Positions 1 through 40,172 of a stretch of 40,172 nt of DNA are shown in pieces. The notes beneath the pieces were generated by a model. The model was given only the letters and a program-made list of their open reading frames with translations, ran no database searches and had not been told where the DNA came from. The translations under genes were made by a program, and so were the position numbers. Positions within the stretch are counted from its first letter, which is position 1, and every line of letters begins with the position of its first letter. The stretch is from Granulicella sp. (GTDB taxonomy: Bacteria > Acidobacteriota > Terriglobia > Terriglobales > Acidobacteriaceae), in the NCBI GenBank assembly GCA_027365345.1, contig DAHXNO010000184.1:1-40172 (forward strand). The letters are read 5' to 3'.

Positions 1-835
1 TCATGGCGGCGGCAGCGCAGCCAAAGTCCAGTTGCCGCTCCAGTTCCCAGCCTTGCGTGAGACCGTAGAGAAAGCCGGCGTGGAAGATGTCTCCCGCGCC
101 GGTGGTATCGGTGACCGGCACATGGAAGGCGGGGCGAAAGAAGAACCGGCGGCCGTCCCAGGCGAGCACGCCATCCGGACCGAGGGTGGCTGCGGTGAGA
201 GCGCATCCATAGCGCGAGTGCATCTTGCGCAACGCGCGGCAGAGATCATCCTCCTGCATCAGGCGGCAGGGAAGGTCGCGGCTCACAATGAGGTGATCGA
301 TCTTCTCGATGAGCCGATCGACGCCGGGGTAGACCTCATCGAGGTCCGCCGTGACCGACAGGCCCTCCTCCCGCGCCCATGTTGCCGCCAGCGTGGCCGC
401 CGCGGTGTCAAAGCCATCCACGTGCAGGGCGCGGGCGCGGACGATCCATTCGCGCTCCAGATCCTGGGGTTGCAGGGCCAGACGCTCATCGCGACGGCAG
501 AAAACCGTCCGCTCACCGGATCCATCGACCAGGATCAACGAGCGGGGGCTGGCCGCGTTGGGCACCGTGACCAGTTGAGTCTCCACGCCGGCCTGAGCGA
601 AGGCGCGGGCGTGCAGCCGCGCTGCGTCGTCGTCGCCGAGCTTGCCTACGTAGCGGGTGCGCATGCCCCAGGTCTGGCAGGCGACCACCGACGTGGCTAC
701 CTGCCCACCCGGAGAGACTGTCTCCTGGCGGTACTCCATTTTGGATCCGCGTTGAGGAAACTCCGAGAGAGGAATCAGCGTGTCGGTGGCGTTGAGTCCC
801 ACTCCGACCAGATCCACTACCGACGTCGATGACAT
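1..835 (-). CDS. PfkB/ribokinase-family sugar kinase (C-terminus cut by window edge)
   Basis: Cytoplasmic ATP-dependent kinase of the PfkB superfamily, phosphorylating a sugar or nucleoside-like substrate. An ATG at 835 opens 278 codons without a stop; the frame leaves the window at the left edge, so the last tens of residues are missing. Near the N-terminus VDLVGVGLNATD and the glycine-rich SPGGQVATSVV (about residues 41-51) match the substrate-binding part of the fold. DTTGAGDIFHAGF (about residues 243-255) is PfkB signature 2; its Asp (about 249) is the expected catalytic base and the GAG supplies the anion hole. The exact substrate (ribose, fructose, adenosine or other) cannot be told. 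It is divergent from the ABC gene at 1057, with a 221-bp gap between them in which no clear promoter was recognised. Confidence 0.9.
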   Translation of the reverse strand, partial: MSSTSVVDLVGVGLNATDTLIPLSEFPQRGSKMEYRQETVSPGGQVATSVVACQTWGMRTRYVGKLGDDDAARLHARAFAQAGVETQLVTVPNAASPRSLILVDGSGERTVFCRRDERLALQPQDLEREWIVRARALHVDGFDTAAATLAATWAREEGLSVTADLDEVYPGVDRLIEKIDHLIVSRDLPCRLMQEDDLCRALRKMHSRYGCALTAATLGPDGVLAWDGRRFFFRPAFHVPVTDTTGAGDIFHAGFLYGLTQGWELERQLDFGCAAAAM

Positions 836-1056
836 TGGTTCATTTTATCTGCTCCAGCCTGTGGCTCAAGGACGCGGCCGGAGCGGCCCGCAAAGGAGGT
901 GCGCGAGGCGAGAGCTACCGCGAGAAGGTTGACCGAGGCTGTAGAGTAAGAACAGCGGGCTGCGCCATGGATGATGAGTGGCTGCGGCTCTGCTGTCCGG
1001 GCCGTGTTTTCTGGCGCTGTTTTCCGCGTTCTGCTCCGCGCTCTGCTCGTCACCTT

Positions 1057-1971
1057 ATGCAACCTGACATTCTGCTGGAAGCCCATGATCTGGTGAAAGA
1101 GTTCGGCTCGGCGAGCGTGATCCGGGGCGTCTCTCTCACGATTCAGCGTGGCGAGACGCTGGGACTGGTGGGCGAGTCCGGCTCTGGCAAGAGCACGTTG
1201 GCGCGGTTGCTGCTGCGTCTGCTGGAGCCGACCAGCGGCCGCATCCTGTTCCACGAGTTGGGCGCAGGGGCGCGGGGGGCTGTTCTCTGCTCCGAGGTGG
1301 GTTCTGGTGTGGGTTCCAGTGTAGGTTCCAAGGTAGGCGCGGCCGGGCGCGTCTACAACCTGCTGGATCTGAAGAAGCGGGAGATGCGCCGCCTTCGCCG
1401 CCGGCTCTCCATGGTCTTTCAGGATCCTTTTGCCGCACTCAACCCGCGCATGACGGTGCGAGAGATTCTGGCCGAGCCGTTCCTGATCCACCAGGAACAG
1501 CCCGTGGGTGGTGTTTCTGCGCGGCTGAGCGAGTTGCTGGGCGAGGTGGGCCTGGAGCAGGATGCGCTGCGCCGCTACCCGCATGAGTTCTCCGGCGGAC
1601 AGCGTCAGCGGATTAACATTGCGCGGGCGATCGCGCTCCGCCCCGAGTTGCTGGTCCTGGATGAGCCAGTGAGCGCGCTGGACGTCTCCGTGGGCGCCCA
1701 GGTGATCAATCTACTGCGCGATCTGCAGCAGCGCTACGGCCTTACCTATCTGTTTATCTCGCACTCGATGCCGCTGGTGCGCTATCTGTGCCATCGCATC
1801 GCGGTGATGCAGGGCGGACGGATCGTCGAGACCGGAGGCTGGCGGGAGGTGTGTGACGCTCCGCGCGAGGCCTATACGCGGAGACTGCTGGCCGCCACGC
1901 CGACGATCCCCGGCCTGGAGCCTAGCGGGACGCCTGGCGCAGAGAGCAGCGCAGGCCAGGCGCGGACTTAA
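1057..1971 (+). CDS. Oligopeptide/dipeptide-type ABC transporter ATP-binding protein
   Basis: 304-residue ATPase subunit of a peptide/nickel-type (Opp/Dpp F-like) importer. Walker A GESGSGKST is at about residues 39-47, then the Q-loop in VFQDPFAALNP, the signature FSGGQRQR, Walker B LLVLDEPVSALD and the switch histidine in FISHS. The ATG at 1057 was chosen because homology begins at LLEAHDLVKEFG just behind it; the frame is open further upstream but that part reads as non-coding. No permease or binding-protein gene is adjacent, so it is an orphan here. Odd: about 30 extra residues sit between the Walker A region and the NLLDLKKREMRRLRRR segment, built partly from a 12-bp tandem repeat (1297-1338). 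In family members these two segments normally lie close together. The 3' end converges on the DUF971 gene. Confidence 0.9.
   Translation: MQPDILLEAHDLVKEFGSASVIRGVSLTIQRGETLGLVGESGSGKSTLARLLLRLLEPTSGRILFHELGAGARGAVLCSEVGSGVGSSVGSKVGAAGRVYNLLDLKKREMRRLRRRLSMVFQDPFAALNPRMTVREILAEPFLIHQEQPVGGVSARLSELLGEVGLEQDALRRYPHEFSGGQRQRINIARAIALRPELLVLDEPVSALDVSVGAQVINLLRDLQQRYGLTYLFISHSMPLVRYLCHRIAVMQGGRIVETGGWREVCDAPREAYTRRLLAATPTIPGLEPSGTPGAESSAGQART
1297..1338 (+). repeat. 12-bp tandem repeat inside the ABC ATPase
   Basis: Units gtgggttctggt, gtgggttccagt and gtaggttccaag are followed by a half unit, giving about 3.5 copies in frame. They encode a Val-Gly-Ser-X repeat (VGSG, VGSS, VGSK, VGA) in a loop between Walker A and the Q-loop. 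The unit length keeps the reading frame, so copy-number change would only lengthen or shorten the loop. Confidence 0.8.
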
Positions 1972-1980
1972 GGAGCGCAC

Positions 1981-2415
1981 TCAAGGAGCAAGGGCGTTCT
2001 GGCGGGCAGCTTCCACATCGGCTACGTTGCGCAGGTAGTCCCAGGAGTAGATTCCGGATTCATGGCCGTCATTCCACTTGAAGCGGAGAGCGTAGTTGCC
2101 GACCGGCGAGACCTCGAGAGGCCGCGCCGGATCCTGATAGATGGGCAGGAGCGATGGTTTGGCGGCGGTCTGGCCGGGCGCCAGGCCTTGCTTTTCGCGC
2201 TCTTCGATGCAGGTGGCGCAGGGGCAGGCGGCGCGCAGCCAAGCAAAGGTCCAACGGCTGCGGTGGCCATCCTTCCACTCGATGACCACGCCTGTGCCGC
2301 CGGTCTTATCGACGCGCACCCGGGCCGGCTGAATCGCGTCTCCGCTGAGCCTCGGCGGCTGCTGGAGAGAGCCGGGCTCGACCGCGTGGGTGATTTGAAT
2401 TCCTTCGTGGCTCAT
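1981..2415 (-). CDS. DUF971 (gamma-butyrobetaine hydroxylase-like N-terminal) domain protein
   Basis: 144-residue protein made essentially of one DUF971 domain. Recognisable parts are VVIEWKDGHRSRW, the paired cysteines of WLRAACPCATC, and the C-terminal half-repeat ALRFKWNDGHESGIYSWDYL. The two W-x-D-G-H blocks and the cysteines fit a small metal-binding fold as found in GBBH-like N-terminal domains and in Fe-S/Mrp-associated proteins; the role of stand-alone members is not settled. The ATG at 2415 was preferred to the longer frame because upstream residues are low-complexity and lack similarity to the domain. It is convergent with the ABC gene, 9 bp between stops. Confidence 0.85.
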   Translation of the reverse strand: MSHEGIQITHAVEPGSLQQPPRLSGDAIQPARVRVDKTGGTGVVIEWKDGHRSRWTFAWLRAACPCATCIEEREKQGLAPGQTAAKPSLLPIYQDPARPLEVSPVGNYALRFKWNDGHESGIYSWDYLRNVADVEAARQNALAP

Positions 2416-2560
2416 AGACTCCGCCTGCAACGTGGCTGCATTTGCTGGAACGTCGCTGCTAGTATTGTGCCGCGCTTTGCGGTGCGAGCGCCAGCCGCGT
2501 AGGGGATTGCACGCTGGGGCCGGGTAGGAATGGGTGGGTTCCGGCGCAGCGCGGGAGGGT

Positions 2561-2848
2561 CTACCCTGGGCGCATCGACCTGCGGTCAAACCACAGCTTC
2601 AAGGCCAGGATCGACAGGGAGAGAACGAGGGTGACTGCGTTGGCCAGCATCACCGGTCCTGAGTGGGTGAACAGTCCATAGACCAGCCAGGAAAACGTAC
2701 CCAGGGAAAAGATGAGAAACATGCCCAGGGAGATCTCCCTGGCCGACCGCAGGCGGATGACGCGCAGGAGTTGCGGCACGAAGGACACGGTGGTCATAGT
2801 GGCGGCCGCGTAGCCGATGAGGTCTACTTGGTGGCGGGTGACGATCAT
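2561..2848 (-). CDS. SemiSWEET-type sugar transporter (PQ-loop/MtN3 family)
   Basis: 95-residue membrane protein with three predicted transmembrane helices, the size of a bacterial SemiSWEET, which works as a homodimer to pass small sugars down their gradient. Seen directly: helix 1 contains TMTTVSFVPQLLRVIR, the PQ-loop-like signature, followed by the charged turn LRSAREISLG; helix 2 is MFLIFSLGTFSWLVYGLF; helix 3 is LANAVTLVLSLSILAL. The ATG at 2848 was chosen because AGGAGG lies about 11 bases upstream and the helix-1 region begins right after; a longer upstream frame would add an arginine-rich non-homologous tail. Substrate unknown. Confidence 0.85.
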   Translation of the reverse strand: MIVTRHQVDLIGYAAATMTTVSFVPQLLRVIRLRSAREISLGMFLIFSLGTFSWLVYGLFTHSGPVMLANAVTLVLSLSILALKLWFDRRSMRPG

Positions 2849-3003
2849 TCCGGAGCTGGCCTCCTGAGGACGTGGGCCGCGGTGACGGCGTGAGCAGGCG
2901 GCGCCGTTGCGCGAAGGCGCATGCAGAGGCATGCAACGATCATTGTAGGGGGTAGAGGAGCACGGCCAAACGAGCGGGGCGAATCGGCCTGGGGACGATC
3001 CGT

Positions 3004-3588
3004 TCAGGGGCCGATGGCTGCCAGAGGCGCGGGCTGGTGAAGATCTGCCAGGCGTAGCGCCTGCTCCACGCTGCCAGCCACCAGAAGGACGCTGCGGTTG
3101 CCGCGAAGCATGCCTTCGCGGTCACAGACGTCGAGGAAGTGGAGCAGGGCGTCATAGAAGCCGTCCACGTTGAGGAGGATGACCGGCTTGGCGTGGATGC
3201 GCAGCGTCTGCCAGGCGAGGGCTTCAAACATCTCCTCCAGCGTGCCGTAGCCTCCGGGCAGGATGATGAAGGCGTGAGCCCGCTCCGCCATGAGAGCCTT
3301 GCGGGTGTGCATGGTGGTGGTGACGTGGAGTTCGTTGAGACCATCGTGGGCTATCTCCAGGTCTACGAGCAACTGAGGAATGACGCCCACGACATAGCCG
3401 CCGGCGGAGAGGGCTCCTTTGGCCACTGCGCCCATCAAGCCGGTTTTGCCTCCGCCATAGATAAGGCCCAGGCCACGCTGGGCCAAGGCTCTGCCCAGCT
3501 CCTCCGCTTCTTGAGCGTACTGCCGCCGCGCGCCAGGGGCCGAGGCGCAGAATACCGCAACGCTCTTTTCCGGGATCTGCATTGCCAT
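3004..3588 (-). CDS. LOG/TIGR00730-family Rossmann-fold nucleotide-processing protein
   Basis: 194-residue cytoplasmic protein of the LOG family, whose characterised members hydrolyse nucleoside or cytokinin riboside 5'-monophosphates to base plus ribose 5-phosphate. Diagnostic features are LIYGGGKTGLMG near residues 42-53 and PGGYGTLEEMFE (about 111-122), the PGGxGTxxE motif carrying the catalytic glutamate and phosphate-binding glycines. Length agrees with the family. The start at 3588 gives MAMQIPEKSVAVFCASAPG, the usual beta-1 strand. In bacteria such proteins are commonly general nucleotide phosphoribohydrolases, so 'cytokinin' annotation should be treated cautiously. It lies downstream of the respiratory operon with a 217-bp gap that shows no gene or clear terminator. 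Confidence 0.9.
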   Translation of the reverse strand: MAMQIPEKSVAVFCASAPGARRQYAQEAEELGRALAQRGLGLIYGGGKTGLMGAVAKGALSAGGYVVGVIPQLLVDLEIAHDGLNELHVTTTMHTRKALMAERAHAFIILPGGYGTLEEMFEALAWQTLRIHAKPVILLNVDGFYDALLHFLDVCDREGMLRGNRSVLLVAGSVEQALRLADLHQPAPLAAIGP

Positions 3589-3805
3589 GCTCCCAGCATA
3601 CAGCCGGATCCGCGGGATGGCGCTGGTGCGGATTGAAGCTGCCTGCCGGCCGCGCCGTGTGGCGCCCTGGGGCGGGATGGGAGGTTGAAGCTGGAGGCGC
3701 CGCCGACGGCGAGCGGTCGGCTGGCTACTTGCGGGTGGCTGCTTCCGCTGGAAGGAGGGTGGCTGGCGGCGATGCGGTGAGGACCGATAGGCCGCCGGCC
3801 CAGCC

Positions 3806-4183
3806 CTACCACATGCCCCAGGAGCGGCTCATGTAGTCGGTCAAGGTCATAGTCACCATCACCAGAAACATGAAGAAGCCTGCTCCGATGGTGAGCTTGA
3901 TGAGCCGGGATTGATAGGCCACATGCATGTCAAAGAGTACTACGATGACCACCTGGGTGCAGGCGATGCCGAGGGCGATGACCGGATTGGCCCACTTGAG
4001 ATCGACGAAGGCGGCGGCGCAGGTGAGGGCCGTCAAGGCGATGAGGGCCAGGTAGACAAAGAGGTACTGGGTGGGCGTGATGATGTGGTGGTGGACATGC
4101 TCCGGATTGTCCACGTCTCCATCGATCGGATGGTTCGCGTTGCCCGGATGGTTCGCGTTGCCGTGAATCGCTTGATCGGTCAT
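3806..4183 (-). CDS. Cytochrome c oxidase subunit IV (prokaryotic type)
   Basis: 125-residue small membrane subunit, the last gene of the ACIII-caa3 operon. After a polar, His/Asn-rich N-terminus come three hydrophobic helices (QYLFVYLALIALTAL; VIALGIACTQVVIVVLFDMH; AGFFMFLVMVTMTLT), the topology of prokaryotic COX4 subunits that stabilise subunits I/III. ATG at 4183 is preceded by AAAGGA about seven bases upstream. The N-terminal tail contains an exact hexapeptide duplication GNANHP-GNANHP from an 18-bp tandem repeat. Identity rests on helix pattern plus position behind subunit III; the sequence family itself is poorly conserved. Confidence 0.85.
   Translation of the reverse strand: MTDQAIHGNANHPGNANHPIDGDVDNPEHVHHHIITPTQYLFVYLALIALTALTCAAAFVDLKWANPVIALGIACTQVVIVVLFDMHVAYQSRLIKLTIGAGFFMFLVMVTMTLTDYMSRSWGMW
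4127..4162 (-). repeat. Perfect 18-bp tandem duplication in the subunit IV gene
   Basis: cggatggttcgcgttgcc occurs twice head to tail (4127-4144 and 4145-4162, plus-strand reading) without mismatch, encoding GNANHP twice in the cytoplasmic tail. An exact duplication implies a recent slippage event. Confidence 0.9.
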
Positions 4184-4289
4184 TCGAATTTCCTTTTGAT
4201 CCCCTGTTCGTTCGATGACGGGATGGCGTGCCGAAGGAGGTGAAGAACTGACGGGCTCCTACTGCCGGGTGAGTTCAGCGGCCGGCGGT

Positions 4290-5042
4290 TCAGTGCAGAG
4301 GATGACGGTTAATGAGATAGAGCAGAGGGTAGAGGAACAACCACACAATATCGATGAAGTGCCAATAAAGACCGAAGTTTTCCACCGGGGCCACATAGCC
4401 GGCGGTGAAGTCGCCGCGATGAGCGCGGCGAATGAGCCAGCAGAGGATGCCGAGGCCGATGACCATGTGCAGGGCGTGCATACCCGTCATGGCGAAGTAC
4501 AGGAAGAAGAAGACCTGGGTTCTTTGCGCCATATCCGGAGACAAGGGAGGTTCCTTGATTCCGTAGCCGGCGGGGTTGGTGAACATGGAGATGTTGAAGT
4601 TGTTGCCGGGAATATGGTGCAGCTCATACTTCTCGTAGTATTCGTCTGATTTGAGGCCGAGGAAGATGACGCCGAGGAGGGCGGTGAGGATGAGCATGGT
4701 GCGCAAGAGCGGGCGTTTGCGCATTTCGGCTGCCCAGACGGCGATGGCCATGCAAAAACCCGATGTGATGAGCAGCATGGTATTGACGGTGCCGATGGTG
4801 ACGTTCAACTGATTGGAGGCCACGACAAAGGCAGGGTAGTACCAGTTGCGATAGATGAGGTAGGAGAAGAACATGCCGCCAAAGAACATGATCTCCGTGA
4901 GGAGAAACAGCCACATGCCAAAGCTGCCCGCCTCCCGCTGTTGCTCCGCAGTTTCAAAGTGATGCCGATGCTGGGGCAGAGAGACGTGCCCGTGCTCCGC
5001 ATGTACCTCGGCCGGATCGGTTGTCGCCAGTGCGCTATCCAA
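4290..5042 (-). CDS. coxC: Cytochrome c oxidase subunit III
   Basis: 250-residue integral membrane subunit of the caa3 oxidase. Typical elements: the pre-helix stretch [18 protein letters not shown], the [16 protein letters not shown] helix with its conserved glutamate, then [17 protein letters not shown] and the final [19 protein letters not shown] loop around residues 135-170 is longer than in mitochondrial subunits. The start is TTG at 5042, overlapping the end of subunit I by 8 bp; GAGGTGA about 12 bases upstream can serve as ribosome binding site, and the overlap suggests translational coupling. The next in-frame Met (in MWLFLL) would delete conserved sequence. Confidence 0.95.
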
Positions 5043-6711
5043 CGGTAGTCACCTCATTCCTGGTCTTGTTTGCGAGCCACTCGTAGTCATAGGCCTCGTG
5101 GTCCATGATGGGTATCTCGGCAAAGTTTTCCGTGGGGGGCGGGGAAGGGATCTGCCACTCCAAGCCGGTGGCCTGCCATGGATTGCTCCCCGCAATGGCT
5201 CCATACTTCAACGACCAGGTGAGGTAGAGCATGGGCAGCATGTAGCCGAAGCCGAGGACGGTAGCGCCGGCGGTGGAGAGCACGTTGAGCACCTGGAACT
5301 CTGGCGGATAGGCGGCATAACGGCGCGGCATGCCCATATAGCCAAGGATGAACTGGGGAAGGAAGGTGAGGTTGAAGCCGATGAAGGTGGTGACCGCGGC
5401 GAGCTTGGAGAGCGTCTCCGGATACATGCGGCCGGTCATCTTTGGCCACCAGAAGTGAATGCCGGCGAGGAAGGCCATGAGCATTCCGCCCACCATGACG
5501 AAGTGGAAGTGGGCCACGATGAAGTAGGTTTCCGTGAGGTGCACATCCATCCCCAGGGAGCCGAGGAAGACGCCGGTGAGACCACCGATGGTGAACAGAC
5601 CCATGAAGCCGAAGCAGTAGAGCATGGGGGTCTCGAAGGTGACGGATCCCTTTTGCAGGGTAAAGGCCCAGTTGAAGATCTTGATGGCCGAAGGCACGGC
5701 GACCAGCATGGTGAGCAGGGAGAAGACCAGGGCGGAGTAGCTGGAGACGCCCATGATGAACATGTGGTGCTCCCAGACGAAGAATCCGAAGAGGGCAATG
5801 GCCACGGAGCTAAACGCGACGGCGGTGTATCCGAAGATCCGTTTGCGGCTGCAGGTGGAGATGACCTCCGACATGACGCCCATACCGGGCAGGATCATGA
5901 TGTAGACGGCGGGATGGGAGTAGAACCAGAAGAGATGTTGAAAGAGGAGCGGATCTCCGCCTTTGGTGGGATCGAAGACGCCGATGCCGAAGAGCCGCTC
6001 GAGGGCGACCAGGACGAGGGTGACAGCCAGCACGGGGGTTCCGAGAACCATGAGCAAGGATGCCGCATAGTTCGCCCAGATGAAGAGCGGCATACGGAAC
6101 CAGGTCATGCCGGGACAACGCATGCGATGGATGGTGACGATGAAGTTGATGCCGTTGAAGATGGAACTGAATCCGGCGATGAAGATCGCCGTGGCCGCGG
6201 TGATGACATGGGTATTGAGATAGTGGGTGGAGAGCGGCGCGGTGAAGGTCCAGCCGGTATCGACGCCGCCGAGCACGATGGCGCTGAGCATCATGGCTCC
6301 GGCGATGATGTAGAGGTACCAACTGAGCAGATTGATCTTAGGGAAGGCCATATCCTTGGCTCCCAGCATGATGGGGAGCAGGAAGTTGCCAAGGGTGGCG
6401 GGAACCGACGGCACCAGGAAGAAGAAGATCATGACGATGCCGTGCATGGTGAAGAGCTTGTTGTAGGTGTCCGCAGCCACCAGGTCAGGCTGAGGGGTGA
6501 GCAGTTCCAGGCGGATCAAGCCGGCGAACGCACCCCCGATAAAGAAGAAGAAGGTGATGGAGATGAGGTAGAGGATCGCGATGCGCTTGTGGTCCGCAGT
6601 GAGCAGCCAGCTTAGCAGCCCCTGCTCATTGTTGATGTAGGTGCGCTTGGGCATCTGCGCGGTGCTCTGGTCTGGTAGAGAGACGATGGTACTGCCAATC
6701 GATGCACTCAT
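5035..6711 (-). CDS. coxA: Cytochrome c oxidase subunit I, A2-type haem-copper oxidase
   Basis: 558-residue catalytic subunit reducing O2 to water and pumping protons. Low-spin and high-spin haem and CuB ligands are visible: TMHG in helix [16 protein letters not shown] in helix VI (CuB His), WEHHMF (two CuB His) and [11 protein letters not shown] (haem ligands). The helix VI motif has YSHP instead of the GHPEV carrying the D-channel glutamate of mitochondrial-like enzymes; this defines the A2 subfamily, as in Rhodothermus and Thermus caa3 oxidases. ATG at 6711 matches the conserved N-terminus [21 protein letters not shown]; the longer open frame upstream is out-of-phase subunit II sequence. 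It starts 4 bp after subunit II ends. Confidence 0.97.
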
Positions 6712-6715
6712 GGTT

Positions 6716-7765
6716 TCACCTTTCCCCTTTACCCTGCGGTGGTGTTGTGGGAGCAGCTTCCCCGGACTCGGCGGTGACCAGGGTTTGCTGCACGCGGTAG
6801 TTGGACTGCATGTTCTTGATAAATTCGACCAGGTCAATGAGGCCGTCTTCGCTGAGCTGGCCCTGATAGGTGGGCATGATGGGAGCGTAGCCGGCGGTGA
6901 CGTGCTGGGAGGGGTTGAGGATGGCGTCGCGCAGGTAAGCGTCATCGACCAGGAGTTGACGTCCGTCGGTGAGGGTGAGCTTGGAGCCATAGACGCCGGC
7001 CAGATCCGGCCCCCGGGCCGCGGCTGTGCCATTGTGACAGGAGTTGCAGCCCATGCTGGCGAAGAGCCGCTCACCGTTCTGGGCAAGACTCTCTCCTGAG
7101 GTGGACTGCTCCAACCAGGTTTTGTAATCCGCCGGGGTGAGGGCGGTGACCCAGCCGACCATGCCAGAGTGCTGGGTGCCACAGTACTGGGTGCAGAAGA
7201 TGCGGTAGGAGCCGGGCTTGGTGGCCTCAAACCAGACGGTGGTGTAGCGGCCTGGAATCGCCTCACGCTTGATGCGGAAGTCTGGGACGGAGAAGCTGTG
7301 GAAGACGTCCTGGGAGATGAGGGTCAACTGGACGGGCTGGCCCACGGGAACGTGGAGAGCGTTGATCTCATGCTGTCCGCCGGGGTGTTCGGCCTTCCAC
7401 ATCCACTGCTTGCCGACGATATAGATGTTCATGGCATTGGTGGGTGGATTGAAGATGCGGAAGTAGAGGAGAGCGCCCCAGACGTAGGCTACGAGGAAGA
7501 TGGCGAGCGGGATGATCGTCCAAGTGGCCTCGAGGAGGGTGGAGCCCTCAATCTGCGTGGCCACAGGGTTTCTCTGTCTGCGGTAGCGGACGGAGAAGAC
7601 CACCACCAGCACGGCGACCAGGGTGGTTCCGAAGATGGTCATGAGGACCAGGAAGAAGTACAGCGCGTCCGTATAGGGCGCGATCGTGCTCGCCTCCGCC
7701 GGGAACAGCGAAGCGTTGTGGAGCCAGTTGACCAGAAATTGCCAAAGTACCGGACTGAGTCCCAT
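6716..7765 (-). CDS. coxB: Cytochrome c oxidase subunit II fused to cytochrome c (caa3 type)
   Basis: 349-residue electron-entry subunit. Two N-terminal transmembrane hairpin helices (about residues 35-58 and 80-103) are followed by the aromatic cluster [13 protein letters not shown] and the CuA domain, with ligands in DVFHSF and [14 protein letters not shown]-terminal to it is a haem c domain with CNSCH (about residues 242-246) and a distal Met, probably in YAPIMPTY. Fusion of cytochrome c defines caa3 oxidases and lets the enzyme take electrons directly from the ACIII haem subunits encoded upstream. No secretion signal with a cleavable site was evident. ATG at 7765 lies 3 bp after the SCO stop. 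Confidence 0.97.
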
Positions 7766-7768
7766 CGT

Positions 7769-8725
7769 TTAGCCCTTATCTATCCCGCCGGTCCGTTTCG
7801 GGGCCGGCTGAAGGTCTTGTTGATGCGCAAGCTGGATGTCGCGCCGAAACATTAAGAAGAGGAAGCCGCCCAGGGAAGCGACGGTGGCGATCCCGCCGAT
7901 TTGCACGGCGCGCACCACCATCATGGAGCGTCTATCAATCTCCGGATTGTAACGATAGCAGTAAGTGAGGATATTGGGCACGCCCACGCCGAGTTTTTCC
8001 TGCGAGGCGGCGACCAGAGAGTTCATCACGGCCTGGGGGGGGTACTCTACGCCCAGGAAGTACTGCGCGATTCTGCCCTGGGGGGTAGCGACCTCAATGG
8101 CGCTGGCGTGCGCGTACTGGTCCAGTTTGCCATCCGGCCCCTGAACCCGAACGTAGCCAAAGCCGATGGCCCTGGTGACCGCGGCGATGGAAGACTGCGG
8201 GCCGGTGAGGTAGTGCCATCCATCGGCTGTGTCCGGACGTCCATAGCGCTTGAGGTAGAGGGCCTTCTTTTGCGCTGCGAGCTTGGGTGTTTCCGTGGGA
8301 TCGAAGCTGATAACGACCACCTGGAAGTCTTTGCCGGGGGTGAGATGCAGCATCTCCAAGGCGCTGGCGAGGCCATCCATCTCCTCCGAGCAGAGCATGG
8401 GGCAGTTGTAATAGACGGTGGTGAGGAGCACCGGGAGTTTGCCGTTGAAGTAGGTTCCAAGGGTGACAGGCCGGCCATGGTCATCCACGAAGGGGGCGCT
8501 GAGGGGCAGTTCGGCGTTGAGATGCTGGGCGATCTGAACGCCGTGGAGGACGGCGGGCAGTTGATCGCCGGGATCGGGGCCAGCGGGAACCGAGGAGGTG
8601 GAGGCCTGAGCGCTGCAGGCGAGCGCGAGCAGGGCCGCGGAGAGGCAGAGCCTGGCCAGCGCGGGGCCGCGCCCCGTTCTGGCCGGGCCCGGCTGCACTC
8701 TGCGAGTTGTGACTGCCGCGATCAC
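7769..8725 (-). CDS. SCO1/SenC-family copper chaperone for oxidase assembly
   Basis: 318-residue membrane-anchored thioredoxin-fold protein that delivers copper to the CuA site of subunit II, encoded immediately downstream. The CPMLC motif in YYNCPMLCSEE (CxxxC) and a histidine in QYAHASAIEV are the expected Cu ligands. An N-terminal export signal (LCLSAALLALACSAQA) and an unusual C-terminal hydrophobic helix (about residues 268-290, RAVQIGGIATVASLGGFLF) suggest an extracytoplasmic domain tethered at its C-terminus. The start is GTG at 8725 with GGAG about 12 bases upstream; this is somewhat uncertain. The gap of 90 bp to the preceding gene holds a small perfect hairpin. Confidence 0.92.
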   Translation of the reverse strand: MIAAVTTRRVQPGPARTGRGPALARLCLSAALLALACSAQASTSSVPAGPDPGDQLPAVLHGVQIAQHLNAELPLSAPFVDDHGRPVTLGTYFNGKLPVLLTTVYYNCPMLCSEEMDGLASALEMLHLTPGKDFQVVVISFDPTETPKLAAQKKALYLKRYGRPDTADGWHYLTGPQSSIAAVTRAIGFGYVRVQGPDGKLDQYAHASAIEVATPQGRIAQYFLGVEYPPQAVMNSLVAASQEKLGVGVPNILTYCYRYNPEIDRRSMMVVRAVQIGGIATVASLGGFLFLMFRRDIQLAHQQDLQPAPKRTGGIDKG

Positions 8726-8744
8726 CTGGGCTTGACTCCGTTGT

Positions 8745-8762
8745 GTGGATCTCCGGATCCAC
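8745..8762 (-). repeat. Perfect 7-bp inverted repeat between the unknown gene and SCO
   Basis: gtggatc-tccg-gatccac can form a seven-pair stem with a four-base loop in the operon mRNA, 20 nt before the SCO start. There is no following U-run, so it is not a standard terminator; it could be an mRNA processing or stability element, or chance. Confidence 0.45.
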
Positions 8763-8815
8763 CTTGTTCCGCCGAGGACTGTGATCCCCGGATAGAGCGT
8801 AGCTGCGACTGCCGA

Positions 8816-9508
8816 CTAAGGCTGGTTGGCCTTGGCCTCTTCATTCCCCATGGCGGCCCGGTATTCGTTTTGCTGCTCCCGGGCCTGGATGGTCTGTAAC
8901 TCAAATGCTGTTCTGGCAAATCCGTTGGTGAGCGGGGCGGTGACCACGGGAGTGCTTTCCCCCGCCATCAGCGGCTGCGGCTGGGAGGACGCGGGGGCCT
9001 GGGGCAGGCCGCGCTGGATGATAAGTTCCATCGCCCGTTGGATGGGAATGCGGATGGTCCCGGCAGGCAGATCGGAGGAAGTGCTGTAGTAGTTGAGCAG
9101 GAGATCCTCGCGGGCGTGCATATCGGCAACGGCCTGATTGCCATCGTCGGTCAAGAGGCGGGGGGTGGGAAAGGCTTTGGTCATCTCAGCGAGTTGGCGC
9201 TGCTGCAAGGTGGCGCTGGAGGTAAGGTCGTGCAACTGGCCGCCAGGCGGAGTGGCGCCGAGGGTGAGGGTCTGGTGCCAGCGGTCGGCTGGGCCATCGT
9301 GCTGGATGAGCGCATAGTTGATCACCTTGCCGAGGGCGAAGCAGAAGAAAAAGAAGATGGTGATGAATCCGGAGAAGCCGGCGAGAAAGGTGACCACGCC
9401 ACTGACGCGGACGTCTTCCGTCTCATAGCCTAGTCGGACGGAGTCCGGGTCCGCTCCTTCGCCGTGGCGGGATTCGCCAGATGAGTTGTTGTGTCCCTCA
9501 GTGTGCAT
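8816..9508 (-). CDS. One-TM conserved unknown protein of the ACIII/oxidase operon
   Basis: 230 residues. A polar N-terminus ends with DVRVSGVVTFLAGF, then a single hydrophobic helix (about residues 35-60), then an extracytoplasmic region. The best-marked element is PTPRLLTDDGNQAVADMHARED-(L)LLNYYSTS followed by GTIRIPIQRAMELIIQRGLP (about 115-165). From memory, this ARED-x-LLN / IRIPI-x-RAMEL pattern recurs in short unknown proteins next to ACIII or cytochrome oxidase genes in Acidobacteriota and related phyla. The tail is rich in Pro/Gln/Ala and ends in a charged, probably helical, segment. It overlaps actF by 11 bp. A role as an accessory or assembly subunit of ACIII-caa3 is inferred only from position and anchor topology. 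Confidence 0.8.
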   Translation of the reverse strand: MHTEGHNNSSGESRHGEGADPDSVRLGYETEDVRVSGVVTFLAGFSGFITIFFFFCFALGKVINYALIQHDGPADRWHQTLTLGATPPGGQLHDLTSSATLQQRQLAEMTKAFPTPRLLTDDGNQAVADMHAREDLLLNYYSTSSDLPAGTIRIPIQRAMELIIQRGLPQAPASSQPQPLMAGESTPVVTAPLTNGFARTAFELQTIQAREQQNEYRAAMGNEEAKANQP

Positions 9509-10838
9509 GTTCAGGCTCCAATAGCTCTTCCGTATGCGGATCGTTGACGTTGATCAGCGGCCGCTTGCCAAGCTCATTCAGGTAGAAGGCGATCCAGAAG
9601 GCAACCACGGCGATGGGCACGGTGACGTAGGCCAGGATGCCGATGTTGCCGGTGATGTGGAGATTGCCGGCCGCGTCCGGGAAGTTGGGTTCAATGAGCC
9701 AGAACATATCCAGCAGGCGGGCCACCAGCATGAAGGCGCATACCCAGATCATCTTGGACTTGGACCGTTTGATATCCCGCGAGAGCAGGATGCAGAAGGG
9801 AATGACCCAGTGGAAGATGACGTCCAGAGAACAGATGACCCACCATCCGCCGCGAATGCGGTTCAGATACCAGGGAATCTCATCGGGCACGTTGCCGGAC
9901 CAGATGATGAGAAACTCCGCGAAGCAGAGGTAGATGTTGAGCATGACGAAGGCAAAGAGAAGCTTACCCATGTCATGCTGCTCGGTGACGCGGAACATGG
10001 ACTTGATGGGCTCATAGCGCGAGAGCAGGATGAGGGTGAGGATGCCGAGGGCAAGCACGGCGTAGCCCTGCGCGACGAGGAATTGCAGGCCGTAGACCGA
10101 GGAGTACCAGGTGACGTCGAGGGACTTGACAAAGACGATGACGAAGTCCGTCATGAGCACCACGTAGAGCAGGATCATGGGGCCGGAGAGGTTTTCAAAC
10201 CGGATCCGCCACTTATCGAAGCTGGCCATGGTTCCAGCCTGGGGGTCCTGGTCGCGCTGGAGGGACCAGCGGTTGAGCAGGGTGATGACCAGAGCCATGA
10301 TGCCCAGGACGATGGCGGACTGGATCCAGGCGGAGGAGGGGCTGAGCATGGTCTGCTTGGAGGTGGCGGTCAACTGCTGTTCCTGGGTCATGAAGCCGTG
10401 GTGATAGGCCCACAGCTTGGAGGCGGCATCCGGAAAGGCCGCCCACTGGTAGAGATGTTTCATGAGGAGCAGGATGGGAACCAGCATGAGGATGAGCACC
10501 CAGATGGTGCGGGTCATGGCCTCCAGAGGGCGGCGGAGGATCTGACCCCACTTGCCGCCGGAGACGTATTGGACCATGAGCAGGGCCAAGGCTCCGCCGA
10601 CAAAGTTGAAACAGGTCATGTACCCCATGAGATAGGCGCGCAGCAGATGTTCCTTGCCTAAAGGAACAAAGAGGAAGACGAGAGAGATGAGGCCGAAGGC
10701 GACCGCGACCCCAGCGGCGCGCTTGCGCCAGGTGGAGACGGCCTCCGGGGCGGTGAGGACGGCGGGCAGGACTCGGGCCGCGTGGAGCGAGTGCCCCAGG
10801 GTGAGATCCGCTCCGTGATGTTCGTTTGCCATTTCCAT
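9498..10838 (-). CDS. actF: Alternative complex III subunit ActF (NrfD-like membrane protein)
   Basis: 446-residue polytopic protein of the NrfD/PsrC-like family, one of the two large membrane subunits of ACIII. About ten hydrophobic helices can be read, for example AGVAVAFGLISLVFLFVPLG, GYMTCFNFVGGALALLMVQYV, GPMILLYVVLMTDFVIVF and ILAYVTVPIAVVAFWIAFYL. Features seen in ActF homologues include AFVMLNIYLCFAEFLIIWSGNVPDE, KSKMIWVCAF and DMFWLIEPNF. In known ACIII structures ActF faces ActC and is a candidate proton-translocating subunit. The start at 10838 gives MEMANEHHG; the second Met is an equally good start. It is 113 bp downstream of actE, the largest gap inside the act genes. Confidence 0.93.
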   Translation of the reverse strand: MEMANEHHGADLTLGHSLHAARVLPAVLTAPEAVSTWRKRAAGVAVAFGLISLVFLFVPLGKEHLLRAYLMGYMTCFNFVGGALALLMVQYVSGGKWGQILRRPLEAMTRTIWVLILMLVPILLLMKHLYQWAAFPDAASKLWAYHHGFMTQEQQLTATSKQTMLSPSSAWIQSAIVLGIMALVITLLNRWSLQRDQDPQAGTMASFDKWRIRFENLSGPMILLYVVLMTDFVIVFVKSLDVTWYSSVYGLQFLVAQGYAVLALGILTLILLSRYEPIKSMFRVTEQHDMGKLLFAFVMLNIYLCFAEFLIIWSGNVPDEIPWYLNRIRGGWWVICSLDVIFHWVIPFCILLSRDIKRSKSKMIWVCAFMLVARLLDMFWLIEPNFPDAAGNLHITGNIGILAYVTVPIAVVAFWIAFYLNELGKRPLINVNDPHTEELLEPEHAH

Positions 10839-10951
10839 GCTTCAGTCGCCTTCAGTGCTTAGAGTCACAAAAACCGGAGTTGCAAAGCCCGCTCATCGAT
10901 CCTGCTTTACGCTTGCCTGTCCTGCCCTGCCCTACGCTTGCCGATGGGGCA

Positions 10952-11794
10952 CTACGGCTGCTTGCCAAACGGGGTGCCGTTGGAGACCGGAGCGGTGGGC
11001 AAGCCGCCCGAGTCCCTTTGCCCGGAGTTCTGAGTCGCCCTTTGCCCGTAGTGAGCCCCTGCTCCGGGCGGAGGCGTTCCCATGGGCACACCGGGAATTC
11101 CATTGTCCTTGCCGTTGGGAGTTCCGTAGATAGCCGTGTTGGGCAGGGTCCAGGGATCGGCGAAGCTGGCCGGCATGCCGAGGTCACGGGCGATCTCGTG
11201 GAGATCCTCGACCTGGGCTCCGGGCACCACATCGCTGCGGGTTGCGTTCTGGCTCAACTGCAGGGCGCGGATGTAAGCCGCGACCGCCCAACGGTCGGCT
11301 GGGGTCAACTGCGCGGAGTAGTCAGGCATGGCTCCGTAGCCGTTGGTCATGACGGCGAAGAAATGACCGAGCGGAGCGTTGCGGAGGCGGTCGGTGTGGA
11401 AGTCGCCGGCCGGGCGGTAGCCGCGCTGTACGATCATGCCCTCACCGTTGCCGACGCGGGAGTGGCAGGGGGTGCAGTAGATGTTGTAGCGCTCCTGACC
11501 GCGCTCCATGGTGGCGGCATTGAGGGGGATGGGCAGGCCGTCACCCTCTTTGCCGTTCTGGACGCCGGTGTAGAAGTAGGTATCTTCGTCCATCTGATTG
11601 CGGGCCACGGTGTGTTCGACCTGGGGGCGGACGCTGCGGCCATCGGCGTAGAAGGTGGTTCCGCGCTGGGGAAAGAATTTGGGCTGATTCTGCATGTCCT
11701 GGCGGCAGCCGGAGACCAGCAGCAGCAGGGAGAGCGACCCAGCCAAGGCGGCCAGCCTGGCCGGGAGACCCATCCGGAAACTCGCATCTGGCAT
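10952..11794 (-). CDS. actE: Alternative complex III subunit ActE (mono-haem cytochrome c lipoprotein)
   Basis: 280-residue exported cytochrome c. The N-terminus has a lipoprotein signal, SLSLLLLVSGC, with the acylated Cys at about residue 30, followed by FFPQRGTTFYADGRSVRPQV, characteristic of ActE. The haem site is CTPCH (about residues 108-112) and an axial Met is likely in GYGAMPDYS. The C-terminal ~70 residues are Gly/Pro-rich and look unstructured, longer than expected for ActE. ATG at 11794 was chosen because the signal peptide starts there; it follows the actD stop by 11 nt. Function: passes electrons from the quinol-oxidising module towards the cytochrome c domain of oxidase subunit II. 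Confidence 0.93.
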   Translation of the reverse strand: MPDASFRMGLPARLAALAGSLSLLLLVSGCRQDMQNQPKFFPQRGTTFYADGRSVRPQVEHTVARNQMDEDTYFYTGVQNGKEGDGLPIPLNAATMERGQERYNIYCTPCHSRVGNGEGMIVQRGYRPAGDFHTDRLRNAPLGHFFAVMTNGYGAMPDYSAQLTPADRWAVAAYIRALQLSQNATRSDVVPGAQVEDLHEIARDLGMPASFADPWTLPNTAIYGTPNGKDNGIPGVPMGTPPPGAGAHYGQRATQNSGQRDSGGLPTAPVSNGTPFGKQP

Positions 11795-11805
11795 CGCGTA
11801 TCTCA

Positions 11806-12347
11806 CTAGTGCTGAACCTCCACGACAGAGACCGGAGAACAACGCTCCAGGAGCTTCCTGGTCTCCACCAGATCGAATTGGGGATCGTTCGCCTCCAGAC
11901 AGAGGAAGAACTTGTCTGAGGTGGCTCCATCGGCGAAGTTGGGGGCATTGAAGAGCGGGTGATAGACCTGCGGCAGGCCGTTGAGGGCGAGCATGCCGAA
12001 ACAGGTGGAGAGGCCGGAGAAGAGGATGGTGCACTCATAGGCCGGAACGACGAAGGCCGGCCAGCTAAAGAGCGGCATGGCGCGGAGGTTGAGGGGATAG
12101 CCCCAGACATTGATCCAGATCTCCAGCAGGGCTCCCGTAGTCAAACCGGCGAGGCCCCCGAGGAGACAGACGAGGGGGACGCGGGTTTTGTGGAAGTGCA
12201 GAGCCTCGGCGGCCTCCTCGACGGGGTAGGGGGTGTAGGACTCCATGCGGCGATACCCGGCTCCATGGGCCAGTTTGGTGGCATGCACCAACTCATCTGG
12301 CGTGTTGAACTCGGCCAGCAGGCCGTACACTCCTTCACGCGGCGGCA

Positions 12348-12348
<1 letters not shown>
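11806..12348 (-). CDS. actD: Alternative complex III subunit ActD (DUF3341)
   Basis: 180-residue membrane subunit. N-terminal GVYGLLAEFNTPDELVHATK and the MESYTPYPVEE motif (about residues 35-45) are typical of DUF3341. Two hydrophobic helices follow: PLVCLLGGLAGLTTGALLEIW and WPAFVVPAYECTILFSGLST. The C-terminal GATSDKFFLCLEANDPQFD corresponds to the conserved metal-lacking ferredoxin-like tail. The ATG at 12348 overlaps the actC stop by one base (TGATG), a translational coupling arrangement. Subunit D supports the membrane part of the complex in known ACIII structures; no redox centre is expected or seen. Confidence 0.93.
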
Positions 12349-13787
<1,439 letters not shown>

Positions 13788-13789
13788 CT

Positions 13790-16700
13790 CTATGCAAGCT
13801 CCGGGTTAGGGTTGATAACGCCCGCGGTGTAGGTGGTGCGTGGGCGGTAGTTGAGATCTGCCAGCACCTGGTAGTCGCGCTCGGTAGCCTTGCGCTGGAC
13901 GACGCGCGAGGCGGGATCGTTGAGATTGCCGAAGACGATGGCGTCTGTGGGGCAGGCCTGCTGGCAGGCGGTGAGGATCTCTCCATCACGGATGGGGCGA
14001 TTGTTTTTATCCGCCTCGATCTTGGCGAACTCAATGCGCTGGATGCAGTAGCTGCACTTCTCCATGACGCCGCGGGAGCGAACGGTCACATCCGGATTGC
14101 GCATGAACTTGAGGCTCTCCGTCTCATAGTCCGAGTAGAGAAGGAAGTTGAAGCGGCGGACCTTGTAGGGGCAGTTGTTGGAGCAGTAGCGGGTGCCGAC
14201 GCAGCGGTTATAGACCATGACGTTGAGGCCCTCGGGGGAGTGCACGGTGGCCCCCACGGGGCAGACCTGCTCACAGCCGGCGCTCTCACACTGCTGGCAG
14301 AGCATGGGCTGGAAGTAGGCCGAGGGAGCATGCAGGTCGCCTTCGAAGTAGGTATCGATGCGAATCCACTGCATGATGCGCCCGATCTTGACCTGCTCGC
14401 GCCCGACCACGGCGATGTTGTTCTCCGCATAACAGCTCATGATGCAGGCGTTGCAGCCGACGCAGGAGTTGAGATCGATGGCCATGCCCCATTTGTTCTG
14501 GAGCACCTTTTGGTCCAGGCCTACCACCTCCAGGTGGTCATAGCGCCAGTTGTCCGGCCAGAAGCTCTCTTCGTGGGGAACCGCCTCTCCCTGCGGGTTG
14601 TACCCGACCTTGTCGACCAGGGTGAGGTCAGAGTCTTTGGTGCCCAGGTGGGCGTAATCCGGGTTCTTCATCGCCTCCTGGTAGGTGGCGTAGCGGATGA
14701 CGGAGCGCTCGAGCGCCTCATGGCCGGCGAGGGAGTAGGTTCCCTGGGTGTCCAGCTCGGTGTGCTCGAGGTCGCGCTGCGCGTAGCGGCCGCGGTGCTC
14801 GATGTTATGCACCTTGGTGACGCAGAGGTCATACATGCCGTTGGTGCGCTGCACGGCGAGCCCGGGCGCGGAGAGCGGCTGGTCCAGGGTGCGCAGCAGG
14901 TAGGCGTTGAAGCCGACACCGGCCCCGACGCGGCCGCACTCGGCGCGGCGGCCCAACCCCAGATGCACGGTGACCGCATAGTCTGGATGGCCGGGCGACA
15001 TGAGGACCGGGGTGATGATGCTGCGTCCGCCGATGCTCAACTGGATGGCCTGATTCTCCTCAATACCCAGCCGGGTCATCATGTCCAGGTTCATGAGCGC
15101 GGCGTTGTCCCAGCTCAGGTTGGTGATCTGCTTGGGCAGCTCCTGCAGCCAGCCGGAGTTGCCATAGCGCCCATCGTAGAGGGACGGGTCAGGACGGAAG
15201 TTGATCTCCACGACGGCGGGGTCAGTGGCTGGGGCGGCGGCGATGGAGATCGGCTTGGGAGCGGCCAGCGTCCTGGGGGTAAAGGCCGTGTTGGCGACCC
15301 AGCCATCGTGCAGCGCCTTGCGCCAGGCCAACTCGAAGGGGGTGTTCTGGGCGGCCAGCCCCAGGGCGACAGCGGCGGACTGAGCGGCGGTGCGGGCCTG
15401 CTCGCCGGCTCCGGGCTGAACGGCCTTGGCGGCCTGCTGGGCCGCGGCGGCGGCGGCAGCGGCGGCCTGGGCTGCGCCGCTGGACTGGCTGGCCGTCTTG
15501 CCGGAGGGGGCGTTCAGATAGGTTGCGGCGTAGGCCTTGACGGCATCGTAGGCGCTGAGTCCCGGATCGATGAGGGTCTGGAGGAGATCGTGCGCAGTCT
15601 TGCCGCCGTAGAGGGGATCGATCATCGGTTGAACGATGGAGATGGTTCCATCGTAGGCCCGGGTGTCCGTCCAGCTCTCCAGGTAGTGAGCCTGGTTGAT
15701 ATGCCAGTCGCAGTAGAAGCCGGTCTCATCCAGATACAGGCCCAGATGGACGGTGTTGGGAACCTGGTTGAGCGCGCCTTGAAAGTTGACGTCCGCGGGA
15801 GCGTCGTAGAGCGGGTTGACGCTGAGCATGACCAGCCACTGCACCTTGCCGGAGTTCATGTCCGCGACCAAGGCTTTGAAGTCCGCAGCTTGTTCGGTAG
15901 GTATGGGAGCTACCGTCTCGGTGTAGAAGACGGTCTTGCCCACGGCTCCCTGAGCGGCGTTGACGGCGAGGGCGGCCTGATGGCAGGCCAGGGAGCTGTT
16001 GGGACCGGCCAGCACGGCGAAGCGGCCACCGCTGGAGCGGATGTCCGCGAGCAGGACGGAGAGAAACTGCTGGGCTTGAGGACTGAGGCCGGGAGTGGAG
16101 GGCGCTGGGCCGACTTTGGAGGATGCTGGGCCGACGCCGGCCGCGGCGGCCAGGGCCGCTGCGAAGGCGTCAATTTCGCTGGGCCGGAGGGCCAGGCGAT
16201 GGTCCGCCTTGAATCCGGTGACGGTGGGCATGGTCTCCACCGCATACATGCGGTTCATGGGCTTGTCTTTGTGGAAGCGATGCCGCTCCGCCCAAGCCGC
16301 CGAGAGGGGAAGGAAGCCGGGAAAGCCGATGCCGCCGAGAAAGTCCGCATCGAGGGACACGACGACATCGGCGTCCTGGAGACGGTACTGGGTGTCATAG
16401 TAGCCGCCAAAGGCGGCCTTGGAGGCGGCGCGAGCGTTGTCCTGATTGACCGGCTCATACTGCACCAGGCGGATCTGAGGGTAACGGGCCTGCACTCGTT
16501 TCCACTGGTCGGCGAGCGTAGGCGAGGTGATGGTCTCAGAGAGCACGACGACGCCCTGACCGGTTCGGGTGGCGGCTACCGCGGCCGCAAATTGCTGCTG
16601 GAAGAGAGGAAACTCCGACTGGTCCCCACGATACCGCGGATACTGCGAGCGGTCTGGATCGTAGAGCCCGAGCAGGGTTGCCTGGGTGAAGGCATCCGAG

Positions 16701-17401
16701 CGTCCTTTGGACATGGGATGCTCCGGGTTGCCGTCCAGCTTGATGGGACGAAAGGCATCCGACTTGACCAGCACGGGAACAGCTCCGGTGGGAAAGGGAT
16801 GGGCGGTAGCGAAGTACATGGGCTTGCCCAGCACCAGATCTTCGGGCTGTTTGATGTAGGGAAAGATAAGCTCATCGGGCTGCTTGGTGCAGCCGGCCAG
16901 ACCGGCCAGGGCGAAGCTGGCTCCCATGACTTTGAGGAAGCCGCGGCGGCTGATAGGGTCTACCCACTCGCCGGCGGTGGATTGGCGAGGGAACTCTTCC
17001 TGCATCAGATCCTGAAAGGCCGGGGTGTCGGCGAGTTCATCCAAGCTCTTCCAGAAGCGCTTGCCGGTCTTGCCCTGGAGCCGGGCGCGAACCTGAGCGA
17101 GGGTGAGTTTGGGAGCAGCCGTTGAGGCCGACTGGAGCTGGGAGGAGCCGGAGACGGGCAGCGGTGCGATGGCCGTAACGACCTGAGCGGCGGGCATCGC
17201 CTGGGGAACGGCAGGCATACCTGGATGCTGTGGAGGCTCGGGCTGTCCGGTCTGGGGGATGTTCATGGTATTCGCCATATTCGCCGTGTTCGCAGGGTTT
17301 GGAAGGTTCGCAGAGGGGCTCGCCAGCGAGCCGGGAGCCACGCCATCCAGAGACGGGCGGACGACGGTGGAGGAGCGGGTTGGAGTGGAGTGGGTCTTCA
17401 T
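13790..17401 (-). CDS. actB: Alternative complex III subunit ActB (molybdopterin-like plus Fe-S domains)
   Basis: 1203-residue exported iron-sulfur subunit. A Tat motif SRRGFLKVMG lies at about residues 151-160 followed by a hydrophobic stretch. Then comes the molybdoenzyme-like B1 domain (DAFRPIKLDGNPEHPMSKG; LYDPDRSQYPRYRG), thought to lack the cofactor in ACIII. The C-terminal B2 domain carries the clusters: CVGCNACIMSC, CQQCESAGCEQVCP, CVGTRYCSNNCP, CSYC and CQQACP, consistent with three 4Fe-4S and one 3Fe-4S centre. Odd: the Tat signal is preceded by about 100 extra Pro/Ala/Asn-rich residues before the usual RFWKSLDELADTP segment. An Ala-rich linker (about 15395-15490) interrupts the middle. 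The ATG at 17401 overlaps the actA stop (ATGA), favoured over a start six codons earlier. Confidence 0.94.
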   Translation of the reverse strand: MKTHSTPTRSSTVVRPSLDGVAPGSLASPSANLPNPANTANMANTMNIPQTGQPEPPQHPGMPAVPQAMPAAQVVTAIAPLPVSGSSQLQSASTAAPKLTLAQVRARLQGKTGKRFWKSLDELADTPAFQDLMQEEFPRQSTAGEWVDPISRRGFLKVMGASFALAGLAGCTKQPDELIFPYIKQPEDLVLGKPMYFATAHPFPTGAVPVLVKSDAFRPIKLDGNPEHPMSKGRSDAFTQATLLGLYDPDRSQYPRYRGDQSEFPLFQQQFAAAVAATRTGQGVVVLSETITSPTLADQWKRVQARYPQIRLVQYEPVNQDNARAASKAAFGGYYDTQYRLQDADVVVSLDADFLGGIGFPGFLPLSAAWAERHRFHKDKPMNRMYAVETMPTVTGFKADHRLALRPSEIDAFAAALAAAAGVGPASSKVGPAPSTPGLSPQAQQFLSVLLADIRSSGGRFAVLAGPNSSLACHQAALAVNAAQGAVGKTVFYTETVAPIPTEQAADFKALVADMNSGKVQWLVMLSVNPLYDAPADVNFQGALNQVPNTVHLGLYLDETGFYCDWHINQAHYLESWTDTRAYDGTISIVQPMIDPLYGGKTAHDLLQTLIDPGLSAYDAVKAYAATYLNAPSGKTASQSSGAAQAAAAAAAAAQQAAKAVQPGAGEQARTAAQSAAVALGLAAQNTPFELAWRKALHDGWVANTAFTPRTLAAPKPISIAAAPATDPAVVEINFRPDPSLYDGRYGNSGWLQELPKQITNLSWDNAALMNLDMMTRLGIEENQAIQLSIGGRSIITPVLMSPGHPDYAVTVHLGLGRRAECGRVGAGVGFNAYLLRTLDQPLSAPGLAVQRTNGMYDLCVTKVHNIEHRGRYAQRDLEHTELDTQGTYSLAGHEALERSVIRYATYQEAMKNPDYAHLGTKDSDLTLVDKVGYNPQGEAVPHEESFWPDNWRYDHLEVVGLDQKVLQNKWGMAIDLNSCVGCNACIMSCYAENNIAVVGREQVKIGRIMQWIRIDTYFEGDLHAPSAYFQPMLCQQCESAGCEQVCPVGATVHSPEGLNVMVYNRCVGTRYCSNNCPYKVRRFNFLLYSDYETESLKFMRNPDVTVRSRGVMEKCSYCIQRIEFAKIEADKNNRPIRDGEILTACQQACPTDAIVFGNLNDPASRVVQRKATERDYQVLADLNYRPRTTYTAGVINPNPELA
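17260..17315 (-). repeat. Short degenerate tandem repeat in the actB N-terminal extension
   Basis: On the plus strand, 9-bp units of the type attcgccat / attcgccgt / gttcgcagg recur, encoding an Asn-Ala/Pro-rich run (NPANTANMANTMN). The units are imperfect, so this is an older or degenerate microsatellite compared with the exact repeat in the subunit IV gene. Confidence 0.55.
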
Positions 17402-18279
17402 CTGTGACAGGTCTCGCAACTGGCCAGCTCATTGGCGGTACGGATGTGGTACTGCTTCATCAGGTAGAGGCCCAGCTCTTGCTGGCTGGTGAATTTGACA
17501 TAGTTGGCTGGAACGGCCGATGCCGCCACCGAGGAGAGCGTCTGGGAGCGGTCCAACTCCATGGGGTTGTTCTGGAGCACGTTGTTCTGCTGCACGCTGA
17601 GACCGGCCAACTGCAGGCCGGCGGCGGCCGGATCGGTGGTGACGCAGGCGACCTGCTGGGCTGTGGGCCCGTCGACGCCGGTGGAGGCGCACCAGACGGG
17701 CTTCTGCTGAGAGGGACCCTGCCAGGCCATGTTGTAGATCTCGGCGGCGGGACGCAGATTCTTGGCCGGATTGCGGTGGCAGTTGAGACACCACTCCATC
17801 TGCAGAGTGTTCTGCTCATAGACCAGCGGCATCTCATCGACGCGGCCGTGACAGCTAGCGCAGCCGATGCCCTTGTTCACGTGGATCTCATGATTGAAGT
17901 AGACGAAGTCCGGCAGGTCATGCACCCTGATCCAGCGGATGGAGGCTCCCGTGGCCCAGCTCTGGCGAACCGGCTCGAGGAGCTGGGCATCTGTCCAGAT
18001 CTGGGAGTGGCAGTTCATGCAGGTCTTGGTGGGCGGTATGCCGGCGTACATACTCTTTTCCACCGAGGTGTGACAGTACTGGCACTGGAGGCCCAAGCCC
18101 TGCACGTGATGCATGTGGCTGAAGGGTACCGGCTGGTCTGGACGCTGTCCTTGCCGGGTGACCCAGGGCGATCTCTGCAGGCTGTTCAAGGTCACGCCGA
18201 GGGCGATGACGATGAAGCCTGACAACACCAGGCTAGCGCGAGCCAAGGCGTTTGAGCTGCGGTCAAATACTTGCGCCAT
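17398..18279 (-). CDS. actA: Alternative complex III subunit ActA (penta-haem cytochrome c)
   Basis: 293-residue membrane-anchored multihaem cytochrome, first gene of the operon. One N-terminal helix (LVLSGFIVIALGVTLNSL, about residues 16-33) acts as an uncleaved anchor. Five CxxCH haem sites are present: CQYCH, CMNCH, CASCH, CLNCH and, at the extreme C-terminus, CETCH. The arrangement, together with VPFSHMHHVQGLGLQCQYCH and FNHEIHVNKGIGC, matches the cytochrome c7-like ActA. The ATG at 18279 was selected because the anchor follows it directly and AGGAAGC/AGGAAC purine runs lie upstream; a longer frame upstream lacks family similarity. It passes electrons from ActB towards the mono-haem subunit. 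Confidence 0.95.
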   Translation of the reverse strand: MAQVFDRSSNALARASLVLSGFIVIALGVTLNSLQRSPWVTRQGQRPDQPVPFSHMHHVQGLGLQCQYCHTSVEKSMYAGIPPTKTCMNCHSQIWTDAQLLEPVRQSWATGASIRWIRVHDLPDFVYFNHEIHVNKGIGCASCHGRVDEMPLVYEQNTLQMEWCLNCHRNPAKNLRPAAEIYNMAWQGPSQQKPVWCASTGVDGPTAQQVACVTTDPAAAGLQLAGLSVQQNNVLQNNPMELDRSQTLSSVAASAVPANYVKFTSQQELGLYLMKQYHIRTANELASCETCHR

Positions 18280-19075
18280 GAATCCGTTCCTGCTTCCTCT
18301 GGGTGAGAAAAACCACGGTATGGAATGATTGCCGAACCCGATGGAGATTTGCAGGAGCGGCAAAACCCATCCGATTGGCAATGCCTGACAGAACCAACAG
18401 ACTTCAGCAATGCCCGAAAAACTAACTGAAACGATCCTGCTTTTCACGTAGAGCGCGGGAAAAAGCAGCGAAAATTTCAGGAACCGAGTATAGCAAGCGG
18501 AGCAAAAATATGTGACGGCGGTCACTTTTGAGCCCCAAAAAAGATCCCAATCGATCGCTAATCGCGCGGAATCGTGTATCTTACGGATTTTTCTGGGATT
18601 TGGCGTGGCTCGGCGGGCTTCTGGAAGGCCTTTTCCGGGGTCTCGCTGGGGTGAGGCGCGCGGCGACCGGCGAGTTTTCTGTGGAAAAACTGTGGAAATT
18701 TGTACTGGTGAACGCTTGCTTTGACTCCTATTCCAGTGTCGACCCGGTGGCTTTCCGACTGGAGATTGAAAAAGAGCAGAGAGCCTGGAAGTTGGCTAAG
18801 CAATCCATTGCGCAGGCTATGGGACGGGTGGGGATTGCCGCGTCTGGACGCCGCCTGAAGAGGCCCGCGCCGGGTGAGGGACCGAGGCGGATGACCGCGC
18901 GGAGAAAATTTTGGGTAGAGCGGGGGAATGGAGCAAGGGACTGGAGCGAGGAAGGGGAGCGAGCGGACTGAGCGGGAGCGTTCCCGGACGGGCGGCTGGC
19001 CGGGGCGGCGGCTGGCTTGAGGCTGAGGCAGCTACGCGCCAGGGGGGCTGAGGCAGCCGGTGGGGCGCGGCGGCT
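18280..19075. other. Long intergenic region between actA and the DNA glycosylase gene
   Basis: About 800 bp without a convincing gene. The left third (18280-18480) would be the actA 5' leader, comparatively AT-rich, with GGCATTGC twice on the minus strand. The middle contains the promoter/operator candidate and two TGTGGAAA repeats (18680-18699). The right part (18880-19070) is purine-rich with direct repeats such as ggctgaggcagc twice near 19021-19056. A 147-codon plus-strand frame exists at 18528-18971 but has no recognisable domain, no ribosome binding site, and Arg/Gly-biased content, so it is not called. Confidence 0.6.
18487..18526 (-). promoter_or_regulatory. Candidate promoter with CRP-like operator for the act-cox operon
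   Basis: On the minus strand TATACT (18487-18492) is preceded after 18 bases by GTCACA (18511-18516), a plausible -10/-35 pair. The -35 overlaps the palindrome tgtga-cggcgg-tcact (18511-18526), which differs from the CRP/FNR-superfamily consensus TGTGA-N6-TCACA at one base. Its centre falls about 39-42 bases before the probable start point, the class II activator position. The transcript would have a leader of about 200 nt before actA. Spacing and match are visible; binding by a CRP/FNR-family regulator is inference. Confidence 0.45.
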
Positions 19076-19828
19076 ATGATGCTGCACATGCCCCGCCGTT
19101 CCGCTGATACCCGCAAACTGCCCTATGACCCGGCTGTCGCCGCCACCGCGCTGTGCGCCGCCGATGCAAAACTGGCGCGCCTGATTGAGCGCGCCGGCGC
19201 CTGTACGCTGCGCCTGCCGGCGCGGCAGCCGCCGTTTGAGGCGCTGGCGGAGTCCATCATCTACCAGCAGCTCCACGGCAAGGCTGCAGCCACGATTCAT
19301 GCGCGCCTGCTGGCCAGTTTCGCGGGCGTGTGCGAGGCCGGCGCTGCTCATCCCTCGCCGGAGCAGCTCCTGGAGTGCCCCACGGAACAGCTCCGCGCTG
19401 CCGGCCTCTCCAACAACAAGATACTGGCGGTGCGCGACCTGGCCGCAAAGACGCTCGACGGCACGGTTCCTTCGCTGACGCAGATTCGCCGCATGTCTGA
19501 CGAGGCGATCGTGGAGCACCTGACCCAGGTGCGCGGCATTGGCCGCTGGACCGTTGAGATGCTGCTGATCTTCCGGCTGGGCAGGCCGGACGTCTTCCCG
19601 GTGAGCGACTACGGCGTGCGCAAGGGGTTTGCGCTGACCTTCCAGGGGCTGAAGCCCACGGTGAAGGTGACGCCGGAGCTCCTGCCGAAGCCGGAAGAGA
19701 TGGAGCGGCGGGCGAGACGGTGGGCTCCCTGGCGGTCTGTGGCGAGTTGGTACCTGTGGCGGGCGTGCGACCTGGCCAACACTAGGGTGTCTCTGATCGA
19801 GTCTCAGGATCTTCGCCTAAGGGGCTGA
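19076..19828 (+). CDS. AlkA-like DNA-3-methyladenine glycosylase (HhH-GPD superfamily)
   Basis: 250-residue base-excision repair enzyme that removes alkylated purines. The core PFEALAESIIYQQLHGKAA is the usual start of the HhH-GPD fold. The helix-hairpin-helix LTQVRGIGRWTVEMLLIFRL (about residues 157-176) is followed by FPVSDYGVRKG (about 181-191), where the Asp is the catalytic residue. The C-terminal WAPWRSVASWYLWR is also conserved. It lacks the AlkA N-terminal beta domain, like short bacterial and yeast Mag1-type enzymes. Three Met codons cluster at 19076, 19079 and 19088 with weak ribosome binding sites, so the start may be up to four codons further in. Monocistronic, oriented away from actA. 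Confidence 0.9.
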   Translation: MMLHMPRRSADTRKLPYDPAVAATALCAADAKLARLIERAGACTLRLPARQPPFEALAESIIYQQLHGKAAATIHARLLASFAGVCEAGAAHPSPEQLLECPTEQLRAAGLSNNKILAVRDLAAKTLDGTVPSLTQIRRMSDEAIVEHLTQVRGIGRWTVEMLLIFRLGRPDVFPVSDYGVRKGFALTFQGLKPTVKVTPELLPKPEEMERRARRWAPWRSVASWYLWRACDLANTRVSLIESQDLRLRG

Positions 19829-19869
19829 ACCCCGCAGCATTCCGTGTAAGCCGATGAGCGACCCCCTCG

Positions 19870-19875
19870 TATACT
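19870..19875 (+). promoter_or_regulatory. Candidate -10 box before the methyltransferase gene
   Basis: tatact followed by aat lies about 27 bases before the GTG start at 19902. No good -35 hexamer is seen 16-18 bases upstream, so this is a weak call based on one hexamer in an otherwise GC-rich gap. Confidence 0.3.
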
Positions 19876-19901
19876 AATCCTGCTTTTGATTGGAGAACTC
19901 T

Positions 19902-20624
19902 GTGCTGGCTCACCGCGCCTTTGCCCACTTGCAACGCGTCATGCCCCGCCGCGTCAGCCGCGTTCTGCGCTCGCTAGGCACCGCCTTCCTCACACCTTTT
20001 TATTTCGCGCGGACCACCGGACACTTCCGCAGCTCCCTTGCCAGCAAGGCGCTCGACGTAAGCGGCGCACCCATCCCGTGGTACACGTACCCTGCCATAG
20101 AACTACTTCGCAACAAGTCGTTCCGCGGTCGGCGCGTCCTGGAATTCGGTGCCGGCCAGTCCACGCTGTGGTGGTCTCAGCGCGCCGAGCACGTAACCTC
20201 CTTCGAGGCTGATCCAGAGTGGTACGAGTACGTCTTGCCACAACTGCCGCAGAACACGCTCCTGCATCTGGTCGATAATCAACTGTCGGACTTCGAACAC
20301 CTTGTGCCGTCCAGTGAGCGGTTCGACGTCATCGTCATTGATGGGCTCGGCCGCTTGACCGCAGCCACCAAGTCGCGGCACCTGCTGGCACCCGGAGGCG
20401 TGTTCCTGCTGGACAATTCTGAAGGATACTGGGGCCCGGAGGGCACCTATCCGGTCGTGGACCTCTTTCGCGAGTGCGGATACGCGCGCGTTGATTTCTA
20501 TGGTTTCTCCCCTGGGAATAGCCTCCAGCATTGCACCTCCTTGTTCTTCCGCGATAGCTGCTTCCTGTTTGAAGCCGAGGACCACCCCGTCTCTCTAGGG
20601 ACATTGGGCAGGTACCAGGCCTGA
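19902..20624 (+). CDS. Class I SAM-dependent methyltransferase-like protein
   Basis: About 240-residue cytoplasmic protein. RRVLEFGAGQSTLWW (about residues 82-96) is the glycine-rich SAM-binding motif I, VTSFEADPEWYEYV carries the acidic residue at the end of strand beta-2, and RFDVIVIDGLGR is motif post-II. LLAPGGVFLLDNSEGYW completes the Rossmann core. The start GTG at 19902 is preferred over a TTG four codons earlier because GGAG stands six bases before it. The neighbours are glycosyltransferases, and related proteins often sit in polysaccharide or surface-glycan loci, so sugar or glycolipid methylation is possible but unproven. The next frame downstream (a broken membrane protein) begins within tens of bases. 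Confidence 0.8.
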   Translation: MLAHRAFAHLQRVMPRRVSRVLRSLGTAFLTPFYFARTTGHFRSSLASKALDVSGAPIPWYTYPAIELLRNKSFRGRRVLEFGAGQSTLWWSQRAEHVTSFEADPEWYEYVLPQLPQNTLLHLVDNQLSDFEHLVPSSERFDVIVIDGLGRLTAATKSRHLLAPGGVFLLDNSEGYWGPEGTYPVVDLFRECGYARVDFYGFSPGNSLQHCTSLFFRDSCFLFEAEDHPVSLGTLGRYQA

Positions 20625-20661
20625 TCTGCGCGGGTTCTGCAGGTGGCTGCCGTTCATCCTG

Positions 20662-21435
20662 GTGTACCTGTTCGCACTGGTGTGGATGGTGCTTCTGTGC
20701 CTAGCGGAGTTCTTTCGGCAGCGAAGAGCGGAGGTGCCGATGATGGCGGCGCTGTACTTGATGTCGCCGGCGCTGCTTCCCGCGGGTTTCGGAAGGGCAG
20801 GCCCTGCACATGTATTTTGGAATGGGCTTTCGGTGCTGCTCCTGTCAGCCGTAGGGATCTCGCTGCGGCCCCGATGGCAGCAGGTTGCATGGGGATGCTG
20901 CCTTACCGCTGTGATCTTGTGGATGTGCAATATCAGCCGTTCGGTGAACTGGTTTGAGATGGGCCCCGTAGTGCACGCCGAAGCTGCAGTATTTCGCGAC
21001 GTTCTCGAGGGCAAACGTCCGGTACGCGTTTCGAGGAATGAGGGCGGATTCGATTTACGTCAGCCGCGGGCGATCGTAGGGCATGATCCGATCGCAACCC
21101 CGGTGGAGGTTCCGCTGCAGGTTGAGAGGGCTCTCCGGGCTGCGGTGCAATACACTCCATCTTTCTACGGTTTTTATTTCAATTTGTTCGACGCGGCCGC
21201 TGAAGATCGTCAGATCCAGGAACTCAATGAATCCAAGTGAGCACTCATTTCGGACAGCCCGGTGTACGAACATGTCGAACGTCCGGAAGATCTTGGAGAT
21301 GTGCTGGGGATAAGGCTTCCCTATCGGACAAGACGACCGGTATACGCAGTCGGGTTGCGATTTGAGGCGAACCTCGCAGAGGCCTGGAAAATTCGAGGCA
21401 ATGTGGGAGATTTCTTGATGTATGAACACCGGTAA
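20662..21435 (+). pseudogene. Broken membrane protein: N-terminally truncated, in-frame TGA
   Basis: The frame is open from 20599 but has no ATG; GTG at 20662 is the first start and falls inside a hydrophobic helix (WLPFILVYLFALVWMVLLCL), so upstream helices appear to be missing. Three or four hydrophobic segments are followed by a polar domain. At 21238-21240 a TGA interrupts the frame (after QELNESK). The same frame then stays open for 64 more codons to TAA at 21433, reading like protein (VYEHVERPEDLGDVLGIRLP; AVGLRFEANLAEAWK). The C-terminal soluble domain after a helix bundle recalls the membrane glycosyltransferases around it, but no family was recognised. Best explained as a decaying gene; readthrough or sequencing error are alternatives. 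Confidence 0.55.
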
Positions 21436-21440
21436 CGGGC

Positions 21441-22994
21441 TCAGCATCCGGGTTTCGCGCCTGTTTGCCGGGTTTGTACCCCGCCGTTCGAGCCATCCGC
21501 CATGCGTGACCGAAACATGGCGTACAGGAAGAAGCAGCTCAGCAGCAGCAGGGTGAGCGGCAAGGGGCGATGGAATACCAGCCAGGGCACGCCATGCAGG
21601 GCTGCACGGCCGGGGACGAGGCGTGTTCCGTGGCCAACGGCGAGATGCACAAACTGGTGCGACAGGGTGAGCGTGGCCAGCGCACTGAGCGCCAGCGCCG
21701 CGCTTCCCAGCCAACGGTAGCGGCTGGCTAACCAGGCCACGGCGGGAAAGATGAGCAGCAGCAGGCGAGTGTCATACTGGCGGTGATAGATGGGCAGGAA
21801 GCTGAGTGCCGCGGCTGCGGCCAGCGCCATGAGGTCAGCGGCGGAGATGGCGCCGCAGGTCTGGTTGCGACGGGAAACGGAGGATCCCGAGCGGCGCAGC
21901 AGAAGGTAGAGCCAGGCAAGAAACAGCGGGAGGAAGGTGGCGTAGGCGGCCAGGTTGTAGAAACGGGGCGAAGAATGCCATAGAGCGAAGAGGGCTTGCA
22001 GACTGGCGATGCTGCCTACCTCATCGTTGGTTGGGCCGGGATTGCTGGCCTGGCCGGGCGAGGCGATCTCCACCAGGTTGTGGCGCAGCTCCTGTGGCCA
22101 ATGGGACGAGGCGGGATGGTGATAGGCCAGGAGCACTCCGGGGGCCATCAGAAGCAGCGTGACGGCGAGGGTGTAGAGCGCGAGACGGCGGCGGCTGACG
22201 GAGTGCGCGGCCGGTTCACCCGGCGAGGCGGGAGCTACGCGAGGGGATGGAGGAGCGCTGGAGCCGGGAGTGAAAGAGAGCAGAAAGAAGAGCCAGATGA
22301 GCGCTCCGACGTGTGGTTTGAGGGTGAGGCTGAGGGCAAAGGCCAGGACGCCAAGAGCGACAGACCGCCGGCGAAGGAAGCTCCACGCCGCGATGACCAC
22401 CAGACTGATGGAGTACATCGCCGGCTGACCGAGCATGACGAGAATGGTGCTGGAGGCCACAAAGGCCGCAAGGAGGGCCTGTGCCACGAGCACCGGCCAT
22501 CCGGCCGGAGGGCGGGCAAGAGACGGAGCCACAGGGCTGAGATCCGCCATGCTGGAGTCGGCGGGGCTGGGATCCCAAGTCCAGACGGTGGAAGCACAAG
22601 GAGCAAGGGTGCAAAGGTCGGCCGTACAGAGAGCCGCGAGGCTGAACAGGAGCATGCCGAGGATGAGCCAGACCGCTTGCGCCAGACGGAAGGGGAGCAG
22701 CGCCAGCGGGATAGTGAGAAAGAGCGCCGAGGGCGGATAGTTGGCGTTGTAAGGCCGGAAGGGCCGAAGGTCTGTGGGGTCGCCCCCGTGCCGCAGGTAG
22801 GCCTGCTCAATCTGCGCGGAGTCGTAGGGATCGCAGCCCTGCATCAGGCAGAGGGTGCTGGCATAGACAGGCTTGAAGTCAAAGCTCTGCAGCGTGGTTT
22901 GCTCATCGTGATAGCCGCGCACCGCAAAGGAGAGGCAGCCGGCGAGAACCAGAAGGAAGCCATAGATGCGGCGGCGGTGCGCCTCGATCGTCAA
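21441..22994 (-). CDS. GT87-family (DUF2029) polytopic glycosyltransferase
   Basis: 517-residue membrane protein with about ten helices. Early GYHDEQTTLQSFDFKPVYAS and GCDPYDSAQIEQAY, then YPPSALFLTIPLALLPF, are hallmarks of GT87 enzymes; the FDFKPVY aspartate in the first extracytoplasmic loop is the probable catalytic or metal-binding residue. Later LTLKPHVGALIWL and a helix with FLPIYHRQYDTRLLLL also fit. GT87 members use polyprenyl-phosphate mannose or related donors. Two loops are expanded by Ser/Pro/Ala-rich stretches (about residues 125-165 and 243-270). The start is TTG at 22994 with GGAGG nine bases before it. Downstream partner of the 431-codon membrane gene, 48 bp apart, likely one operon. 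Confidence 0.8.
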   Translation of the reverse strand: MTIEAHRRRIYGFLLVLAGCLSFAVRGYHDEQTTLQSFDFKPVYASTLCLMQGCDPYDSAQIEQAYLRHGGDPTDLRPFRPYNANYPPSALFLTIPLALLPFRLAQAVWLILGMLLFSLAALCTADLCTLAPCASTVWTWDPSPADSSMADLSPVAPSLARPPAGWPVLVAQALLAAFVASSTILVMLGQPAMYSISLVVIAAWSFLRRRSVALGVLAFALSLTLKPHVGALIWLFFLLSFTPGSSAPPSPRVAPASPGEPAAHSVSRRRLALYTLAVTLLLMAPGVLLAYHHPASSHWPQELRHNLVEIASPGQASNPGPTNDEVGSIASLQALFALWHSSPRFYNLAAYATFLPLFLAWLYLLLRRSGSSVSRRNQTCGAISAADLMALAAAAALSFLPIYHRQYDTRLLLLIFPAVAWLASRYRWLGSAALALSALATLTLSHQFVHLAVGHGTRLVPGRAALHGVPWLVFHRPLPLTLLLLSCFFLYAMFRSRMADGSNGGVQTRQTGAKPGC

Positions 22995-23042
22995 CAGGAA
23001 GACCCTCCGCGCTGGGAATGGGGACGGTTGCGGTTTCCATCT

Positions 23043-24338
23043 TTACACAGTCGGTGGCGTTGCAAGGGGCTGGTATAGCGGGGGCTGGGTCTTTCTTTTT
23101 CCCTCAAGCGCCAGAAGAGCGGTGGCTCCGAGGTCCGTCCAGCAGAGGTAGTCCAGTGGAATCCGAAATCTGTGGGTGCTGATGATGAGGCAGAACGGAA
23201 GGAGGACGGCGACGAGGACAGACGCTATGAGGAGCCGGGTGGGGCCTCTGCCAGCGGGCTTCCAGAGGACCGAGGCTACCACCCAGAGCGGGATGCCGCA
23301 TGCGGCCAGGACCTTTGCCATGCCTGCGAGGGTGTCGAGGGGGTGGAGGTGCAGGTCCGGGAGCATCATGTATCCGAACTTGAGAAGGAAGAGCTCCACC
23401 ACCTGCCCGGGATGGCGGCGAATGAAGGTGAGGGCGGCCGCACGGTAGAAGGGATCGAGACGTGGACCTCTCCTGGCACTGCAGTCAACGTGGTCGGCAG
23501 AACAGGCCTGGCCGATGGAGTCTTCTTCATTCCAGAGGTGTTGCGCGGTGTACGGGTTATATCCGGCGAACAGGTTGTAGGAGCCGTTCCTGGGGAAGAA
23601 GACCGATCCGTGGATGAGCAGGGTGACCGAGGCGTAGAGAACGAAGGCAGCGGCAGCCTGGGTAAGAGCGCGCTGGAACAGCCGCCCGATTTTGAGCCGG
23701 TACATCACAAACAGCGATGCGATGCCCAGCGTGATCATGTTCGTGCGCACGAGGACGGCGAAACCAATCGTGATCCCTACGAGGAGATCCGGGAGCAAGA
23801 GGCGGAGCTTTGAGGCGCCCATGGGCTCGGCCCTGCCCATGAAGAGGAGCGCCGACAGGAACAAAAAGAGTGCGGTTGCGGTGAGGCTGGTGTCCTGGGT
23901 CTTGTTGTAGCTGAAGAGGAAGTCCGGGTAGATGGATAACCCGGAGACGACGAACAGGGTGAGGGCCGGCCGTAAGCCGCTGAGGCGAAGGAAGAGCCAG
24001 GCGCCGGCCAGCGTAAGGAGCGATAGCGCGATGTTTGCGGCGGTTACGCCTGTCTCCGGCCCGAATGCCCTGTAGCCCAGGGCCAGGAGAGCCGGGTAAA
24101 GGACGGGGAGGAAGTCGCCGCGGATGCGTCCGGTGCGCACCATTTCTTTGGCCGGGCCCAGGTAGCCGTGATTTGGGTGATAGGCGTTATGCCTGCTGAC
24201 CAAGATGGCTACAGACAGGCTGACGCAGAGCAGCGCCAAGAGGCCGGCGTCGTGGCTCCATCTTCCACGACGGCGAGGTTCGGCGATGCCTTGTGTCCGG
24301 ATGGGTCTTTTTTTAAAGGCTGCGAGATGCAATGTCAA
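23043..24338 (-). CDS. Polytopic membrane protein, probable GT-C-type glycosyltransferase
   Basis: Up to 431 residues with roughly ten hydrophobic helices. The first loop after helix 1 has YHPNHGYLGPAKEMVRTG, then PVLYPALLALGYRAFG; this layout (an acidic/polar loop, a substrate-like segment, then an amphipathic turn) resembles GT39/ArnT-type enzymes, but the family's acidic pair is not obvious. A central extracytoplasmic loop holds SADHVDCSARRGPRLDPFYR. The listed start is TTG at 24338, which coincides with a good -35 box; translation may instead begin at an in-frame TTG near the first helix (LALLCVSL), removing about 30 residues. Divergent from the GT-C array and co-directional with the GT87 gene. 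Confidence 0.65.
   Translation of the reverse strand: MTLHLAAFKKRPIRTQGIAEPRRRGRWSHDAGLLALLCVSLSVAILVSRHNAYHPNHGYLGPAKEMVRTGRIRGDFLPVLYPALLALGYRAFGPETGVTAANIALSLLTLAGAWLFLRLSGLRPALTLFVVSGLSIYPDFLFSYNKTQDTSLTATALFLFLSALLFMGRAEPMGASKLRLLLPDLLVGITIGFAVLVRTNMITLGIASLFVMYRLKIGRLFQRALTQAAAAFVLYASVTLLIHGSVFFPRNGSYNLFAGYNPYTAQHLWNEEDSIGQACSADHVDCSARRGPRLDPFYRAAALTFIRRHPGQVVELFLLKFGYMMLPDLHLHPLDTLAGMAKVLAACGIPLWVVASVLWKPAGRGPTRLLIASVLVAVLLPFCLIISTHRFRIPLDYLCWTDLGATALLALEGKRKTQPPLYQPLATPPTV
24310..24338 (-). promoter_or_regulatory. Candidate sigma-70-like promoter of the minus-strand membrane-protein pair
   Basis: On the minus strand TTGACA (24333-24338) and TAAAAA (24310-24315) are separated by exactly 17 bases. 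The -35 is a perfect consensus. If used, the first TTG of the downstream frame is upstream of the transcript start and cannot be the initiator, which argues for a shorter protein. Confidence 0.5.
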
Positions 24339-24402
24339 CAGCCGGTCCGCCGGATGTGTTCCGGAGTGCCCGGCTGAGTTCGGCTAAAGGAGGAGTTGGG
24401 GC

Positions 24403-24496
24403 TCTGCTAGTCTGGAGCCACTCTCGCCTGAAGATTGGAGGTTCGGCGCTTCCGTCGCCGGGCGGGCAGCAACGAAAGATCCGGTTTGGAGGCTCT
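24403..24496 (+). promoter_or_regulatory. Leader of array copy 1
   Basis: Contains tctgctagtctg (24403-24414), an extended -10-like element (TG-n-TAGTCT), 94 bases before the TTG start. The middle of this leader differs from the others and lacks the inverted repeat of copies 2-4, but the end has the shared GGAGG four bases before TTG. Confidence 0.55.
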
Positions 24497-26359
24497 TTGC
24501 CACTCGCTCGAAGGTTCCGTCTTCCCGCTCTGTTCTGCGCCCTGGCGGTTCTGGTCTGCGAGCTGCTGAGCCGTCCCTACGCGAAGATGGGGGTGGTGGA
24601 CGACGGCCCCTACACGCTGATGGCGAGGCATTTAGCCAGTACCGGCCACATCGTGTTCAACGGGTGGGCTGCGCCTATGCTGGGTTGGCAGCTCTACCTG
24701 GGCGCAGCCTTCATCAAGCTGTTTGGATCCTCTTTTACCAGCGTGCGCATGAGCACTCTGCTGGTAGCTGTGGCGATGGCGTGGTTACTGCAGCGCACGC
24801 TGGCGCAGGCGGGCATCAACGAGCGCAACGCCACGCTGGGCACGCTGGCCTTTGTGCTCTCACCGCTTTACCTGATGCTCGCCGTGACGTATATGACGGA
24901 CATCTTCGGCCTGTTCGCCGTGGTGACCTGCCTGTATGGCTGCCTGCGCGCGCTGCAGGCAGCGACGGATCGAGCTACGATCGGCTGGCTGTGGTTCGCT
25001 GTGGGGACGAATGCGGTGTTTGGAACGGCGCGGCAGATTGCGTGGCTGGGGATTCTGGTGATGCTGCCCTCGGCCTTGTATCTGCTGGGCCTGCGCGGGC
25101 CGCTGCACAGGAGCCGACGGGTCCTTGTGTCCGGGGCTGCCGCCACGCTGGGCGGCGCGCTCTTCATCCTGGCCTGCATGCATTGGCTGGCGCGCCAGCC
25201 GTACACCCTGCCCGAGCCCCTTCTGGTTCCTCGCCTTCCGGTAGCCCACACTCTTGCTGCCCTGGCGTACCTGTTCGCGGATCTTCCATTCCTTTTGCTT
25301 CCGCTGACGGCTGTGCTGATGCTGGAGCTGCGCGGGCTGGGCGCGCTGAGCAAGGCACGGCCCGGGGTGGTCTCCCTCCTGGCGGCGTGCTCCGCTGCTT
25401 ATTTGTTGCTGGGGCTGCACTGGAGGCATCTGCATCCCAATCTGCTACTGGAACCCACCATGCGGGACTGGGTGAATGTGCATGGCATCTTCGAGGGCAG
25501 CGATCTGCAGGGCGATCCGCCGATCTTCCTGAGCCGCGCGGCGCAGATCGGGATCACCGCGGTGTGTTTTGCCGGCGGGATGGGGCTGGTGGTGTGCCTG
25601 CTACGGCCCCGTGTGGGCGCCGAGGCGGCGAGGGAGGAGATCCCCGGGACTTTGAACTCGTCGGGCTCCGAAGATTCTTTGAGTTCTGTGAACTCTTTGA
25701 GATCCTCCGCTTCTCTCCCCGCTCTTCGACCCCTGGAGGCGGCGCGTAGGTTGACGTTGGGACAGCTTGGCGTGCTGCTGCTGCCGTTTGTGCTGGCGTA
25801 TACGCTTTTGCTGGTTCCGCGCGCCGCGCTGGTGGTGATCTACGACCGATACGCGCTGGATCTGCTTCCGTTTGCCGTGGCGCTGCTGCTGCGCTGTTAC
25901 CAGCAATATGCCCGGCCCCAGCTTCCACTGCTCACCGGGGCGCTGGTGGGGGTGGTGGCGGTGTGCGGGGTGGCGATGACGCACAACAACTTTGCGTACT
26001 ATCGCGCCCGGGCGGCGCTGGCCGCCGAGCTCCGCGCCGCGGGGATCCCCGATACCCAGGTGGATAACGGGTGGGAGTATAACTCCTCGGTGGAGATTGA
26101 GAGAGCGGGTTATGTGAATGACCCGCACATCGTAACGCCGATGCACGCGTACATTCCGGTGAGTCCGCCTGCGGCGGACGCCTGCCCCATGCACGGGTAT
26201 GAGGGCTTCCGGGAGATTCATCCGCTCTATGGTGTTTCGTTTGACCCTAACGCCTGCTACGGCGAGGCTCCGTTTGCCCCGGTGCGCTACTCGCGCTGGC
26301 CCTACCGCAGCCCTGGGACGTTGTACGTAGTGAAGTACCTGCCGCCGGCGAAGGAGTGA
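24497..26359 (+). CDS. Array copy 1: GT-C/GT39-like membrane glycosyltransferase
   Basis: 620-residue polytopic protein, the longest of eight paralogues. Start TTG at 24497 (GGAGG four bases upstream), chosen because ARRFRLPALF aligns with the N-termini of the other copies although the frame stays open further up. After helix 1, the first outer loop has SRPYAKMGVVDDGPY; the DD pair (about residues 35-36) occupies the position of the catalytic acidic residues in GT39/ArnT-like GT-C enzymes. GWQLYLGAAFIKLFG and TARQIAWLGILVM are array-wide blocks. The C-terminal outer domain keeps the two cysteines (DACPM; NACYG). Odd: a Ser/Leu-rich insertion of about 33 residues near 25650-25735, absent from the other copies, accounts for its extra length. 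Confidence 0.8.
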   Translation: MPLARRFRLPALFCALAVLVCELLSRPYAKMGVVDDGPYTLMARHLASTGHIVFNGWAAPMLGWQLYLGAAFIKLFGSSFTSVRMSTLLVAVAMAWLLQRTLAQAGINERNATLGTLAFVLSPLYLMLAVTYMTDIFGLFAVVTCLYGCLRALQAATDRATIGWLWFAVGTNAVFGTARQIAWLGILVMLPSALYLLGLRGPLHRSRRVLVSGAAATLGGALFILACMHWLARQPYTLPEPLLVPRLPVAHTLAALAYLFADLPFLLLPLTAVLMLELRGLGALSKARPGVVSLLAACSAAYLLLGLHWRHLHPNLLLEPTMRDWVNVHGIFEGSDLQGDPPIFLSRAAQIGITAVCFAGGMGLVVCLLRPRVGAEAAREEIPGTLNSSGSEDSLSSVNSLRSSASLPALRPLEAARRLTLGQLGVLLLPFVLAYTLLLVPRAALVVIYDRYALDLLPFAVALLLRCYQQYARPQLPLLTGALVGVVAVCGVAMTHNNFAYYRARAALAAELRAAGIPDTQVDNGWEYNSSVEIERAGYVNDPHIVTPMHAYIPVSPPAADACPMHGYEGFREIHPLYGVSFDPNACYGEAPFAPVRYSRWPYRSPGTLYVVKYLPPAKE

Positions 26360-26372
26360 CCCGGATCCGCGC

Positions 26373-26465
26373 TCTGCTAGTCTGAATCCAGATTTTGCCT
26401 GAGGCCACGCGCTCGAACCTTGCGGAGTTCCACGAGCGCCAACGAAGACTCACGTCGGAGGCTGT
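26373..26465 (+). promoter_or_regulatory. Leader of array copy 2
   Basis: tctgctagtctg at 26373-26384, 93 bases before TTG. A possible -35 (gtgacc) lies 16 bases before the tagtct hexamer, overlapping the end of copy 1. A perfect 7-bp inverted repeat, gcgctcg (26409-26415) and cgagcgc (26433-26439), could form a stem with a 17-nt loop in the 5' leader. Confidence 0.55.
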
Positions 26466-28226
26466 TTGCAACTTATCCGCAGGTTCCGTATTCCAGCCCT
26501 GTTCTGCTCCCTGGCTGTGCTGGCGTGCGAGTTCCTGAGCCGTCCCTACGCGGAGATGGGCGTCTGCGACGACGGTCCCTACGCTTTGATGGCGCGTCAT
26601 TTGGCCAACACCGGCCATGTCGTCTACGACGGGTGGGCCACGGCCATGCTGGGCTGGCAGCTTTACGTGGGCGCAACCTTCATCAAGCTGTTTGGATACT
26701 CCCTTACCAGCGTGCGCATGAGCACTCTGCTGGTGGCTATGGCGATGGCCTGGCTGCTGCAGCGCACGCTGGCGCTGGCGGGCATCCACGAACGCAATGC
26801 GACGCTGGGCACGCTGGCCTTTGTGCTTTCTCCGCTTTATCTAACCCTGGCAGCCACGTACATGAACGACATCTTCGGCTTGTTTGCCGTGGTGATCTGC
26901 CTGTATGGCTGCCTACGCGCTCTGCAGGCAGCGACGGATCGCGCCACGATTGCATGGCTGTGCTTCGCCGTGGCGACGAACGCCGTCCTAGGCACGGCAC
27001 GCCAGATTGCCTGGCTGGGCATCCTGGTGATGGTTCCCTCCGCGCTGTATGTGCTGGGCCGGCGTGGAGCATGGCGTAAAGCGAAGGTTGTTCTGTGGGC
27101 CGGCGGCGCCGCGACGGCGGCGGGTGCGCTGTTTCTCTTCGCCTGCATGCAGTGGTTTGCGCGCCAGCCCTACTCCGTCCCCGAGCACCTGAGTTTACAC
27201 GGCGGGAGCGGGCTGAACGTTCTTGCAACGTTTTTCCATATTTTCCTGGAGTTTCCCTTTCTGCTGCTCCCGGTTCTGGTGCTGTTCGTCCCTGGGCTGC
27301 GCAAGGACCTTCGCCGTTCTGCGAGGGTGGCCGCTGTCGTCTTCGGGATCTGCGTCCTGGTTGTAGTGGTCCTTTACGTGACGCGCGGTCAGGACCGTCC
27401 TGTGCTAGAGCCAACGATGAGGGATTGGGTGACCATTTATGGTGGATTCGCCGGGGCCTGGATTGCGGGAGATCCTCCTATTTTTCTCCATGACGGCGTA
27501 CGCGTCGTGCTGACGATTGCCTCGCTGGGTGGGTTGCTTGGACTGATTGTTTCGCTTGCTTCTCCGCGCCCGATCCTGCCTGAGAGGGAGGGCGCACAAG
27601 CGCTGCCATGGGGGGAGTTGGGCACGCTTGTTGCTCCCTTCGCAGTGGCTTATGCGTTGCTGCTGATCCCGCGATCGGCCGAGACGGTCGCCCTGGTGAG
27701 CGTGCTCTACGACCGGTACCTGCTGGAGTTGTTGGTCATTGCGCTACCGTGCGTCGTCCGCTACTACCAGGAGCGAGTGCAGGCGCGGCTGCCGCCAGCC
27801 GCTGTCTGGATGGTCAGCGTCACGGCTATCTACAGCATCGTGGTGGTCCACAATATGTTTTCGTTCTATCGCGCGCGGGTGGCGCTGGCCGCTGAGATCC
27901 GCGCCGGCGGGGTGCCGGACACCTCCGTGGACAATGGCTGGGAGTACAACTTCGCGGTGGAACTTCGGCACTCCAGCCATATCAACGATCCCCGTATTGC
28001 GGTTCCGGCGAACGCCTACACGCCCGTGCCACGGGCTGCCGGGAGCCTTTGCGCCTCTGTTCTGGGGGATCGCGCCCCTGACGTCCGGCCCGTCTTCCGC
28101 GTCGCGTTCGATCCCGGCGCCTGCTACGGCCCTGCGCCGTTCGCGCCGGTGCACTACTCCCGCTGGCTGGCATCCCGGCCAGGCACGTTGTACGTGGTTC
28201 GTTCTCTGCCGCCGGTGAAGAGGTGA
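26466..28226 (+). CDS. Array copy 2: GT-C/GT39-like membrane glycosyltransferase
   Basis: 586 residues; TTG start, 106 bp after copy 1. The acidic pair is D35-D36 in MGVCDDGPYALMARHLANTG. Around 10-12 hydrophobic helices, then a C-terminal outer domain beginning near VPDTSVDNGWEYNFAVELRH. Cysteines at about 529 and 553 are shared by all copies and could form a disulphide. The segment between PYSVPEHL (about 235) and the block starting LGGLLGLIVSL (about 375) is where copies differ most; here it includes TMRDWVTIYGGF. Nucleotides 27711-27794 match copy 4 at all but two positions, unlike the flanking sequence. Probable polyprenyl-phosphate-sugar-dependent transferase; donor and acceptor unknown. 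Confidence 0.82.
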   Translation: MQLIRRFRIPALFCSLAVLACEFLSRPYAEMGVCDDGPYALMARHLANTGHVVYDGWATAMLGWQLYVGATFIKLFGYSLTSVRMSTLLVAMAMAWLLQRTLALAGIHERNATLGTLAFVLSPLYLTLAATYMNDIFGLFAVVICLYGCLRALQAATDRATIAWLCFAVATNAVLGTARQIAWLGILVMVPSALYVLGRRGAWRKAKVVLWAGGAATAAGALFLFACMQWFARQPYSVPEHLSLHGGSGLNVLATFFHIFLEFPFLLLPVLVLFVPGLRKDLRRSARVAAVVFGICVLVVVVLYVTRGQDRPVLEPTMRDWVTIYGGFAGAWIAGDPPIFLHDGVRVVLTIASLGGLLGLIVSLASPRPILPEREGAQALPWGELGTLVAPFAVAYALLLIPRSAETVALVSVLYDRYLLELLVIALPCVVRYYQERVQARLPPAAVWMVSVTAIYSIVVVHNMFSFYRARVALAAEIRAGGVPDTSVDNGWEYNFAVELRHSSHINDPRIAVPANAYTPVPRAAGSLCASVLGDRAPDVRPVFRVAFDPGACYGPAPFAPVHYSRWLASRPGTLYVVRSLPPVKR

Positions 28227-28239
28227 CCCAGATCCGCGC

Positions 28240-28331
28240 TCTGCTAGTCTGGACGGAAGCTTGCCTGAAGCTACACGCTCGACGATTGCGGAGTTCCACG
28301 AGCGCCAACGAAGACTCGCGTCGGAGGCTGT
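28240..28331 (+). promoter_or_regulatory. Leader of array copy 3
   Basis: tctgctagtctg at 28240-28251, 92 bases before TTG, with gtgacc 16 bases before the -10-like hexamer. It shares an exact ~30-nt block with leaders 2 and 4 around cggagttccacgagcgcc, including a six-pair version of the inverted repeat. Confidence 0.55.
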
Positions 28332-30084
28332 TTGCAACTGGTCCGCAGGTTCCATCTTCCAGCCCTGTTTTGCTCCATGGCTGTGCTCCTGTGCGCGCTG
28401 GCAAGCCGCCCATATGCCGACATGGGCATTGACGACGAATGCCCGTACGCTTTGATGGCGCGGCATTTAGCCAACACCGGCCATATCGCCTATAACGGAT
28501 GGGCTACAGCCATGCTGGGCTGGCAGCTTTACCTGGGCGCAGCCTTCATCAAGCTGTTTGGATACTCCTTTGCCAGCGTGCGCATGAGCACTCTGCTGGT
28601 GGCTATGGCGATGGCATGGCTGCTGCAGCGCACGCTGGCGCTGGCGGGCATCAACGAGCGCAACGCCACGCTGGGCACGCTGGGGCTGATGCTCTCTCCG
28701 TTGTTCCTGGCGCTCTCCGTGACGTATATGAGCGACATGTTTGGCCTGTTTGCGGTGGTGATGTGCGTGTACGGCTGTCTGCGCGCTTTGCAGGCAGCGA
28801 CGGAGCGAGCTACGATCGCATGGCTATGCTTCGCCGTGGCGACGAACGCGATCTTTGGCAGCGCGCGGCAGATTGCCTGGCTGGGCCTTCTGGTGATGGT
28901 TCCCTCCGCGCTGTATGTGCTGGGCTCCCGCAAGGGATGGCGTAAGAGCCGGAAGGTTCTGTGGGCGGGTGCGGCGGCTACGGCGGCGGGCGCGCTGTTT
29001 CTCTTCGCCTGTATGCAGTGGTTTGCCCGCCAGCCCTACTCCATCCCGGAGCACCTTGTGAAGCCTGGCGAGAATGGGTTTTACGCTCTTTCGCGGTTCT
29101 TCCATGCCTCCCTTGGACTGCCCTTTCTGCTGCTCCCGATTGTGATCCTCTTCCTTCCCGAGTTGGGCAGGGACCTGCGCCGCACCTTCAGGACGGGGGC
29201 ATTGGCTTCCGTAGCCTGCGGTCTGATCCTGCTGATTCTGCACGTTACGCACGCTGAGGCCAAGCCCGTGCTGGAGCCGACCATGGGGGCCTGGGGGGAT
29301 TGGATCAGCAAATATGATGTTTTCGTAGATACCGGCATGGGGGGCTCGCCGCCAATTTTTCTGGGAGTGGGGACGCGGGTGGTGCTGACGATTGCCTCTC
29401 TGGGCGGCCTGCTTGGCCTTGTCGTCTCGCTCCTGGGTCCGCGCGCTGACTTGCCCGAGACGGAGGGCCCGCGAGCGCTGTCCTGGAGGGAGCTTGGCAT
29501 CCTTCTTGCTCCCTTCACGGCCGCTTATTCTCTGCTGCTGATCCCGCGGGCCGCCACGAAGGAAGGAATCTTCGACCGGTACTTGCTTGAGTTGCTGGTG
29601 GTGATGCTGCTCTGCGTGGTGCGCTGGTACCAGGAGCGGGTTCAGGAGCGGCTGCCGCCGGCCGCAGTTGGGATGGTCTGCCTTACCGCGATCTACGGCG
29701 TCGCGTTGGTTCACAATATGTTTTCCTACAGCCGGGCACGTTTGGTGCTGGCGGCTGAGATCCGTGCCAGCGGCGTTCCAGACACCTCCGTCAACAATGG
29801 CTGGGAGTACAACTTTGCGGTGGAGCTGCGGCACTCGAGCCATCTGAACGATCCGCATATTGAGTTTCCGGCGAATGGCTATGCTCCCGTGCCTCCGCTC
29901 CCCCCCCGGTAGCTGCAATATTTATTCGAACAGCTTGACTCCGCACATTCACCCGCTGTTTGGCGTCTCCTTTGACCCCAGAGCTTGCCGTGGCGAGGCT
30001 CCGTTTGCCCCGGTGCGCTACTCGCGCTGGCTCGCGTCCCCTGGCACCTTGTACGTGGTTCGCTTTGTGCCGCCGACGAGGTAG
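28332..30084 (+). pseudogene. Array copy 3: GT-C glycosyltransferase frameshifted at a C8 tract
   Basis: Intact by alignment from TTG 28332 until about residue 523, where the frame hits a run of eight C (29900-29907) and terminates at TAG 29910-29912 after 526 residues. Removing one C restores the family C-terminus (PPLPPGSC, then TPHIHPLFGVSFDP, SRWLASPGTLYVVRF) to the stop at 30084. The lost part is the conserved C-terminal domain with both cysteines. The first loop reads MGIDDECPYALMARHL, so the usual DD pair is D-E-like here. Nothing else is degraded, which argues for a very recent mutation, a reversible phase-variable switch, or an assembly indel. Confidence 0.8.
29900..29907 (+). repeat. 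C8 homopolymer tract in array copy 3
   Basis: Eight consecutive C. Seven would keep the family reading frame; the other copies have interrupted codons at this Pro-rich position, so only copy 3 has a slippage-prone run. Confidence 0.9.
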
Positions 30085-30098
30085 CACGCAATCCGCGG

Positions 30099-30191
30099 TC
30101 TGCTACTCTGAAATCGAATCTTGCCTGAGGCCACGCGCTCGAACCTTGCGGAGTTCCACGAGCGCCAACGAAGACTCTCATCGGAGGTTGT
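30099..30191 (+). promoter_or_regulatory. Leader of array copy 4
   Basis: tctgctactctg at 30099-30110 (TG-n-TACTCT), 93 bases before TTG. The central part is almost identical to leader 2, including the complete 7-bp inverted repeat. Confidence 0.55.
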
Positions 30192-31937
30192 TTGCAACTC
30201 GTCCGCAGGTTCCGTATTCCAGCCCTGTTCTGCTCCCTGGCTGTGCTGTTTTGCGAGCTGGTGAGCCGCCCTTATGCCGGTATGGGCATCTGCGACGATT
30301 GGACCTACATCCACAGCGCGCAACGGCTCGCGGTGACCGGCCACATCCTGTACAACGGCGTGGAGACGCCGATGCTGGGCTGGCAGCTTTACCTGGGTGC
30401 TGCGTTTATCAAGCTGTTTGGCTTTTCGCTGACTGCCGTGCGCATGAGCACCCTTCTGGTGGCCGTGGCGATGGCGTGGTTGTTGCAGCGGACGCTGGCG
30501 CTGGCAGGCGTCAGCGAGCGCAATGCCACGCTGGGCACGCTGGCCCTGGTGCTCTCGCCGCTTTACCTGATGCTCTCCGTGACCTATATGACCGACATCT
30601 TCGGCCTGTTCGCGGTGGTGATTTGCCTGTACGGCTGCCTGCGCGCCCTGCGCGCTTCCACGGATCGCGCCACGATTGCATGGCTGTGCTTCGCCGTGGC
30701 GACGAACGCCGTCCTGGGCACGGCGCGCCAGATTGCCTGGCTGGGCAATCTGGTGATGGTTCCCTCCGCGCTGTATGTGCTGAGCCGGCGCGGGGCTTGG
30801 CGCAGCCGTGAGAAGGTTCTGTTCGCAGGCGGGGCGGCTGCGCTTGCCGGCGCACTGTTTCTCTTCGCCTGCATGCAGTGGTTTACGCGCCAGCCCTACT
30901 CCGTCCCAGAGCACCTGACTGTACGGGGGGGGAGCGGGCTCAATGTCCTTGCAGCGTTCTTCCATGCGGCCCTGGAAATCCCCTTTCTGCTGCTTCCGGT
31001 TGTGGCTCTTTTTCTGCCCAGGTTGCGCAAGGACCTTCACCGCGCCATCCGAGTCGCCTCTGTGGCTGCACTGGCTTGCGTCGGCCTCGTGCTGACGCTT
31101 CATCTTCTGCACGCCCAGGATCGCCCATTGTTAGAGCCAACCATGCGGAATTGGGTGAGCAGATATGACGTGTTCGAGGATGGCAGCCTGGGAGGCACGC
31201 CCCCGGTGTTTCTGGGAGTGGGGACACGTGTGGTGCTTACGGCTGCTTCTCTGGGCGGCCTGCTTGGCCTCGTCGTCTCGCTCCTGGGTCCGCCCGCGGC
31301 GGTGCCCCGGGCGGAGGGCCCGCAAACGCTGCCGTGGAGGGAGCTTGGCATCCTTCTTGCTCCCTTCGCGGCCGCCTATTCCGCGCTGCTGATCCCGCGA
31401 GCCGCCACGAGGGATGGGATCTATGACCGGTACCTGCTGGAGTTGTTGGTCATTGCGCTACCGTGCGTTGTCCGCTACTACCAGGAGCGAGTGCAGACGC
31501 GGCTGCCGCTAGCCGCTGTTCTGATGGTGTGGATCACGGCGATCTACAGCATTGCGGTGGTCCACAATATGTTTTCCTTCTATCGCGCAAGGGTGGCCCT
31601 GGCGGCTGAGGTCCGCGCCAGCGGCGTGCCCGACACAGCCGTCGATAACGGCTGGGAGTACAACTTCGCGGTCGAGCTCCGACACTCGGACCATCTGAAC
31701 GACCCCCGCGTTGAGGTTCCGGCGAATGCCTACACGCCTGTGCCGCAGGCTCCCGGCGGCCTTTGTACCACTGGCCTCTGGGACCGTACGCCGCACGTTC
31801 GCGCGGTCTATGGCGTCTCCTTCGACCCCAACGCCTGTTACGGCCCTGCTCCGTTTGCCCCGGTACATTACTCCCGGTGGCTGGCGTCCCCGGGCTCGTT
31901 GTACGTGGTCCGCTACCGGCCGCCGGGGAGGGAGTGA
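30192..31937 (+). CDS. Array copy 4: GT-C/GT39-like membrane glycosyltransferase, loop-1 variant
   Basis: 581 residues, TTG start, 107 bp after the restored end of copy 3. The first outer loop differs from most copies: MGICDDWTYIHSAQRLAVTG and YNGVETPMLG replace the GPYxLMARHLA and GWATAMLG forms; copy 8 carries a related version (AQRLAETG, NTTPMLG). Since this loop holds the presumed catalytic acids, copies 4 and 8 may have a different donor or acceptor. Mosaic: its leader and 31425-31508 match copy 2, while the stretch around 31211-31380 matches copy 3. The C-terminal domain retains both cysteines (GGLC; NACYG). Otherwise the same helix layout as copy 2. Confidence 0.82.
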   Translation: MQLVRRFRIPALFCSLAVLFCELVSRPYAGMGICDDWTYIHSAQRLAVTGHILYNGVETPMLGWQLYLGAAFIKLFGFSLTAVRMSTLLVAVAMAWLLQRTLALAGVSERNATLGTLALVLSPLYLMLSVTYMTDIFGLFAVVICLYGCLRALRASTDRATIAWLCFAVATNAVLGTARQIAWLGNLVMVPSALYVLSRRGAWRSREKVLFAGGAAALAGALFLFACMQWFTRQPYSVPEHLTVRGGSGLNVLAAFFHAALEIPFLLLPVVALFLPRLRKDLHRAIRVASVAALACVGLVLTLHLLHAQDRPLLEPTMRNWVSRYDVFEDGSLGGTPPVFLGVGTRVVLTAASLGGLLGLVVSLLGPPAAVPRAEGPQTLPWRELGILLAPFAAAYSALLIPRAATRDGIYDRYLLELLVIALPCVVRYYQERVQTRLPLAAVLMVWITAIYSIAVVHNMFSFYRARVALAAEVRASGVPDTAVDNGWEYNFAVELRHSDHLNDPRVEVPANAYTPVPQAPGGLCTTGLWDRTPHVRAVYGVSFDPNACYGPAPFAPVHYSRWLASPGSLYVVRYRPPGRE

Positions 31938-31950
31938 CGCAGATCCGCGT

Positions 31951-32041
31951 TCTGCTACTCTGAAGCCAATCTTGCCTGAATCGACACGCTCGAAGATTGC
32001 AGCGTTCCATGAGCACGGACAAAAATCGCCTCGGAGGCTCT
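31951..32041 (+). promoter_or_regulatory. Leader of array copy 5
   Basis: tctgctactctg at 31951-31962, 91 bases before TTG, with gtgacg 16 bases before tactct. The inverted repeat is reduced to GCTC/GAGC. An in-frame ATG at 32009, without a ribosome binding site, would add 11 residues if used. Confidence 0.55.
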
Positions 32042-33808
32042 TTGCAACTCGCTCGCAGGTTCCGTCTTCCAGCCCTGTTCTGCGCCCTGGCCGTTCTGCT
32101 CTGTGAGCTGATCAGCCGCCCCTACGCCGAGATGGGCATCAGTGACGACGGCCCCTACATTCTGATGGCGCGGCATCTGGCCGGCTCCGGCCATATTGCG
32201 TACGACGGCTGGGCCTCCCCCATGCTGGGCTTCCAGCTTTACCTGGGCGCGGCCTTTATCAAGCTCTTCGGCTTCTCCTTCACCACGGTACGTATGAGCA
32301 CCCTGCTGGTGGCCGTGGTGACGGCCTGGTTGTTGCAGCGCACGCTGGTCCAGGCGGGCATTCGCGAGCGCAACGCGGTGCTGGGCACGCTGGCGCTCGT
32401 TCTGTCACCGCTTTACCTGATGCTCTCGGTGACCTACTTGACGGACATCTTCGGCCTGTTTGCGGTGGTGATCTGTCTCTATGGATGCCTGCGCGCTCTG
32501 GAGGCCGCGACGGATGGCGCGGTCATCGCATGGCTGTGCTTCGCCGTGGCGACGAATGCAGTCTTTGGCACCACGCGGCAGATTGCGTGGCTGGGGATCC
32601 TGGTGATGCTGCCTTCGACGTTGTATCTGCTGGGCTGGCGTGGGGCGTGGCGCACACGGCGGCGGGTCCTGTTCGCCGGCGGGGCGGCGGCGGCGGCGGG
32701 CGCGCTGTTTATCTTCGCGTGCATGCGTTGGTTCAGCCACCAACCATACACCATGCCGGAGCATCTGATCCCGAACGCCTTTCCCGCCGCACAGACCCTC
32801 AAGAATCTCGCGCAATTCTTCCTGGATGCCCCTTTCCTGCTGCTCCCTGTTTTCGCTTTGTTCCTTCCCCGAATCTGGAGGGCCAGAGGCCGCGTTCTGG
32901 CGTTTGCGGTGGTGGCGTCCCTGGGTTACGCTCTGCTGGTGTTTTTCGCCCTTCATCGGCCCGGTTACTCCACAACCACGCTTTTGGAGCCCACCCATCG
33001 GAACTTAGGCAACTGGGTGGGGATCCACGGGATCCATGAGGGGGTCAGCCTCCAGGGCGTGCCGCCGGTTTTCCTGTACCCGTGGATGCAGGAGGTGGTG
33101 ACATTTCTTTCTCTGGGTGGGCTGCTCGGCCTGGTGGTCTGTCTGCTCTCCTCGGTCCGGCGTGGGGCGGAGGGTGCGGTATCGCCGGCAGAAGTGACCT
33201 GGCGTGAGCTCGGCATCCTGCTTGGGCCCTTCGTCGTGGTGTACACGCTGCTACTGGTTCCGCGAGCCGCGTCAAAATCTTTCGGCATCTACGACAGATA
33301 CCTGCTGGAGGTTCTGGTGGCGGCTCTGATTTTGGCGGCGCGGTTCTATCAGGAGAGAATCTCGCCGCGTCTTCCGCGCGCCATGATTCTCCTGGTCGCA
33401 ATCATGGCCGTTTACGGCATGGCCTGCACTCACAACATGTTTACGCTGTATCGAGCGCGCCTGGCGCTCGCCGACGAGGTCCGCGCCGGCGGGGTCCCCG
33501 ATACCGCGGTGGACTACGGGTTTGAGTACAACTTTGGGACTGAGCTCCGGCACGCCAACCATCTGAACGTGGACCTGATTGAGAATCCGGCCGATGCCTA
33601 CGTGCCCGCGCCTCCGCTGCCCGCCGGCTCCTGCAAGATGTTCTGGCACGACTATACGCCGCACATCCGTCCTCTCTACGGGGTCTCGTTTGACCCCAAC
33701 GCCTGCTACGGCGAGGCTTCTTTTGCTCCGATACACTACTCGCGCTGGCCCTACCGCGACCCCGGAACGCTGTACGTTGTCCGCTATCTGCCGCAGAAGA
33801 AGAGGTAA
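32042..33808 (+). CDS. Array copy 5: GT-C/GT39-like membrane glycosyltransferase
   Basis: 588 residues from TTG 32042; an upstream ATG (32009) is less likely because GGAGG fits the TTG. First loop MGISDDGPYILMARHLAGSG; GFQLYLGAAFIKLFG has Phe where all other copies have Trp. The variable middle contains THRNLGNWVGIHGIHEG. Its C-terminal domain (GSCKMFWHDYTPHIRPLYG) and stop context (ctgccgcagaagaagaggtaa) are nearly identical to those of copy 6, and its 5' end (cgctcgcaggttccgtcttc) to that of copy 7, another mosaic pattern. Most distant from copies 2-4 in the N-terminal half. Confidence 0.82.
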   Translation: MQLARRFRLPALFCALAVLLCELISRPYAEMGISDDGPYILMARHLAGSGHIAYDGWASPMLGFQLYLGAAFIKLFGFSFTTVRMSTLLVAVVTAWLLQRTLVQAGIRERNAVLGTLALVLSPLYLMLSVTYLTDIFGLFAVVICLYGCLRALEAATDGAVIAWLCFAVATNAVFGTTRQIAWLGILVMLPSTLYLLGWRGAWRTRRRVLFAGGAAAAAGALFIFACMRWFSHQPYTMPEHLIPNAFPAAQTLKNLAQFFLDAPFLLLPVFALFLPRIWRARGRVLAFAVVASLGYALLVFFALHRPGYSTTTLLEPTHRNLGNWVGIHGIHEGVSLQGVPPVFLYPWMQEVVTFLSLGGLLGLVVCLLSSVRRGAEGAVSPAEVTWRELGILLGPFVVVYTLLLVPRAASKSFGIYDRYLLEVLVAALILAARFYQERISPRLPRAMILLVAIMAVYGMACTHNMFTLYRARLALADEVRAGGVPDTAVDYGFEYNFGTELRHANHLNVDLIENPADAYVPAPPLPAGSCKMFWHDYTPHIRPLYGVSFDPNACYGEASFAPIHYSRWPYRDPGTLYVVRYLPQKKR

Positions 33809-33815
33809 CGCGCGC

Positions 33816-33906
33816 TCTGCTGCTCTGAAGCCAAACCTGACCTGAGCCTGCGCGCTCGACGCTTGCAGGATTTGACGAGTACCAACAAGATCGCATCGGA
33901 GGCTCC
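33816..33906 (+). promoter_or_regulatory. Leader of array copy 6
   Basis: tctgctgctctg at 33816-33827, 91 bases before TTG; the A of TA is replaced by G, so the -10-like hexamer is the weakest of the set. The motif starts only 7 bases after the copy 5 stop, against 11-14 bases for leaders 2-5, which removes the -35-like segment. Confidence 0.5.
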
Positions 33907-35667
33907 TTGCAACTGGTCCGCAGGTTCCGTTTTCCGGCTCTCCTTTGCGCCCTGGCCGTGCTGTTCTGTGAGCTGATTGCGCGCCCCTACGCAAACATGG
34001 GCGTCTGTGATGATGGCCCGTACATTTTGATGGCGCGGCATTTGGCGAACGCCGGCCATGTCGTCTACAACGGATGGGCCACGGCCATGCTGGGGTGGCA
34101 GCTCTATCTGGGCGCGGCGTTTATCAAGGTGTTCGGGTTTTCCTTTGCCAGCGTGCGCATGAGCACGCTGCTGGTGGCCGTAGTGATGGCGTGGCTGCTG
34201 CAGCGGACGATGGTGCTGGCGGGGGCTACGGAGCGCAATGCGACGCTGGGCACGCTGGCCTTTGTGCTCTCGCCGCTGTACCTGGCGCTTTCAGCCACCT
34301 ACATGAATGACATATTCGGCCTGTTCGCCGTGGTGGTCTGCCTGTTCGGCTGTCTGCGAGCCTTGCAGGAATCAACGGAGCGGGCTACGGTCACATGGCT
34401 GTGCTTCGCCGTGGTGACCAATGCTGTTTTTGGCACCGCCAGGCAGATTGCCTGGCTGGGCATTCTGGTGATGGTCCCCTCCGCGCTGTACGTGCTGGGC
34501 CGACGTGGGGCGTGGAGAACAGGCCGGAGGGTCCTGTGGGCGGGCGGAGTTGTTACGGCGGCCGGAGCGCTCTTCATCTTCGCCTGCATGCAGTGGTTTG
34601 CGCGCCAGCCCTACTCCATCCCCGAACACCTGGCCGTGCATGGTGGCACGGCGCTCAACCTTCTCTCCAGGTCCTTCCATGGCTTCCTGGATCTCCCCTT
34701 CCTGCTGCTCCCGATTGTGGCGCTCTTCCTTCCCGAATTGCGCAAGAGTCCTCGCCGCTCCTTCGGTGTCGGCTCCGTGGGCCTGGCGGCCTGCGCTCTG
34801 ATCCTGCTGGTCCTCCATGTGACGCGTGCTGGCGCCCGCCCCATGCTGGAGCCGGCCCTGGGGGATTGGGTCTCCAAATATGGCGGATTTGGGACCATGG
34901 TGCTTACTGGGACTCCTCCGGTCTTTCTCCACGCCGACGCTCGTTTGGTGCTCACAGCTCTCTCCCTGGGCGGGCTACTCGGCCTTATCGCCTCGCTGCT
35001 CGATCCCGGCCCGATCCGACCTGGGACGGAGGCCACGCCGCCTCTGCCGTGGAGAGATCTCGGCGTCCTGCTTGCTCCCTTCGCGGTTGCATATACGCTG
35101 CTTCTGGCCCCCCGGGCCGCCTCGTTGGTGGCGCTCGCAGGCGGGCTCTTCGATCGATACCTGCTAGAGCTGCTAGCGGTGGCGCTGCCGTGCATCGTCC
35201 GGTATTACCAGGAGCGTGTTCAGGCGCGGCTGCCGACGGTGAGTGTCCTCATGGTGGGTTTGACGGCGATGTATAGCGTTGTGACGGTCCATAACATGTT
35301 TTCGCTTTATCGCGCACGCGTGGCGCTGGCCGGCGAGTTCGTGGCCCGTGGCATTCCCGACGCCTCTGTCAATGGCGGGTGGGAGCGCAACATCCTGGTG
35401 GAGATCCGGCACTCCGGCTATGTGAACCAACCCCATATCGAGCTGCCCGCGGATGCCTACACTCCCGCGCCTCCCCTACCCGAAGGCACGTGCCCCATGT
35501 TCTGGGGCGACTATACGCCGCATATCCGGCCCATCTACGGTGTGTCGTTCGATCCCGATGCATGCTATGGCCTGGCTCCGTTTGCGCCAGTGCACTACAC
35601 CCGATGGCCGTTCCTTACGCCGGGTACGCTGTACGTTGTCCGCTATCTGCCGCAGAAGAAGAAGTAA
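33907..35667 (+). CDS. Array copy 6: GT-C/GT39-like membrane glycosyltransferase
   Basis: 586 residues, TTG start, 98 bp after copy 5. First loop ARPYANMGVCDDGPYILMARHLA is nearly that of copy 7. FIKVFG and MNDIFGLFAVVVCLFG distinguish it slightly. The middle region (PALGDWVSKYGGFG) differs from all others. In the C-terminal half VNGGWERNILVEIRHSGYVNQ departs from the DNGWEYNFAVELRH form, although the cysteines (GTC; DACYG) remain. Bases 34498-34541 are one mismatch from copy 7 over 44 nt. Confidence 0.82.
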   Translation: MQLVRRFRFPALLCALAVLFCELIARPYANMGVCDDGPYILMARHLANAGHVVYNGWATAMLGWQLYLGAAFIKVFGFSFASVRMSTLLVAVVMAWLLQRTMVLAGATERNATLGTLAFVLSPLYLALSATYMNDIFGLFAVVVCLFGCLRALQESTERATVTWLCFAVVTNAVFGTARQIAWLGILVMVPSALYVLGRRGAWRTGRRVLWAGGVVTAAGALFIFACMQWFARQPYSIPEHLAVHGGTALNLLSRSFHGFLDLPFLLLPIVALFLPELRKSPRRSFGVGSVGLAACALILLVLHVTRAGARPMLEPALGDWVSKYGGFGTMVLTGTPPVFLHADARLVLTALSLGGLLGLIASLLDPGPIRPGTEATPPLPWRDLGVLLAPFAVAYTLLLAPRAASLVALAGGLFDRYLLELLAVALPCIVRYYQERVQARLPTVSVLMVGLTAMYSVVTVHNMFSLYRARVALAGEFVARGIPDASVNGGWERNILVEIRHSGYVNQPHIELPADAYTPAPPLPEGTCPMFWGDYTPHIRPIYGVSFDPDACYGLAPFAPVHYTRWPFLTPGTLYVVRYLPQKKK

Positions 35668-35674
35668 CGCGCGC

Positions 35675-35765
35675 TCTGCTACTCTGAAGCCGAGCCTTAC
35701 CTGAGCCTGTGCGCTCGACGCTCGCAGGGTTCGACGAGTACCAAAATAATCGCCTCGGAGGCTCT
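35675..35765 (+). promoter_or_regulatory. Leader of array copy 7
   Basis: tctgctactctg at 35675-35686, 91 bases before TTG. It has the same compact junction with the preceding stop codon as leader 6 and shares gacgagtaccaa with it. Confidence 0.52.
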
Positions 35766-37514
35766 TTGCGTCTCGCTCGCAGGTTCCGTCTTCCAGCCCT
35801 GTTCTGCGCCCTGGCCGTAGTGTTCTGTGAACTGATTGCGCGCCCCTACGCCAACATGGGCATCTGTGACGACGGCCCGTACATTTTGATGGCGCGGCAT
35901 TTGGCCAACACCGGCCACATCGCTTACAACGGATGGGCCACGGCCATGCTAGGCTGGCAGCTTTATCTGGGTGCTGCGTTTATCAAGCTCTTCGGATACT
36001 CCTTTACCACGGTACGGATGAGCACCCTGCTGGTGGCTGCGGCGACGGCGTGGCTATTGCAGCGCACGCTGGTCCGCGCCAGCGTGAATGAGCGCAACGC
36101 GACGCTGGGGACGCTGGCCCTGGCGCTCTCTCCGCTGTACCTGATGCTTTCAGCCACCTACATGAATGACATCTTCGGCCTGTTCGCCGTGGTGGTCTGC
36201 CTCTACGGCTGTCTGCGAGCCTTGCAGGCATCAACGGAGCGGGCTGCGATCGCATGGCTGAGCTTCGCCGTGGCGACCAATGGTGTGCTAGGGACCGCAC
36301 GCCAGATTGCATGGCTGGGTGTTCTGGTGATGGTCCCGTCGGCGCTGTACGTGCTGGGCCAACGTGGGGCGTGGAGAACAGGCCGGAGGGTCCTGTGGGC
36401 CGGCGGGGCGGCTACGACGGCCGGAGCGGTCTTTATCTTCGCCTGCATGCAGTGGCTCAAGCGTCAGCCCTACTCGATTCCTGAACACCTTATCGTGCAA
36501 AGGGGGGGCGAATTCCGTGCAATCTCGCAGCTCTTTCACGCCTCTTGGGAGGTTCCCTTTCTTCTGCTTGCGTTGATGCTCCTCTTCCCGCCGGAGTTGC
36601 GGAGAGACGTTCGCCTGACCGTCAGGGTTGCCTTGTTGGCCTCCCTCGCCCTAGGTCTGGTTCTGGCCGTCCTGCGGCTGGGACATGGTGACATACGCCC
36701 GCTGCTGGACCCTTGTATCTGGGACTGGGTCACCAAATATGACGGATACCTGGCGCTGATGGGGCACGGGAGCCCGCCTGTGTTCCTCAACCGGGCCGCG
36801 AGGCTGGCTTTAACTATCGCCTCGGTTGGCGGGCTACTCGGCTTCCTCGTAGCTCTCGCCCGCCCGGGTGAGGGGGCGTCCGCAGGTGGCGACCGCAGCG
36901 AGCTCCCGCTGCGGCAGCTCGCCACACTTGTTGCTCCCTTCGCCATCGCCTATGCTCTGATTCTGCTTCCGCGGGGCAGTTCGCAGTACGGCATCAGTGA
37001 CCGCTATCTGTTGGAGCCATTGGCCGTTGCGCTGCCGTGGCTGGTCAGAATCTATCAGGACAAAGTTCGGACCCGAATGCCAGGGGTAGCTCTGGTGCTG
37101 GTGGCAATGACGGCGATCTACGGCATCGTAATGGTTCACAACATGTTCTCGCTATACCGCGCCCGAGTGAGGCTAGCCGCGGAGTTGCGCGCCCACGGCG
37201 TTCCAGACACTTCTGTCGATTATGGCTGGGAGTACAATCTGCTGGTCGAGTTGCGGCACTCGAATCATATCAACGATAAACACATCGAGGTGCCCGCTGA
37301 TGCGTTCGTTCCCGTTCGTCCCCTCCCCGCGGGGTCGTGCGGCGCGTGGGGCCTGGACCGCACGCCCTCCATCCGCCCAATCTACGCAGTGGCCTTCGAT
37401 CCCACACAATGCTATGGCGAGGCGCCGTTCGCGCCGGTGCACTATTCACGCTGGCTGGCGAGACCGCGAGGCACCCTGTATGTGGTCCGCTTTCTACCTC
37501 GGTCGAGGCCGTGA
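35766..37514 (+). CDS. Array copy 7: GT-C/GT39-like membrane glycosyltransferase
   Basis: 582 residues from TTG 35766; the frame is open 19 codons upstream but the N-terminus RLARRFRLPALFCALAV aligns from the TTG. First loop MGICDDGPYILMARHLANTG. The variable middle has PCIWDWVTKYDGYLALMGHG; the donor-proximal EPTMR motif of other copies is replaced by DPCIW. The C-terminal domain keeps its cysteines (GSC; TQCYG) but ends SRPRGTLYVVRFLPRSRP-like, with an extra residue in the terminal loop. Last of the seven contiguous copies; the sequence following the stop is no longer array-like. Confidence 0.82.
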   Translation: MRLARRFRLPALFCALAVVFCELIARPYANMGICDDGPYILMARHLANTGHIAYNGWATAMLGWQLYLGAAFIKLFGYSFTTVRMSTLLVAAATAWLLQRTLVRASVNERNATLGTLALALSPLYLMLSATYMNDIFGLFAVVVCLYGCLRALQASTERAAIAWLSFAVATNGVLGTARQIAWLGVLVMVPSALYVLGQRGAWRTGRRVLWAGGAATTAGAVFIFACMQWLKRQPYSIPEHLIVQRGGEFRAISQLFHASWEVPFLLLALMLLFPPELRRDVRLTVRVALLASLALGLVLAVLRLGHGDIRPLLDPCIWDWVTKYDGYLALMGHGSPPVFLNRAARLALTIASVGGLLGFLVALARPGEGASAGGDRSELPLRQLATLVAPFAIAYALILLPRGSSQYGISDRYLLEPLAVALPWLVRIYQDKVRTRMPGVALVLVAMTAIYGIVMVHNMFSLYRARVRLAAELRAHGVPDTSVDYGWEYNLLVELRHSNHINDKHIEVPADAFVPVRPLPAGSCGAWGLDRTPSIRPIYAVAFDPTQCYGEAPFAPVHYSRWLARPRGTLYVVRFLPRSRP

Positions 37515-37728
37515 TCTGGACCGGACCACAGCGGTCGCGGCAGCTCGGGCGGTCCTGCGCGGCACCCGTCCCATAGCCCAGCCTGGCTCGCTTCACGAAG
37601 CGGTGCGCGGCCCATCTCTGGCGCAGTGGTTCGGGGTGACGCATCGAGCGGAATCGAGCCTGCTTGATCGCGGTGCAGTCCCCCTGGGGCCGCCCCGTGG
37701 AGCTGCCCCGATAGCCTTAAAGGGTTGA

Positions 37729-38205
37729 AAGGATTGCGGATCGCTGTTCTGGGGGATCCGAGCGTTGCCCTTCGAGACGGCAGGCGACAGGTTTGACACC
37801 ATTGTTTACATCGATGTTCTGGAGCATATTGAGGACGATACGGGGGAGCTCTCCGGTGCGTCGCAGAGGCTTCGGCCGGGCGGGTGCCTGATTGTCCTTT
37901 CGCCCGCCCACCAGTGGCTGTACACGCCGTTTGACGCGGCCATCGGCCATTTTCGGCGGTATAGCCGGAGCTCCCTGCGGAAGGTCTCCCCGCCTGGGTT
38001 GAGGATCGAGAGAATCTTCTATCTGGATGCAGTGGGTATCGCAGCGTCCTCAGTGAATCGGCTGTTTCTGCGGCAATCGATGCCGACGGCGGAGCAGTTG
38101 CAGATGTGGGATCGCTGGATGATTCCTGTTTCCAGGTTCGTGGACCCGATGTTGATGCAGAGGTTGGGGAAGTCAATTGTCGGCGTCTGGCGCAAGCCGC
38201 TGTAA
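37729..38205 (+). pseudogene. SAM-dependent methyltransferase, N-terminal half missing
   Basis: The frame is open from 37729 after a TGA, with TTG at 37765 as the only early start. It begins in the middle of a methyltransferase: RFDTIVYIDVLEHIEDD is motif post-II/IV, RLRPGGCLIVLSPAHQWLYT is motif III, and AIGHFRRYSR is a common following block of type 11/12 enzymes. The SAM-binding glycine loop (motif I) and roughly 80-100 residues are absent, and nothing resembling them is found in 37515-37728. It was probably truncated by the rearrangement that placed it behind array copy 7. The C-terminus overlaps the convergent GT2 gene by 33 bp. Confidence 0.7.
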
Positions 38206-39182
38206 GAGAGTCGGAAGCCGATGGCCGAACAAGAGCCGGCGATCGCGAATATAGGGCAGACAGTCCAGCCTGGGTAGCACGAGACGCTGCACCCTGCTGT
38301 TGAGCAACATCAGGATCGACGAGAGCGCGGTGAAGAGGACTTGCAAGATGATGATGGTGAGTCCAAAGGCGATGGTGGTGGTCCAGCCGGGGGTGGCGTG
38401 GCTGGGGGAGAAGATGCGTACGGCAAGCAGTCCGCTAACAAGCACCACGCTTGCGATGGTGAGAAGGACAGAGAGGGTGAGGAGCCTGACAAAGATGGTG
38501 TCAGCGTATACCGAGATCCCGCTGAGGCCATGGACGATGAGGGAGGTGAAGTTCATTTTGGACCTGCCGGCATAGCGGCGCCCGCGGTGAATGGGTACAT
38601 AGTTGAGCGGAAGCCGAGAGCGCAGGATGGCCGCGGGCAGGTTGTTCCACAGGTCAGAGATCATGACGAGGCGATCGACGTAGCTACGAGAGATCAGGCA
38701 GAAATTTCCGAAGCTGATGGCGTGGCCGGTAGCTAGCTTGAAGAACCCTTTGTAGAGCAGATAGAACAGTTTGAAGGAGGCCGTCTCCAGCCGCTTGGCT
38801 CGTTGAGCGACGACGCAGAAGTCTTTGCGCTCCGCTGTGCCCTGGATGAGTTCCGCAATCGCGTGGGGGGGGCCTCACCATCGGCATCCATGATGAGGAC
38901 GGCATCGAAGTCGTGATCCTGCGCGGCGGCGCAGAGTCCGATGGCAATGGCGCGCTGGTGACCGACGTTGACGGCTAGCGAAACGACCTCCGCTCCGACG
39001 ATGTGCTGGAGCCCGGCCAACTGGCCGGCAACGAGTGAGACGGCCTCCTCGGAGCCGTCGTCGATGGCGCTCACGAAGATCTGCAGCGGCAACGAGGCGG
39101 CGACCTTGTCGAGTTCCCGCAGGAGCATTGCGAAGGACGTCCAGTCGTTATAGACCGGGGTGATCAAGCGGAGCTGGTTCAC
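38173..39182 (-). pseudogene. GtrB-like GT2 polyprenyl-phosphate glycosyltransferase, frameshifted at a C8 tract
   Basis: About 336 codons from GTG 39182 (AGGAAATC upstream) to a stop at 38173. LRLITPVYNDW is the N-terminal GT2 strand, VSAIDDGSEE and VLIMDADGE carry the nucleotide-sugar and DxD aspartates, and two C-terminal helices (LLTLSVLLTIASVVLVSGLL; TIAFGLTIIILQVLFTALS) anchor it as in GtrB/dolichol-phosphate-glucose synthase-like enzymes. Right after DADGE a run of eight C on the coding strand (38865-38872) shifts the frame; nine C (or six) would join it to PHAIAELIQG, then CVVAQRAKRLETASFKLFY. The intact form would make a polyprenyl-phosphate sugar, the donor class used by GT-C enzymes such as the flanking array. 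It could be an assembly indel, decay or phase variation. Confidence 0.78.
38865..38872 (-). repeat. C8 homopolymer tract (coding strand) in the GT2 gene
   Basis: Eight G on the plus strand, eight C in the coding sense, immediately after the DADGE motif codons. One additional C restores the family frame. Confidence 0.9.
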
Positions 39183-39229
39183 GATGATTTCCTGACCGGT
39201 GAGATGTTGTTGCCGCTGCGGTTCGCGTA

Positions 39230-39235
39230 TTTATA
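39230..39235 (-). promoter_or_regulatory. Candidate -10 box for the GT2 gene
   Basis: TATAAA on the minus strand, about 48 bases before the GTG start, in the only AT-rich patch of the 39183-39411 gap. No consensus -35 was found 16-18 bases further upstream. The remainder of that gap shows no gene. Confidence 0.35.
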
Positions 39236-39411
39236 AGGATGGTAAGGGATGGAAGGGCGCTGGGGCTTCGGCCGAGCGTGGAGCGCAGAACTACAGCCGA
39301 TGTGCGGTTTGACGGGGCCAGCGTCCGCGGCGGACGGCGGTGAGTGGCGTTTCAGGCAAGGGCGGGCATCCCGTTGTGAAGGATTGGGGACAGTATAGCC
39401 GGTGGCTGTGG

Positions 39412-39504
39412 TCTGGTACTCTGAGGCAATCCTTGCCGCTGAGGTCGCACTCCTGCATTTGGAATGCGGGAAGGACGCAGTGAAGAACCCAATCCGGAGG
39501 CGCG
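39412..39504 (+). promoter_or_regulatory. Leader of array copy 8
   Basis: tctggtactctg at 39412-39423 (TG-n-TACTCT preserved), 93 bases before TTG. The middle has diverged and lacks the inverted repeat, but the GGAGG-N4-TTG ending is retained. Confidence 0.5.
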
Positions 39505-40172
39505 TTGCAACTGGTTCGCAGGTTCCGTCTTCAAGCTGTATTCTGCGCCGCGGCGGTGCTGCTATGCGCGCTGCTGAGCCATCCGTTCGCCGAGACGGGC
39601 ATCGCGGACGACGGGCTTTACATCCGCATTGCGCAGCGGCTGGCAGAGACGGGCCATCTGGTCTACAACGGCAACACCACGCCGATGCTGGGCTGGCAGC
39701 TTTACCTGGGCGCGGCCTTTATCAAGGTGTTTGGCTTTGGCTTTACCACGGCGCGCATGAGCGCCTTGCTGGTGGCCACGGTGACGGCCGGGCTGCTGCA
39801 GCGCGCGCTGGCGCTGGCCGGGCTGAGCGAGGGCAACGCGACGGTGTGCACCCTGGCCGTGGCAGCTTCCCCGCTGTACCTACAGCTCTCCGTGACCTAT
39901 ATGAGCGACATGTTCGGGCTGTTTGCCATGGTGGTGTGTCTGTACGGCTGCCTGCGCGCCCTGCAGGCTGCCACGGACGGCGCCGTGATCGGATGGTTAT
40001 GGTTCGCCGTGGTGACGAATGCCCTGTTTGGAACGGCGCGGCAGATCGCCTGGCTGGGGCTGCTGGTGATGGTCCCTTCCACGCTGTATCTGTTGGGTCG
40101 ATGCAGGACGGCGGAGCAGAGACGGCGCGTGCTGCGGGCCGGTTTGATGGCCAATGTGGCCGGAGGGCTGTT
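39505..40172 (+). CDS. Array copy 8: GT-C/GT39-like membrane glycosyltransferase (cut by window edge)
   Basis: The first 222 codons of an eighth paralogue, open to the right edge. TTG start with the common GGAGG-N4 spacing. The N-terminus QLVRRFRLQAVFC matches the array. The first outer loop is the variant type (ETGIADDGLYIRIAQRLAETG; NTTPMLGWQLYLG), closest to copy 4. RQIAWLGLLVMVPSTLYLLG aligns with the other copies at about residues 180-199. It is separated from copy 7 by 1.99 kb containing the truncated methyltransferase and GT2 gene. The most divergent copy in leader and N-terminal helices. Whether more copies follow outside the window is unknown. Confidence 0.8.
   Translation, partial: MQLVRRFRLQAVFCAAAVLLCALLSHPFAETGIADDGLYIRIAQRLAETGHLVYNGNTTPMLGWQLYLGAAFIKVFGFGFTTARMSALLVATVTAGLLQRALALAGLSEGNATVCTLAVAASPLYLQLSVTYMSDMFGLFAMVVCLYGCLRALQAATDGAVIGWLWFAVVTNALFGTARQIAWLGLLVMVPSTLYLLGRCRTAEQRRRVLRAGLMANVAGGL

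Follow-up and report, generated by a model that had tools for sequence, protein, structure and literature searches.

A probable repertoire of duplicated GT-C glycosyltransferases stacked at one chromosomal site in Granulicella

Analysis of the window, that is, the whole 40,172-bp stretch of Granulicella sp. DNA considered here, points to a tandem repertoire of extracytoplasmic GT-C glycosyltransferases which has probably been duplicated and partly gene-converted. The array arose by repeated gene duplication at a single chromosomal location, unoccupied in many relatives. A literature search for such a GT-C array returned no paper describing one, and the accessible portion of a study of gene duplication in Solibacter deals with paralogues of glycosyl transferase family 2 and contains no GT-C array.

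The window holds eight forward-strand copies of one polytopic family of ~585 aa, and all eight TTG starts coincide exactly with those proposed in the initial annotation: g1 (24497..26359; 620 aa from the TTG), g2 (26466..28226), g3 (28332..29912), g4 (30192..31937), g5 (32042..33808), g6 (33907..35667), g7 (35766..37514) and g8 (39505..40172). A GGAGG ribosome-binding site precedes each TTG, successive starts from g1 to g8 are spaced by 1969, 1866, 1860, 1850, 1865, 1859 and 3739 bp, and the encoded proteins share 53–75% identity. Six of the copies are intact, because g3 is frameshifted, at or beside a run of eight C residues (29900–29907), and g8 runs off the contig after 222 codons. The gaps between copies had been put at 98–107 bp; most of them measure 98–106 bp, with two exceptions. 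That between g3 and g4 extends to 279 bp owing to the frameshift in g3, the C-terminal remainder of which lies in another frame (29881..30081, forward strand), and that between g7 and g8 (1990 bp) contains the remnant of a SAM methyltransferase gene (forward strand, 37775..38205, ends approximate; relative at L062:9643-10350) and a frameshifted gene for an ArnC-like, putative GT2 polyprenyl-phosphate sugar synthase (reverse strand, matched stretch 38179..39317; frame change at or beside the G8 run 38865–38872). Upstream of the array, two reverse-strand genes encode polytopic proteins with below-cut-off matches, one putatively GT87-like (21441..22994; E = 0.1) and the other putatively PMT_2-like (23043..24338; E = 0.019). 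Outside the window, the same genome carries two further family genes, one on contig C69 and one split over contigs C126 and C8, the relevant ends of which overlap by exactly 141 bases.

Profile comparisons support the assignment of the array family to GT-C enzymes, as had been suggested from the sequence alone, and within these to the PMT_2/ArnT type. The PMT_2 profile (PF13231) matches 42 of the 49 family members at E ≤ 0.01; when the eight window copies were searched individually, g1 and g7 alone reached the 26.1-bit cut-off, and in a genome-level search five of seven window places did so. A profile of the family aligned with ArnT-like proteins with an hhalign probability of 95% (E = 3.4e-8), and one of the ArnT-like proteins in this comparison matches the ArnT structure 5ezm at 3.3e-16. 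The nearly invariant D35-D36 pair, predicted to lie in the first loop on the outer side, following TM1 (the side being read from hydropathy only), aligns in hhalign with D44-E45, the Asp-Glu motif of the ArnT-like protein L131. Hydropathy further suggests ~13 transmembrane helices followed by an outer C-terminal part; ArnT has about 13 such helices and likewise an outer C-terminal part. Searched by sequence against the PDB, the GT-C family itself gave no match, and the NCBIfam ArnT model is absent from the families listed for the 49 members at E ≤ 0.01.

We newly find that the copies carry a conserved leader with a promoter-like motif. With at most one mismatch allowed, the motif occurs once before each of the eight window copies, on the forward strand, at 24405..24416 (g1), 26375..26386 (g2), 28242..28253 (g3), 30101..30112 (g4), 31953..31964 (g5), 33818..33829 (g6; one mismatch), 35677..35688 (g7) and 39414..39425 (g8; one mismatch), and over all genomes it was recovered in 50 of 66 leaders and was absent from the remaining 16. 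Compared with the known consensus, the motif resembles only an extended -10 element, and a sigma-70 scan for two hexamers gave a single site, on the reverse strand, versus 2.7 expected. A stricter version of the motif has four sites in the genome, three in the array and one before the GH57 gene described below. A conserved RNA hairpin in the leader was considered and rejected: RNAalifold on 27 chosen leaders predicted four pairs at -2.04 kcal/mol, none of which had changed on both sides, and the leaders had no match in Rfam at E ≤ 1.

A single chromosomal site harbours the array. Its conserved left border is an endonuclease III-like (HhH-GPD) gene (19076..19828, forward strand, in the window), a GH57 gene lies on the other side, and the site holds zero, one, four or more copies among relatives, an observation new to this analysis. 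Where both borders lie on a single contig (18 genomes), the interval between them held, at a cut-off of 1e-30, no copy in 15 cases, one copy in one and four copies in two; in seven of the other ten genomes, a family copy ends 82–147 bases before the GH57 match. The series at the site runs from zero to eight or more copies, and the search for arrays in relatives that the initial annotation had called for yielded both tandem arrangements and a copy number varying between species. Spread on phages or plasmids was considered and rejected, g4 having no relative at 1e-5 in phage and plasmid records. That a single gene might have been repeated through misassembly is suggested by the window ending inside g8 and by the position of other copies of this genome at contig ends, yet the copies are just 53–75% identical in protein, and Granulicella sp. 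L46 (L084) and G019 (L061) each carry four copies on a single contig. Since other Granulicella-type genomes also carry the family as tandem genes spaced by ~100 bp, the array is not an assembly artefact, an explanation which is refuted for the tandem arrangement as such by the divergent copies and the one-contig arrays, and to which we otherwise assign a negligible probability.

Divergence is unevenly distributed along the gene: the 5' 40% is alike at synonymous sites among array mates and the middle diverges, a feature likewise new to this analysis. This comparison and the nearest-neighbour analysis drew on 55 of the 83 copies located, namely those having a matched start and at least 540 codons of open frame. 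Synonymous identity above that expected from composition in the N, middle and C parts was 0.31, 0.15 and 0.22 for pairs on the same contig (n = 51), 0.15, 0.14 and 0.12 for pairs on other contigs of the same genome (n = 106), and 0.11, 0.07 and 0.10 for pairs between genomes (n = 1328), the bootstrap by contig giving a 95% interval of 0.016–0.087. Of 14 contigs, five show a 5' excess no greater than that seen between genomes, and in two of these five it is below zero. The nearest neighbour came from the same genome for 16 of the 55 N parts and 12 of the 55 C parts, so that clustering by genome is weak, and for 38 of the 55 the N part and the C part had different nearest neighbours. Compared with a sister species, DNA identity is 93–97% across the locus versus 83% in the left flank, a pattern, newly seen here, that looks as after horizontal exchange. 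Together with the varying copy number and mosaic-like differences in dS, these signals favour the expansion and recombination that had been proposed for the array. Diversification against phages or hosts, suggested there with a perhaps, may be a further possibility; the 12 close pairs chosen for the test are under purifying selection.

Two further explanations were weighed. Plain dosage amplification, whereby many copies of one activity would drift without acquiring new specificities, is compatible with a single family under a common leader, with the conserved N-half and with purifying selection in the N, middle and C regions (omega 0.10–0.43 in 12 chosen close pairs). However, array mates differ at 25–47% of residues and 20-residue blocks of the middle region average 23–60% pairwise identity (41 closer members), and they are therefore far too diverged for a recent dosage amplification; moreover, despite this divergence, of the 83 copies or pieces located, 63 remain intact and 10 are broken or partial, a tally in which some genes figure as two pieces and G013:C29:10450 is classed as broken solely through the merging of its hit with an adjacent hit. 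We accordingly regard dosage as improbable. Also unlikely is a phase- or recombination-variable contingency locus, in which slippage at G/C runs or conversion would alter the surface under pressure from phages or predators. In its favour, the two disrupted frames in the array region, those of g3 and the GT2 gene, shift at or next to runs of eight C or G; at almost the same codon, g4 bears an in-frame G8 and g7 a G7; dS is unequal across the three parts within single pairs, as in mosaics; and the locus looks exchanged between species. Nevertheless, runs of at least eight G or C are not clearly enriched across the family (2 in 129,600 bases) over flanking DNA (4 in 455,841 bases), a single assembly cannot tell switching from read or assembly slips, and codon-level positive selection was not seen by the Nei–Gojobori method in the 12 close pairs.

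The proposed link to a GT2 sugar synthase finds partial support. ArnC-like GT2 genes lie directly upstream of distant GT-C members, on the same strand and with 54–93 bases between the matches, in four relatives (G005, G015, G018 and G024), and occur also inside the loci of G000 and G023; on the other hand, the GT2 gene of the window is frameshifted, and 7 of the 15 family-bearing genomes have no GT2 match at 1e-20. The partner's nearest counterpart in both NCBIfam and the PDB is ArnC, the protein of G024 matching ArnC (5.3e-17), sll0501 (6.1e-12), known as a GtrB, and dolichol-phosphate-mannose synthase (3.5e-8). No GtrA-type flippase was found among the selected neighbour genes scanned; it may lie elsewhere.

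The array invites comparison with three known systems. As in ArnT/ArnC, which transfer 4-amino-4-deoxy-L-arabinose to lipid A, it shows a probable GT-C enzyme bearing an Asp-acidic motif after the first transmembrane helix and, by hydropathy, the same overall topology as ArnT, with, in part of the genomes, a GT2 partner closest to ArnC; unlike ArnT, the family lacks the NCBIfam ArnT model among the families listed and forms many paralogues in a row. The GtrA/GtrB/GtrC systems of O-antigen modification in Salmonella and Shigella likewise pair a polyprenyl-phosphate sugar synthase with a polytopic GT-C in which diversity is concentrated (PMC3688519; PMC11127046, both as far as their accessible text goes). 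According to the available part of PMC3688519, Salmonella generally carries one to four gtr operons, these sit in phage-associated regions, and two example GtrC families share <18% identity, whereas the array consists of one family at 53–75%, in tandem at a chromosomal site. The three-component GT136/pentofuranose systems may be likened to the array by their mode of transfer, an extracytoplasmic GT-C using a polyprenyl-phosphate donor, and the accessible text mentions systems with several candidate GT-Cs, the meaning of which its authors leave open (PMC11127046); the array differs in that a single region contains eight copies of the same family, every one of them with a leader.

In the duplicated, partly converted repertoire that we favour, each copy would probably take a sugar from a polyprenyl-phosphate carrier on the outer side of the cytoplasmic membrane and transfer it to a glycan, lipid or protein of the cell surface. 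New copies could arise when leaders and 5' halves recombine by unequal crossing-over, gene conversion may keep the N-half, which would catalyse and bind the donor, similar among copies, and the middle, where codons ~240–450 diverge, might confer differing acceptor or linkage specificities. More tentatively, the locus could be a cassette array for surface glycosylation, in which promoter-leader-TTG units of a lineage-restricted GT-C multiply at a fixed site, conversion in the leader and catalytic N-half keeps donor use constant as the middle diverges freely, species exchange portions of the stack and slippage-prone G/C runs possibly act as switches; each species would therefore possess its own stack of acceptor or linkage specificities.

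In known polyprenyl-phosphate-dependent systems such as gtr, GT-C diversity is spread over separate, often phage-borne operons, whereas in these soil acidobacteria it is piled up at a single site on the chromosome. Copy numbers from zero to eight or more, well-defined borders and an indication of exchange between species make the site a natural experiment on how the acceptor specificity of glycosyltransferases evolves after duplication, and the array is a place to seek unknown surface glycans of Acidobacteriota.

Eight same-strand copies of a single GT-C family (g1-g8) fill the window from 24497 to the contig end, and they begin at exactly the TTG codons that the initial annotation had assigned to them. 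The full-length copies share 53-75% protein identity. Six are intact, g3 being frameshifted at or beside a C8 run (29900-29907), with its C-terminal end resuming in another frame, and g8 (39505..40172) being truncated by the contig end. The g7-g8 interval holds a methyltransferase remnant and, on the opposite strand, a gene for an ArnC-like polyprenyl-phosphate sugar synthase (GT2; 38179..39317), the reading frame of which changes at, or next to, a G8 run (38865-38872); a counterpart of this stretch, at 83% identity, occurs in G023, a congeneric genome, and is likewise flanked by two family copies. Further G/C homopolymer runs of 7-8 lie at 30925-30932 (g4) and 36502-36508 (g7). Slipped-strand switching at the runs of the array region is possible, as are read or assembly slips. 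The genome itself is a 208-contig draft in which the window is contig C208; outside it, one GT-C gene lies on C69 and another is split across C126 and C8, the ends of which overlap by exactly 141 bases, so that 10 family genes are known in this genome.

The family has a narrow distribution and a recurrent chromosomal site. Searches with g2 (1e-30) found matches in 15 of 61 genomes, all within the 28-genome genus of the window and in none of the 33 genomes outside it; a scan of named genomes yielded 27 loci labelled Granulicella, Edaphobacter, Acidobacteriaceae or Acidobacteria. The site borders, an endonuclease III-like gene (19076..19828 in the window) and a GH57/DUF3536 gene, were sought throughout the genus (28 genomes) and are present in 28 and 27, respectively. 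Both lie on the same contig in 18 genomes, 15 of which have no family copy (1e-30) between them, with gaps of about 140-4993 bases; the others carry one copy (G021) or four (G019 and G001, Granulicella sp. L46, the record of which is not marked as a MAG). In the window's genome (G000) and in G003, G007, G010, G012, G023 and G026, contigs are broken at the site, yet there is a copy whose end lies 82-147 bases short of the GH57 match; no copy so placed was seen in G011, G016 and G020. From synteny, we infer that the site in the window's genome holds at least nine copies, if C69 closes the array. Many genomes have further copies outside the site, and the fetched loci contain 83 copies or pieces, of which 63 are intact, 10 run off a contig end and 10 are broken or partial. 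To the left of the site, in the window (12348-18525) and in relatives, lie NrfD, Fe-S and multihaem cytochrome genes resembling an alternative complex III operon.

The locus also appears to have been exchanged between species. One contig of G026 (C392, L135) is 83% identical to the window in DNA over 9487-18374 and 97% identical over 18998-20018, where it ends; two others (C123, L066; C254, L136) match 22109-25200 at 94.6-96.4% and 37781-39560 at 93%, and at the far border the G026 GH57 protein is again only 83-84% identical. This looks like a recent exchange between the two lineages, which would span the endonuclease gene and run on into the array. A step in identity could also arise from a chimeric contig or misbinning, but this is less likely because the step falls inside one contig. 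None of the other copies located in G026 exceeds 70% identity to g2; therefore, either the stacks differ in places or G026 is incomplete (88%).

Within genomes, the copies have not evolved uniformly along their length. Protein conservation is high over residues 1-230 and low over 240-450. Composition-corrected identity at fourfold sites in the N, middle (approximately codons 240-450) and C parts was 0.31, 0.15 and 0.22 for 51 same-contig pairs; it was 0.15, 0.14 and 0.12 where the two copies stood on separate contigs of a single genome (106 pairs) and 0.11, 0.07 and 0.10 in 1328 between-genome pairs; when binned, the excess was lowest at codons 281-320 and climbed again toward the 3' end. The N-minus-rest difference exceeded the between-genome value by 0.016-0.087 (95%, contigs bootstrapped), although 5 of 14 contigs did not surpass it. 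dS is uneven along single pairs (0.38, 1.36 and 0.90 in g6-g7), and run tests on 21 window pairs detected long identical tracts in g2-g4, g6-g7, g1-g3 and g5-g7 (p<0.005, uncorrected). The pattern is compatible with a leader and 5' part that undergo gene conversion or unequal crossing-over. Omega was 0.10-0.43 in all 12 tested pairs, and the genes are therefore retained; codon-level positive selection left no sign among these pairs.

Most copies are preceded, approximately 90 nt 5' of the start, by TGCTA(C/T)(T/C)CTGAA or a near variant, followed by GGAGG and, usually, TTG. The window pattern has eight matches (at most one mismatch), one per copy, against 0.72 expected, the pattern itself being derived from these eight sites; among 66 copies with enough upstream DNA, TGNTANNYT occurs at 50-115 nt upstream in 50 and is absent in 16. 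The motif resembles an extended -10 element, a likeness which points to separate transcription of each copy. TGCTAYYCTGAA occurs four times in the window's genome, thrice in the array and once directly before the GH57 gene of C69 (L082:10477-10500), where the array presumably ends, a few bases 5' of the ATG, suggesting a leaderless transcript and a promoter of common origin with those of the array copies. Across the genus, it occurs 55 times versus 25 for the reversed control, and by coordinate comparison 21 of the 55 precede family or GH57 genes.

Pfam PMT_2 is matched by 42 of 49 family members (E<=0.01); with proteins scored singly, only g1 and g7 reach its curated cut-off, whereas a six-frame genome search reaches it at five of seven window places. 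The family profile aligned with one built from five further PMT_2 proteins encoded in the window's genome (hhalign probability 95%, E 3.4e-8), D35-D36 falling on their Asp-Glu motif. One of the five matches the ArnT structure 5ezm (3.3e-16); against this protein alone the family profile reached a probability of 42%, and sequence searches of PDB chains gave no match to the family itself. Judging from hydropathy, there are probably 14 hydrophobic segments, 13 of which would be membrane-spanning; the Asp pair would then sit in the first outer loop, and the C-terminal tail (approximately 124 residues) would likewise be outer.

The GT2 partner lies directly 5' of distant GT-C members, on the same strand and with 54-93 bases between matches, in G005, G015, G018 and G024, and a relative is situated between GT-C copies in the window's genome and G023. 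All four hit the ArnC model with scores under its cut-off, and the protein of G024 matches ArnC, sll0501 (a known GtrB) and dolichol-phosphate-mannose synthase in the PDB. GT2 matches (1e-20) occur in 8 of the 15 genomes that carry the family versus 1 of the remaining 13 of the genus; at this threshold G001, G003, G007, G010, G012, G019 and G021 have none, and therefore another synthase would have to act there. ArnC-like GT2 genes also lie between the border genes of G004 (C134:2507-3511) and G013 (C45:45038-46039), with no GT-C match there, perhaps as relics of an ancestral GT2-GT-C pair. An arylsulfotransferase-like gene lies between family copies in G023 (L062:10550-12766), and sulfation may accompany the glycosylation locus.

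The comparisons establish the family and the genetics of the array. Its chemistry we infer by analogy with the ArnC-ArnT and Gtr systems, as portrayed in PMC11127046 and PMC3688519: the array would constitute a set of extracytoplasmic glycosyltransferases with one type of polyprenyl-phosphate donor in common, its members differing from each other in acceptor or linkage. As a guess, such a set might serve the bacterium against phage or predators.
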